Below, in pieces: positions 1 through 49,906 of a DNA stretch of 49,906 nucleotides. This stretch comes from an uncultured Rikenellaceae bacterium. Its GTDB lineage: Bacteria; Bacteroidota; Bacteroidia; Bacteroidales; Rikenellaceae. The stretch is taken from the NCBI GenBank assembly GCA_944414825.1, contig CALYBN010000084.1:1-49906 (forward strand), in the 5' to 3' direction. The notes under the pieces were generated by a model. It made no database searches and had not been told where the DNA came from. It saw only the letters and a program-made list of their open reading frames with translations. How positions within the stretch are numbered: the first letter of the stretch is position 1; each line of letters starts with the position of its first letter. The position numbers were made by a program, and so were the translations under genes.

Positions 1-2
1 AG

Positions 3-554
3 TTCGGCAGCATCGAACTGATCGGCCGCCTGCGCCTGGCTCGCGGACTGCATCTCAACGCCAATTACAACTACGTTTACCAGAACGACGACAATACTCC
101 GGAAGGGTCTACGCAATACATCTTCCCCAGTCCGCACACGGCCACCCTGGCATTGGACTATGCCTTTACATTCCACGACTGTCGCATCGGACTGAATGGC
201 AATGTGCGTTACGTGGGAGCGAAAGATTATGAGGATTTCATGCCCTATCTGAATATTCCAAAGGCCCTGGCCGACTTCATCGTCGACCGCGTAAACGGCA
301 AACCCATGACGGGGCCTCCGGGTCCGGAGGTAATCGCAGCCATGCGGCAATTCAAATACTACACCGGCAGCTACACGGCTCATCACGAAGGCTATGCCGT
401 CTGCAACGTGATACTCAACATCGAGTTCCGCCGCTATGTAGCTCTCACACTGGGCGTCGACAACCTGTTCGACTACCGGCCGGCGGTGGTCAACTTCAAT
501 TCAGCGGTACTGCCCGGCCGTAACGGATTCGCCTCGCTGTCGTTCCGCTTCTAG
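3..554 (+). CDS. TonB-dependent receptor, C-terminal fragment
   Basis: This is the last 183 residues of an outer-membrane beta-barrel; the start lies outside the window. Alternating hydrophobic/polar strands are visible, with the receptor signature GVDNLFDY near the end and a terminal strand FASLSFRF ending in Phe, the usual signal for BAM insertion. TonB-dependent receptors import iron complexes, vitamins or glycans across the outer membrane. The substrate cannot be told from this fragment. No SusD partner follows, so it is more likely a siderophore, haem or metal receptor than a glycan-utilisation SusC (inference). A long hairpin just after the stop ends the unit. Confidence 0.85.
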   Translation, partial: FGSIELIGRLRLARGLHLNANYNYVYQNDDNTPEGSTQYIFPSPHTATLALDYAFTFHDCRIGLNGNVRYVGAKDYEDFMPYLNIPKALADFIVDRVNGKPMTGPPGPEVIAAMRQFKYYTGSYTAHHEGYAVCNVILNIEFRRYVALTLGVDNLFDYRPAVVNFNSAVLPGRNGFASLSFRF

Positions 555-596
555 GTTCCGGAGAGGAAGAAAGCTCTCGCAGTGCGGCACAAACCT

Positions 597-648
597 TGCA
601 CGGGAGGACCGGGATACGGTATTGATCGTATCCCGGTCCTCCCGTGCA
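597..648. terminator. Perfect 22-bp inverted repeat, probable transcription terminator
   Basis: Arms at 597-618 and 627-648 are perfectly complementary over 22 bp around an 8-nt loop (619-626). It lies 42 bp after the stop of the TonB receptor and before the AI-2E family gene. No T-run follows on either strand, so it is not a textbook intrinsic terminator, but stem length and position fit transcript termination or 3' end protection. Confidence 0.7.
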
Positions 649-724
649 GCGTCTCTACCCCCGACAATTATGCAGAGCACTCGCCGAGCGGGCACAGGCG
701 CACTTCACACCCCGCGCCAAACAC

Positions 725-1783
725 ATGACAAACGATCTCCGGCCCATGACGTTCAAAAAACAATACTGGAAATATTCGCTCATCGTGCTGATTCTCGGAC
801 TGGGTGTAGCCATCTTCGTCCGCATTCTTCCCTTTCTGGGCGGGCTGCTGGGCGCAGCGACCCTCTACCTGCTTCTCCGGAATCAAATGCGTCATCTGAC
901 TCAAAAACGCATGTGGCGACCGTCGTGGGCTGCCGCCTTACTGTTGATCGAGGCCAGCCTCTGCTTCCTGATCCCGCTCTCAGGTGTCGTCTGGATGCTC
1001 GTAATCCGCATCCAGGAGATCGCGGTCGATCCTCACGAGCTACTCAACCAGATCGAGCACCTGGCCCATCTGGTCGAAGCCAAAACCGGATACGACTTTC
1101 TGAGCCACGTCAATCTGACGCTTCTCCTTTCCGGGCTATCGCAGGCCGGGCAATTCCTGATGGAGGGGATCTACAGTTTTGGGATAAATCTACTCGTTCT
1201 GCTCTTCGTCCTCTACTTCATGCTGATCGGCGACGAGCGAATGGAGACCTATTTCTACGATCTGTTGCCGTTCGACCCGGCAGATAAGGGACGCATTCTC
1301 CACGAGATGCACCTCATCGTGCGATCGAACGCCATCGGGATTCCGCTACTGGCCGTCATACAAGGAGCCGTAGCGTGGGTCGGCTACATGATTTTCAAAA
1401 CCCCTGACCCGCTCTTCTTCGGGCTCCTGACCTGTTTCGCCACGATTATTCCCATCGTAGGCACGGCTCTGGTATGGCTTCCGCTGAGCCTCTACATGGC
1501 TGCTACGGGAGCCTGGAGCGGCGCCATCGGCGTAGTGGCCTATGCCCTGCTGGTAATCATCCATGTGGATAATCTAGTACGGTTTCTCCTGCAAAAGAGA
1601 ATGGCAAACACCCACCCTCTGATCACGATCTTCGGCGTCATCATCGGCCTGTCACTCTTCGGGTTCATGGGTGTGATCTTCGGGCCGTTGCTGCTGGAAC
1701 TGTTCATCCTGCTGGTCGACATCTTCAAACGGCAGTATCTGGACTCTCCGCAACCGGCCGACACCCTCCCGGACAATCCATAA
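725..1783 (+). CDS. AI-2E family transporter (UPF0118 permease)
   Basis: A polytopic inner-membrane protein of about 352 residues with roughly eight hydrophobic segments, matching the AI-2E/UPF0118 family in length and layout: two N-terminal helices, a soluble stretch (about residues 75-125), then a C-terminal helix bundle with family-like FGLLTCFATIIPIVGTALV and FGFMGVIFGPLLLELF. Family members are reported to export autoinducer-2 or act as Na+/H+ antiporters; the substrate here is unknown. The start at 725 is chosen because upstream in-frame sequence is not hydrophobic and reaches the preceding hairpin; 746 (MTFKKQYWKYS) is an equally plausible start. It appears to be monocistronic, ending at a convergent hairpin with prmA. 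Confidence 0.85.
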   Translation: MTNDLRPMTFKKQYWKYSLIVLILGLGVAIFVRILPFLGGLLGAATLYLLLRNQMRHLTQKRMWRPSWAAALLLIEASLCFLIPLSGVVWMLVIRIQEIAVDPHELLNQIEHLAHLVEAKTGYDFLSHVNLTLLLSGLSQAGQFLMEGIYSFGINLLVLLFVLYFMLIGDERMETYFYDLLPFDPADKGRILHEMHLIVRSNAIGIPLLAVIQGAVAWVGYMIFKTPDPLFFGLLTCFATIIPIVGTALVWLPLSLYMAATGAWSGAIGVVAYALLVIIHVDNLVRFLLQKRMANTHPLITIFGVIIGLSLFGFMGVIFGPLLLELFILLVDIFKRQYLDSPQPADTLPDNP

Positions 1784-1815
1784 TATCGGGTGCCCTATCC
1801 GCTCAGAAAGACAAA

Positions 1816-1838
1816 CGACGAGTCACCGCGGCTCGTCG
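1816..1838. terminator. Convergent terminator hairpin
   Basis: CGACGAG (1816-1822) pairs with CTCGTCG (1832-1838), and a T-G wobble plus a C-G pair extend the stem inward. A T-rich tract follows on each strand (ataatacttt on plus, TTTGTCTTTC on minus). It lies between the convergent AI-2E family gene and prmA and could serve both. Confidence 0.6.
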
Positions 1839-1858
1839 CATAATACTTTTACAGCAAA

Positions 1859-2683
1859 TTACTTACGGCAGCGGAACGAAGCCCATCCATCCCTGACGCG
1901 CGTTGCCTCGGGAGTCAGACCCAACGAAAGGGCCTTCTCATGGATCACCTCCAGATCCTGCTCCAGAATACCGCTCATCAACAGAAAAGCACCCGGGTTG
2001 AGAGCCACAGCATAACGATCCATATCTGCCAGCAGAATATTGCGATTGATATTGGCCAGGATGAAGTCATAATGCCGCCCCTCGATCGCCGACACGTCAC
2101 CCAGCAGAGGTGTAACCCGATCGGCCACGCCGTTGACCGCGACATTCTCGGAACAATTCTCGTAGGCCCATTCATCAATGTCGACGGCATCCACTTGTTC
2201 GGCGCCCAATTTGGCAGCCACGATGGCCAGCACACCGGTCCCGCTACCCATGTCGAGCCCGCGGCGCCCCCGGAAATGCTCGTCAAGGATACCGGCCGTC
2301 ATCAGCCACGTGGTAGCATGATGGCCCGTCCCGAACGACATCTTGGGCATGATCACCACCTCCACCGCACAATCGGGTCGCGGATCGTGGAACGGCGCCC
2401 GAATCACGCAACGCCCTTCCACCTCGACAGGTGTGAAGTTCGACTCCCAGAGGGCGTTCCAATTGACGGTCTCGATGGTCGTATAGTGGCATTCGACGCC
2501 CGTCGTGCGCAGGAATGCATCCACCTCCTCACGGCATTCGGCCAGCCGATCCTCGCGGATGTAGGCTTTCAGGCTGGTATCCTCCTGTTCGAAACTTTCG
2601 AAAGGGAAATCGGCCAACTGGGCCATACAGATTTCGGAATGTAGGGCGTCCGGAGTCGGAATGAGAAGCTGAATGTAGTTCAT
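1859..2683 (-). CDS. prmA: Ribosomal protein L11 methyltransferase PrmA
   Basis: A 274-residue class I SAM-dependent methyltransferase. PrmA trimethylates lysines and the N-terminus of ribosomal protein L11 in the cytoplasm. The sequence has an N-terminal alpha/beta substrate-recognition domain (about 1-95), a linker with PKMSFGTGHHATT that is diagnostic of PrmA, the SAM-binding motif GLDMGSGTGVLAI, and the catalytic-region motif DFILANINRNILL. The start at MNYIQLLIPT is chosen because upstream residues read into the divergent xerD. Length is close to the family norm. It is transcribed away from xerD with 45 bp between the starts. Confidence 0.95.
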   Translation of the reverse strand: MNYIQLLIPTPDALHSEICMAQLADFPFESFEQEDTSLKAYIREDRLAECREEVDAFLRTTGVECHYTTIETVNWNALWESNFTPVEVEGRCVIRAPFHDPRPDCAVEVVIMPKMSFGTGHHATTWLMTAGILDEHFRGRRGLDMGSGTGVLAIVAAKLGAEQVDAVDIDEWAYENCSENVAVNGVADRVTPLLGDVSAIEGRHYDFILANINRNILLADMDRYAVALNPGAFLLMSGILEQDLEVIHEKALSLGLTPEATRVRDGWASFRCRK

Positions 2684-2700
2684 CGTCGCAAAAGTTTTGT

Positions 2701-2719
2701 TAACTTCGCCGTAAAGATA
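2701..2719. promoter_or_regulatory. Divergent prmA/xerD promoter region
   Basis: In the 45-bp gap, the minus strand reads TATCTTTA (2712-2719, 7 of 8 matches to TAnnTTTG), giving about a 22-nt prmA leader. The plus strand reads TAACTTCG (2701-2708, 7 of 8), giving about a 14-nt xerD leader. The two candidate -7 boxes nearly touch, so the promoters would compete for polymerase. No clear -33 element is seen for either. Confidence 0.4.
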
Positions 2720-2728
2720 GGAATAATC

Positions 2729-3649
2729 ATGGAGAGTTATCGCACCGACTGGGAGAGCCTGACACAAAATTACACCGATTTTCTGCGCTTCGAGAAGAAT
2801 CTGTCGGCCAACACCGTGGAATCTTATCTGCGCGATCTGGCACAACTGCGCTCTTACGTCGAGCACGAAACCCCCGGCCGCCTGCCTGCGGAGGTAACCT
2901 CCGAACAGATCGAAGGATTCATGGCCACGGTCTACGACCGGGGAGCCGAGTGCAGCAGTCAGGCCCGGGTTCTGAGCGGCGTGAAAAGTTTTTTTAACTT
3001 CTTAATGATCTGCGGATTGATCGACACCTCACCCACGGAGTTTGTCGAAACCCCGAAACTGGGACGCAAACTGCCCGACGTGCTGAGCGTAGAGGAGATC
3101 GACGCCATCATCGGCAGCATCGACCTCAGCCTCCCCCAGGGGCATCGCAACAAGGCAATGCTCGAAACGCTGTACAGTTGCGGCCTGCGCGTATCGGAAT
3201 TGATTTCTCTGCGGATGGGCGACTTGTTCTTCGACGATGGGTTCATCCGTGTCACGGGCAAGGGCAACAAGCAGCGTCTGGTCCCGATCAGCGACACGGC
3301 CCGCGACAATATTCTGCTCTGGCTCGGCCAGCGCCGTACGATGAAGATCGATGCCAAGCATCAGGAGTACGTCTTTCTGAATCGCAACGGCCGCCGACTG
3401 ACTCGTGTCATGGTATTCACCATCATCCAGCGCGCGGCCGAGAATGCCGGCATCCACAAACAGGTGAGTCCGCACACCTTCCGACACTCCTTCGCCACCC
3501 ATCTGCTCGAGGGCGGCGCCAGTATCCGGCAGGTGCAGGAGATGCTGGGTCACGAATCAATCCTCACCACCGAAATCTACACCCATCTGGATCGCACCCA
3601 CCTGCGCCAAAGTCTGCAACAACATCACCCGCTCGAGAAAAAAAAGTAG
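2729..3649 (+). CDS. xerD: Site-specific tyrosine recombinase XerD
   Basis: A 306-residue tyrosine recombinase for resolving chromosome dimers at dif with a XerC partner. It has an N-terminal SAM-like DNA-binding domain (about 1-100) and a C-terminal catalytic domain. All catalytic residues are visible: Arg154 (CGLRVSEL), Lys178 (TGKGNKQR), His249 and Arg252 (HTFRHSF), His275 (GHES) and Tyr284 (IYTH). The wording GLRVSEL and GKGNKQRLVP is typical of XerC/XerD rather than phage integrases, and no mobile element surrounds it, so it is called housekeeping. XerC versus XerD is decided only by overall resemblance. It converges on kdsC across a 70-bp gap with no clear terminator. Confidence 0.88.
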   Translation: MESYRTDWESLTQNYTDFLRFEKNLSANTVESYLRDLAQLRSYVEHETPGRLPAEVTSEQIEGFMATVYDRGAECSSQARVLSGVKSFFNFLMICGLIDTSPTEFVETPKLGRKLPDVLSVEEIDAIIGSIDLSLPQGHRNKAMLETLYSCGLRVSELISLRMGDLFFDDGFIRVTGKGNKQRLVPISDTARDNILLWLGQRRTMKIDAKHQEYVFLNRNGRRLTRVMVFTIIQRAAENAGIHKQVSPHTFRHSFATHLLEGGASIRQVQEMLGHESILTTEIYTHLDRTHLRQSLQQHHPLEKKK

Positions 3650-3719
3650 TGCGCTCATCGGCACCTGCCCGACATTTTCACCGGCCCGACAATCTTCACC
3701 CCTTTTTCCGCTCTCGCCC

Positions 3720-4256
3720 CTAGTGCGACCGCACGCAATTCACACCGTACAGATCTTTGGCCCAGTCGCCCCGGGCGCGCAACACTTGTTCCACCACGTC
3801 GCGCACGCAACCGCGACCCCCGTCGAACTGCGACACATAACGGGCAGCCTCGACGATCTCCATGGCCGCATCAGCCGGGCAAACCGGCATCCCCACATGG
3901 CACATGCACTCCAGGTCGGGAATATCGTCCCCCATGAACATCACCTCGTCACGTTCGAGCGACAGTTCCTCCATCAACCCCTTCAAAACAGTCAGTTTAT
4001 CAGCCACATTGGGATAGAAGTGTTTCACGCCCAGCATCCGGAAGCGCGTCTCGAGCGTTGGCCCCCGCCCGCCGGTGATGATCGCCACGGTATAGCCGTG
4101 TTTCAGGGCATAGGCTACGGCATAGCCATCCTTGGCATAATACGTACGAATGAAATCACCATCAGCCAGCGGCACGATACCCCCGTCGGTAAAGACCCCG
4201 TCGACGTCGAACACGAAGGTGGTTATTTTGGCAATGTCTTCTTTGAAGTTTCCCAT
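3720..4256 (-). CDS. kdsC: 3-deoxy-D-manno-octulosonate 8-phosphate phosphatase (KdsC)
   Basis: A 178-residue HAD-superfamily phosphatase, the C0-cap tetrameric KdsC type. It hydrolyses KDO-8-phosphate to KDO for the lipopolysaccharide inner core. The nucleophile motif is FDVDGVFTDGG with Asp17 and Asp19; the second motif is AIITGGRGPT, a conserved Lys lies in ADKLTVLKG, and the Mg-binding motif is MGDDIPDLECM. The start at MGNFKEDIAK is set by the family length and gives a 34-bp overlap with the upstream DUF2520 gene, implying coupled translation. It is last in the unit that begins with the YihY-type gene. Confidence 0.92.
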   Translation of the reverse strand: MGNFKEDIAKITTFVFDVDGVFTDGGIVPLADGDFIRTYYAKDGYAVAYALKHGYTVAIITGGRGPTLETRFRMLGVKHFYPNVADKLTVLKGLMEELSLERDEVMFMGDDIPDLECMCHVGMPVCPADAAMEIVEAARYVSQFDGGRGCVRDVVEQVLRARGDWAKDLYGVNCVRSH

Positions 4257-5005
4257 ATATTCTTGCTCAACATGATATAAATACTCTTCAGATCGGGTTT
4301 CTCGCGCAACATCTCGCAATGACGGCTCTTGGTCTGAAAATCGTTGCGAACGGCCGGCCCGGTCTGTGTCAGACGCGGCGACGAAGCATCAGCCGCCTTG
4401 TGTGCCGTTTCGAGAATCAACGGACGGAGCAGCGAGAAATCCAGCCCCGCCTCAGCCAACAACTCCTCACCCACCGTATACATATAATTCGTGAAATTGC
4501 AGGCAAACACCGCCGCCAGGTGCAGCATCGCCCGCTGGGCCGAATCCATCCGCACCACCCGCTCCGAAAGCGCCTCGGCCACTTCCGTCACACAGGCCAG
4601 CGCCTGTGCCGTCGCACCTTCCACCAGCAGGGGGACCGTCCGGAAATCAATCCGCCGTCCCTTCGTAAAGGTTTGCAACGGATACAACACCGCCCGATGG
4701 TGTACCTTCGGGGCCAGCGCCTCCAATTCGGTTGTTCCCGAGGTATGGGCCACCACGGCATTTCCGGCTTCAAACGAAGCGGCCACCGAAGCGATCGCTC
4801 GGTCGGTAACGGCAATCAGGTAGAGATCCGCCTGCATGACCTGTGCTCCGTCGTCCGTATACGCTGCACCGCACTGAGCGGCCAACTCCCGGCCTGCAGC
4901 GCCGTTGCGGGCATAGATCTGCACCGGAGGCATCCCCGCCTCGGTCAGGGCCAGCGCAAAAGCCTGGGCCACATTCCCGCTACCGACAATTACAATTCGT
5001 TTCAT
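4223..5005 (-). CDS. Rossmann-like and DUF2520 domain protein (NADP-dependent oxidoreductase-like)
   Basis: A 260-residue protein with an N-terminal nucleotide-binding Rossmann fold (MKRIVIVGSGNVAQAFALAL, residues 1-20) and a helical DUF2520 C-terminal domain. The layout resembles F420-dependent NADP reductases and 6-phosphogluconate dehydrogenase-like enzymes. The substrate is unknown in the family. In Bacteroidetes it commonly sits beside kdsC, as here, where the genes overlap by 34 bp, suggesting a role near envelope precursor metabolism (inference). The last ~20 residues, beyond the overlap, are poorly typical and may reflect the overlap constraint. Confidence 0.85.
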   Translation of the reverse strand: MKRIVIVGSGNVAQAFALALTEAGMPPVQIYARNGAAGRELAAQCGAAYTDDGAQVMQADLYLIAVTDRAIASVAASFEAGNAVVAHTSGTTELEALAPKVHHRAVLYPLQTFTKGRRIDFRTVPLLVEGATAQALACVTEVAEALSERVVRMDSAQRAMLHLAAVFACNFTNYMYTVGEELLAEAGLDFSLLRPLILETAHKAADASSPRLTQTGPAVRNDFQTKSRHCEMLREKPDLKSIYIMLSKNIWETSKKTLPK

Positions 5006-5026
5006 TCATCTATTATTTCCTTCGAG

Positions 5027-6334
5027 TTAAATCAAGTCCGTGAGGCGGACATTCTCCGGCGACTCAAAAGCCGTCTGCTGCAATCGGTCGATCACTCCGC
5101 TGACCCGAGCCGCCTCGGCCGTAGCATTGATATTGATCGCCGAACTGCTCCCGCTACACTCCACAGCACTCACCACATCGTACACCGTCAGTTCATGCAC
5201 ATCGCGGGCCGGCGTATAAAGATTCACCTTCTCATCGGCATCGCTCCGGACCGACACGACCAGTCCCGCCTTCTCCAGTGCGAACACCACATCGCGCACG
5301 GTTCGTACTGGCAGATCCAGTTCCGAAGCCACATCCTCGGAATTCACCGGCCCTCGGTTATCCATAAAGTGTCTGACGATGGTCAACATGGCGGCCACCA
5401 TCACCTTCCGTCGTTGATCGACGCTCATGTGCATCGCCTCTCGCTCCTGCTCATAGCGGCTCACGTTCTGGTACGCGAACGACAGTTCTGCGCCAAACAG
5501 CAAAATCTGCCAACTCGACTGCAACCAGATCAGAAACAACGGCAGGGCGGCAAAGCTTCCATAAATAGCATTATAAGAGCTCACCTGCGTCTGAATATAG
5601 ACGTACGCCACCTGGAAGATCTGGAATACCGTACCTGCGATCACCCCTGCGATCAACGCCCCGACGATCTTGACCCTCGTATTGGGCATCACATAATAGA
5701 TAAAGGCAAACAACAGCCACATCGAGATCAGCGACACGAAACTGAACAGAACGTCGAGAGCCCCCGAGTCGGAGAGCTCTGCCAGATGGGTCCGCACGTA
5801 GATGGCCAGACTATTGGAGATGATCCACAGAATCGGGGCAACGAACACCACCGTAATATAGTCGCTGAACTTGCGGGCCAGAGAGCGCGGTTTGCGCACC
5901 TCCCAGATATAATTGAAAGCGCTCTCAATGTTTCCGAACACCTTCATCACCGACCACAGCAGCACCACGAAACCCACCGAGGCCACCACCCCGCCGCGCG
6001 TACGCAGCAGCAGTTTATTGGCAAACTCGATCACATTGTCGATCAACGTCGAATACTGCGGAAATTGCATATAGAGATACTCATTGAAGTTGGTCTCCAT
6101 GCCGAATCCCTTGACGACGCCGAAGATCAGGGCCGCAATGGGCACGATCGACATCAGCGTATAGAACGTGAGGGCCGCCGAACGGATGATCAGGCCATGT
6201 TCGCTAACGCCCCGGGCCGTGAAGATCAGAATCTTGAGCTGCCGGATACCCCACCGCACCTTACGGGAACCGAACTCTGACTCTTTTTTCTGCCAGATGT
6301 CGTTGGTGATGAAGTCGATGATCCGTTTAATCAT
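5027..6334 (-). CDS. YihY/virulence factor BrkB family inner-membrane protein
   Basis: A 435-residue membrane protein with a cytoplasmic N-terminus (about 1-45), about six transmembrane helices (about 45-280) and a soluble C-terminal region of about 150 residues that looks like a winged-helix fold (SEDVASELDLPVRTVRDVVFALEKAG). Family residues include AALTFYTLMSIVPIAA, FGNIESAFNYIWEV and YGSFAALPLFLIWLQ. These proteins were once called RNase BN, which is now considered wrong for YihY; the function is unknown, with transport suggested. The C-terminal helix-turn-helix-like extension is common in Bacteroidetes members. It heads a three-gene unit with a perfect -7 box upstream. Confidence 0.9.
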   Translation of the reverse strand: MIKRIIDFITNDIWQKKESEFGSRKVRWGIRQLKILIFTARGVSEHGLIIRSAALTFYTLMSIVPIAALIFGVVKGFGMETNFNEYLYMQFPQYSTLIDNVIEFANKLLLRTRGGVVASVGFVVLLWSVMKVFGNIESAFNYIWEVRKPRSLARKFSDYITVVFVAPILWIISNSLAIYVRTHLAELSDSGALDVLFSFVSLISMWLLFAFIYYVMPNTRVKIVGALIAGVIAGTVFQIFQVAYVYIQTQVSSYNAIYGSFAALPLFLIWLQSSWQILLFGAELSFAYQNVSRYEQEREAMHMSVDQRRKVMVAAMLTIVRHFMDNRGPVNSEDVASELDLPVRTVRDVVFALEKAGLVVSVRSDADEKVNLYTPARDVHELTVYDVVSAVECSGSSSAININATAEAARVSGVIDRLQQTAFESPENVRLTDLI

Positions 6335-6355
6335 ACGCGTAAGGATTTAGTGCAA

Positions 6356-6363
6356 CAAATATA
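6356..6363 (-). promoter_or_regulatory. -7 box of the YihY-DUF2520-kdsC unit
   Basis: The minus strand reads TATATTTG, a perfect TAnnTTTG Bacteroidales -7 element. A start about 7 nt downstream gives a leader of roughly 15 nt before the ATG at 6334. Confidence 0.65.
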
Positions 6364-6396
6364 CGAAAAAGCACCGTCATATCACACGTTTGCGTG

Positions 6397-7650
6397 CTAT
6401 TTCAGCCACAAAGTCCACAGTGCGCCATCCCGGCTGGTGAAGGCCACGAACGGCCCGCCCCCTTCCGCCACACCCAGATCGCGGGCAATGGCCGCAGCAC
6501 TGAACGGAAAATCGCGTCGCAGAAGATTGATCCGCCGGATACCGTGCTGGCGAAGCTCTTTCCTCATCCGTTTCGGAGCATAGGGTTCCACCGCGACTAT
6601 CTCAAAGACTTTGCCGGGAAGCGACATATCCGGCTCCCGACGAAAGAAAGCAAACGAACTGTCGCTAGCAATACTGGCCCCCAATTCCGTAAAACAGCGA
6701 CGGGCCACGCGGGCTTTGGCCAGCGCCACATCCGGTACGGCCAGCCATCGGAAGTCACTCAACGGAACCCCGGCATCGGGCACCACACTCGCCCGGTCGT
6801 CCGTTGTTTGCAGAGGCGAAGGGCCTGCACTCCTTGCCTCCTCCGCAAGGCCCGGCCCCTGATAGGTATAGCTCACAGTCGCCCACGGAGCGCCCGCCGG
6901 ATTCGACAGCGCTGCTCCTATTAGGGGTTTTGTAATATGCCCACCGGTCTCGACCAGCACCTCCTTGCACTCACCGCCGAGCGACAGCACCGTCACAGCC
7001 GTCTGCGGGCCGAACACCCGGAACGCCTCGTCCACATCGAACAACGGCGACAACTTGACCACTACTTTCGGTGCCACCTCGCGCAGGCGCGGCAGCAACA
7101 TCGAAACATCCGGCGAACAGTCGCTCAAACGAACCAGTTTCCGGCCTTGGGCACTCCGACGGTCCGGGTCGAGATAGAGCAGGTCGGCCCGCAGGTCAGG
7201 ATTCCGATCCAGGAACTCCTCCGCCGAAGCATTCACAACCGTAATATTCGTCAATCCCAGCCGGCGGAAGTTCACCTCGGCCAACCGAGCCAGCACCGGG
7301 TCGCGCTCCACCGTCACCACGCGTCGGAACCCGCTGGCAAGCGCCGCCGTATCAACCCCCAGTCCACAAGTGAGGTCTACACACAGATTCCCCTCGAACG
7401 ACCGATAACGGGCCGTCGGCTCGCTGCTGGCCTGTTCGAAGGCCAGCGAAGGCAGCAGGCATCGGGCTGCATAGTAGGAAGGCAGTTTGGTTCGGGCGCG
7501 CTGGAGATACTTCACCTGCGTGGCAACCAGTGCCGCATGGGGAAGGTGTTTATCGAGCGCCACTCGCACCGGATCGTCGGTCAAGTGCTCCTCCACGGCC
7601 TGCAGCAGCGGATCGCTCAGCAGAAGTTCTACATCGGAAAGGGTCATCAT
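6397..7650 (-). CDS. Class I SAM-dependent methyltransferase with THUMP-like domain
   Basis: A 417-residue protein. The central SAM-binding region is DLTCGLGVDTAALA, followed by VERDP and an AEEFL stretch. The catalytic-region motif is ADLLYLDPDRRS, and the C-terminal part matches the THUMP-like fold seen in a Bacteroidetes/Firmicutes family of predicted RNA methyltransferases. An N-terminal helical segment (1-110) precedes the catalytic domain. The target is unknown; tRNA or rRNA is the likely class (inference). The start is one of two adjacent ATGs at 7650 or 7647; using 7650 gives an ATGA overlap with the comEC stop, typical of translational coupling. Confidence 0.85.
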   Translation of the reverse strand: MMTLSDVELLLSDPLLQAVEEHLTDDPVRVALDKHLPHAALVATQVKYLQRARTKLPSYYAARCLLPSLAFEQASSEPTARYRSFEGNLCVDLTCGLGVDTAALASGFRRVVTVERDPVLARLAEVNFRRLGLTNITVVNASAEEFLDRNPDLRADLLYLDPDRRSAQGRKLVRLSDCSPDVSMLLPRLREVAPKVVVKLSPLFDVDEAFRVFGPQTAVTVLSLGGECKEVLVETGGHITKPLIGAALSNPAGAPWATVSYTYQGPGLAEEARSAGPSPLQTTDDRASVVPDAGVPLSDFRWLAVPDVALAKARVARRCFTELGASIASDSSFAFFRREPDMSLPGKVFEIVAVEPYAPKRMRKELRQHGIRRINLLRRDFPFSAAAIARDLGVAEGGGPFVAFTSRDGALWTLWLK

Positions 7651-9260
7651 ACGGGCAAAGATAGCGATTTTTCCCGCTTCCGGCGGTGCAGCACCACAGC
7701 CAGCACGATATAAAACGCATAGATCGTCAGCACACCCCACAACGGAAGGCGACCTCCGGCCGACGCCCAACTCTGCGCCGCGGCCCACACCACCATTTCG
7801 TTCTGCCACCGGGCTGCCGTCGAGATCACCCCGCCAAAGAGCGGTGCCAGCCACCCGATCGGACACACTACCCAAAGCAATCCACCCATGACCACGACAT
7901 GCGCCATCAGCACGACCGCCGGATTGATCACCACGCCCACCAACGGGAAACGTCCGAACCAATAGGAGACCAGTGGAGCCGTACCCAGCATTGCGACCAG
8001 TCCCACCGCTGTCACGCCCCACACCACGTTCCAAAGCCGGGAACGCGTACGGCCCCAGCGGTACAGCGGTGAATAGAATAACAGGATAGCCAGAACCGCC
8101 GCATAAGAGAGTTGGAAACTCACGTCGCCCGCATAATTGGGATTAATGGCCAGCATCACCACAGCCGAGGCCAGCAGGATATTCAAGGCACTCCGTCCGG
8201 TGGAAGCGGCCAGGGCCACTTGAGCAAAAGAGAACATTAGCGCGGCTCGTACCACCGAGGGTGAAAGTCCGGTCAGAGCGGCATAGAGCCAGATCAGCAG
8301 GATTGCCGCCAGGTTCTTGGCTACATGTCCGCGCGGAAAGGCGGGTAACAGCCACAAAAACAGGTTGATCAGCACGAACACCATTCCTACATGAAGGCCC
8401 GACACGGCCAACAGATGCGCAGCACCGGAACGGGCATACGCCTCCCGCAGATCACTGCCAATAAACCGCCGGTCGCCCAGCGTCATAGCCGCCGCAACGC
8501 CATATTCATCCGGAGCCAGGTGCAAACGCGCCAGGCGTTCGACCGCACGGCTCTGCAAACGTGCGAAAAAGAGTGACGGAGAGTGAGTCTCCGCCGCCAG
8601 TGTATCCAGCAGATTTCCCGGCGTGACATACACCCGGCCAAACACTCCGCGCCGATGCATCAACCGAACATAGCTCTCTCCATCCGAATCGTTCTTCACG
8701 GCAGAATCATCGTCTGTCGTCGCGGCTGAAAAGCTCACCAGCGGATTGAACCATCCCCGCACCAGCAGTCGGTCTCCAAGCCGAAGCCGGTAAGTGGTAT
8801 CCACCGACAACAGTACTTTCTCCTCCACCCGCTGCCAATCCAGACCCTTCGGTCCGGACGCTGTATCCCGATCCGAATAGTTCCATTCAGAAGATCCGTC
8901 CAACTCCTCGGCATAGCGCCACCAGGAGACCCGGGCCGTGGTTGCCCGCCACCGTCCTCGCACAGTCGGAGTCTCCAGGACCTCCGCCTCGAAAACAATA
9001 CGCCGTCCGGCCGGCAATGAACTCTCCGGACGGCGCACTTCCGACATCGTAAAAAAGAAAAGTGCTACGGCCAGCCAGGCATAAATCTGTCCCGGCACTC
9101 CCCGGCGAAAGATCCACGCACACGCCACAGCCACTGCGCAACACGATGCAGCCACCGCTAACGGGACATAACACACCATAGCCGTCAGGATCCCCACCAC
9201 GGCAGGAATCAAAATACGCAGAAAAGGTAATCCGGAAAGTCCGCTGGCCGATTTTTCCAT
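7647..9260 (-). CDS. comEC: ComEC/Rec2 family DNA-uptake channel
   Basis: A 537-residue inner-membrane protein. Order: two or three N-terminal helices, a soluble DUF4131/OB-like region (about 85-240), then the Competence domain with AHLLAVSGLHVGMVF and about eight further helices. ComEC forms the channel that passes single-stranded DNA into the cytoplasm during transformation. The C-terminal metallo-beta-lactamase domain found in many ComEC proteins is absent; the protein ends in a basic tail (HRRKREKS). The start is MEKSASGL, 30 bp after comM. It lies between comM, which helps integrate incoming DNA, and a methyltransferase it overlaps by 4 bp. Confidence 0.92.
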   Translation of the reverse strand: MEKSASGLSGLPFLRILIPAVVGILTAMVCYVPLAVAASCCAVAVACAWIFRRGVPGQIYAWLAVALFFFTMSEVRRPESSLPAGRRIVFEAEVLETPTVRGRWRATTARVSWWRYAEELDGSSEWNYSDRDTASGPKGLDWQRVEEKVLLSVDTTYRLRLGDRLLVRGWFNPLVSFSAATTDDDSAVKNDSDGESYVRLMHRRGVFGRVYVTPGNLLDTLAAETHSPSLFFARLQSRAVERLARLHLAPDEYGVAAAMTLGDRRFIGSDLREAYARSGAAHLLAVSGLHVGMVFVLINLFLWLLPAFPRGHVAKNLAAILLIWLYAALTGLSPSVVRAALMFSFAQVALAASTGRSALNILLASAVVMLAINPNYAGDVSFQLSYAAVLAILLFYSPLYRWGRTRSRLWNVVWGVTAVGLVAMLGTAPLVSYWFGRFPLVGVVINPAVVLMAHVVVMGGLLWVVCPIGWLAPLFGGVISTAARWQNEMVVWAAAQSWASAGGRLPLWGVLTIYAFYIVLAVVLHRRKREKSLSLPV

Positions 9261-9289
9261 CGTATTTATCAGTATATCATATAACTCTC

Positions 9290-10828
9290 CTACCGACCCC
9301 ACTGACCGCGGTCGAGGCTGCGATAGTTGATCGCCTCGGCCACATGCGCAGGTTCGATCTGTTCCGCGCCGGCCAAATCGGCGATCGTACGCGCCACCTT
9401 CACGATCCGGTCGTAGGCCCGGGCCGAGAGGTCGAGCCGGCTCATCGCCTTCTCCAGCAACCCCGCACAAGAGGGCGACAGCGGGCAATACTCTCGCAGC
9501 ATGGCGGAGTTCATCATAGCATTGGTATGCACCCCGGGGCAGTCGGCAAAGCGCCGTTTCTGAATCTGCCGTGCCCGGACCACCCGTCTCCGGATATCGA
9601 CACTGCGCTCCTCTGCCTGCGGACTGTTCATCTCGCCGAAGGCCACCGGCGTCACCTCAACATGAAGATCAATACGGTCGAGCAGCGGTCCCGAAATCCG
9701 GTTCATATAACGAGCCACCTCGCCCGGCGTGCAGACACACTCCCGCGTCGGATGGTTATAGTAGCCGCACGGACAGGGATTCATTGAAGCCACCAGCATG
9801 AAATTGGCCGGATACTCCACACTATATTTCGCCCGCGAGACAACGACCCGCTTATCCTCCAACGGCTGTCGCAACACTTCCAGTACACTGCGACCGAACT
9901 CAGGCAGTTCGTCGAGGAAGAGAATCCCGTTATGTGCCAGCGAGATCTCACCCGGCTGAGGATTGGTCCCGCCGCCTACCAGCGCCACCTGCGAAGCCAG
10001 GTGGTGCGGAGCACGGAACGGACGCTGCAGCAACAGTCCTGCCCCGGCACCCAATTTACCCGCCACGGAGTGTATCTTGGTCGTTTCCAACGCTTCGGCC
10101 ACCGTCATGGGCGGCATGATCGAAGGCATACGCCGTGCCAACATCGTTTTTCCCGAACCGGGAGCTCCGATCATCAATATGTTATGCCCACCGGCAGCCG
10201 CCACCTCCAGAGCCCGTTTTACCTGGGCCTGGCCGCGTACATCGCCGAAATCCTCGGCATAAGGCTCCGCCAGTTTCGCTTCGGAGAGAGCCGCAGGAGC
10301 TTCAGCCGGCGAAATCGTGATCCGACCCGACAGAAACGCAACAGCCTGCCCGAGACTCTCCACTCCGATCACATCCAACCCGTCGACCACGGCGGCCTCC
10401 GGGACATTCTGCACGGGCAGCAACACACCCCGAAACCCCTCGGCCTTGGCTCTCACAGCAATCGGCAGGGCTCCGCGGATAGGCTTCAGCGTTCCGTCCA
10501 ACGACAACTCACCCATCGTCACATAATGCTCCAATCGCCCGGGCTCTACCTGTGCCGTCACGGCCAGGATCGAAAGGGCAATCGGAAGGTCGTAACCCGA
10601 GCCCTCCTTGCGCAGGTCGGCCGGTGCCAGATTGACCACCAGCCGCCGCCCCGGCATCCGGAATCCGCTGTTCTCAAATGCCGAACGAATACGCTCCTGG
10701 CTCTCTCGGACGGCATTATCCGGCAGTCCGACCAGATACATGCCGATCCCGGTCGAGACATTGGCCTCCACCGTAACGGTCATCGCATCAATGCCGACCA
10801 GTGTACTCGCATAACATTTTACAAACAT
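9290..10828 (-). CDS. comM: YifB/ComM family Mg-chelatase-like AAA+ ATPase
   Basis: A 512-residue protein with an N-terminal Lon-protease-like ChlI domain (about 1-170), a Mg-chelatase AAA+ domain with Walker A GAPGSGKT (221-228) and Walker B-like GILFLDELPEF, then a C-terminal helical domain. A cysteine cluster, NPCPCGYYNHPTRECVC, is as expected for the family. ComM is a hexameric helicase that promotes branch migration when transforming single-stranded DNA is integrated. Being directly upstream of comEC is consistent with a DNA-uptake role. The start at 10828 (MFVKCYAS) matches family N-termini. Confidence 0.93.
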   Translation of the reverse strand: MFVKCYASTLVGIDAMTVTVEANVSTGIGMYLVGLPDNAVRESQERIRSAFENSGFRMPGRRLVVNLAPADLRKEGSGYDLPIALSILAVTAQVEPGRLEHYVTMGELSLDGTLKPIRGALPIAVRAKAEGFRGVLLPVQNVPEAAVVDGLDVIGVESLGQAVAFLSGRITISPAEAPAALSEAKLAEPYAEDFGDVRGQAQVKRALEVAAAGGHNILMIGAPGSGKTMLARRMPSIMPPMTVAEALETTKIHSVAGKLGAGAGLLLQRPFRAPHHLASQVALVGGGTNPQPGEISLAHNGILFLDELPEFGRSVLEVLRQPLEDKRVVVSRAKYSVEYPANFMLVASMNPCPCGYYNHPTRECVCTPGEVARYMNRISGPLLDRIDLHVEVTPVAFGEMNSPQAEERSVDIRRRVVRARQIQKRRFADCPGVHTNAMMNSAMLREYCPLSPSCAGLLEKAMSRLDLSARAYDRIVKVARTIADLAGAEQIEPAHVAEAINYRSLDRGQWGR

Positions 10829-10847
10829 GGGATGTATTTTGGTAAAA

Positions 10848-10877
10848 ATTTAGAAATAAAACATATTATTTCTAAAT
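10848..10877. repeat. AT-only 12-bp inverted repeat between dnaB and comM
   Basis: ATTTAGAAATAA (10848-10859) and TTATTTCTAAAT (10866-10877) are perfect complements around a 6-nt loop, in an 84-bp gap that is almost pure A/T within a GC-rich chromosome. On the minus strand the stem is followed by TTTTT, so it may weakly terminate dnaB transcripts. It could instead be an operator or part of the comM promoter. Confidence 0.65.
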
Positions 10878-10912
10878 ATATCAAAAAACTAATCTTAATC
10901 AAATAAAATATT

Positions 10913-12544
10913 TTAAAAAGGAGGCTCTCCATCCGAAGGTGTCGAACCGCCCGAGAAATTACCGCCGAAGCCCCCCTGAGGACCAAAATCCCCAGACGGA
11001 GCAAAACCACCACCCGACGACGGCAGATCGAACTCCGTACCGGCACCACCCTGCAATCCGAATCCGGCAGCAGCGCCCCCGGCAGGCGGCAGTCCGTCGT
11101 TCATACTGCTCTCATAGGCTGCATAGTCGCCGTTGGCGGAAAGGTCATCCTCATCGTAATCCAGAAAACGGGCCTGCTCCTTGCGGAAACGCAGTTTTAC
11201 GGTATCCACGGCACCATTTCGGTGCTTGGCCACAATGATTTCGGCCAGGCCCGCCGTCGGCAGCCCCTGTTCGTCGACCGTCATGCCATAGTACTCCGGA
11301 CGGTGGATAAAGGCCACAATATCGGCATCCTGCTCGATGGCTCCCGACTCTCGCAGGTCACTCAACTGCGGGCGCTTGCTCCCCGTACGCGACTCCACCG
11401 AACGGTTCAACTGCGACAGAGCGATGATCGGGATGTTGAGTTCCTTGGCGATCGCCTTGAGCGAGCGCGAAATGGAGGCCACCTCCTGTTCGCGGTTGCC
11501 GCGTGTTTCGGCCGTACCGGTCATCAACTGAAGGTAGTCGATGATAATCAACTGGATGTCGTACTGTTTTTTCAGTCGGCGCGCCTTCGACCGGAATTCG
11601 AAGATCGACAGCGCCGGCGTATCGTCGATGAACAGCGGCGCGGCCCCGAGCGGTTTGATCGAAGCCTCGAGATGGCTCCACTGCTCGGCCGTGAGTTGTC
11701 CGTTGCGGACATCGCGGCTGTCGAGTCCCGATTCGGCCACCACCAGTCGCATCATCAACTGAGTGGCGCTCATCTCGAGCGAAAAGAAGGCCACCCCCTT
11801 CTCATAATCCACCGCCACATTACGGGCCAGCGACAACACGAAAGCCGTCTTTCCCATCGACGGGCGGGCCGCAATGATAATCAGGTCCGAAGGTTGCCAC
11901 CCCAGCGTCAGGCGGTCGAGATGCGTGAAGCCCGAAGGTACGCCACTGAAACCGCCCTGGCGTTTGGTAGCCTCCTCGATCACCTTCATGGTCTTGGCCA
12001 AGATGTCTTTCGACTTCTGCACGTCACGCTTGATATGTCCCTCTGCCACTTTGAAGATTTCGCTCTCGGCCGAATCGATCAAATCGGTAACGTCGATCGA
12101 CTCATCGTAAGAGCGTTTCTGTATCTCGGTCGCGGCACGGATCAACTCGCGCTGTACGTATTTCTGCGCAATGATCTTGGCGTGAAACTCCACATGGGCT
12201 GCCGAGCCCACCTTCTGGGTCAACTCGGCCAGAAATGACGCCCCGCCCACGGCAGCCAGTTTCTTTTGCTGCTTAAGTTTTTCGGTGACGGTATACAGGT
12301 CGATGGGCTTCAACTCCATCGACAGGTCGGAGATCGCTTTATAAATAATCTGGTGTGTTTCCTTATAGAAAGCCTCCGGAGTCAACACCTCCTGTACGGC
12401 CACCACACTGTCCTTTTCCAGCATCAGGGCCCCCAACACGGCCTCTTCCAGTTCCACAGCCTGCGGAGGCAACGTACCGCCTACCTCGGTCATAGCCTGA
12501 TAAGCCTCTTTGTTTTTCTGCGAGGGAGTAAAATTCTTAGCCAT
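10913..12544 (-). CDS. dnaB: Replicative DNA helicase DnaB
   Basis: A 543-residue hexameric 5'-3' helicase that unwinds DNA at the replication fork. The N-terminal collar domain (about 25-130) is followed by a linker and the RecA-like motor: Walker A ARPSMGKTA (Lys232), Walker B IIIDYLQLM, and an arginine-finger region near GAIEQDADIVAFIHR. Residues from about 484 form a glycine-rich low-complexity tail that ends in an acidic, Pro-Phe terminus (DGEPPF), resembling the C-terminus of single-stranded DNA-binding protein. The start is set by an ATG with a good upstream -33/-7 pair. It is first in a block with comM and comEC. Confidence 0.96.
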   Translation of the reverse strand: MAKNFTPSQKNKEAYQAMTEVGGTLPPQAVELEEAVLGALMLEKDSVVAVQEVLTPEAFYKETHQIIYKAISDLSMELKPIDLYTVTEKLKQQKKLAAVGGASFLAELTQKVGSAAHVEFHAKIIAQKYVQRELIRAATEIQKRSYDESIDVTDLIDSAESEIFKVAEGHIKRDVQKSKDILAKTMKVIEEATKRQGGFSGVPSGFTHLDRLTLGWQPSDLIIIAARPSMGKTAFVLSLARNVAVDYEKGVAFFSLEMSATQLMMRLVVAESGLDSRDVRNGQLTAEQWSHLEASIKPLGAAPLFIDDTPALSIFEFRSKARRLKKQYDIQLIIIDYLQLMTGTAETRGNREQEVASISRSLKAIAKELNIPIIALSQLNRSVESRTGSKRPQLSDLRESGAIEQDADIVAFIHRPEYYGMTVDEQGLPTAGLAEIIVAKHRNGAVDTVKLRFRKEQARFLDYDEDDLSANGDYAAYESSMNDGLPPAGGAAAGFGLQGGAGTEFDLPSSGGGFAPSGDFGPQGGFGGNFSGGSTPSDGEPPF

Positions 12545-12567
12545 CGTTTAGTTCGGATTTTAGAGTG

Positions 12568-12598
12568 TAAAGGTAGGCAAACCGCCTCGGATTTGCAA
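12568..12598 (-). promoter_or_regulatory. dnaB promoter
   Basis: On the minus strand a TTG (12596-12598) is separated by 20 nt from TACCTTTA (12568-12575), 7 of 8 matches to TAnnTTTG. The leader to the dnaB ATG would be about 17-20 nt. It sits in the 56-bp gap after the YgiQ-type gene. Confidence 0.55.
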
Positions 12599-12600
12599 CC

Positions 12601-14505
12601 CTATTTTTTCGGAGATCGAGCCGGGTGGCCCTGCCGTTTTCGGGGACGGGATTCCTCCTTCCGGGAGACCTCGGGAAGGTGCTTTTTTGCCGCCGGGTGC
12701 GACAGGCCGGAGTGGTGTACATCGCCCGACGAAGCCGGGCGATGCGATGACCCAATCCCACCCGGTTCACGAGTCGGCGAAGTGAAGAACCAACTCTTCT
12801 GTCGCCGCTTATCATCCTGGTTACGGGCGACATACAACTTCTCTCCCGTATAGGGATCCAGCCCCGTGCAGAACATCACCGAACTGAGGGTCATGGGGGT
12901 CGGCGTGAGGTCCTGCACCTGTTCGAGGTGGAAATGCAGGCCGTGCATCTTCTCCGACAAGTGTTTCATATCGGTCTCCGTGCAGCCGGGGTGGCTCGAA
13001 ATGAAATAAGGTATCAACTGGTAGCGCAGTCCCTCCTCCGCGCAGATTTTTCGGAAATCGTCGTTCAGCCGTCGGAACAGCTCGAACGACGGCTTGCGCA
13101 TCAGCCGCAGCACATGCTCCTCGGTATGCTCCGGTGCCACCTTCAGACGGCCTGACGTATGGTTCACGATCACCTCGCGCAGGTAGCGTCCGCCATCGTT
13201 CCGGTCGAACAGATCGTAGCGGATGCCGCTGCCCACGAAGGCCTTTTTGATCCCCTTCCGGGCCGCCACTTTGTCATAAAGCGCCAGCAGCCGCTCGTGG
13301 CTGTTGTCCAGGTTGGGACACATGCGCGGAAAGAGACACGAAGGGCGTACACAGCGGGCGCACAACATCCGGTCGCGGCCGCCCATACCGTACATATTGG
13401 CCGAAGGGCCGCCCACATCAGAAAGGTACCCCTTGAAACCGGGCATGGCCGCCACCCGGTCCACTTCGGCCAGCACCGAACGTTCAGATCGGCTGCTGAC
13501 AAACTTTCCCTGATGGGCCGAGATGGTACAAAAACTGCATCCGCCGAAGCATCCCCGGTGCAGGTTGACCGAGAACTTGATCATCTCGTAGGCCGGGATG
13601 TCTCCCTTGCCCGCATAGCGCGGGTGCGGCAACCGGGTATAGGGCAGGTCGAATCCATGGTCGAGCTCCTGCTGCGTCAGCGCGGCGTGCGGCGGATTGA
13701 CCACCACGTAGCGGTCGCCCGTCTGTTCCACGATCACGTCATGCTGCTCCATGCGGTTCGATTCGGTTTCGATCCGGACAAAGTTATCGGCAAACGCCCG
13801 CGGATTCTCCACACACTGCTCATAAGAGTTAAGTCGCAGGGTATGGCTCGGGTCGAGACGCTCCACGTAGTCGGCATCGGCCAGGAAGGCCACCTGTCGC
13901 AATTTCCGCAACAACTTGGCATTATAACCGTTGGACATGGCTTGTGCCACTTCGACCACCACCTTGTCGCCCATCCCGTAGATCAGCAGATCGGCGCCGC
14001 TTTCGACCAGTACCGACGGTTTCAGCCGATCGCTCCAATAATCGTAATGCGTAAGCCGACGGAGCGACGCCTCGATCCCGCCCACAACCACCGGCACATG
14101 CGGATAGAGTTGTTTCAGAATGCGTGTATAGACCGTCACGGCATAGTCCGGCCGGAATCCGGCCCGGCCGCCGGGCGTGTAGGCATCATCGCTTCGCAGG
14201 CGCAGATTGGCCGTGTAGTGGTTCACCATCGAATCCATGCTTCCGGCCGAGACGGCAAAAAACAGGCGCGGAGTGCCCAGTTTCCGGAAATCGCGCAGGT
14301 CGTACAGCCAATTGGGCTGCGGCACGATCGCCACCCGGTAGCCTTGGGCCTGCAGCAGTCGTCCCACGACAGCCGCCCCGAACGACGGATGGTCGACATA
14401 GGCATCACCGCTGAAGAGGATCACATCGAGGTAATCCCACCCCAGCGCCTCGACCTCCTTCACCGAGGTGGGCAACCAATCTTCCGTACGGAATCGTTCC
14501 ATCAT
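12601..14505 (-). CDS. YgiQ family radical SAM protein
   Basis: A protein of about 634 residues. An N-terminal B12-binding-like region (about 1-190, including GDAYVDHPSFGAAVVGRLL) precedes the radical SAM core with CFGGCSFC at about residues 319-326, the CxxxCxxC motif that holds the 4Fe-4S cluster. A C-terminal DUF3362-like region ends in a basic, repetitive tail of Arg, Lys and Pro. The family is UPF0313; its reaction is unknown, although RNA or cofactor modification is often guessed. Candidate starts are ATG at 14505 or 14502, with a GTG at 14508. It lies 72 bp after queA, the tRNA queuosine enzyme, on the same strand. Confidence 0.92.
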   Translation of the reverse strand: MMERFRTEDWLPTSVKEVEALGWDYLDVILFSGDAYVDHPSFGAAVVGRLLQAQGYRVAIVPQPNWLYDLRDFRKLGTPRLFFAVSAGSMDSMVNHYTANLRLRSDDAYTPGGRAGFRPDYAVTVYTRILKQLYPHVPVVVGGIEASLRRLTHYDYWSDRLKPSVLVESGADLLIYGMGDKVVVEVAQAMSNGYNAKLLRKLRQVAFLADADYVERLDPSHTLRLNSYEQCVENPRAFADNFVRIETESNRMEQHDVIVEQTGDRYVVVNPPHAALTQQELDHGFDLPYTRLPHPRYAGKGDIPAYEMIKFSVNLHRGCFGGCSFCTISAHQGKFVSSRSERSVLAEVDRVAAMPGFKGYLSDVGGPSANMYGMGGRDRMLCARCVRPSCLFPRMCPNLDNSHERLLALYDKVAARKGIKKAFVGSGIRYDLFDRNDGGRYLREVIVNHTSGRLKVAPEHTEEHVLRLMRKPSFELFRRLNDDFRKICAEEGLRYQLIPYFISSHPGCTETDMKHLSEKMHGLHFHLEQVQDLTPTPMTLSSVMFCTGLDPYTGEKLYVARNQDDKRRQKSWFFTSPTREPGGIGSSHRPASSGDVHHSGLSHPAAKKHLPEVSRKEESRPRKRQGHPARSPKK

Positions 14506-14524
14506 CACTGTGTCTGTTATCTAT

Positions 14525-14544
14525 ATTCCGGGACGGCCCGGAAT
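14525..14544. terminator. 8-bp perfect hairpin between queA and the YgiQ-type gene
   Basis: ATTCCGGG (14525-14532) pairs perfectly with CCCGGAAT (14537-14544) around ACGG. There is no T-run, so it may be an RNA processing or pause site rather than a strong terminator. Confidence 0.4.
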
Positions 14545-14576
14545 CTTCGTCTCACCATACGCTTTCCAGCCAGCCA

Positions 14577-15803
14577 TCACTTCTTCTCCGCCTGCCGGAT
14601 CAGCACCGAACTGTCGCCATAGCTCAGGAAGCGGAAATCGTTTTCCAGAGCATAGGCATAAATCCGGCGCCACTCCTCCCCGACAAAGGCCGACACGAGC
14701 AGCAACAGCGTACTCTTGGGCTGGTGGAAGTTGGTCACAATAATATCAGCCACACGATAGCGGTAGCCGGGCATGATCATGATCTGCGTAGCGGTTTTGA
14801 GTTTGTCCAGCCCCTCACCACGCAGGTAGTCAAGCAATACACCCAGCAGCTGCACACCCGAATAGTGTTCCGGAATATCGTACAGTTCCCACTGTCCCAC
14901 AGGACGCGTTTCATCGGGTGTACCATCGCACAGGATCCGGTAGCCCAGCCCTGCCAGGCTCTCGACCGTACGCACGGTGGTCGTCCCGACGGCCACCACT
15001 CGGCCGGCATGGGCGATAAGGTTCTCGAGTGTAACGGGCGTGATCTCGAAATGCTCGGTGTGCATGTGATGCTGCGTCACATCGTCCTCCTTCACCGGCA
15101 GGAAGGTTCCCGCCCCCACATGGAGCGTCACCTCATCAAACGCAAAACCGGCACTCCGCATCTCCGCAATCAGCTCCGGCGTAAAATGCAGTCCAGCCGT
15201 CGGCGCTGCCACCGACCCCTCGAATTTGGAATAGACCGTCTGGTAGCGGCTGTTGTCGATCTCCTGGCTCTCGCGGTTCAGATAAGGCGGGATGGGTATC
15301 CGCCCCAGATGCTCAAGCAATTGTCCGAAAGTCATGTCGGCATCCCAGGCAAAACGGACGATCTGGTTGTTGCGGCCATCGTTCACCTCGCGCCACGCCT
15401 GCAGGCGGCACGCACGGCCGTCATATTCAAACGGAATCTCGAGCGGACCCTCCTTCCACTTCTTGGAGTTGCCCACGATGCACTGCCACCGGCACTCGCC
15501 CCGCACGGCAAAGGCGCGTTCGTAATCGGCCGGGTCGTACGGTTCGAGGCAAAAGACCTCGATGCGGGCACCGCTGGGTTTGTGCATGATGATCCGCGCC
15601 CGGATCACCTTCGTATTATTGAATACGAGCAGTGCCCCCTCAGGCAGCACGCTGCCCAAGTCGCGGAACTGCCGATGTGAAATGTCGCCTCCGCGATAGA
15701 TAAGCAATTTGGAAGCATCGCGCCGTTCGAGCGGAAATTTGGCAATCCGTTCTTCGGGAAGCGGATAGTCGTAGTCCGAAATATGGATCTCTCGTTCAAT
15801 CAT
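14577..15803 (-). CDS. queA: tRNA preQ1(34) S-adenosylmethionine ribosyltransferase-isomerase QueA
   Basis: A 408-residue enzyme that transfers and isomerises the ribose of SAM onto preQ1 at tRNA position 34, making epoxyqueuosine. Visible family motifs include DYPLPEERIAKFPLERRDASKLL at the start, VFNNTKVIRARI, PTAGLHFTPELI and the C-terminal NFHQPKSTLLLLVSAF. At 408 residues it is longer than the E. coli enzyme (about 356), as is usual in Bacteroidetes. The start at 15803 overlaps the upstream small ORF by 8 bp. Confidence 0.95.
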   Translation of the reverse strand: MIEREIHISDYDYPLPEERIAKFPLERRDASKLLIYRGGDISHRQFRDLGSVLPEGALLVFNNTKVIRARIIMHKPSGARIEVFCLEPYDPADYERAFAVRGECRWQCIVGNSKKWKEGPLEIPFEYDGRACRLQAWREVNDGRNNQIVRFAWDADMTFGQLLEHLGRIPIPPYLNRESQEIDNSRYQTVYSKFEGSVAAPTAGLHFTPELIAEMRSAGFAFDEVTLHVGAGTFLPVKEDDVTQHHMHTEHFEITPVTLENLIAHAGRVVAVGTTTVRTVESLAGLGYRILCDGTPDETRPVGQWELYDIPEHYSGVQLLGVLLDYLRGEGLDKLKTATQIMIMPGYRYRVADIIVTNFHQPKSTLLLLVSAFVGEEWRRIYAYALENDFRFLSYGDSSVLIRQAEKK

Positions 15804-15990
15804 TTGGTTCGTTTTTCAGCTGTCCTCCGATTTGCCACGCCGCATAGGCCACCGTCACCAGCAACAGTCCGCCGCGGATCCACACCCACGCTCCCTCGTA
15901 CCACACGAACGAGCCGGCCAGCAGCACCAGCAGCAGGACCTCGAAAAGACGGTTCCACAAGCGGAACCGGCGTTCACAACCTGTCGTCAT
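15796..15990 (-). CDS. Small two-helix membrane protein
   Basis: A predicted 64-residue protein not matched to a family. A basic N-terminus (CERRFRLWNR) is followed by two hydrophobic segments (about 17-32 and 35-52) and a polar, acidic tail (QLKNEPND). The ATG at 15990 is chosen because the frame upstream runs into rnpB. Its stop overlaps the queA start by 8 bp, suggesting coupled translation. It lies only about 17 nt after the T-tract following rnpB, so it may be expressed by read-through. It could be spurious, but strand, overlap and membrane pattern support it. Confidence 0.55.
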   Translation of the reverse strand: MTTGCERRFRLWNRLFEVLLLVLLAGSFVWYEGAWVWIRGGLLLVTVAYAAWQIGGQLKNEPND

Positions 15991-16013
15991 ACTCCTAATC
16001 CGTATTAAAAAAA

Positions 16014-16442
16014 CCGAAAAGAGAGCTAGCGCGAGGTATAAGCCGGGTTCTGTCCTCCGCACGGTTCGCACCGCACGTCGTCTCCACCATTTATCTATGC
16101 CCGACGGTCACCCGCAGGCTAAAGCAACCTACCCCCCGACAACGGACGGGCCGTCCTTAAATGCCGGTATACATGGTCTTGCAACCCGTCAGTGGTACGC
16201 CCGCACGCGTCGCCACGCACGGCGGTGAGCTCTTACCCCGCCTTTTCACCCTTACCGCAGCCGGAACGCGTCCGACCGGGGCGGTCATTTTCTGTTACCT
16301 TGAACTATGCCCTCTCGGACATCTTCCCGTTAGGAAGCACGGTGCCCTGTGTTGCCCGGACTTTCCTCTCCCCGCCATTCATGCCCCGCGAGGGGTCCGT
16401 GACGGGCAGCGGTGGAGTCCTCCCGCTCTCTCTGTTCGGTCT
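16014..16442 (-). ncRNA. rnpB: RNase P RNA component (rnpB)
   Basis: The catalytic RNA that trims tRNA 5' leaders. On the minus strand, conserved region I (GAGGAAAGTCCGGGC, 16354-16368) and the 3' conserved parts (AGATAAATGG and GACAGAACCCGGCTTAT) are clear. The ends are placed by the P1 helix: the 5' arm (16425-16439) pairs with the 3' arm near 16014-16026, followed by seven T residues (16007-16013 on the minus strand) that act as the terminator. Size about 430 nt is as expected for a bacterial class A RNA. The -7 box ends 7 nt before the inferred 5' end. Confidence 0.95.
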
Positions 16443-16448
16443 AGGTCA

Positions 16449-16456
16449 CAAAGGTA
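16449..16456 (-). promoter_or_regulatory. -7 box of rnpB
   Basis: The minus strand reads TACCTTTG, a perfect TAnnTTTG. The spacing to the inferred 5' end of rnpB is about 7 nt, which independently supports the start chosen from P1 pairing. A -33 element is not obvious. Confidence 0.7.
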
Positions 16457-16502
16457 ATACAATTTCGCGGGATTCGCTATCAGAAAACACATCCAGGCCC
16501 AT

Positions 16503-17369
16503 TCATCGGCGTTGGCCCAGCAGCAGGATCGGGTGATAGGTCAACACCACACGGCCGTCAGTGGTCGAAAACTCCCGGCGATATGCGGCATCGAAATCGG
16601 CTAGCTGTTGCCGTCCCCAATGCACCCGGCGCAACGAATTGACCCCTGTGGCACGGATATGGCGCAAGACATCGGCAGGCGTATCGAAGTGTAATGTTTC
16701 GGCATACTCATCGCTATGCAACAGACGGAATCCACAACTCGCCAACATCGTTTCCAATTCAGACCGGGTATAGTAGAAAAGGCCTTCGCCCGTCGTGGCA
16801 CGAATCTCCCGAAAGTTATCCCTGCCGAAAGTCGATACAGCCAACACTCCTCCCGCCCGAAGGGCCGACGCCGCCCGAGCCACAAAAGCCGGCAGATCGT
16901 CGAACCATTGCACGGTAGAGGCCGACGCCAGCAGATCGAGTCGGGTGGGAAGGACAATCGTCTCGGCATCACCCCAGCAGTATTCAATGGTATTTCCGGC
17001 GACATATTTCGCTACGAAAGACTCGGCTGCCGGCGACAGATCGTTCAGATACCACCGGGCATTCGGGAACAGAGGAACAAGACGGCGTGTCAGAAAACCC
17101 GTTCCCACGCCGATTTCCAGACAACGAAATTGCGACAACCGCTTCCTCCCCGCAAAACCTCCGGCACTCGCCGTCCAGGGAAGAGTCTGGCCCGGCAGTT
17201 CCGAGGACGGCCCGAATGAGACGCACAATGTTGCAATGCGTTGCGCCAACTGGTCGCAGATCCGCTGCTGGACCCGCGCAAGACGGTCATAACGACGAAA
17301 GCCCGCAGCAAAACGCTGCCGGATCAACTCCTTATCGGCTGGTGAGTTCACTGATGATTCGTTCCGCAT
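16503..17369 (-). CDS. bioC: Malonyl-[acyl-carrier protein] O-methyltransferase BioC
   Basis: A 288-residue SAM-dependent methyltransferase that methylates malonyl-ACP so that fatty-acid synthesis can build the pimelate arm of biotin. Motifs: RFAAGFRRYDRLARVQ at the N-terminus, SAM-binding LEIGVGTGFLT, DLLASASTVQWF, TFGRDNFREI and the C-terminal HIRATGVNSLRR. A stretch of about 30 residues after residue 50 looks inserted compared with E. coli BioC. The start overlaps the end of bioG by 38 bp. It is last in the bioF-bioG-bioC unit, so transcription ends just before the rnpB promoter. Confidence 0.93.
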   Translation of the reverse strand: MRNESSVNSPADKELIRQRFAAGFRRYDRLARVQQRICDQLAQRIATLCVSFGPSSELPGQTLPWTASAGGFAGRKRLSQFRCLEIGVGTGFLTRRLVPLFPNARWYLNDLSPAAESFVAKYVAGNTIEYCWGDAETIVLPTRLDLLASASTVQWFDDLPAFVARAASALRAGGVLAVSTFGRDNFREIRATTGEGLFYYTRSELETMLASCGFRLLHSDEYAETLHFDTPADVLRHIRATGVNSLRRVHWGRQQLADFDAAYRREFSTTDGRVVLTYHPILLLGQRR

Positions 17370-18015
17370 CTCCGAACGGATAATGCGGCAAAGATACGAT
17401 TTCCGCCCGAGCCCCCCAATAGGCTGCCATATTTTCCGGCGGGAAAATCACATCTTCGCAGCCAACCACCCCCTTGTCCCACTGCAAAGAAGGGACATAA
17501 GGATTCTGTGCCGCCTGGAACAGATATACCAATTCATCGATATTGGCATGCTCCGGGCGAGGCGATAGCACATCGTGCAGGCGGTTATACCACGCACCGT
17601 AAGCACGACGGTTAAAGGCATCCGGACCGCCCGCCGCCAATCCTCGGATCGTGACCGCCATACGCCGTGGATCAATCCCGTAGCGAGCATCCACCGGCAG
17701 TGGTGTTCCATTCAATGCCACCGCCCGGTCGAAAACGAGCGGTTCCGACCCCGGACAGGAGACCCTGTTTCCACCTTGGCCAAACAACTGCTCCGCCACC
17801 CATACGCCAAAACTCCAGGCAAACAAATAGCGATGAGCATACCTCTCGAATCCATCGCATTCCGTCCACGGCGTCAACTCCCGAAAATCGTAGAGGCAAC
17901 AAACGTCGTATCCCGCCGGAAGGATATGTTCCACCACACGATGGTCACTGGCCCATCCCAACACGAACAACAGAAGCGAAGGATTTCCCTCCCGTCTCAA
18001 CCAATACTTTTCCAT
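17332..18015 (-). CDS. bioG: Pimeloyl-ACP methyl ester esterase BioG
   Basis: A 227-residue alpha/beta hydrolase of the DUF452/BioG family, the Bacteroidetes alternative to BioH. It removes the methyl ester from pimeloyl-ACP, ending chain elongation and releasing the BioF substrate. The nucleophile-elbow region reads FAWSFGVWVA, with Ser in W-S-F-G rather than the usual GxSxG, as in BioG proteins. ALNGTPLPVDARYGI is also typical. The start at MEKYWLRR gives a 19-bp overlap with bioF; the 38-bp overlap with bioC is at the other end. Confidence 0.9.
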   Translation of the reverse strand: MEKYWLRREGNPSLLLFVLGWASDHRVVEHILPAGYDVCCLYDFRELTPWTECDGFERYAHRYLFAWSFGVWVAEQLFGQGGNRVSCPGSEPLVFDRAVALNGTPLPVDARYGIDPRRMAVTIRGLAAGGPDAFNRRAYGAWYNRLHDVLSPRPEHANIDELVYLFQAAQNPYVPSLQWDKGVVGCEDVIFPPENMAAYWGARAEIVSLPHYPFGDAERIISELTSR

Positions 18016-19142
18016 ACCTCCATAAATTGTCCAAGATCCTCCTCCGACAGAGCTGCACTCAACGAGATCCGCACACGGGCTCGTCCCTGCGGCACGGTCG
18101 GCCAACGGATTGGGGTTGTCCAGAAACCCGCCTCGCGGAACCGTCCGGCCAGCACCAAGGCTCCGGCATTATCACCCGTCAGCAGGGGAATGATCTGGGT
18201 AGCTGTCTCTTCGCCCGGGCGAAGCATGTCGATCAATTGCCGCAGGTGCTGCCGCCGTGCCGTCATCTCCGGCAGACGTTCGATCAGGAAACGGGTCCAC
18301 TGCAGATTCAAGGGCGGCAACGCCGTAGAGAAAATCAGAGGACGCATCCGGTTTACCAACCATTCACGCACGAGAGGATCAACTGCCACAAATGCTCCAC
18401 AAGAGGCCAAGGCCTTGCCGAATGTTCCCACCAACAGGTCTATTTCGTTTACGACTCCCATCTCTGCTGCCAAACCGGATCCCGGAGCATCCACAGAACC
18501 GTATATACCAAAAGCATGGGCCTCGTCAACATAAAGTTGCACATCATAATGCCGCCGTAATTCGACCAGTTGGCGCAGCGGAGCCCGATCACCATCCATA
18601 CTGAACACCGATTCGGTCACCACCCACACCCGGCGATACTGCCCGCGCAGGCGCCGCAACAAGGTTTCCAGATGCTCCATGTCGTTATGGTTGAACCGCC
18701 GCCAGTCGCATTCGCAGAGTCGCAAACCGTCGATCAAACTGGCATGTACCAATTTATCGGCCAGGATCAGATCACCCTTTTCGGTCAAGGCAGGCAACAC
18801 CCCCGAATTGACCAAATAGCCGCATCCCAACACCAGCACTGCACGACCCGGATAAAGCCTTGCCAGTGACGCCTCCAGCGCCTCATAATCGGGACTATTC
18901 CCCGTCATCAGGCGCGAAGCTGGATTACTCATCAGAAAACGATCTGGCGAAAGCCCCGCAAGAAATTCGTGCTGCAAGGTCAGATCGGCTGCCAGACCCA
19001 GATAGTCATTCGACGAGAGGTTGACATAACGCCGACCGTCACAAATAATGTATTTTCCGTCACTGTCCGACATGCGAAGCTGTCGCAAATTGTCGGCAGT
19101 AGCCAACGCCGCAAGTTTCTGTTCAATATCTTTCTCTATCAT
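17997..19142 (-). CDS. bioF: 8-amino-7-oxononanoate synthase BioF
   Basis: A 381-residue PLP-dependent enzyme that joins pimeloyl-ACP (or CoA) with L-alanine to make 8-amino-7-oxononanoate, with release of CO2. The PLP lysine is Lys243 in GTFGKALAS, with VDEAHAFGIYG and SSNDYLGL upstream. The fold is the aminotransferase type I/II of the alpha-oxoamine synthase family. It is first of three overlapping biotin genes. The 122-bp stretch before it shows no clear promoter box or BirA-type operator. Confidence 0.94.
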   Translation of the reverse strand: MIEKDIEQKLAALATADNLRQLRMSDSDGKYIICDGRRYVNLSSNDYLGLAADLTLQHEFLAGLSPDRFLMSNPASRLMTGNSPDYEALEASLARLYPGRAVLVLGCGYLVNSGVLPALTEKGDLILADKLVHASLIDGLRLCECDWRRFNHNDMEHLETLLRRLRGQYRRVWVVTESVFSMDGDRAPLRQLVELRRHYDVQLYVDEAHAFGIYGSVDAPGSGLAAEMGVVNEIDLLVGTFGKALASCGAFVAVDPLVREWLVNRMRPLIFSTALPPLNLQWTRFLIERLPEMTARRQHLRQLIDMLRPGEETATQIIPLLTGDNAGALVLAGRFREAGFWTTPIRWPTVPQGRARVRISLSAALSEEDLGQFMEVWKSIG

Positions 19143-19264
19143 AGCCTAATTTCATTTATGATGGCGCCGAGGATAGTTTCTCTGGCCTCCCCGAATCTTG
19201 GCACGGCTTGCACTATCTTTCCATTCCACGTCGGACAAACCCCGAAAGCCTCCAAACAGAATCT

Positions 19265-19630
19265 TCAGGCCCGCTCCTTGGTCTTAATCCGCACGACATG
19301 CGTCGTCACCCCCACACCCACGGCGAAAAACAACAGTCTCGCCCACACATACGGTACCAACCACACGCCACAAGCCGTCAGACTCCCCCACAACAGAACC
19401 AGGATATAGACTTTCACCCGACGCGGAATGCCCTTTCCATTTTGATAATCCCGAATATACCGCCCGAACAGCCGATTCCCGACCAGCCATGCCTGCATCC
19501 GCAGCGAACTCCGCGAGAAGCACCACAGCGCCAGCAGCAGAAACGGCGTCGTGGGCAACAATGGCAGCACAATGCCAACCAAGCCCAGTCCCACAGCCAC
19601 CAGGCCACATATAAGATAAAAGGTCCTCAA
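19265..19630 (-). CDS. YbaN family (DUF454) inner-membrane protein
   Basis: A 121-residue membrane protein with the family-typical start LRTFYLICGLVAVGLGLVG and IVLPLLPTTPFLLLALWCF. A cytoplasmic middle (MQAWLVGNRLFGRYIRDYQNGKGIP) is followed by two more helices and a basic tail. The function is unknown. The only suitable start in frame is TTG at 19630, since the frame is closed by a stop 16-18 nt upstream, so an unusual start codon is implied. It lies 11 bp after the RelA/SpoT gene and is likely translated in tandem with it. Confidence 0.85.
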   Translation of the reverse strand: MRTFYLICGLVAVGLGLVGIVLPLLPTTPFLLLALWCFSRSSLRMQAWLVGNRLFGRYIRDYQNGKGIPRRVKVYILVLLWGSLTACGVWLVPYVWARLLFFAVGVGVTTHVVRIKTKERA

Positions 19631-19641
19631 CGCAGCAACCG

Positions 19642-21822
19642 TCAGTTATTGACCCGATAGGCCCGTTGCACGCCCTTGATACGCATGATGTTGTAGATCA
19701 CCATATCAACGATCTGCGAACCGGTAACTTCGACATTGATCAAGCCCGCCAGCGTTCCTTTCCCATTAGAGGCTAGGTTCATCGACCGGATATTGATCTT
19801 CAGATCGTGATTAATAACCTCCGTAATGCGGTTGACCATGCCGGTCGTATCGTCGGCCACCACGCGGATCGAGGCACGGAAAGCCCCCTGCCCCTTCGTG
19901 CTGCGCCAACGCGCCGGCAACACCCGGTAGGGGTACATTGCACGCAGACGCATGGCATTGGGGCAGTCCTGACGATGGATCGTAATACCGGAAGTCACGG
20001 TCACAAAGCCGAAAATCTCGTCACCGAAGATCGGATTACAACACTTGGCCAGTTTATAGTCCAGATTATGAATCTCCTCGTCGATCACCAACGCATCGCC
20101 CGATGCGGTATCCGCCGTACGGGTTGCAGCCGTACCGCGTGCCTGGGTCTGCGTCAGCGGCTCACCATTCAAATGACGCGTGATGAGCTCCTTGACGTCG
20201 GCGATATCGATCTTCCCCGAGGCGATCTGCCCGTAGAGTTCGGTTCCGGTCTTCAGTTTATAGAACTTACAGAGCACGCTCACGGCGTCGTCTATCGTGA
20301 TCGAAAGTTTCCAGTTTTTCAGTTTGCGCTCCAACTCCTCTCGCCCGAGGTTGGCCGCCTTGGCCGCCTCCTCGCGAAGGTAGGCCTTGATCTTGTTGCG
20401 GGCCTTGCTCGTAGTGACGATATTGAGCCAATCGGCCTTGGGCTTCTGCGTCTTAGAGGTCAGGATCTCCACGATGTCGCCATTATGGAGCGGCTCCTTG
20501 ATCTGCACGTTGCGGTGGTTGACCCGACCGCCGGTGCAGGAAGCCCCCAGGTTGCTATGAATGTCGAAAGCGAAATCGAGCACCGTCGCCCCTTCCGGCA
20601 ATTTTCGCAGGTCTCCGTTGGGCGTGAAGACAAAGATCTCATCAGAGGGTGCCGGGGCATCGAGCCGTTTATCCAACGTATGGGTATCGGTCTCCATCAG
20701 CTCGCGCAGTTTGCTGAGCCACTGCTCGCTTCCCAAACCACCCTGATTGACGCCTTTATAGCGCCAGTGGGCCGCAATACCGCGTTCGGCCACCTCGTCC
20801 ATGCGTTCGGAACGGATCTGCACTTCGACCCAGTGTCCGTCCTTGGTCACCACTGTCGTATGGAGTGACTCATAGCCGTTCGACTTGGGGATTGAAATCC
20901 AGTCGCGCATCCGGTCCGGATTCGGCGTATAGAAATCGGTAAAAATGGAGTAGATCATCCAGCAGAGCGGCTTTTCCATCTCCTGCGGGCAGTCGATGAT
21001 CACCCGCAGGGCGAAGATGTCGAACACCTCCTCGAACGGGATGCCCGCTTTCCGCATCTTCCGCCAGATCGAATAGATCGACTTGGTGCGGCTCTTGATG
21101 TGGTACTTGATGCCGGTCTGCCGCAGCTTCTCTTCCACCGGGGCCAGGAAACGCTCGATGAAGCGGCTCCGTTCCTGTGCCGTCTCCTCCAGTTTGCGAT
21201 GGATATGGCGATAGGCCTCCGGCTCCAGGTGGGACAGGGACAAGTCCTCCAATTCGCTCTTGATTGTATAGAGACCCAGTTTATGAGCGATCTGGGCATA
21301 GAGATTCAGACTCTCCCAGCTCTTCTTCTCCTGTTTCTCCGGGGGGAACATATCCAGCGAACGCATCACCTCCAAACGGTCGGCCAGTTTGATCAGGATC
21401 ACCCGCGGATCGGTGGAATAGGAGACAATCAGGTCGCGGAAATTATCGGCTTGTTCGTCAGCTACTTTCGTATTGACGTCCGAGATATTGCAAAGTCCTT
21501 TCAAGATATTGGTACAGGGTTCTCCGAAACGCTCCCCGACCTCCTCGGCCGATACCATACCCATGCGCACCACGTCGTGCAGCAGGGTCGAGATGGTAGA
21601 GTTACGTCCCAGTCCGATCTCCGAGATGACGATCTCGGCCGTATGCACCGAGTGCATGATCAACGGCGTACCGTCGTAGCGCACCATCCCCTCCAGTTTC
21701 TGGTCGGCCAACGCCAGCGCCGCATCGATCAATTCCACACTATGGGGGCTAAAGGACTCCCCGATCAATTTGTAAAACGCAGCATAACGCTCCTTCACAT
21801 CACGCGCCTCTACTCCTTCCAT
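19642..21822 (-). CDS. RelA/SpoT family (p)ppGpp synthetase with a degenerate hydrolase domain
   Basis: A 726-residue stringent-response enzyme. Order: HD hydrolase domain (about 25-200), synthetase domain (about 230-360) with RTKSIYSIWRKM, DIFALRVI and PKSNGYESLHTTV, a TGS domain (about 395-460) with IFVFTPNGDLRKLP, a conserved helical/zinc region and a C-terminal ACT domain. The synthetase motifs are intact. In the hydrolase domain His57 and His82-Asp83 are kept, but the expected Glu-Asp pair after HD is Arg86-Met87 and the Asn of the RLHNMR motif is Val152. This predicts a synthetase-only enzyme. The start is an ATG with weak promoter context. Confidence 0.93.
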   Translation of the reverse strand: MEGVEARDVKERYAAFYKLIGESFSPHSVELIDAALALADQKLEGMVRYDGTPLIMHSVHTAEIVISEIGLGRNSTISTLLHDVVRMGMVSAEEVGERFGEPCTNILKGLCNISDVNTKVADEQADNFRDLIVSYSTDPRVILIKLADRLEVMRSLDMFPPEKQEKKSWESLNLYAQIAHKLGLYTIKSELEDLSLSHLEPEAYRHIHRKLEETAQERSRFIERFLAPVEEKLRQTGIKYHIKSRTKSIYSIWRKMRKAGIPFEEVFDIFALRVIIDCPQEMEKPLCWMIYSIFTDFYTPNPDRMRDWISIPKSNGYESLHTTVVTKDGHWVEVQIRSERMDEVAERGIAAHWRYKGVNQGGLGSEQWLSKLRELMETDTHTLDKRLDAPAPSDEIFVFTPNGDLRKLPEGATVLDFAFDIHSNLGASCTGGRVNHRNVQIKEPLHNGDIVEILTSKTQKPKADWLNIVTTSKARNKIKAYLREEAAKAANLGREELERKLKNWKLSITIDDAVSVLCKFYKLKTGTELYGQIASGKIDIADVKELITRHLNGEPLTQTQARGTAATRTADTASGDALVIDEEIHNLDYKLAKCCNPIFGDEIFGFVTVTSGITIHRQDCPNAMRLRAMYPYRVLPARWRSTKGQGAFRASIRVVADDTTGMVNRITEVINHDLKINIRSMNLASNGKGTLAGLINVEVTGSQIVDMVIYNIMRIKGVQRAYRVNN

Positions 21823-21900
21823 AATTGCTTGGTTTATCTGGCACAAGATACGAAAAAATTGTGGAAACGGATCAGTCCTGCGGCCGTTATTTTAGTCCGA

Positions 21901-23157
21901 TCAGTTACAAAGGTCCGCTTTCAGATCGAGATCCGGCTCCGCATGGTAGAATTCGTCGTCGAGCGCGGCGATCAGCGATCGCAGGCGGGTGGCGCACACC
22001 GCCCAACTGAACGTCGCGGCAAAAGCCGAACGGTCACGACTGCAAGCCTCCTCGATCGATTCATAGAGGGCAATGCCGACCAGACCCAGGAAATGGGCCT
22101 CGTCCTCCGCCAGGTGAATCCGGCCGCGGAACTCCTCCAGCGCTCCGGTATCTATGGCTACGACTCGCTTGCCCATCCGGAGGTAATGGACCACTTCGTC
22201 GGGAAAGTTGGCCGCGGTCACTTCATTCTGCGGCTCGGGGCTGATACAAAGGTCAAAACGGGAGACATAGGCCGGCAACTCCGCGGTGGGTTTCTCTCCG
22301 AGGAAATAGACATTCTCCAGCCGGTGCAGCGAATGGCGTGCAAAGACCTCGTCCTGCCCGCCCACCAGCACCAGAGAACAATCCGGATAGGTACGAGCCA
22401 GACGGTAGAGCAGATCGGCCGATACGTGCATCGCGCCCAACAGACCGGTCATGCCGATCACCGGCCCGCGGATTCCGATCAGATCAGGCGGAAAGGGGCG
22501 GAAACGGCCGGGGATATACCCCGTCAGATCGACCCCACGCCCGATGTTATAAGTATTTACATTGTAGGGTGCCACCTGCCGTGTAAGGTAGTCGCTGCTG
22601 GCCACCACCAGATCGCTTCGGCGGAGCAGTTCCCGCTCGGCACGCACACCGTGACGGCGCCACAGGGCGAAATCCGTAAAATTGCCCCGGCGATAATAGA
22701 TCGACAGTTCCGGCACCAGATAGTCGTCCAAATAGAGGCTGCGGAAGATATCGTTGTCGATCAACAGGTAGCGGATCTCCAGCCCGGCACACTCCAGGGC
22801 CCAATTAATGGCATCGGCATAACGGCGATTGTTGCGGCGGTTGAACAGATCGAAGATCCATTCCGAGGAGGTATTCACCGGTGGAGCCAACACTACCGGC
22901 GGTTCCAACACCCAAAGCCATCGGCTCAGGCGGCGGATTGCGGGTTCGCTGCCACGCAAAACGCGGTTTTTGCGCGAATGCTCCACATCCCGATCGCCAG
23001 CCAGCAGCGCCAGCAGATCCAGCGGAGGATTGACGTACAGAACCGGATCGGTCTGCGCCAACTCCCGAGCCAGGTACTGGGCATATCCGGGACAACGATC
23101 GTCCCAGGATTGCAGAGAGGTGATCACGTATGCTTTGTTGATACCCATGACTTCCAT
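21901..23157 (-). CDS. Glycosyltransferase, TuaH/GT4-like
   Basis: A 418-residue, GT-B-type glycosyltransferase. The start reads MGINKAYVITSLQSWDDRCPG and an FMN/sugar-nucleotide-like C-terminal half contains GPVIGMTGLLGAMH, DCSLVLVGGQDE and a NFPDEVVHYLRMGKRVVAIDTGALEEF stretch typical of GT4/GT1 donor sites. This resembles TuaH-type surface-polysaccharide enzymes. The substrate is unknown. ATGs at 23157 and 23148 are both possible. A near-consensus -7 box lies about 60 bp upstream. It is isolated from other glycan genes. Confidence 0.82.
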   Translation of the reverse strand: MEVMGINKAYVITSLQSWDDRCPGYAQYLARELAQTDPVLYVNPPLDLLALLAGDRDVEHSRKNRVLRGSEPAIRRLSRWLWVLEPPVVLAPPVNTSSEWIFDLFNRRNNRRYADAINWALECAGLEIRYLLIDNDIFRSLYLDDYLVPELSIYYRRGNFTDFALWRRHGVRAERELLRRSDLVVASSDYLTRQVAPYNVNTYNIGRGVDLTGYIPGRFRPFPPDLIGIRGPVIGMTGLLGAMHVSADLLYRLARTYPDCSLVLVGGQDEVFARHSLHRLENVYFLGEKPTAELPAYVSRFDLCISPEPQNEVTAANFPDEVVHYLRMGKRVVAIDTGALEEFRGRIHLAEDEAHFLGLVGIALYESIEEACSRDRSAFAATFSWAVCATRLRSLIAALDDEFYHAEPDLDLKADLCN

Positions 23158-23214
23158 GATTTTCGATTCCGCCGCGAATCGGTTGCGGAGTCATTAGGAC
23201 TTTCAACAATCGTG

Positions 23215-23222
23215 CAAATATC
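23215..23222 (-). promoter_or_regulatory. -7 box of the TuaH-like glycosyltransferase
   Basis: The minus strand reads GATATTTG, 7 of 8 matches to TAnnTTTG, about 58 bp before the first ATG. Confidence 0.4.
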
Positions 23223-23294
23223 TCCGGCGGACGATCTTTCCCTCTCCCGGTTCGGTTTCCTGGGCAAATCCCTGCTGCCCGCCCCCTAAACGGC

Positions 23295-23332
23295 AAGAGG
23301 GCATCCCCTTCGTTCCTGGGGGACACCCTCTT
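23295..23332. terminator. Hairpin downstream of sodB
   Basis: AAGAGGG (23295-23301) pairs with CCCTCTT (23326-23332), with a 2x2 mismatch and then TCCCC/GGGGA continuing the stem to a short loop. It lies 94 bp after the sodB stop on the minus strand and would end that transcript. The rest of the 268-bp gap holds nothing recognisable. Confidence 0.5.
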
Positions 23333-23425
23333 CTGAAAAAGTGCGCAACGGCACGGACAACGCCCCGCCACACTCCGGATGTTGACCGGCCGGCAGCCCG
23401 CAGGCCGTGTGACCCGTTGCGCAGA

Positions 23426-24007
23426 CTACTCGGCAAACCGCTTCTCGACGGTTGCCCAATCAACCTTCTCCCACGCCGCCGCAATGAAATCAGGACGACG
23501 GTTACGATAGTCTATATAATAGGCATGTTCCCACACGTCGATACACATCAATGGAACCAATCCCTGAGTCATCGGGTTGCCGGCATTGGAGGTGGTCACA
23601 ATCGAAAGTTTCCCCGCCTTGTCTTTCACCAGCCAGGCCCAACCGGAACCGAACTGACCCGCTGCCGCCTTGAAAAATTGCTCCTTGAAGCGGTCAAAAG
23701 AGCCAAAATCGCGATCGATCGCCGCAGCCAAAGCTCCGGTCGGCACGGTTTTTGGGCTCGGGGAGAGCGAATAGAAGAAAAACGTATGATTCCAATCCTG
23801 AGCCGCATTATTGAATATCGGGCCGTCGGACGTGAGAATGATCTCCTCCAGCGGCATTTTTTCGTATTTGGTGCCGGCAATCAGGGCGTTCAGATTGTTG
23901 ACATAGGCCTGGTGGTGTTTCCCATAGTGATATTGCATCGTCTCGCGGCTAATCTGAGGTTCAAGGGCTTCCAACGCATAAGGCAATTTCGGCAATTCGT
24001 GTGTCAT
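23426..24007 (-). CDS. sodB: Superoxide dismutase, Fe/Mn family
   Basis: A 193-residue cytoplasmic enzyme that converts superoxide to peroxide and O2. Metal ligands are His27, His74, Asp157 and His161 (CIDVWEHAYY). Gln70 in NAAQDWNH and SNAG near residue 141 match the Fe-type rather than Mn-type arrangement; related anaerobes can use either metal. The start at MTHELPKLPY matches family N-termini; an ATG 6 nt upstream is less likely. It is divergent from rubrerythrin, forming an oxidative-defence pair. Confidence 0.95.
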   Translation of the reverse strand: MTHELPKLPYALEALEPQISRETMQYHYGKHHQAYVNNLNALIAGTKYEKMPLEEIILTSDGPIFNNAAQDWNHTFFFYSLSPSPKTVPTGALAAAIDRDFGSFDRFKEQFFKAAAGQFGSGWAWLVKDKAGKLSIVTTSNAGNPMTQGLVPLMCIDVWEHAYYIDYRNRRPDFIAAAWEKVDWATVEKRFAE

Positions 24008-24031
24008 GGTCATCAGGTTTAAAATAACGAA

Positions 24032-24056
24032 CAATTTTATCATACTGTACGGTACA
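24032..24056 (-). promoter_or_regulatory. sodB promoter with overlapping palindrome
   Basis: The minus strand has TAAAATTG (24032-24039), 7 of 8 matches to TAnnTTTG. A perfect odd palindrome TGTAC-G-GTACA (24046-24056) lies between the -7 box and the expected -33 position, where a repressor would block polymerase. The regulator is unknown. Confidence 0.45.
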
Positions 24057-24120
24057 TGGTTAACGACCCTACCGTGGCAAAAACTATACCACACCAAAAC
24101 TCTTTAAAATTAATAAAATT

Positions 24121-24702
24121 ATGGCAACAATGAGTCTAAAAGGCACGGAAACCGAAAAAAATCTGATGAAAGCCTTCTCCGGCGAATCGCAGGCCCGCAA
24201 CCGTTACACGTTTTTCGCAAAACAGGCCCGCAAAGAGGGATACGAGCAGATTGCCCAGTTTTTCGAAATGACGGCCGGAAACGAAGAAGAACATGCCAAG
24301 ATGTTCTTCAAACAACTGGAGGGCGGCATGGTCCAATTCTCCGGCACCTACCCCGCCGGCATGATCGGTTCCACAGCCGAAAATCTTGCCGCCGCGGCCG
24401 AAGGCGAATACGACGAATGGCACCACCTTTATCCGGAATTTGCCCGCGTAGCCCAGGAAGAGGGGTTCACGAAGGTAGCGGCCCTGTTCCGCCTGATCGT
24501 CGAGGTGGAGAAAATGCACGATAAACGTTACCGCAAGTTACTGAAAGAGGTGAAAAATAACCGCGTTTTCAAATCGGAAGAGAAAGTGGTCTGGGAATGC
24601 CGCAAATGCGGATACCGCCACACGGGGACCCAAGCCCCCGACGTCTGCCCCATCTGCGGCCATCCGCAGGCTTTTTTCGAAAAAGTCGTGGATGAGTTCT
24701 AA
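24121..24702 (+). CDS. rbr: Rubrerythrin
   Basis: A 193-residue non-haem di-iron peroxidase that reduces hydrogen peroxide in anaerobes. The N-terminal ferritin-like domain has the GESQARNRY, NEEEHAKMF and VEVEKMHDKRY ligand helices, and the C-terminal rubredoxin domain holds two CxxC knuckles (CRKCGY and CPICGH, about residues 160-180). The start at MATMSLKGTE matches family N-termini. It lies 113 bp from the divergent sodB and ends at a strong terminator. No clear -7 box is seen directly upstream. Confidence 0.97.
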   Translation: MATMSLKGTETEKNLMKAFSGESQARNRYTFFAKQARKEGYEQIAQFFEMTAGNEEEHAKMFFKQLEGGMVQFSGTYPAGMIGSTAENLAAAAEGEYDEWHHLYPEFARVAQEEGFTKVAALFRLIVEVEKMHDKRYRKLLKEVKNNRVFKSEEKVVWECRKCGYRHTGTQAPDVCPICGHPQAFFEKVVDEF

Positions 24703-24725
24703 GGCTTCCCAAAAAAACACTGGCA

Positions 24726-24765
24726 AGAGTCGTGCAACCCCAATTGTGCGACTCTCGTTTTTTTT
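24726..24765 (+). terminator. Intrinsic terminator of rubrerythrin
   Basis: A 12-bp stem (24726-24737 with 24744-24755, including two G-U pairs) and a 6-nt loop are followed by eight T residues (24758-24765). Confidence 0.85.
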
Positions 24766-24880
24766 CTAAAAAACAACCAATAACACAACTCAAACACCCG
24801 ACAACCGGTTTCCCTCAATGAATTGCAAACAGCCGAAAAAAGACCATAGATTTTCAAAAAATTTAAATTCTCCTCCAATT

Positions 24881-24913
24881 TTTGACAATTCGATAGAATT
24901 TTTCATACTTTTG
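24881..24913 (+). promoter_or_regulatory. Promoter of the arginine operon
   Basis: TTTG (24881-24884), 21-nt spacing, then TACTTTTG (24906-24913), a full match to the Bacteroidales -33/-7 arrangement. The leader to the GNAT ATG would be about 50 nt. The flanking 200 bp are distinctly AT-rich. No ArgR box is evident by eye. Confidence 0.7.
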
Positions 24914-24969
24914 CATAATTCATACGGATCTGAATTTAAGAACAGTTATTTTTTACTTTTTGCGGGAAA

Positions 24970-25551
24970 ATGACAATAGACGATTTTGTGGTAAGAGTTG
25001 CCACTGAAGGGGATACGCCCTTCGCAAAAGCAATCTGTGATGAGATGGCGGAATCCGCCAAGGCGCGCGGTACGGGTATCGCCAAACGGACTCCGGAATA
25101 CGTCAGCTCAAAAATGAGAGAAGGGAAAGCCGTCATCGCATTCCACAAGGACGGAACTTGGGCCGGTTTCAGCTACATCGAATCGTGGGGTCACGGCCAC
25201 TATGTGGCAAACTCCGGTCTGATCATCAACCCCAAGTTCCGGAAACTAGGGTTGGCCAAGGCTATCAAGACCAAGACCTTCTTTCTGTCGCTCAAAAAGT
25301 TCAAAGGCGCCAAACTGTTTGGCCTTACTACCGGTCTGGCCGTCATGAAAATCAACAACGAGATCGGATACCGTCCCGTGACCTATTCGGAACTGACCGA
25401 CGACGAGCAGTTCTGGCATGGCTGCGAAAGTTGTGTAAACTATCCGATTCTGCAAAGCAAGGAGCACAAGAATTGCCTCTGCACGGCCATGTTGTTCGAC
25501 CCGGCCGTAGATACGGTACGGGTTGCCAAACCGGACGACCCCAACCTGTAA
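24970..25551 (+). CDS. GNAT family acyltransferase, likely the N-acylglutamate synthase of arginine synthesis
   Basis: A 193-residue GNAT protein. The acyl-CoA region is GLIINPKFRKLGLAKAIK (about residues 83-100), with the R/Q-x-x-G-like motif A as FRKLGLA. The C-terminal part holds CESC followed by NCLC (about residues 155-175), a possible metal-binding knuckle not found in ordinary GNATs. It is first in the operon ahead of argG, argC, argD and argB, whose products need an N-acylated glutamate, yet no ArgA or ArgJ is present. Its likely role is the first, acylation step (inference). In Bacteroides the acyl group can be succinyl rather than acetyl, so the donor is uncertain. Confidence 0.75.
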   Translation: MTIDDFVVRVATEGDTPFAKAICDEMAESAKARGTGIAKRTPEYVSSKMREGKAVIAFHKDGTWAGFSYIESWGHGHYVANSGLIINPKFRKLGLAKAIKTKTFFLSLKKFKGAKLFGLTTGLAVMKINNEIGYRPVTYSELTDDEQFWHGCESCVNYPILQSKEHKNCLCTAMLFDPAVDTVRVAKPDDPNL

Positions 25552-25640
25552 TATACCGCCCGGTCCGGAGGGAAGGGGCGCCAGGGCGAACGCTACACTA
25601 GGAAAATACACGTTTTGTTAACACGCAATAATTGATTGAG

Positions 25641-26834
25641 ATGAAAAAAGTAGTTTTGGCATTCAGCGGCGGACTCGACACGTCGTACTGTGCGATCTAT
25701 CTGGCAAAGGAAATGGGACTCGAGGTGTATGCAGCCCTCGCGAACACCGGCGGCTTCTCGGCCGACGAACTGGCAGATATCCGACGACGAGCCCTGGCTC
25801 TGGGTGTAAAGAGTTTCGTGGCTCTGGACGTGGCTCATGACTACTACGAACACTCGATCAAATACATGATCTTCGGCAACGTACTCAAAAACGGTACCTA
25901 CCCCATCTCGGTCAGCTCCGAGCGTATCTCGCAGGCTACGGCCATCGCCAAATATGCCAAAGAGCTGGGGGCCGACTACCTGTGCCACGGTTCGACGGGC
26001 GCCGGGAATGACCAGGTGCGTTTCGACATGATTTTCAACATCATCGCGCCGGAAATCGAAGTCATCGCCCTGATCCGTGAAAAACGCCTCAGCCGCGAAG
26101 AGGAGATCGCCTACCTGCGGGAGCATGGCGTGGACTTCGACTTCAAGAAGGCGGAATATTCGATCAACCAGGGTATCTGGGGTACGTCGGTGGGCGGCAA
26201 AGAGACGCTGACATCCAGTGAAACGCTGCCCGAGAGTACCTATCCCTCGCAACTGTAAGAGCATACGCCGAAACGCATCACCCTTACCTTCGAAAAAGGC
26301 GAGTTGGTAGGCGTCGACGGCAAGAAATATGACGACCGCATCGAGGCCATCCAGGCCCTGCAGGCCATCGCAGCACCGTATGCCGTAGGCCGCGGCATGC
26401 ATGTGGGCGACACGATCATCGGCATCAAGGGCCGGGTAGGTTTCGAAGCTGCCGCCCCGATGATCATCATCAAGAGCCACCACATGCTGGAGAAACACGT
26501 ACTGACCAAATGGCAGCTCTTCTGGAAAGACCAGATCTCGGCCTTCTACGGCAACCACCTGCACGAAGGTCAGTACTACGATCCGGTGATGCGCGACATG
26601 GAGGCCATGCTCGAGAAGAGCCAGCGGATGGTCAGCGGCGAGGTCTACGTGGAACTGCACCCCTACCGCTTCATCGTGGTGGGCATCAGCAGCCCGCATG
26701 ACCTGATGAGCAGCAAGTTCGGCGCCTATGGCGAGACGATGAGCGACTGGACATCGGACGACGTGAAGGGCTTCGGCCGCATCTTCGGCAATCAGAACAA
26801 GATCTACTACAAGATCAACGGCGAGGACAAATAA
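25641..26834 (+). pseudogene. argG: Argininosuccinate synthase, interrupted by one in-frame stop codon
   Basis: ArgG joins citrulline and aspartate at the cost of ATP to give argininosuccinate. The N-terminal PP-loop is intact (LAFSGGLDTSY), and the downstream half keeps family features (GRGMHVGDTIIGIKGRVGFEAA, ALLKSHHMLEKHVLTKWQ-type region, LSSKFGAYGET). At 26256-26258 (codon 206) a TAA breaks the frame after PSQL; the same frame then continues through RITLTFEKGEL to the normal stop, with no other disruption. One base change (for example CAA to TAA) would explain it. The true start is the ATG at 25641. A sequencing error is the main alternative to real loss; the rest of the operon looks functional. 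Confidence 0.88.
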
Positions 26835-26883
26835 ACGCTGCACGGCACGCAACACTGCGGTGTGCAGTGAGAAGAGTTTGGGT

Positions 26884-26915
26884 TTGTAGCGATTATTCCC
26901 GGATAATCGCTACAA
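26884..26915. other. Strong intergenic hairpin between argG and argC
   Basis: A perfect 13-bp inverted repeat (26884-26896 with 26903-26915) around TCCCGG lies in the 155-bp argG-argC gap. Two further short hairpins flank it: CTGCAC/GTGCAG upstream and GCCC...CCGT/ACGGGC downstream. There is no T-run, so this is a candidate RNA processing, stability or attenuation element in the operon mRNA. Confidence 0.65.
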
Positions 26916-26989
26916 GCGTATAAAAAGCCCCCGTCTGGCACGGGCGCGCCGGCAGGAAGAAAACGATCAGAACAAAACAGAGACAAACG

Positions 26990-27967
26990 ATGATAAAAGT
27001 AGGTATCATTGGCGGTGCAGGATACACGGGCGGCGAGGCCATCCGCATTCTGCTGAACCATCCCGAGGCGGAACTGACCTTCGTCCACAGCAACAGCAAT
27101 GCCGGCAATCTTTTGAGCGACGTCCACACTGACCTGCTGGGCGACACCTCGATGCGCTTCACGGGTGAACTGCGCGACGACGTGGATGTACTGTTCCTGT
27201 GCGTAGGGCATGGCGATGCCCGCAAATTTCTGGAGACAAACACGTTCCCGGACCGGGTGCGGATTATCGACCTGAGCCAGGATTTCCGGTTGGCAGCCGG
27301 TTCGGAGATCGCAAACCGTAAGTTCATCTACGGTCTTCCGGAGATGAACCTGGCAAAGATTCAGTCGGCACACAACATCGCCAACCCGGGATGCTTCGCC
27401 ACCTGTCTTCAGTTGGCACTGCTGCCGCTGGCGACTGCCGGGCTGCTCAAGAATGACGTTCACATCAGTGCCGCCACCGGATCGACCGGAGCCGGGCAGA
27501 AACTGGCCACTACGTCGCATTTCAGCTGGCGGGCCAACAACTTCTCGTCGTACAAGGCTTTCGAACACCAGCATCTGCGCGAGATCGGCGAGAGTATCCG
27601 CAGCCTGATGCCGTCGTTCTCAGCCGAAATTGACTTCATTCCCTATCGCGGCGACTTCACGCGCGGCATCTTCGTATCGGTCTACACCGAGAGCGAACTG
27701 TCGGCAGAGCAGGCCACGGAGTTATACAAGGAGTATTACAAAGAAGCTGCGTTCACCTTCGTAAGTGACCGGGCCATCAACCTGAAGCAGGTGGTCAACA
27801 CCAACAAGTGTCTGCTCGCTCTGGAGAAACACGGCAATAAACTGTTGATCAGCAGCGCCATCGACAACCTGCTCAAAGGGGCAAGCGGCCAGGCCGTGCA
27901 GAACATGAACCTGATGTTCGGGCTGGACCAGCGGGCCGGTCTGCGGCTCAAGCCCTCGGCATTCTAA
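26990..27967 (+). CDS. argC: N-acetyl-gamma-glutamyl-phosphate reductase ArgC
   Basis: A 325-residue NADPH-dependent reductase that converts N-acylglutamyl-phosphate to the semialdehyde. The Rossmann motif is GIIGGAGYTGGEAIR (residues 4-18), and the catalytic Cys135 lies in NPGCFATCLQ. GSTGAGQKL and HQHLREI are family-typical. The start at MIKVGIIGG is unambiguous. It follows the hairpin-bearing gap after argG and is 36 bp before argD, so it is co-transcribed. Confidence 0.96.
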   Translation: MIKVGIIGGAGYTGGEAIRILLNHPEAELTFVHSNSNAGNLLSDVHTDLLGDTSMRFTGELRDDVDVLFLCVGHGDARKFLETNTFPDRVRIIDLSQDFRLAAGSEIANRKFIYGLPEMNLAKIQSAHNIANPGCFATCLQLALLPLATAGLLKNDVHISAATGSTGAGQKLATTSHFSWRANNFSSYKAFEHQHLREIGESIRSLMPSFSAEIDFIPYRGDFTRGIFVSVYTESELSAEQATELYKEYYKEAAFTFVSDRAINLKQVVNTNKCLLALEKHGNKLLISSAIDNLLKGASGQAVQNMNLMFGLDQRAGLRLKPSAF

Positions 27968-28003
27968 AGAATCAGAAAAACAACGAACAAAACAGGCAAC
28001 ATT

Positions 28004-29143
28004 ATGAAAATGTTTGATGTATATCCCTTGAATCCGGTCTCGATCGTGAAGGCCGAAGGGTCGTACGTCTGGGACGACAAGGGGACCAAATATCTGGATA
28101 TGTACGGCGGCCATGCCGTCATCTCGATCGGGCACACCAATCCGGTCTACGTCGAAAAGGTCACCAAACAGATCCGCGAAATCGGATTCTACTCCAACTC
28201 GGTGATCATCGAACAACAGAAAGAGTTGGCACAAAAGCTGGGTGAACTGTCCGGCAAACCCGACTACCAGCTCTTTCTGGTCAACTCCGGCGCTGAAGCT
28301 AACGAAAATGCCATGAAACTGGCCTCATTCCACACAGGGCGCAAGAAGATCGTCGCCTTCTGCGGCGCCTTCCACGGCCGTACGTCACTGGCCGTCGCCG
28401 CTACAGACAATCCGGCAATCGTGGCGCCGGTGAATGAGACGGATCACATCCTGTTCTCACCCTTCAACGACAGCGCAGCCCTCGAACAACTGTTCGCCGA
28501 ACAGGGAGACCAAATCGCCGCGGTCATCATCGAGGCCATCCAGGGCGTAGGGGGTATCCGTGTGGCAGAGGACGCTTTCCTGCGGAAAATCCGTTCGCTG
28601 TGCGACCGTTACGGAGCCGTCTGGATCGCCGACTGCGTACAGTGCGGCTGCGGCCGAAGCGGAAAGTACTATGCCGCCGACTGGGCAGGTGTCAACGCCG
28701 ACATCTACACCATGGCCAAGGGTATCGGCAACGGCTTCCCGATGGGGGCCCTCTCGATCACACCCGTGATCGCCGCCAAATACGGCATGCTGGGCACCAC
28801 GTTCGGGGGGAACCACCTGGCCTGCGCGGCCGCTATCGCCGTGGCAGATGTCATCCAGCACGACCATCTGATCGAAAATGCCCAAAAGATGGGCGACTAC
28901 CTGATGGAACAACTCAAGACGTTGCCGGGGATCAAGGAGGTGCGCGGACGCGGCCTGATGATCGGCATCGAGCTGCCGGTAGAGACGGCTGAATTGCGCA
29001 AAAAGTTGCTGTTCAACGAACATATCTTCGTGGGGTCGTCGGGCAAGTTCGTCATCCGCCTGCTGCCAGCACTGACGATCACGAAGGAACATACCGATCA
29101 GTTCCTGACAGCCTTCCGAAAATTATTAACAAAAGAGTGTTAA
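28004..29143 (+). CDS. argD: Acetylornithine (or succinylornithine) aminotransferase ArgD
   Basis: A 379-residue class III PLP aminotransferase that aminates N-acylglutamate semialdehyde using glutamate. The PLP lysine is Lys239 in AKGIGNGFPMG, with the upstream FLVNSGAEANENAMKLA substrate/PLP motif and the TFGGNHLACAAA region. Acyl specificity (acetyl or succinyl) cannot be read from the sequence. The start at MKMFDVYPLNPV matches family N-termini. Confidence 0.94.
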   Translation: MKMFDVYPLNPVSIVKAEGSYVWDDKGTKYLDMYGGHAVISIGHTNPVYVEKVTKQIREIGFYSNSVIIEQQKELAQKLGELSGKPDYQLFLVNSGAEANENAMKLASFHTGRKKIVAFCGAFHGRTSLAVAATDNPAIVAPVNETDHILFSPFNDSAALEQLFAEQGDQIAAVIIEAIQGVGGIRVAEDAFLRKIRSLCDRYGAVWIADCVQCGCGRSGKYYAADWAGVNADIYTMAKGIGNGFPMGALSITPVIAAKYGMLGTTFGGNHLACAAAIAVADVIQHDHLIENAQKMGDYLMEQLKTLPGIKEVRGRGLMIGIELPVETAELRKKLLFNEHIFVGSSGKFVIRLLPALTITKEHTDQFLTAFRKLLTKEC

Positions 29144-29156
29144 TAAAAACGAACGT

Positions 29157-29263
29157 TGTGGATAAATAGCCTTCCCAGCGTGGAGAAGTTGTTCACAACC
29201 CAGTTAGTATCTTGTTAGGATCATGTTGAAAGTAATCAAAATAGGCGGCAACATTGTGGATAA
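29157..29263. other. Pair of DnaA-box-like 9-mers around the argB start
   Basis: TGTGGATAA, the complement of the DnaA box TTATCCACA, occurs perfectly at 29157-29165 in the argD-argB gap and again at 29255-29263 inside argB, in the same orientation 98 bp apart. The gap is also AT-rich at its left end. A real role is uncertain; the second copy encodes part of the kinase. Confidence 0.35.
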
Positions 29264-30002
29264 ACCCGAGAAGCTCGATCGGTTTCTGACCGATTTTGCC
29301 CGGCTGGAAGGACCCAAGATCCTCATCCACGGCGGCGGCAAGGTGGCCACGGCTATCAGCCGCGCTCTGGGCATCGAAACCCGCATGATTGAAGGTCGAC
29401 GCGTGACGGATGCCGAAACCCTGAAGGTGGTCACGATGGTCTACGCCGGACTGGTGAACAAAACTATCGTCAGCAAACTCAATGCCGCAGGGTGTCCGGC
29501 CGTGGGACTGAGCGGTGCCGACGGCATGTTCATCCGCTCCGACCGCCGCTCTCCGGTACCGGTCGACTACGGTTTCGTAGGCGATCCGCGGCAGGTAAAC
29601 ACGGCTTTGGCTACATCGTTGCTGGAAATGGGTTACACGGTCGTTGCAGCCCCCATTACTTGTGACGAGACCGGCTCGTTGCTCAATACCAATGCCGACA
29701 CGGTGGCCCAGGCAATCGCCGTCGGCATGGCCCAGGCCGCAACCACAGAGGAGGTGGAACTGGTCTACTGCTTCGAAAAACGCGGCGTATTAAGCAATGT
29801 GGAGGACGAGAATTCGGTCATCCCCACAATTGACCGTACTTCCTTCGCCCAATTGCGAGCCGAAGGAGTGGTGGCAGACGGCATGCTCCCAAAACTGGAG
29901 AATGCCTTCAAGGCCATCGACAGCGGCGTGAGCCGTGTGGTGATATGCAGTGCCGAGCAGATCGCCTGCGAAGGTTACGGCGGAACAACCGTCAAGGCCT
30001 AA
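29223..30002 (+). CDS. argB: Acetylglutamate kinase ArgB
   Basis: A 259-residue amino-acid kinase that phosphorylates N-acylglutamate at the gamma-carboxyl. Motifs: VIKIGGNIVD at the N-terminus, ILIHGGGKVATAIS for substrate and ATP, and NTNADTVAQAIA for Mg-ATP. The C-terminal arginine-sensing extension of feedback-inhibited kinases seems absent given the short N-terminus. It follows argD after 79 bp and is the last arginine gene here; argF and argH are elsewhere. Confidence 0.93.
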   Translation: MLKVIKIGGNIVDKPEKLDRFLTDFARLEGPKILIHGGGKVATAISRALGIETRMIEGRRVTDAETLKVVTMVYAGLVNKTIVSKLNAAGCPAVGLSGADGMFIRSDRRSPVPVDYGFVGDPRQVNTALATSLLEMGYTVVAAPITCDETGSLLNTNADTVAQAIAVGMAQAATTEEVELVYCFEKRGVLSNVEDENSVIPTIDRTSFAQLRAEGVVADGMLPKLENAFKAIDSGVSRVVICSAEQIACEGYGGTTVKA

Positions 30003-30084
30003 ACGGCTGCCAAGAAGTGAAACCATTCGGCCAACCTCAGAGGCAGCATTCGATCATTCAACTAGAGACGTTAGCGAATAACAC

Positions 30085-30828
30085 ATGATAAACGGGAAAA
30101 AGATCATCGTCGTCATGCCCGCCTACAATGCGGAAAAGACACTGGAACAGACCTATCGGGAGATTCCGTTCGACATTGTGGACGAGGTAATCCTCACGGA
30201 CGACTGCAGCCGAGACCATACCATCGCCGAGGCCCGGCGGCTGGGAATCGGGCATATCCTGATCCATGAACACAACACCGGCTACGGCGGCAATCAGAAG
30301 AGTTGCTACGACCGCGCATTGGAGTTGGGTGCCGATATCGTCGTGATGCTCCATCCGGACTATCAGTACACCCCGCGGCTGATCCATTCGATGTGTTACA
30401 TGATCGCCAACGGGCTCTATCCCGTGGTGCTCGCCTCGCGCATCCTGGGCAAAGGCGCCCTCAAGGGCGGAATGCCGCTGGTGAAGTACATCTCAAACCG
30501 CGGTCTGACGCTGATCCAGAACCTGCTGCTCAACCAGAAACTGAGCGAGTACCACACCGGATTCCGCGCCTTCTCGGCCGAAGTGTTGCGCAGCATCGAT
30601 TATCGGGAAAATTCAGACGACTTCGTATTCGACAACCAGATGCTGGCCCAGATCTTCTGGGCAGGCTACGAGATCGGAGAGATGACCTGTCCGACCAAAT
30701 ATTTCGACGACGCCTCGTCGATCAACCTGCGTCGCAGTACGATCTATGCACTGGGTGTACTGAAGGTATCGTTCACATACCGCCTCTGCAAGTGGGGCCT
30801 CATGAAATCACGGCTATGGAAAAACTGA
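30085..30828 (+). CDS. Family 2 glycosyltransferase (GtrB/DPM-like polyprenyl-phosphate sugar transferase)
   Basis: A 247-residue GT2 enzyme. The N-terminus is IIVVMPAYNAEKTL, with nucleotide-binding DDCSRD and a GYGGNQ substrate stretch, and a metal-site region HPDYQYTP. It lacks the two C-terminal helices of bacterial GtrB, so it is closer to soluble DPM1-type enzymes that put a sugar on polyprenyl phosphate. Its stop overlaps the start of the following GT-C gene by 13 bp, and gtrA follows. Together these suggest a lipid-linked sugar route to the cell surface (inference). The start is ATG at 30085. Confidence 0.85.
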   Translation: MINGKKIIVVMPAYNAEKTLEQTYREIPFDIVDEVILTDDCSRDHTIAEARRLGIGHILIHEHNTGYGGNQKSCYDRALELGADIVVMLHPDYQYTPRLIHSMCYMIANGLYPVVLASRILGKGALKGGMPLVKYISNRGLTLIQNLLLNQKLSEYHTGFRAFSAEVLRSIDYRENSDDFVFDNQMLAQIFWAGYEIGEMTCPTKYFDDASSINLRRSTIYALGVLKVSFTYRLCKWGLMKSRLWKN

Positions 30829-32528
30829 CAACCTCACGCAGCTGGGTGATGCCGGCCATCATCGCCCTGGTATTCGCCATCGCATACGGCGCAACATTTG
30901 ACCCGAAGCTGAACATCGGCGGAGACAATGCGGCCTATATCCATCTGGCACGCAATATGGCCGACGGGCTGGGATACTCGCAGATCACGGCCGAGGGCAA
31001 TTATATGCCAGCCAGCCACTTCCCGCCGGGATATTCGTTCATCCTGTCGGTTTTCATGATGATCGGCATCGACTCGCTGCTCTTTTTCAAGATTCTGAAC
31101 GGCATGTTCCTGTTGGGAGCACTGCTGCTGCTCTTCATGATGGTCCGCCGGCTCACGGACAATGCGGCCGTCGCCCTGTCGGCCATCCTGCTGAGTGTGC
31201 TATCACCCCAAATACTGGGATTTGCGTCGATCGTCATGTCGGAGATGAGCTACCTGTTCTTCACGGTGGCGGGCTTCTACTGTCTGTATCGCTACGCGGA
31301 GAGCGGCGACACGAAGCGGTTCTGGCGTCGCCCCTGCTTTTGGCTGGCCATCGTATCGCTCACGGTGTGCTACTACATCCGCACGATCGGTATGTCAGCC
31401 CTATTCGCGATGCTGGTGTTCTTCGCCTTCCGGCGCGAGTGGAAGCAGTTGGGAGCGGCAATCGGAGGTGTGGTGCTGTTGTTGCTGCCATGGTCGCTGC
31501 GCAATGCAGCAAACGGCATCGAATCGCGCTACTTCGGGACCATCATGACGGTCAATCCGTGGCGGCCGGAGGAGGGGACCATCTCGTCGGTGGGCGAGAT
31601 GATCGAAAAGATGGTAACAAATTTCGACGACTGCGTCATCAAAGGTTTCAAGGAGTTGTTATTCCCTTTCGTGAAGATCAATCCGGAGCACGGGTCGAGT
31701 TTCCTGGCCGTGATCGGAGGGTTGCTGATCCTGGCCCTGGTTCTCTATGGCGCCTGGAACCTGGGGCGTCTGCGTTGGCTGATGGTCGCCTATCTGGTGG
31801 GTAACATCGGACTGTTCATGCTGTGGCATGGCGGAAACGGCAGTCGCTATGTGGTACCGCTGACACCGATTCTGTTCGTCTGCTTCTACACAGGAGTCTA
31901 TGCGCTGTTGCGGCGCTATCTGTTGCCGAAAGCCCCCCGCACGATGGCCCGGCTCCCCTATGCCTTCCTGCTCATGGCTCTGCCGATGCTCAGCCCGATG
32001 CAGGTTCAAGCCCAAACCGCCAAGATGCCCACACCACCCGCCTATGAGAATTTCTACGCCATTGCCCGCGAGATGAACAAGCAGGCTCCACGCCATACGG
32101 TGGTCTGCGCCCGCAAAACGGAACTGTTCATGTACTACGCCCCGCAACTCATCGCCGTCAACTACAAATACACGCTCGACCCGGACGATCTGCTGCGCGA
32201 CCTGATCGCCAAGAAGGTGGAGTATGTCGTCCTTGAACAGTTGGGATACAGCTCCACGCCGCGCTACCTTCTCCCCGCCATCGAGCAGAACCCAGAGTTG
32301 TTCCCCGTGATATGGCATCTGCAGGAACCGGACACCTACCTGCTGAAGTTCGAACGCGACAAGGCCCTCCGCAAGTTGGCAGCCAAGGAGGCTGGCACCG
32401 TAAAAGAGGGTCCCGAGACAGGTACGACACCCTCTCAGAGTGCTCCCTCCAAGGGTGCTTTGCAGGAAGCCCAAGCAAACCCCAAAGATGCTTCCGGGGA
32501 AAGCCAAGTGGCTTCCGGCAATCGTTAG
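30816..32528 (+). CDS. GT-C type membrane glycosyltransferase
   Basis: A 570-residue polytopic protein with about ten or eleven helices. The first periplasmic loop holds the GGDNAAYIHLARNMADGLGYS acceptor/donor region with an acidic pair typical of ArnT/PMT-like GT-C enzymes, which take sugar from a polyprenyl carrier outside the membrane. A soluble C-terminal region (from about residue 390) ends in a low-complexity tail of about 50 residues rich in Ala, Ser, Lys and Gly, unlike the rest. The ATG at 30816 is chosen because upstream frame is inside the GT2 gene. It is translationally coupled to that gene. Confidence 0.82.
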   Translation: MEKLTTSRSWVMPAIIALVFAIAYGATFDPKLNIGGDNAAYIHLARNMADGLGYSQITAEGNYMPASHFPPGYSFILSVFMMIGIDSLLFFKILNGMFLLGALLLLFMMVRRLTDNAAVALSAILLSVLSPQILGFASIVMSEMSYLFFTVAGFYCLYRYAESGDTKRFWRRPCFWLAIVSLTVCYYIRTIGMSALFAMLVFFAFRREWKQLGAAIGGVVLLLLPWSLRNAANGIESRYFGTIMTVNPWRPEEGTISSVGEMIEKMVTNFDDCVIKGFKELLFPFVKINPEHGSSFLAVIGGLLILALVLYGAWNLGRLRWLMVAYLVGNIGLFMLWHGGNGSRYVVPLTPILFVCFYTGVYALLRRYLLPKAPRTMARLPYAFLLMALPMLSPMQVQAQTAKMPTPPAYENFYAIAREMNKQAPRHTVVCARKTELFMYYAPQLIAVNYKYTLDPDDLLRDLIAKKVEYVVLEQLGYSSTPRYLLPAIEQNPELFPVIWHLQEPDTYLLKFERDKALRKLAAKEAGTVKEGPETGTTPSQSAPSKGALQEAQANPKDASGESQVASGNR

Positions 32529-32581
32529 CCGCAACCCACACACGCCTTAACCCGATCGTATAACTAACGCGCGCATCGCCC

Positions 32582-33022
32582 ATGAACCTCCGGACACTGT
32601 TGCTCGGCCGTACAGGACGCCTCCCGATCCAGCTGTTCCGCTATCTGGTGGCAGGTGGTACGGCTTTTGTCATCGACTTCGCGCTGTTGTGGTACTGTAC
32701 CGAAAGGCTCGGTTTCGATTATCTCGTGTCGACCGTGATCGGATACACCGTGGGACTGTTGGTGAGCTATCTGATGAGCGTACTGTGGGTGTTCGACCAG
32801 CGCCGGACCCGCAACGTGCTGTATGAACTGGGCGGCTTCACCCTGATCGGCGTGGTAGGCATCGGACTGACCTCGCTGCTGATGTGGGTACAGACCGACA
32901 AACTGGGACTCTATTACCTGCTCTCGAAAATCATCACGACGATCCTCGTTTTTTTCTGGAACTTCGCCGCCAAAAAGATTATCCTCTTCACCAATAAGAA
33001 ATCCTCCCAGAATCGACAGTAG
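32582..33022 (+). CDS. gtrA: GtrA family membrane protein
   Basis: A 146-residue protein with four predicted helices, matching the GtrA/DPMS_TMD family: FRYLVAGGTAFVIDFALLWY at the start and FWNFAAKKIILF at the end. GtrA proteins are thought to flip polyprenyl-phosphate sugars, or to anchor the transferase in eukaryotes. It is 53 bp after the GT-C gene and completes the GT2/GT-C/GtrA trio. Start ATG 32582. Confidence 0.88.
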   Translation: MNLRTLLLGRTGRLPIQLFRYLVAGGTAFVIDFALLWYCTERLGFDYLVSTVIGYTVGLLVSYLMSVLWVFDQRRTRNVLYELGGFTLIGVVGIGLTSLLMWVQTDKLGLYYLLSKIITTILVFFWNFAAKKIILFTNKKSSQNRQ

Positions 33023-33218
33023 AGACCCCCGATTCTGACGGGCTTGCCCAGTCTACCGACACTTAAAACACTCCTCTATTGATAGCAGGAGTACACGACT
33101 TCATCTCACGACCGGAACGCCCCGATCGGATCCTTATCCATTTCTGCACGATACTTCCCCATGCCCTGACCTGTATAACATGGGCGATATTGCCCCAATC
33201 CAATAAAATTATTTCAAT

Positions 33219-33878
33219 ATGGTAACAGGTTATTTACGGGTAAGTACTTGGAAACAACATCCGGCCAATCAGCAGGATGAAATCAGGCGGTTTGCCGAAA
33301 GTCGGAATCTGGTCATCGACAACTGGGTGACGGAGGTCGTAAGCGGCCGCAAAAACGAACGAGACCGAAAATTAGGAGCTTTGTTGCGGCGCATGAAACC
33401 GGGCGACACACTGATCGTCACGGAAATCTCCCGCCTGAGCAGGACTCTTACCGATATCATGGCCATCATGGGTAAATGCCTCAAGAAAGAGATCTGTCTC
33501 TACACAACCAAAGAAGGATACTCGTTTGACAACACCATTAACAGCAAGGTGTTATGTTTTGCATTCGGCCTCGTGGCCGAAATCGAACGCAACCTGATCT
33601 CCATGCGGACCAAAGAGGCACTGGCACTGCGCAAAGCAGAAGGGATGGTGTTGGGACGCAAAAAGGGAAGTTATACCAAATATAACATACTGGTCGAAAA
33701 CAGACATATCATTCTTCAGATGTTGCACCAAAACAGATCCATCTCGGAAATCTGTAAACGATTCAATCTCTCGCGCGATACATTCGACAAATTTCGTCGG
33801 GCCTATCCCTCCATCCAACAAGCCATAACAGAGAAAGAGTCGCGACGTACCCGGCATTTCAGACGACACGAACTTTAG
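33219..33878 (+). CDS. Serine recombinase (DNA invertase family), likely invertase of the pilus promoter
   Basis: A 219-residue serine resolvase/invertase. The catalytic Ser9 lies in GYLRVST, followed by EISRLSRTLTDIM and AEIERNLISMRTKEAL, all typical of invertases. A C-terminal helix-turn-helix (ISEICKRFNLSRDTF) should bind the recombination site. In Bacteroides, members of this family flip promoters of capsule and surface genes. It lies directly before an inverted-repeat-flanked promoter and the fimbrillin genes. The 196-bp gap before it has a small GGGC/GCCC hairpin near 33184-33196 but no clear promoter. Confidence 0.88.
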   Translation: MVTGYLRVSTWKQHPANQQDEIRRFAESRNLVIDNWVTEVVSGRKNERDRKLGALLRRMKPGDTLIVTEISRLSRTLTDIMAIMGKCLKKEICLYTTKEGYSFDNTINSKVLCFAFGLVAEIERNLISMRTKEALALRKAEGMVLGRKKGSYTKYNILVENRHIILQMLHQNRSISEICKRFNLSRDTFDKFRRAYPSIQQAITEKESRRTRHFRRHEL

Positions 33879-33916
33879 CGCACCCCAAAAAAAAGATCCT
33901 TAAGTGCCATCTCCCG

Positions 33917-34142
33917 ACCAACGTTAAAACATAGGGACAGAATTGGTTGTGGGAGGGACTATGTTTAAACGTTGGTTTTTACTGGATGCAAGATTAATGC
34001 CTGTTATAAAACCCAATACCATAGAATCAATAGCTCCAAAAGACTCCGTATGGCAATTATTTTGCTTATTCTTATGGGATGTATAAAAAAGAATTATATA
34101 TTTGCATTTGTAAACCAACGATTTAACCAACATTTAAACAAG
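33917..34142. repeat. Inverted repeats flanking a candidate invertible promoter
   Basis: Copies sharing the core AAACGTTGGT (or its complement) occur at 33917-33934 (ACCAACGTTAAAACATAG), 33959-33976 (inverted, CTATGTTTAAACGTTGGT), 34126-34142 (ACCAACATTTAAACAAG) and, partly, 34114-34126. Copies 1 and 2 match in 17 of 18 positions as inverted repeats around 24 bp. Copies 2 and 3 are inverted around a 149-bp AT-rich segment (33977-34125), the likely invertible unit. The core differs by one base from the AAACGTTCGT consensus I recall for Bacteroides Mpi-type sites. The 337-bp gap 33879-34215 contains no gene. Confidence 0.7.
34097..34104 (+). promoter_or_regulatory. -7 box of the pilus operon, inside the invertible segment
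   Basis: TATATTTG is a perfect TAnnTTTG match lying 10 bp inside the nearer downstream repeat and 22 bp before the 34126 copy, pointing at the pilus genes. The leader to 34216 would be about 105 nt. No matching -33 is seen. The assembled orientation is therefore ON. Confidence 0.6.
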
Positions 34143-34215
34143 AGACTAACGCAGTATTCATGTTATAATCAGATCAATCAGGCTTTATCACTCAAGAAAA
34201 CGCCCCACACCTAAC

Positions 34216-35538
34216 ATGAGAAAAACAGGGAAAATATGGATATATATACTCTGTCTGATGGGCAGTATGCCACTCTATGCATCCCCACAGACAGATTCTC
34301 TCTCCATATATTTTCAACGGGGCTATGCGATAGTAGAACCATCGTTCCGCAATAACCGCAGCACGCTCCAGACCTCTATTGCGATGCTGAAAAAGTTGGA
34401 AGCAGATTCCTGGCGCCATCTTACGGAGATACACCTGAAAGGGAATGCCTCCCCCGACGGATCGGCTTCGGCCAATCTGCGGCTAACTCAAAAAAGGGTC
34501 GACGCCATGCTGAAATACCTGCGCGAAGAGGTCCAAATACCTGATTCCCTGATTACGATAACAACCGAAGGAGTCGACTGGGAGGGATTAACCGTCATGG
34601 TGGAAAACGATGCGACCTGTCCGGCACGAGAGGAACTCCTGGATATTCTATACAACACGCCGGAGTGGATCTATAACGACCAGAACCAGATCGTGGACGG
34701 ACGACGGAAACAACTGATGGATCTTCGTGGAGGCGTCCCATACAACTATCTGGCAGAGAAATTCTTCCGGGATCTGCGCAACACCCGTATCACACTCCAC
34801 TACCAAAGCAATGACGTCGTGGGAATTCAACCTGACAGCAACACACGAAGCACCTGTGAATCGGGATCTGACTCCACCACACACGAACCTCTTCCCGAAC
34901 CATCCTCCCCATGCGACTCATTACCCGATCTTTCGTCGGAAGCACACGAGGAGCCCACAAAGGCTTCGCATAGCACGGCCACAGAAAGTGCCCAGTCCAC
35001 CTCTTCGGAATTCGCTCAACCCGCACAACAAACTCCGCAGCAACGCTTGGCCCTGAAAACCAACCTGCTGTACGATGCCATTCTGATGCCCGACCTGGAG
35101 ATTGAGTACCGTATCGACGATCGTTGGTCGGTTGCAGTCGACGGCAGCGTGGCCTGGTGGAAAAAAGACGCCAAACACAAATACTACCAGATCGCCACGA
35201 TCGTCCCGGAGGGCCGTTACTGGTTCCGGACACAGAAACCCTGGCACGGCCACTATGTCGGGCTTTTTGCCGGCGGCAGCTGGTACGATCTGGAAAACGG
35301 CGCCCGGGGATACAAAGGAGAATTCTTCATGACAGGCCTGAGTTACGGCTATATGTTCCCCATCGGTCGCGCGCTCTCCCTGGAAGCCGGAATCGGACTG
35401 GGCTTCCTGCACACAACCTACGAAGAGTATCTGCCCATCGACGGACACTATGTCTACCAGCAAACTAGCCGAACCAACTGGATCGGTCCCGTCCGGCTCA
35501 AATTAGCCCTGGCATGGCGACTTTGGAATCAACATTAA
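34216..35538 (+). CDS. DUF3575 outer-membrane protein with OmpA-like domain
   Basis: A 440-residue exported protein. A signal peptide (about 1-22, cut near LYAS) is followed by an OmpA-like peptidoglycan-binding domain (about 30-190; LKGNASPDGSASANLRLTQ and a RVDAMLKYL helix). Residues about 205-275 are a low-complexity Ser/Pro/Thr/Glu linker, then a DUF3575 beta-barrel (about 275-440) with LALKTNLLYDA and YLPIDGHYVYQQ. DUF3575 genes occur in Bacteroidetes fimbrillin loci; the fusion to an OmpA-like part could anchor the pilus apparatus to the wall (inference). It is first after the invertible promoter. Confidence 0.85.
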   Translation: MRKTGKIWIYILCLMGSMPLYASPQTDSLSIYFQRGYAIVEPSFRNNRSTLQTSIAMLKKLEADSWRHLTEIHLKGNASPDGSASANLRLTQKRVDAMLKYLREEVQIPDSLITITTEGVDWEGLTVMVENDATCPAREELLDILYNTPEWIYNDQNQIVDGRRKQLMDLRGGVPYNYLAEKFFRDLRNTRITLHYQSNDVVGIQPDSNTRSTCESGSDSTTHEPLPEPSSPCDSLPDLSSEAHEEPTKASHSTATESAQSTSSEFAQPAQQTPQQRLALKTNLLYDAILMPDLEIEYRIDDRWSVAVDGSVAWWKKDAKHKYYQIATIVPEGRYWFRTQKPWHGHYVGLFAGGSWYDLENGARGYKGEFFMTGLSYGYMFPIGRALSLEAGIGLGFLHTTYEEYLPIDGHYVYQQTSRTNWIGPVRLKLALAWRLWNQH

Positions 35539-35556
35539 GAAGAAGGGGTGTAGACT

Positions 35557-36570
35557 ATGGATAAAAAACGTATCATATTCCTCCTTCTGTTGAGCGGCAC
35601 GCTGTTGTTGGGCGGTTGTCGCAAAGAGCTCTGCTATGATCATGATCACCATGGTCTGCGGCCACGCCTCCTATTGCAATCCGATTGGGAACAGGAGTGG
35701 GAACGCGACTACGGAATGGCCTGGCAGGACAACTGGCCCGACAGACACGGCATACACTACGACTCGCTCCGTCCGGAGGTTCCGAGCGGTATCGCTGCAT
35801 TCGTATTCCATGAGGACGGTTCGCGTACGGAACGCCATCTACCCTCCGAAGGTGGAGAACTTGCGATGAGTGAGGGTGAAAAATCCATCCTGCTTCACAA
35901 TGACGACACACGTTATATTGTTTTCGGCGACATGAACATATCCACCGCAGCATCGGCTACAACCCGCACGAGAACCCGCTCAACCTACAGCGAGGAGCAT
36001 GCCGACGAAACAACGGTCAATGCTCCAGACATGCTTTATGGTGCCTGGATTGAAAGTTACACGGCCACTCCATCCTCAGAGCCGGATTCACTGAACGTAA
36101 CGTTACGCCCGCTGGTTTACACCTATCTGATCCGATATGAATTCTCCGCAGGGTTGGAACACGTGACCCTGGCTCGCGGAGCTCTTTCGGGCATGGCCCG
36201 ATCGGTCTATCTACAAAACGGTCAGACCAGTCAGGAAACGGCTACAATCCTTTTCGACTGTGAATTAAAAGAGTATGGAGTGGAAACGCAACTCACCTCA
36301 TTCGGCATACCCGCCTTCCCCGGGGATCACTACGTAATGCGTCAAAGCACTCAATCGCAAGGCCTCAACCTGGAGGTGATGCTCAAAAACGGAAAGTTCA
36401 AAACATTCGAATTCGACGTAACCGACCAACTGGCCTCGCAACCACGCGGAGGAGTGATCACCGTCAGCGACCTCACCGTAACGGACGACGAGGCGGGAGG
36501 TGATGCCGGATTCAACGTCGATGTGGAAGATTGGGGCAAGTATGAGGATATCGAATTGCCCCTGGATTAA
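35557..36570 (+). CDS. DUF5119 fimbrial-locus lipoprotein
   Basis: A 337-residue lipoprotein: signal peptide with lipobox ending LLGGC (Cys21), followed by RKELCYDHDHH, the hallmark start of DUF5119. A beta-rich mature region follows, with a Thr/Arg-rich stretch near residue 130. DUF5119 proteins accompany type V pili and resemble Mfa2/FimB anchors in position. A role as anchor or accessory subunit is likely (inference). It is 18 bp after the DUF3575 gene. Confidence 0.85.
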   Translation: MDKKRIIFLLLLSGTLLLGGCRKELCYDHDHHGLRPRLLLQSDWEQEWERDYGMAWQDNWPDRHGIHYDSLRPEVPSGIAAFVFHEDGSRTERHLPSEGGELAMSEGEKSILLHNDDTRYIVFGDMNISTAASATTRTRTRSTYSEEHADETTVNAPDMLYGAWIESYTATPSSEPDSLNVTLRPLVYTYLIRYEFSAGLEHVTLARGALSGMARSVYLQNGQTSQETATILFDCELKEYGVETQLTSFGIPAFPGDHYVMRQSTQSQGLNLEVMLKNGKFKTFEFDVTDQLASQPRGGVITVSDLTVTDDEAGGDAGFNVDVEDWGKYEDIELPLD

Positions 36571-36623
36571 CACCAGAGAATCAAATTCATAAAAACATAT
36601 TAACCTATTAAACCCCCTGTAAA

Positions 36624-37664
36624 ATGATGAAAAAGAGTTTATTCGTACTTACTGCAGTAGTAGCGGTATGGACAAGTTGCAGCAAGACCGAGACGGTCGA
36701 ACAATCTCAAAGCAAAGCAATCGGCTTCACGCAGGCCTATATCGGGAATCCTGTGGAATCAAAAGCTGTGAGCGTAATTGAAAAGGCCACCATTGATGAG
36801 TTTATCGTCTACGGTGGCTATAATGACATGACACACGTATTCAACGGCGTCTCCGTAACGGGCACAGCCGGTGCCGACGACTGGACCTACGATGTGACAC
36901 GCTACTGGATCCCCGGGCAGACCTACAAGTTTGCAGCCTACGCACCCAGCGCTGTTACGGGCAACGGAACGATCGAACCCGATTTCACAAACGGAGCTCT
37001 GAATTTTCTGGGCTATACCTCAAGCCCGCTTATTCAGAACGACCTGATCTACGCCACTAGTGGCGATATCAAGACCGAGGACCCGATCGCCATGGCGCCG
37101 GAGAAGATTCAGTTCCAATTCTCACACCTGCTGTCGATGATCAAGTTTACATTTATCAGCGGCTTCGGGAACGACATCACGGTGACCGTCAGCGACCTGA
37201 AGGTCTCGGGAATGATCTCCGAGGGCGACTATACCGGCAGTACACAGACATGGACTCCGGGTTCGAACACTGTCAACGTGGATGCGCCTTTCTCTGAAAT
37301 GGCCGTTCAAGAGGCGGAGAACACAACCGATGGCAATAGATCGGCTTCGAGCGTTGATTTTGCCGTAATTCCGCAAACGATCGTCGGCCAGGACGGTACC
37401 GGCACCAAGGTGGCCGTCTCCTTTACGGTCAAAGTACAGGATAACAAAGACCAATACATCGTGGGAAGTGCTGATGCTGGCGTACCCGTTTCGGCAATAC
37501 TACCTGCCTATACCTGGACGCCCGGCAACCGTTACAACTACAACGTGACGATCAAAGGCGAGAACGTCAGCCTCTACCCGATCGAATTCGGCACGCCCAA
37601 TGTTACGCCGATCGTAGATGCCTCTTTCGATGGCAACGACGAGGTCATTCTGCCTGAAAACTAA
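36624..37664 (+). CDS. Fimbrillin family lipoprotein (candidate major pilin)
   Basis: A 346-residue lipoprotein with Cys19 in WTSCSK and a fimbrillin (Mfa_like_1) pattern: an AIGFTQAY strand near the N-terminus, then ESKAVSV with Lys47 at the position where type V pilins are cut by an Arg/Lys protease, and a C-terminal TWTPGNRYNYNVTI strand. The N-terminal strand before the cut would be removed to allow strand-exchange polymerisation. It is the first fimbrillin in the operon, and a strong hairpin directly follows it, which fits the most abundant subunit. Confidence 0.85.
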   Translation: MMKKSLFVLTAVVAVWTSCSKTETVEQSQSKAIGFTQAYIGNPVESKAVSVIEKATIDEFIVYGGYNDMTHVFNGVSVTGTAGADDWTYDVTRYWIPGQTYKFAAYAPSAVTGNGTIEPDFTNGALNFLGYTSSPLIQNDLIYATSGDIKTEDPIAMAPEKIQFQFSHLLSMIKFTFISGFGNDITVTVSDLKVSGMISEGDYTGSTQTWTPGSNTVNVDAPFSEMAVQEAENTTDGNRSASSVDFAVIPQTIVGQDGTGTKVAVSFTVKVQDNKDQYIVGSADAGVPVSAILPAYTWTPGNRYNYNVTIKGENVSLYPIEFGTPNVTPIVDASFDGNDEVILPEN

Positions 37665-37671
37665 CAGTATT

Positions 37672-37701
37672 GCAGGGCGGGATGGGAACACCCCGCCCTG
37701 C
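37672..37701 (+). terminator. 10-bp GC-rich hairpin after the first fimbrillin
   Basis: GCAGGGCGGG (37672-37681) pairs perfectly with CCCGCCCTGC (37692-37701). No T-run follows on the plus strand, so it may act as a partial terminator or 3' stabiliser that makes the upstream fimbrillin mRNA more abundant than the downstream genes. The rest of the 134-bp gap has no clear promoter. Confidence 0.6.
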
Positions 37702-37798
37702 TCCTAAAAAAAGGTCATACGGAGGAGGGATCCCTTTCCCTAGACTCTGGAGAATATCATTCCCTAATTTTTGATCCGAACCACAAAGAAGCGATACA

Positions 37799-38767
37799 AT
37801 GAAAATGGGACGAATCATCAGGACGATCACTATAGGTGTGGCTATCGCCGGCCTCGCCACAGGCTGCATCCAACACAAAACGGAACTTCCTCCAACCGAC
37901 GACACGGCCATCGGATTCACTCCACAAATGACCCGTTCGGCAGTAACAGAACTGGGCGAGGGGGATTCCTTCGCCGTGTGGGGCCGTGAGAGCCACAGCG
38001 GGATCGCTCAGATGATCCTCTCGCAAGAAGAGGTCCACTGCTCGGAAGGTATCTGGACGTATGACCACATCCGCTACTGGAAACTCCAGGCAGACTATGA
38101 TTTCTATGCCATTTATCCACACGATACGCCGGGAGCCGAACTCCAAAACAGCAGTGCGGGAGCGACACCCCGCATGGTCGTGACGGATTTCGACGCCCGC
38201 AACGCCCTAGATCTGATGGCGGCCGAACAAACCGGAATCCTCTATACGGGCAATCCTGCTCCGGTGGTCTTCACTTTCCGGCATCTGCTCTCGAAGGTGA
38301 ACATAATCGGGCGCCTTGATCCCGCTCTTCAGGAAGCTGGCATCTCGGCACAAATCGTCTCGGCAAAACTCTACGGCATGCCGGCCCAGGGAAGTTGTAC
38401 GATCGAAAGTGGAAATTACGGCAGCTGGAGTTTCGGAGAAGTAACTACGGCCGCCATGCCATTCTGTTCGGCCGGTCAAACAGCTCTCTCCGCAAGCGGC
38501 AGCTCGTTATTCGGTGAATTGTTGCCCTTTCCGCAGGTCCTCACAGAAGATCTGGTCCTGGAGATCGAGTACGAATACACCGATGCCAACTACGCGACAA
38601 ACCGTTTCTCAAAGAGTATCCGCCTGATCGACGCCGGTGTAACCGAATGGAATCCTGCAACGGGTTATCGTTACAGTTTCACAGTAGGAACGGAATACAT
38701 ACTTTTCGACAAACCCGAAGTAGTGCCCTGGAACTCCGCTTCGGGAGGCATCATCACCGTAGAATAA
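37799..38767 (+). CDS. Fimbrillin family lipoprotein
   Basis: A 322-residue lipoprotein: Cys23 in LATGC, then AIGFTPQMTRSAV with Arg46 at the expected protease site, a WTYDHIRYWKLQADYDFYAIYP stretch and FTFRHLLSKVNI, both typical of Mfa_like_1 fimbrillins. It is probably a minor subunit (inference). It is 134 bp after the first fimbrillin and 18 bp before the next gene. Confidence 0.85.
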   Translation: MKMGRIIRTITIGVAIAGLATGCIQHKTELPPTDDTAIGFTPQMTRSAVTELGEGDSFAVWGRESHSGIAQMILSQEEVHCSEGIWTYDHIRYWKLQADYDFYAIYPHDTPGAELQNSSAGATPRMVVTDFDARNALDLMAAEQTGILYTGNPAPVVFTFRHLLSKVNIIGRLDPALQEAGISAQIVSAKLYGMPAQGSCTIESGNYGSWSFGEVTTAAMPFCSAGQTALSASGSSLFGELLPFPQVLTEDLVLEIEYEYTDANYATNRFSKSIRLIDAGVTEWNPATGYRYSFTVGTEYILFDKPEVVPWNSASGGIITVE

Positions 38768-38785
38768 CATGATTCTGAACGCGTC

Positions 38786-39889
38786 ATGAAAACAACTGCT
38801 CTCTATCTGCTTTCGTTTGCCCTGCTCCTGCTGGCCGGCTGTCAAAAGGAGTTTCCGATGACAAATGCACGCCTCTCGGAGGAGGCGATCTGTTTCGATT
38901 CGCCCGGAGTAATGCTCGGGGTCGAAAGCAGTCCCTGGTCGAAAGCACCCATCGAGACGACCCTTCCGACAGGCAGTTCGTTTGGAGTCTTGGGCTATTG
39001 TCTGGCCAATTACGACGGTTCGACCCAGCTCAATCCCACAACCGGCACGACTCCCTGGGAATCAAAAATGGTCCTCTGCTCGCCCCATCTGTTCTACAAA
39101 CGGGAGGTGAAATTCAACGGTACGACGTGTTATTACACCGGGAAACAAGAGCGGTGGTACGAACCGTCGGACTACCTCTACACCTTCTATGCCTATTATC
39201 CCTACGGCGACACGTACTATGCCATCGAACCCATCACACAGTCCGGTATCGGAGCCCCCTCGCTGACCTTCTCCATGCCTTTTTCCGGCGGCGAGATCTC
39301 CACACCGCGCGACATCAATCAGATCCCCGACGCCATGGCTGCTGCAGCCGTAGACGTTACACGGGGCGACGGCCACGTGAAACTACAATTCCAACACCTG
39401 CTCGCGGGTTTCAATTTCACCGTGAACAACTACAACGAGACAAATGACCTGACGATTCATGGCGTGCAGGTGTCGGGGAATTTCTACCGATCGATCAAGA
39501 TCAAGACCAATCAAGGATTGGAATACCCTTCAGAAACCTTTGCCGGGACTTTTACCTTTCTGGATGGAAGCAACGATGCCGACGATATCACGGTAGAACA
39601 TCAAAAAACCGTAAAAAAACTAGCCGACCAGACCCTGATGTTGATTTCCAATCTAAGCGCCGCTCCCAACTATATCGGTAACGACATCACCATCCTACTC
39701 GATTACTCGTTCATGGGGAAGCGCACGACGGGCAAGTCCATTGCACTTCCTGGGGGATACCTGCCACAGGGAGGTACGCTCTATACGGTTGAACTGAACT
39801 TCATCGGCGATGCTTTCATACTGAACTTCGTGGTAGATAACAATCAGGTGTGGGAGGATGGAGGCGACAGCGGAATACAATTCGAATAA
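38786..39889 (+). CDS. Fimbrillin family lipoprotein
   Basis: A 367-residue lipoprotein with Cys19 in LLAGC. The fimbrillin pattern includes AICFDSPG, SPWSKAPIE with Lys53 at the protease site, YLYTFYAYYPYG, and LQFQHLLAGFNFTVNN. A minor subunit is the simplest reading. It is followed after 7 bp by the large lipoprotein, so they are coupled. Confidence 0.84.
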   Translation: MKTTALYLLSFALLLLAGCQKEFPMTNARLSEEAICFDSPGVMLGVESSPWSKAPIETTLPTGSSFGVLGYCLANYDGSTQLNPTTGTTPWESKMVLCSPHLFYKREVKFNGTTCYYTGKQERWYEPSDYLYTFYAYYPYGDTYYAIEPITQSGIGAPSLTFSMPFSGGEISTPRDINQIPDAMAAAAVDVTRGDGHVKLQFQHLLAGFNFTVNNYNETNDLTIHGVQVSGNFYRSIKIKTNQGLEYPSETFAGTFTFLDGSNDADDITVEHQKTVKKLADQTLMLISNLSAAPNYIGNDITILLDYSFMGKRTTGKSIALPGGYLPQGGTLYTVELNFIGDAFILNFVVDNNQVWEDGGDSGIQFE

Positions 39890-39896
39890 CGGAATC

Positions 39897-42287
39897 ATGA
39901 AACGGAAAACACTATATCGGAGCCTTTCTCTCGTGACGGCGCTTATCCTGCTGGCCGGGTGTGCAAAAGACCCGGAGGCAAATATCCCGACAGGCAACCG
40001 GAGAGGATTCACCCTCTCGGCTGTTGCCGAAAGCATGTCTCCCGAGCGGATCATCACCCGGGTTGCCGATCCCAAAAGCGACGCTGAGTGCGAAATCCGC
40101 ACACTGCATGTTTTTCTGTTCGGACCAGACGAAGAGTATCTCACCACTAAAGACGATTCTTATCCCTATCAGGGATATCAATCCGTAGGCTCCGCCATGC
40201 TACACATCGACGGAGACGCTTTCGCCGATCCGACCAAAGCAGGTAATGCCACAATCTACGTAGTGGCGAACGTCGAACCGGGGACCTTTGGTGCGCTCAC
40301 GGCGGAAGGATACCCTGAAAAGATACGAAACAAGGCCGATTTCGACGCATTCTACTACCGTCCCACGAAACGGGAAACGCTGACAACTCTCCCGGTGAAC
40401 GGAATGCCGATGTTCGGTTCGGCAACAGGCGTCGACCTGACACAAGTCAACGGTTCGGAAATGATCGAAATGAAAGCATTGATGGCACGTATCGATTTCT
40501 CGTTTCAGATCAATGCCACGAACGGTTCGATCGGAGTCTTACCCTCGCTGGTCCTGACCGAATGCGAGGTCAGAAATATGGCCACGGCTGTTCCGTTCAT
40601 AACTCCGGCCGACAGTGCGGAAAGCAATCTGGACATGAACCAGGACGGCCAACCCGATGCCACCACCTCCATGGTTCAATACATGGACCCTTCGGAAAAT
40701 ACCTTATACAACCAACAGGGCGAAGCGACACTCTCTTTTTATGTCTACGAAAACCTGCGCCATCCGGGATATGACGGATACCCCAATACACCCTATTCCT
40801 ATCCGGCAGGGCTCGATCCGGATCACTACCAGCGTTACAAACCGTTGTTGGCCATCAAGCCCGATCAGGATACGATTCCGGCCACCCATGTGATCTTCCG
40901 GGGAATCTTCACCGATGTAGACAATATCGACTATCAGGCTACCTGCACGATCTTTCTGGGCGGCAACCCCGAGAATGACTTCAATGTCAGGAGAAACCAC
41001 CAATACCGGAACAAGGTAAGCATATCCGGCATTACGGCAGCCGGAAGCAATCCCTCGGATGTGGTCACGTTCGACGCCCGCATCAACGTAGAGCACACCA
41101 GCCCCTACTACCTCTCAATCCTACAGCATAAGAATCTGGATGCGCATTTCAATATCATTCCGCTGGACGTCTATCTATTCGACAACGAATCGGCCAACCA
41201 GATAGAGATTCGCATCGACAATCCGACCGTCAACAACTGGTTCCGGATCGAACGGGTACCAGCCGATGTGATGCGCAGCGGTCAGGCGGCATCAAATCAA
41301 CTCAGCCATCCGGGTGAGCCCTTCGCCCCCGGAACCGGAAAACGAAGATTCTTCACACAGAATCTGATCAGTGACCCCACTCAACTGGCCAACAGTACGA
41401 CAGCCGTCATGAACGACAGAGACCGGATCTATATCTACGTGGACGAAAACATTAGCGTCAATACCCGCCAGGCCAATCTGGTAGTGGACTACAAGGAGAA
41501 CGGTTCCATAAAGGACACGCAGACCATCACGCTCGTCCAACACGGTTTGCGACCCGTCCGCGTGGAAAACGGAGGAGTCTATCAATATACGATCTATGTA
41601 GAGGAGTACGAGGAGTACAGAAACCACTTCGATCCGCTCTCCCAATGGGATTCCGAACAGATTTACGACGGTCTGCCCTGGGGCCCGGCCAACATGGGCG
41701 AGATCAACACCGGGTGGCTAATAGGCTACTTGCCCCTCGAAGATGCTATTGAAAACCTTTTCCAGGGGAAAAAGGGGACCATTGCCATCCTGATGGCAAC
41801 CGGGATATTCGATCAGAACTGGACCGGGACTCAACCCGACGGCCCTGCCAAAGCGATGATTCTAGACGAGATTCCGCAAACAGCGGCCGAGTACTGTTAT
41901 CGGAAGAACAAGACCGATGCCAACGGCATGATCTCCGAGGAGAACACCTACTGGTATCTCCCGGCCATCCGCGAACTGGAAAACACCCTGACGACATATT
42001 ATCCTGTCTACAAGGAGTTTCAGGAAAATTTCTACTGGTCGTCTGCCGCAGCGCGTCGAGAAGGAGGACTAACTTATGAAGCCTCGGAATATGCCCGTGC
42101 GACCATGGCCACCCTCAACGCAGACGGGTCCATTTCCCATAAGGTCAGCGGCGCAGACGAATACTATGATCCCACTCTTGGGCCCGGCAGCCGCTACGGG
42201 AAAGCCCTGCGCACGGAATCCCTGCGGATCAGGGCCGTTTATCGACCGGCAAACGGAGGTTTGATCGATGGGGACACCTATCCCTGA
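39897..42287 (+). CDS. Large fimbrial lipoprotein, DUF4906-like, candidate tip adhesin
   Basis: A 796-residue lipoprotein with Cys22 in ILLAGC. An N-terminal fimbrillin-like region has GFTLSAVAE and RIITRVADP with Arg55 at the protease site. The middle (about 100-500) is beta-rich and resembles DUF4906. A BACON-like repeat lies near 508-550 (LVVDYKENGSIKDTQTITLVQHG), and the C-terminus (about 590-790) has TYWYLPAIRELENTL and FYWSSAAARR, resembling the Lcl/DUF1566 lectin-like fold. Its size, last position and extra domain suggest the pilus tip (inference). The start is ATG 39897; an earlier in-frame ATG would lie inside the preceding gene. Confidence 0.8.
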   Translation: MKRKTLYRSLSLVTALILLAGCAKDPEANIPTGNRRGFTLSAVAESMSPERIITRVADPKSDAECEIRTLHVFLFGPDEEYLTTKDDSYPYQGYQSVGSAMLHIDGDAFADPTKAGNATIYVVANVEPGTFGALTAEGYPEKIRNKADFDAFYYRPTKRETLTTLPVNGMPMFGSATGVDLTQVNGSEMIEMKALMARIDFSFQINATNGSIGVLPSLVLTECEVRNMATAVPFITPADSAESNLDMNQDGQPDATTSMVQYMDPSENTLYNQQGEATLSFYVYENLRHPGYDGYPNTPYSYPAGLDPDHYQRYKPLLAIKPDQDTIPATHVIFRGIFTDVDNIDYQATCTIFLGGNPENDFNVRRNHQYRNKVSISGITAAGSNPSDVVTFDARINVEHTSPYYLSILQHKNLDAHFNIIPLDVYLFDNESANQIEIRIDNPTVNNWFRIERVPADVMRSGQAASNQLSHPGEPFAPGTGKRRFFTQNLISDPTQLANSTTAVMNDRDRIYIYVDENISVNTRQANLVVDYKENGSIKDTQTITLVQHGLRPVRVENGGVYQYTIYVEEYEEYRNHFDPLSQWDSEQIYDGLPWGPANMGEINTGWLIGYLPLEDAIENLFQGKKGTIAILMATGIFDQNWTGTQPDGPAKAMILDEIPQTAAEYCYRKNKTDANGMISEENTYWYLPAIRELENTLTTYYPVYKEFQENFYWSSAAARREGGLTYEASEYARATMATLNADGSISHKVSGADEYYDPTLGPGSRYGKALRTESLRIRAVYRPANGGLIDGDTYP

Positions 42288-42391
42288 TCAATAGCCTTCC
42301 CGATCAATCGCCGAGCAAAAGAGAGCAACCTGAAGCATAAGAGAAGGCTCCCGGTCCTATGGGAAGGGGCATCTCCTTCACAAACAACAAG

Positions 42392-42416
42392 GGGGAGGTC
42401 AATGTTCGACCTCCCC
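42392..42416. terminator. Bidirectional terminator between the pilus operon and tpiA
   Basis: GGGGAGGTC (42392-42400) pairs perfectly with GACCTCCCC (42408-42416) around a 7-nt loop. Both flanks are T/A-rich (TGTTTATA on plus, TTGTTGTTTG on minus), fitting termination of both converging units. Confidence 0.75.
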
Positions 42417-42460
42417 TGTTTATAGCCTCTCCGGAATATCCGGCGCTACTTTTTTTCTAC

Positions 42461-43219
42461 TTATTTCGAAAAGCTCTTGCCGATAGCCAGGAAATCATCT
42501 GCTACGAGAGCTGCTCCACCGATCAGACCACCGTCCACGTCGGGTTTCGAAAAGAGTTCCGGAGCGTTCGACGGTTTGGCACTACCTCCGTACAGGATCA
42601 CGGTATCGTCAGCCTTGGCGCCGAACTTGCTGCGCAGCACCTCACGGATATAGGCATGAATCTCCTGAGCCTGTTCTGCGGTAGCCGTTTTGCCGGTACC
42701 GATAGCCCACACAGGCTCATAAGCAATGATGAGTTTCTCGAACTGAGCAGCCGTCAGGTTGAAAACAACCTCTTCGATCTGAGCTTTCACCACCTCGAAG
42801 TGTTTGCCAGCCTCACGCTCGGCCAGGTTCTCGCCCACGCAGTAGATCGGAGCCAGGTTGTTGGCGAAGGCCTGCTCCATCTTCTTGTTGAGCGTAGCGC
42901 TGGTCTCGCCATAATACTGGCGGCGCTCCGAGTGGCCCAGGATGACATACTCCACGCCCAGTGAAGCGATCATGGCTGCCGAAACCTCGCCCGTATAGGC
43001 ACCTTTGGCTTCAGCGGCACAGTTCTGAGCGCCGACAGCGATACCCGTTCCGCGCGTCACCTTCATCACCTCCGAAAGGTGCGTAAAGGGAGGGCATACG
43101 ATAAAGTTCACGCAAGAGCATACGCTACCCTTGCCAGCCACTACGGCTTTTGCCAATTCGACACCCTCCACCGGAGTGGTGTTCATTTTCCAGTTGCCTG
43201 CTACTACTTTCTTTCTCAT
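42461..43219 (-). CDS. tpiA: Triosephosphate isomerase TpiA
   Basis: A 252-residue TIM-barrel enzyme that interconverts dihydroxyacetone phosphate and glyceraldehyde-3-phosphate. Catalytic residues: Lys11 in GNWKMN, His in ILGHSERR, Glu in [11 protein letters not shown]. The phosphate-binding GGSAKPSNA stretch is present. It lies 37 bp after lysS on the same strand and is probably co-transcribed. Confidence 0.97.
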
Positions 43220-43256
43220 AATTGTATGGTTTTAATACATATCAATAAATTCTTCA

Positions 43257-44978
43257 CTACTCCACCCAGCTCTTCACCTGCTCCAGCGTCGGGTTCTGCA
43301 GCCCCAGTTTATTCTTCTTGTTGAAGCCGCACAGATCGTTGAAAAGCTTGCCCGCAGAGAGTTTCTTGAGCTGATCCACCGTCAGGAAGCTCATCTTGCG
43401 CAGCACCGGGATCCATTCGGCCGGAATCCCGGCAGCCAGGTATTTGTCATCGCCGTCCTGCACCGCCTTCTTCTCGGGTCGCATCTGCGGAAAAAAGAGC
43501 ACGTCCTGGATCGACGGCTGGTTGGTCATAAACATCGTGAGACGGTCAATTCCGATTCCCATTCCGGAACAGGTCGGCATGCCGTACTCCAGCGCCCGGA
43601 CGAAATCCATATCGATGAACATCGCCTCGTCGTCACCCTTTTCGCTCAGGCGCAACTGCTCCTGGAAACGTTCCAACTGGTCAATCGGGTCGTTCAGCTC
43701 GGAATAGGCATTGCACAGCTCCTTGCCGTTGACAAAGAGTTCGAAGCGCTCCGTCAGTTCCGGATTGTTGCGATGGCGTTTGCACAGCGGCGACATCTCG
43801 ATCGGGTAGTCGGTCACAAAGGTCGGTTGCACCAGATCCTCCTCACAATATTGTCCGAAAATGGCATCGATCAGTTTGCCTTTTCCCATCGTTTCGTCGG
43901 TCTCCACGTTCAACCGGGCACAAGCCTCGCGCAACTCCTCCTCGCTTTTGCCCGTAATGTCGAACCCGGTCTTTTCGCGGATCGCATCGGTCATCGTCAC
44001 GCGGCGGAAGGGCCGTGCAAAGCTGATCGGACGATCTCCAATCTGCAGTTCGGTCGTGCCGTTGGTTGCCAGAGCCACCTTCTCGAGCATCTCTTCCGTG
44101 AAATCCATCATCCAGAGGTAGTCCTTATAGGCCACGTAGATCTCCATGACCGTAAATTCCGGATTATGCGTCCGGTCCATACCCTCGTTCCGGAAGTTCT
44201 TCCCGAACTCATACACGCCGCCGAAGCCGCCCACGATCAGTTTCTTGAGGTACAGCTCGCTGGCGATGCGCAGGTACTGGTCAATATCGAGCGAATTGTG
44301 GTGCGTCACAAACGGCCGGGCTGCTGCCCCACCGGGAATCGGCTGCAGGATCGGCGTCTCCACCTCCAGGTAGCCCTTCGAGTCGAAGAACGCCCGCATG
44401 GTGGAGATAATCTTGGCCCGCTTCACAAAAACGTCGCGCACCTGCGGATTCACCACCAGGTCGACATAACGCTGGCGATAGCGCGCTTCAGGATCGGTAA
44501 AGGCGTCGTACGTCTTTCCATCCTTCTCTTTGACGATCGGCAGCGGCCGCACCGACTTACTCAGCAGCGTGAGTGACTGGCAGTGTACGGAGAGCTCCCC
44601 GGTCTGGGTGATGAAGGCAAATCCCTTCACGCCGACAAAGTCGCCGATGTCGAGCAGTTTCTTGAAAACCGTATTGTACATCGTGGTATCCTCGCCCTGA
44701 GAGATCTCGTCGCGACGCACGTAGACCTGTATGCGGCCCGTATGGTCCTGCAGCTCGAAGAACGAAGCGCTGCCCATGATCCGACGGCTCATCATACGGC
44801 CGGCGATCACCACCTCCTTGAAATTACCCTTCTCGGGATCATACCCGGCGACGATCTCGCTCACCGTCGTATTGACAGGATACATCGCAGCGGGATAGGG
44901 TTCGATCCCCAACTCGCGCAACTGCGCCAGCGCATTGCGGCGGACCTGTTCCTGTTCACTGAGTTCCAGTATGCTCAT
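43257..44978 (-). CDS. lysS: Lysyl-tRNA synthetase, class II
   Basis: A 573-residue class II synthetase. Order: OB-fold anticodon-binding domain (about 50-150), then the catalytic core with motif 2 FRNEGMDRTHNPEFTVMEI and motif 3 GMGIGIDRLTMF. About 70 residues after motif 3 form a helical C-terminal extension seen in Bacteroidetes LysRS. The start at MSILELSEQEQ is preceded by a perfect -7 box. Followed by tpiA. Confidence 0.97.
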   Translation of the reverse strand: MSILELSEQEQVRRNALAQLRELGIEPYPAAMYPVNTTVSEIVAGYDPEKGNFKEVVIAGRMMSRRIMGSASFFELQDHTGRIQVYVRRDEISQGEDTTMYNTVFKKLLDIGDFVGVKGFAFITQTGELSVHCQSLTLLSKSVRPLPIVKEKDGKTYDAFTDPEARYRQRYVDLVVNPQVRDVFVKRAKIISTMRAFFDSKGYLEVETPILQPIPGGAAARPFVTHHNSLDIDQYLRIASELYLKKLIVGGFGGVYEFGKNFRNEGMDRTHNPEFTVMEIYVAYKDYLWMMDFTEEMLEKVALATNGTTELQIGDRPISFARPFRRVTMTDAIREKTGFDITGKSEEELREACARLNVETDETMGKGKLIDAIFGQYCEEDLVQPTFVTDYPIEMSPLCKRHRNNPELTERFELFVNGKELCNAYSELNDPIDQLERFQEQLRLSEKGDDEAMFIDMDFVRALEYGMPTCSGMGIGIDRLTMFMTNQPSIQDVLFFPQMRPEKKAVQDGDDKYLAAGIPAEWIPVLRKMSFLTVDQLKKLSAGKLFNDLCGFNKKNKLGLQNPTLEQVKSWVE

Positions 44979-45011
44979 AAGTTTCGGTCTGTTTTTTACA
45001 TTTTTAACGTG

Positions 45012-45019
45012 CAAATATA
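45012..45019 (-). promoter_or_regulatory. -7 box of the lysS-tpiA unit
   Basis: The minus strand reads TATATTTG, a perfect TAnnTTTG, giving a leader of about 27 nt before the lysS ATG. Confidence 0.65.
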
Positions 45020-45202
45020 CGCAATTCTCTCCGAGTTTCCTCGACTTACCCGACGATTTCCGTCGGAATTGCAGAAAGCGGCAGCGATCTGTCCGGCGGA
45101 TCGCACGAGCAATCGGCAGGACCGGAGCCCCTCTTCCGACAAAATTATCACAAAATAAAGCTGTTTTCTGCGCAAATCATTACAATATATCAGAAAAAAG
45201 CA

Positions 45203-45210
45203 TAGATTTG
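45203..45210 (+). promoter_or_regulatory. -7 box of aspA
   Basis: TAGATTTG is a full TAnnTTTG match, giving a leader of about 20 nt before the aspA ATG. The 217-bp gap between this and the lysS promoter has no other feature I can name. Confidence 0.65.
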
Positions 45211-45236
45211 TAACAATTAACCTGAATCTTTACACT

Positions 45237-46670
45237 ATGGACATCACCACCATGCCACTGAGCGGCAAAACCCGCGAGGAGCACGATCTGTTGGGTAACA
45301 AACAGATTCCCGAGGAGTATTATTTCGGCGTGCAGACCATGCGCGCCATCGAGAATTTCCACATCAGCCGGGTACGCCTGTGCATGTTCCCCTATTTCAT
45401 CAAAGGGCTTGCCATGGTCAAGGAGGCTGCCGCCAAGGCCAACCGCGATCTGGGCGAGATAGACCCCAAGGTAGCCGACGCCATCATCGAGGCCTGTCAC
45501 GAAATCGAACGCGGCCAGTTGCACGACCATTTTGTGGTCGACATGGTGCAGGGCGGCGCCGGAACCTCAACCAACATGAATGCCAACGAGGTGATCGCCA
45601 ACCGCGCTCTCGAATTGCTGGGGCATCGCCGCGGCGAATACAAATACTGCCACCCGAACAACGACGTCAACCACTCACAGTCGACCAACGACGCCTATCC
45701 TACGGCCGTCAAACTGGGGCTGATCCTACGCAACCGAGAGCTGATCAAAGCGCTGAAAGAGTTGATCGGAGCCTTCCAGTCCAAGGCCATCGAGTTCGCC
45801 GACGTGATCAAGATGGGACGCACGCAGCTGCAGGATGCCGTTCCGATGACCCTCGGACAGGAGTTTGAAGCTTACGCCGCCAACCTCACCGAGGAGATCG
45901 ACCGTCTGGAACAGAACGTCAACCTCTTCCTGGAGGTCAATATGGGAGCAACGGCCATCGGAACAGGTATCAATGCCGATCCGGAGTACAGCCAGATCTG
46001 CATCAAATACCTGCGCGAAATCACGGGATTCCCGATCCAGGCAGCCAGCAACATGATCGAGGCGACGAACGACACCGGAGCCTTCGTCATGTACTCTTCG
46101 GCCGTGAAGCGTCTGGCCGTAAAGCTGTCGAAGATTTGCAGCGACCTACGCCTGCTCTCTTCAGGCCCGCGCACGGGCCTCAACGAGATCAACCTACCGC
46201 CCATGCAGCCAGGTTCGTCGATCATGCCAGGCAAGGTGAATCCGGTCATCCCGGAGGTGGTCAACCAGATCGCCTACAAGGTGATCGGCAACGACCTGAC
46301 CGTCACCTTCGCCGCCGAAGCCGGACAACTGGAACTGAACGTCATGGAACCCATTATCGTCTACAGCCTCTTCGAGTCGATGATCATGCTGGTGAACGGC
46401 ATGAACACCCTGCGCGAACGCTGCATCCTGGGCGTCACGGCCAATCGTGAACGTTGCCGCAACATGGTCTACCACAGCATCGGACTGGTGACGGCCCTCA
46501 ACCCCTACCTTGGCTACGAGACCTCGACCGAACTGGCCAAAGAGGCACTCCACAGCGGCAAGGGAATCTACGACCTGGTACTGGAGAAAGGCCTGATGTC
46601 CCAAAAGGAACTGGACAACATCCTCCGGCCGGAAAACATGATCAAACCCCGGAAGTTCCTGCGGAAATAA
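45237..46670 (+). CDS. aspA: Aspartate ammonia-lyase AspA
   Basis: A 477-residue homotetrameric lyase of the fumarase/aspartase superfamily that converts aspartate to fumarate and ammonia. The signature GSSIMPGKVNPV lies at about residue 326, with GGAGTSTNMNANEV and NHSQSTNDAYPT in the substrate loops. The N-terminal REEHDLLGNKQIPEEYYFGVQT is typical of aspartases rather than fumarase C. In anaerobic Bacteroidetes it supplies fumarate for respiration. It ends at a strong bidirectional terminator. Confidence 0.95.
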   Translation: MDITTMPLSGKTREEHDLLGNKQIPEEYYFGVQTMRAIENFHISRVRLCMFPYFIKGLAMVKEAAAKANRDLGEIDPKVADAIIEACHEIERGQLHDHFVVDMVQGGAGTSTNMNANEVIANRALELLGHRRGEYKYCHPNNDVNHSQSTNDAYPTAVKLGLILRNRELIKALKELIGAFQSKAIEFADVIKMGRTQLQDAVPMTLGQEFEAYAANLTEEIDRLEQNVNLFLEVNMGATAIGTGINADPEYSQICIKYLREITGFPIQAASNMIEATNDTGAFVMYSSAVKRLAVKLSKICSDLRLLSSGPRTGLNEINLPPMQPGSSIMPGKVNPVIPEVVNQIAYKVIGNDLTVTFAAEAGQLELNVMEPIIVYSLFESMIMLVNGMNTLRERCILGVTANRERCRNMVYHSIGLVTALNPYLGYETSTELAKEALHSGKGIYDLVLEKGLMSQKELDNILRPENMIKPRKFLRK

Positions 46671-46738
46671 ACGGATCACGCTACGCCGCCGAAAACCCAC
46701 AGCGAGCAGCTGCAGGCATTGAGGCGGATCCGAACGAA

Positions 46739-46772
46739 AATCAAAGGCAGCCACGCATGGCCGCCTTTGATT
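46739..46772. terminator. Bidirectional terminator between aspA and the RlmI-like gene
   Basis: AATCAAAGGC (46739-46748) pairs with GCCTTTGATT (46763-46772). After one A-C mismatch, GCCA/TGGC closes a CGCA loop. T-rich sequence follows on both strands. Confidence 0.85.
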
Positions 46773-46796
46773 ATTGTATTGTATTTTCCCGACCAG

Positions 46797-47789
46797 CTAA
46801 CGGACAAAGCGATAAAACACGCCCAGCGGCAGAGCCTTACCGGCCCGATCGGGGAAATAGAGCTCCCCGAACTGTTCGGTAAATCCGCCGAGCGGTTCGT
46901 GATTATGTCTATCACCACGCGCACCTTGCTTCACGGAGCCGTCCGACGAGAGCACCCCACTTACCGGCACTCCGGCTTCTCCCCCACCGAAAAGCTGGTT
47001 CACAATGCCCTTGGCCAGCAGAGCCGACAATCCCATAGAGTAAAGATTCAGCACCAGGAAGCTCCCCGTCGGGGCCAGCAACCGGGCACATCCCTCGAGC
47101 AACTCGCCCAGGTGTTGCTCAAGCACCCACTTTTCACCCTCCGGACCACGGCCATAAGCCGGAGGGTCGAGAATCAAACCATCATAAAGGTGTCCCCGCT
47201 TCACCTCGCGCCGCACGAATTTCAGCGCATCCTCCACGATCCAGCGTACGCCGTCCAGCCCGCTCTGCTCCATATTACCGCGAGCCCACGTTACCACCTG
47301 TTTCACCGAATCGACATGGGTCACCTCCGCTCCGGCAGCTCGGGCAGCCAGGGTTGCCCCGCCCGTATAAGCAAAGAGGTTCAGGACCTGTGCCGGGCGC
47401 TGCCGCAGTGAAGCAATCCGATGCGACTGGTCGTAGATGAAGTTCCAATTCTCGGCCTGCTCCGGAAACAGCCCCACGTGTTTGAATGACGTAAGCCCCA
47501 GGCGCATTCGGATCCGCATCTCCTTATAGGCATACTCCACCCACCACTGTTCCGGCATCTGAGGACAACACACCCATTGTCCGCGCTCCTCGCTACGGGC
47601 ATCGCGCCGGAAATAGGCCGTTACCAACCGGTCCCACTCGGATTGAGGCAGGCTCTTATGCCAGATGGCCTGCGGTTCGGGTCGTGCGGTAATCCAGCGG
47701 CCGAACCGTTCCAGTTTCTCGAAACCGCCGCTGTCGATCAGTTCATAATCCCGCCAAAGATCGGGAGTCAAAAGTTGCGGAGTATTCAT
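46797..47789 (-). CDS. Class I SAM-dependent rRNA methyltransferase (RlmI/PF10672-like)
   Basis: A 330-residue methyltransferase. An N-terminal domain (about 1-130) precedes the SAM region VLNLFAYTGGATLAARAAGA, then VDSVKQVVTWA and the LILDPPAYGRG catalytic-region motif typical of 23S rRNA m5C methyltransferases such as RlmI. No PUA domain is recognised at the N-terminus, which differs from E. coli RlmI. It is 7 bp after the U32 peptidase gene, so the two form one unit. Confidence 0.88.
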   Translation of the reverse strand: MNTPQLLTPDLWRDYELIDSGGFEKLERFGRWITARPEPQAIWHKSLPQSEWDRLVTAYFRRDARSEERGQWVCCPQMPEQWWVEYAYKEMRIRMRLGLTSFKHVGLFPEQAENWNFIYDQSHRIASLRQRPAQVLNLFAYTGGATLAARAAGAEVTHVDSVKQVVTWARGNMEQSGLDGVRWIVEDALKFVRREVKRGHLYDGLILDPPAYGRGPEGEKWVLEQHLGELLEGCARLLAPTGSFLVLNLYSMGLSALLAKGIVNQLFGGGEAGVPVSGVLSSDGSVKQGARGDRHNHEPLGGFTEQFGELYFPDRAGKALPLGVFYRFVR

Positions 47790-47796
47790 AAAGTCA

Positions 47797-49695
47797 CTAT
47801 TTTTCTTTGATCAGATTCATCCGGCACACCGCACAGTCGAACTCCAAGCGATAGCGTGCCGTCCCGCGACACAAGAACAACGGTCCCTGCAGGCGAGGAT
47901 GTTCCTTCAGGCACTCTCCGATCTCACGGCGCAGGCAATAGGCCGAGGTCATCACCCGCTGTCCCACCAGCGAAGGCCGCAGGTCGAAACCGCGCTCAAC
48001 CGCGTCTACCTCGTGATCACGATAGAAGCTTTCGGCCAGCGAATTGGTCACGTTTCCCGTTCCGTCCAGCTGCCGCAGCGGATATGGGAAAGTCCGGTTT
48101 TCGATAGGCTCCCTCAACTGCCGCGGCTGCCGTTTCCGAGTCTCGGCAAGCGCTTCGACAGCCCTGCGCCGCAGTTCATTCAGCGTAGCAACGGGCAGGA
48201 ACGGCACATACGGAAGTTCCGTTTTCACTTCCTCCACCCGGAAAGGCGTATCGCCACACCGGGCCACCTGCGTGCGCAACACCTCCAGCATATGTTCCGG
48301 TTTTTTAGCCGGTTCGAACGGTCCTGAGGCCGTAGCAGCAGCCTCCAAGCCCTCCTCGTCCCGCATCCGGAGCACGAGGTCGCCGTCGGCCGCCAAGGTC
48401 ACCGTAGCCTGCACGCCAATCGTCCGACGGGTACGGCTCCGTTCGAGCGACGTCACAAAACGATGGTCGTAGTTCCGATATATAGTCACGCCCGGAACGA
48501 TCCCCTCCATCCGGTTGGGCCACACCATGCGTCCCTCGACCCGGTTGACATTCGTCCCGACCAGCACGCCCTTCGACAAAAAGCAGAGACCGTCGCCAGC
48601 ATTTAATTCCTCCCGGGCACCGACTTCGCTCCGGATTGCGTTCCTCACAGCGTCCGTGGACGTGGTCTGGCATGTTTGCGCGCCGGCTGCCGCATCATCT
48701 GCCAGCAGTTCAAAGTGGTCCGCAGAGATCCTTCCCACGGTTCCAATCCGTGTACCGATCGCCTTGGGCGTATCGAACGACGCCACGCCCGCCCTCGGGC
48801 CGTCGAGCATCCACACCGAACCGCCTCGCGAAAAGGTTCGGGTCGGGTCCGGCGTGAAATCGGTCGTCGTCCGGCCCCACGAACTGCGTCGGCACGTCGG
48901 ACGCGTAACCAGCACCTGGTCAAGCACCTGGCGGTAATAAGCCACCACGTTGCGAATATAACCCTGCTCCTTGAGCCGTCCTTCGATTTTAAAAGAATTA
49001 ACCCCCGCGTCGAGCAGTTCCGGAATACGCTGCGACAGATCCAGGTCCTGCACCGAGAGCAGATGTTTCCCTCGAAAAATCGTCCGGCCCTGACCGTCGA
49101 CAAGGTCCCACGGCAGGCGGCATGGCTGACTGCACTCGCCGCGGTTTCCGCTGCGCGGTCCCAGGCTGCGGCTCAGGTAGCAACGGCCACTGAAGCCAAC
49201 GCAGATCGCCCCGTGGACAAAACACTCCAGTTCCACCGACGTAGCGGAGCGGATCGCCCGGATCTGTTCCAGACTCAGCCCACGCTCCAGAATCACCCGA
49301 GCGAATCCGCACTCCTGCAGGAAACGGACTCCCTCGGGCGTAGTATTGCACATCTGGGTCGAGGCATGCAGTTCGACTCCCTTCAGGCCCATTCGCAGAA
49401 AAGCGGCATCCTGCACGATCAGGGCATCGACCCCGGCCGCGATCAATTCCCGAGCCAATGTCTCGGCCTTAGACAGCTCCTCTTCATAGACGACCGTATT
49501 GAGCGTTGCATAGACCTTCACGCCGAACACCCGGGCATAGTCCACCAATCGGGCGATATCCTCCGTCGAGTTCCCGGCTGCATGGCGTGCTCCGAAACGG
49601 GCACCCCCTATGTAGACGGCATCCGCCCCGCTATCCACTGCCGCCATGCCGGAGGCCAGATCCCGGGCCGGAGCCAATAGTTCGATCGCTCTCAT
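47797..49695 (-). CDS. U32 family peptidase
   Basis: A 632-residue protein starting RAIELLAPARDLASGMAAVDSGADAVYIGG, the family N-terminus, with the Cys-rich FVHGAICVGFSGRCYLSRSLG and RGECSQPCRLPW region (about 165-210) seen in PrtC/YhbU/RlhA proteins. A DUF3656-like C-terminal part ends with CLRREIGEC and CAVCRM, which may hold a cluster with the earlier cysteines. RlhA-type members hydroxylate 23S rRNA, so an RNA role together with the methyltransferase downstream is plausible (inference). The start at MRAIELLAPA is set by family alignment. Confidence 0.88.
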   Translation of the reverse strand: MRAIELLAPARDLASGMAAVDSGADAVYIGGARFGARHAAGNSTEDIARLVDYARVFGVKVYATLNTVVYEEELSKAETLARELIAAGVDALIVQDAAFLRMGLKGVELHASTQMCNTTPEGVRFLQECGFARVILERGLSLEQIRAIRSATSVELECFVHGAICVGFSGRCYLSRSLGPRSGNRGECSQPCRLPWDLVDGQGRTIFRGKHLLSVQDLDLSQRIPELLDAGVNSFKIEGRLKEQGYIRNVVAYYRQVLDQVLVTRPTCRRSSWGRTTTDFTPDPTRTFSRGGSVWMLDGPRAGVASFDTPKAIGTRIGTVGRISADHFELLADDAAAGAQTCQTTSTDAVRNAIRSEVGAREELNAGDGLCFLSKGVLVGTNVNRVEGRMVWPNRMEGIVPGVTIYRNYDHRFVTSLERSRTRRTIGVQATVTLAADGDLVLRMRDEEGLEAAATASGPFEPAKKPEHMLEVLRTQVARCGDTPFRVEEVKTELPYVPFLPVATLNELRRRAVEALAETRKRQPRQLREPIENRTFPYPLRQLDGTGNVTNSLAESFYRDHEVDAVERGFDLRPSLVGQRVMTSAYCLRREIGECLKEHPRLQGPLFLCRGTARYRLEFDCAVCRMNLIKEK

Positions 49696-49699
49696 GGCG

Positions 49700-49707
49700 C
49701 AAAGATA
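49700..49707 (-). promoter_or_regulatory. -7 box very close to the U32 peptidase start
   Basis: The minus strand reads TATCTTTG, a full TAnnTTTG match, but only 4 nt separate it from the ATG at 49695. Usual spacing would start the transcript at or inside the start codon, so the mRNA may be leaderless, or the true start may lie further in. Confidence 0.5.
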
Positions 49708-49714
49708 CGTAAAA

Positions 49715-49748
49715 GAAAGGGCAGCACATCCACACATGCCACCCTTTC
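49715..49748 (-). terminator. Terminator of the TPR-protein gene
   Basis: A stem of about 14 bp including four G-U pairs (outer arms GAAAGGG/CCCTTTC) is followed on the minus strand by TTTT (49711-49714). It ends the partial gene upstream, before the U32 promoter. Confidence 0.7.
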
Positions 49749-49777
49749 CGATTTTTCGACTCGTTCTCTGCGAAGTA

Positions 49778-49906
49778 CTACTTGCTCAGGTTCGTGATCT
49801 GCGTCTTGGCCGTCTCCACGTTGTTGCCTGCAGTCACCAGTTTGTAATACTCGATAGCTTTAGCCTTGTTCTCCGTATTCTGATAAGCGGCTCCAAGCAG
49901 GAAGTA
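49778..49906 (-). CDS. TPR-repeat protein, C-terminal fragment
   Basis: The last 42 residues of a gene whose start is outside the window. They read as a TPR-like helix pair (FLLGAAYQNTENKAKAIEYY) ending NLSK. Such proteins mediate protein interactions, often in the periplasm of Bacteroidetes. Nothing more specific can be said. Confidence 0.75.
   Translation of the reverse strand, partial: YFLLGAAYQNTENKAKAIEYYKLVTAGNNVETAKTQITNLSK

Follow-up and report, generated by a model that had tools for sequence, protein, structure and literature searches.

A probable serine-invertase promoter switch with overlapping 12 bp sites at a type V pilus operon of an uncultured Rikenellaceae bacterium

The 49,906 bp stretch of Rikenellaceae DNA analysed here (the window) contains what is very probably a phase-variation switch, in which a serine recombinase would invert an adjacent 143–155 bp segment carrying the promoter of a type V pilus operon; we put the probability of this reading at about 0.9. 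The species is represented by one assembly, approximately 64% complete, and the case is made by comparison of sequences. In the mechanism we propose, the recombinase (33219–33878) would bind a pair of facing sites, join them and cross over at a central TT/AA dinucleotide, with inversion of the 143–155 bp that lie between. In the assembled orientation the promoter box TATATTTG faces the pilus operon and the switch would be ON; after inversion the promoter would face the 3′ end of the recombinase gene, the pilus genes would lose their promoter, and the switch would be OFF. Pilus expression would presumably follow the orientation of the segment. Crossover at an outer site would shift a 12 bp unit to the other end of the segment, and with flipping either end could gain or lose sites.

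The gene adjoining the switch encodes a serine, not a tyrosine, recombinase, as the sequence-only reading of this DNA had proposed. It is a Mpi-like protein of 219 amino acids and a probable invertase, encoded on the + strand, with a PF00239 domain (1.6e-33) and a C-terminal helix-turn-helix (HTH). The best NCBIfam model is NF009949, 'master DNA invertase Mpi family', for which the recombinase scores 260 bits and the cut-off is 272. Residues R7, S9, R72 and R75 are invariant in the recombinase alignment, and its relatives of solved structure are gamma-delta resolvase and DNA invertases. Plasmid matches to the recombinase are distant (less than 60% identity), and no relatives were found in the viral contigs scanned.

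Downstream of the switch, the operon spans 34216–42964 with all genes on the + strand, and type V pilin domains are present, in agreement with its initial designation as a type V pilus operon. The first gene (34216–35538) encodes a DUF3575 protein (PF12099, 2.1e-37) and is followed by a DUF5119 protein gene (35557–36570; PF17145, 1e-32), three genes for fimbrillin-like (Mfa_like_1, PF13149) proteins (36624–37664, 8.3e-26; 37799–38767, 3.8e-24; 38786–39889, 3e-07), and a gene for a large FimA/DUF4906 protein (39858–42287; PF06321, 3.9e-06, and PF16249). The last gene of the apparent operon (42359–42964) has no family match. The assignment to type V pili is based on the presence of three Mfa_like_1 genes together with one FimA/DUF4906 gene, the product of which has a weak match to the FimD tip adhesin model NF052322 (46 bits, cut-off 170) and is a probable tip adhesin.

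The gap that runs from the recombinase stop codon (33878) to the start of the pilus operon (34216), read directly from the sequence, was reported at first reading to hold three to four copies of a repeat: copy A (33917–33934, ACCAACGTTAAAACATAG), copy B in reverse orientation (33959–33976, CTATGTTTAAACGTTGGT), copy C (from 34112, AAACCAACGATTTAAC) and copy D (34125–34140, AACCAACATTTAAACA). Two analyses bear on these. First, the longest inverted repeat in the gap with no more than one mismatch is 16 nt (33962–33977 and 34125–34140), a length reached in none of 300 dinucleotide shuffles of the gap (shuffle maximum 14) and thus more than chance would give. Second, a position-weight matrix trained on 28 sites, all from other genomes and none from the window, provides an independent test because the repeats under study did not contribute to it. 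When both strands of the window are ranked, B (27.5 bits), C (24.6 bits) and D (24.1 bits) take the first three places, with the next match at 16.0 bits; copy A is separated from them, ranking tenth at 6.8 bits. All of the reported features are at the places given, and B, C and D hold up as sites. A was rejected as a recombination site on the basis of this score and its lack of an inner half-site; it is better seen as one arm (5′) of a hairpin in which B supplies the 3′ arm.

The left site, at copy B, is GTTTAAACG-TT-GGTTTTTAC (33963–33982, + strand) with the crossover dinucleotide at 33972–33973. The right end has two sites on the − strand, C (34108–34127, with its central AA at 34117–34118) and D (34120–34139, with its central AA at 34129–34130), which overlap with a 12 bp period and have in common the segment CGATTTAACC (34119–34128); this 10 bp segment also occurs in locus L048 and in the Bacteroides and Phocaeicola loci described below. 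The consensus across loci is GTTTAANCG-TT-GGTTTA, a description rather than a test, taken from 32 sites that were chosen by eye and aligned on the TT. The invertible core corresponds to 33974–34116 (143 bp) if B recombines with C and extends to 34128 (155 bp) if B recombines with D, as indicated by the spacing from promoter box to site centre, the conservation of core length and the reversed homologous cores of L044 and L047. The sequence-only reading had correctly placed an invertible segment between B and the right-hand sites, and its bounds (33977–34125) are replaced by these. Two site copies lie between the promoter and the pilus gene in the assembled state. A second switch elsewhere in the window was sought and rejected: a lone site-like match (24021–24040, 16.0 bits) has no facing partner and is probably due to chance. 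At the promoter-distal end of the core, window positions 33985–34010 (GATGCAAGATTAATGCCTGTTATAAA) recur in the reversed core of L047 (alignment score 27, 99th percentile 25), and this stretch might serve as an accessory element or act like an enhancer, or the similarity may be due to chance.

A TAnnTTTG promoter lying between the repeats and directed outwards is present in the window. Its −7 box, TATATTTG (34097–34104, + strand), stands 13 bp away from the site C centre and points at the pilus operon as first described. The gap holds no other TAnnTTTG, and the 49.9 kb window has 15 over both strands (4 on one, 11 on the other). This motif is the −7 consensus in Bacteroides, where an invertible promoter has been weakened by replacing it (PMC4747536). 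Transcription is predicted to start at about 34111, inside site C, and this position fits with observations in B. intestinalis, where comparable invertons, with repeats that overlap the one used by Mpi, have their transcription start within the proximal repeat (PMC8375218). There is no clear −33 element in the promoter, and the + strand gave no match in a general sigma-70 scan, the coverage of which excludes Bacteroides promoters.

The hairpin formed by A (33917–33934) and B (33959–33976) is followed by TTTTT (33917–33981 overall, + strand) and overlaps the left site. It is weak in the window (−22.8 kcal/mol, z −1.47). Hairpins are present at the matching position in all six relatives examined, with z below −4.5 in five of them (for example, −13.9 in L048, −6.5 in L056 and −4.7 in L042), and because these are stronger, the structure is likely to act as a terminator of the recombinase gene. 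Beside the left site, such a terminator would probably shield the recombinase from the reversed promoter.

Related loci were collected by scanning genome contigs with a profile of nine aligned recombinases, which gave 44 loci, and by whole-genome searches of the window's family, Phocaeicola and Bacteroides. An orthologous pilus operon follows the recombinase, with gene order kept, in L042 (from the same genus as the window; genome G001), L044, L047, L057 and L062–L066; in L048, L056, L058, L060 and L067 the recombinase is followed by a DUF3575 gene, and most relatives have such a gene after the switch. The relatives have the same layout of recombinase, site, promoter, site and pilus genes, with the box in either orientation. 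Facing site pairs 90–260 bp apart occur in 19 of 74 distinct regions downstream of recombinases and in none of 74 shuffled ones, a count that is illustrative since those loci supplied training sites; the position of the box was not used in training.

Several features of these loci point to inversion. First, the box is directed towards the downstream gene (ON) in three loci, namely the window, L013/L042 and L053, and there its distance from the right site centre is 13 bp. Second, in 13 loci, some of them close relatives and not independent, the box is near the left centre and directed towards the recombinase (OFF), at 13 bp in 12 of these and at 12 bp in L058. The 13 bp spacing from the right centre when ON, or from the left centre when OFF, puts the promoter at mirror-image positions. 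Third, the cores of L044 and L047 can be matched to the core of same-genus L042, an ON locus, only when reverse-complemented (scores of 41 and 49, versus 27 and 22 in the forward direction; 99th percentile of shuffles, 28). The window core matches the L042 core in the same direction (37 versus 21). Comparison of the window core with that of L048 and the more distant OFF cores gave no alignment beyond the promoter. Apart from pilus operons, the switch module precedes genes of other surface-type proteins: a DUF6562 protein gene in L053 (ON) and an outer-membrane beta-barrel protein gene in L059/L095 (OFF); L061 is a rearranged locus, in which the orthologous pilus operon lies upstream of the recombinase and divergent from it (142–4936 and 6001–6729).

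The strongest evidence for the switch comes from the arrangement of site units in Bacteroides and Phocaeicola. Near-identical copies of the locus are present in P. coprocola (L065), B. propionicigenes (L064) and B. cutis (L066), and the sole difference between L065 and L066 over 12,630 bp is one 12 bp unit, which L065 has at its right end and L066 has, reversed, at its left end. A similar relocation of a unit distinguishes B. ndongoniae (L062) from B. ilei (L063), together with a 46 bp tandem duplication in the first pilus gene. If units are defined as the segments between TT/AA centres (S1, CGATTAAACC; S2, CGATTTAACC), the arrangement is right[S1,S2] in L062 and L065, left[S2] right[S1] in L066, and left[S1] right[S2] in L063, and each of the latter two can be reached from right[S1,S2] by exactly two inversions that use different TT/AA centres. 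Slippage, deletion or duplication was rejected as the cause of the unit differences, since the unit moves by about 150 bp and reverses with nothing else changed. Inversion at an array of overlapping sites, as read from these aligned loci, explains the relocation. The five Bacteroides and Phocaeicola loci all have the core in one orientation only (OFF), and it is from unit relocation that inversion is deduced for them. The arrangement in L064 and L137, with S2 at both ends (S2,S2) and one base off the {S1,S2} pair that their near-identical counterparts carry, is beyond inversion alone and needs a base change too. The right end of the window has the same type of array, and the segment common to C and D is identical to S2; recombination of B with C would keep the array on the right, and recombination of B with D would transfer one of its units to the left end. 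The duplication in B. ilei (L063:7009–7100) lies early in the first pilus gene and shifts the frame relative to B. ndongoniae, and is possibly a second switch of the slippage type.

Alternatively, the repeats might be operators for a regulator, with no DNA inversion involved, for example through the HTH domain of the recombinase acting on the promoter. The promoter is flanked by repeats and the serine recombinase does have such a domain, but operators would leave unexplained the reversed homologous cores, the two promoter orientations at a fixed distance, and the relocation of a reversed unit between otherwise identical loci, and we regard this explanation as scarcely credible. The invertible promoter postulated by the sequence-only reading is supported by the same three lines of evidence: both box orientations in relatives, the reversed L044 and L047 cores, and the relocated units.

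It is a separate question which enzyme inverts the promoter. B. fragilis Mpi acts on many distant sites (PMC4747536), and at about 64% completeness other recombinases may be missing from this assembly; the promoter could be flipped by a recombinase encoded elsewhere in the genome, the adjacent one being a bystander or acting elsewhere. We consider this quite improbable. The assembly has only one other resolvase-family match, weak and partial, and in different genera the recombinase is still accompanied by this type of site and by the switch. Moreover, the module seems to have moved whole between Bacteroides and Phocaeicola: loci are nearly identical across species and genera in P. coprocola, B. 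propionicigenes and B. cutis (L170–L172) and in B. ndongoniae and B. ilei (L173–L174), L170 and L171 agree at 99.87% over 19.8 kb, and comparison of these loci suggests recent horizontal transfer of the entire recombinase–switch–pilus module. The adjacent recombinase remains with the switch across genera, and we infer from this that flipping is its work.

It is also conceivable, although unlikely, that the switch is a fossil which flipped in ancestors and is now locked ON in this lineage. The window and same-genus L042 are both ON, and the flank of the site D centre is slightly diverged (CATTTAAAC). Against this, the recombinase is intact with all of its invariant residues, sites B, C and D score far above the rest of the window, and the 13 bp spacing is kept; we therefore favor a functional switch, and the strain probably still flips.

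Switches of this general kind are familiar. In E. coli an invertible promoter, the fim switch, sets type 1 fimbriae on or off through the tyrosine recombinases FimB and FimE; the pili of the two systems are unrelated, the repeats are different, and the recombinase here is a serine enzyme. The fimbria-like surface protein locus of B. fragilis is reportedly served by tyrosine recombinases, and differs from the present locus in this respect. The two are alike in that promoter inversion controls fimbrial-type genes (Weinacht 2004, cited in PMC12632263). It is established that Mpi-type serine recombinases invert promoters and that B. fragilis has fimbria-like loci subject to phase variation (PMC12632263, PMC4747536). 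The likeness to the Mpi-controlled capsule promoters of B. fragilis lies in a Mpi-like serine recombinase, short sites around ACGTTCGT, and a TAnnTTTG promoter in a 100–200 bp segment. The Mpi site has been published as ARACGTTCGTN (PMC8375218); the window core AAACGTTGGT is one base off this, as had been remarked at first reading, and L141 and L142, relatives from Bacteroides, are of the CGTTCGTTT type. The predicted start inside the proximal repeat is a further likeness, to the comparable invertons of B. intestinalis (PMC8375218). Unlike B. fragilis Mpi, the probable invertase here adjoins a single pilus operon, its site is ACGTTGGT, its sites form overlapping 12 bp arrays, and it scores 12 bits under the Mpi family cut-off; no other cluster of these sites was found in the approximately 64% complete assembly. 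In the hCom2 survey, read-supported invertons lie near fimbrillin genes in groups 137, 112 and 122, of which 137 and 122 are mostly from Bacteroidota (PMC11892184); the likeness to the present switch lies in the neighboring genes.

A parallel to the variable arrays is Tsr19 and the EPS promoter IVp-I of B. fragilis, where, as reported in PMC4747536, the repeats that separate promoter from operon vary in number and more of them give less transcription. Repeat number in this position can vary here as well; in that system the recombinase is a tyrosine enzyme, the cargo is polysaccharide, and the same account describes no overlapping 12 bp serine-type sites. Nor was a description of overlapping 12 bp serine-invertase sites that shuttle between ends found in the literature, in which the original Mpi and EPS work is represented by the papers that cite it. 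A serine-invertase promoter switch for surface structures is a known kind; a dedicated pilus switch with overlapping, shuttling 12 bp sites appears to be an undescribed form of it. More speculatively, the one to three site units in the pilus mRNA leader might be a heritable and reversible setting of both the expression level and the next flip, with an on/off switch and a rheostat served by one serine invertase; we raise this as a tentative idea rather than as the expected outcome.

This analysis identifies a probable serine-invertase switch for type V pili, the surface pili of gut Bacteroidota, in both Rikenellaceae and Bacteroidaceae, with its sites and crossover defined. Relocated 12 bp units would record past inversions at the sequence level, and assemblies suffice to recognise them with no need of reads. 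They also raise the question of whether the number of site units tunes pilus expression, as has been reported for the tyrosine-recombinase switch of B. fragilis.
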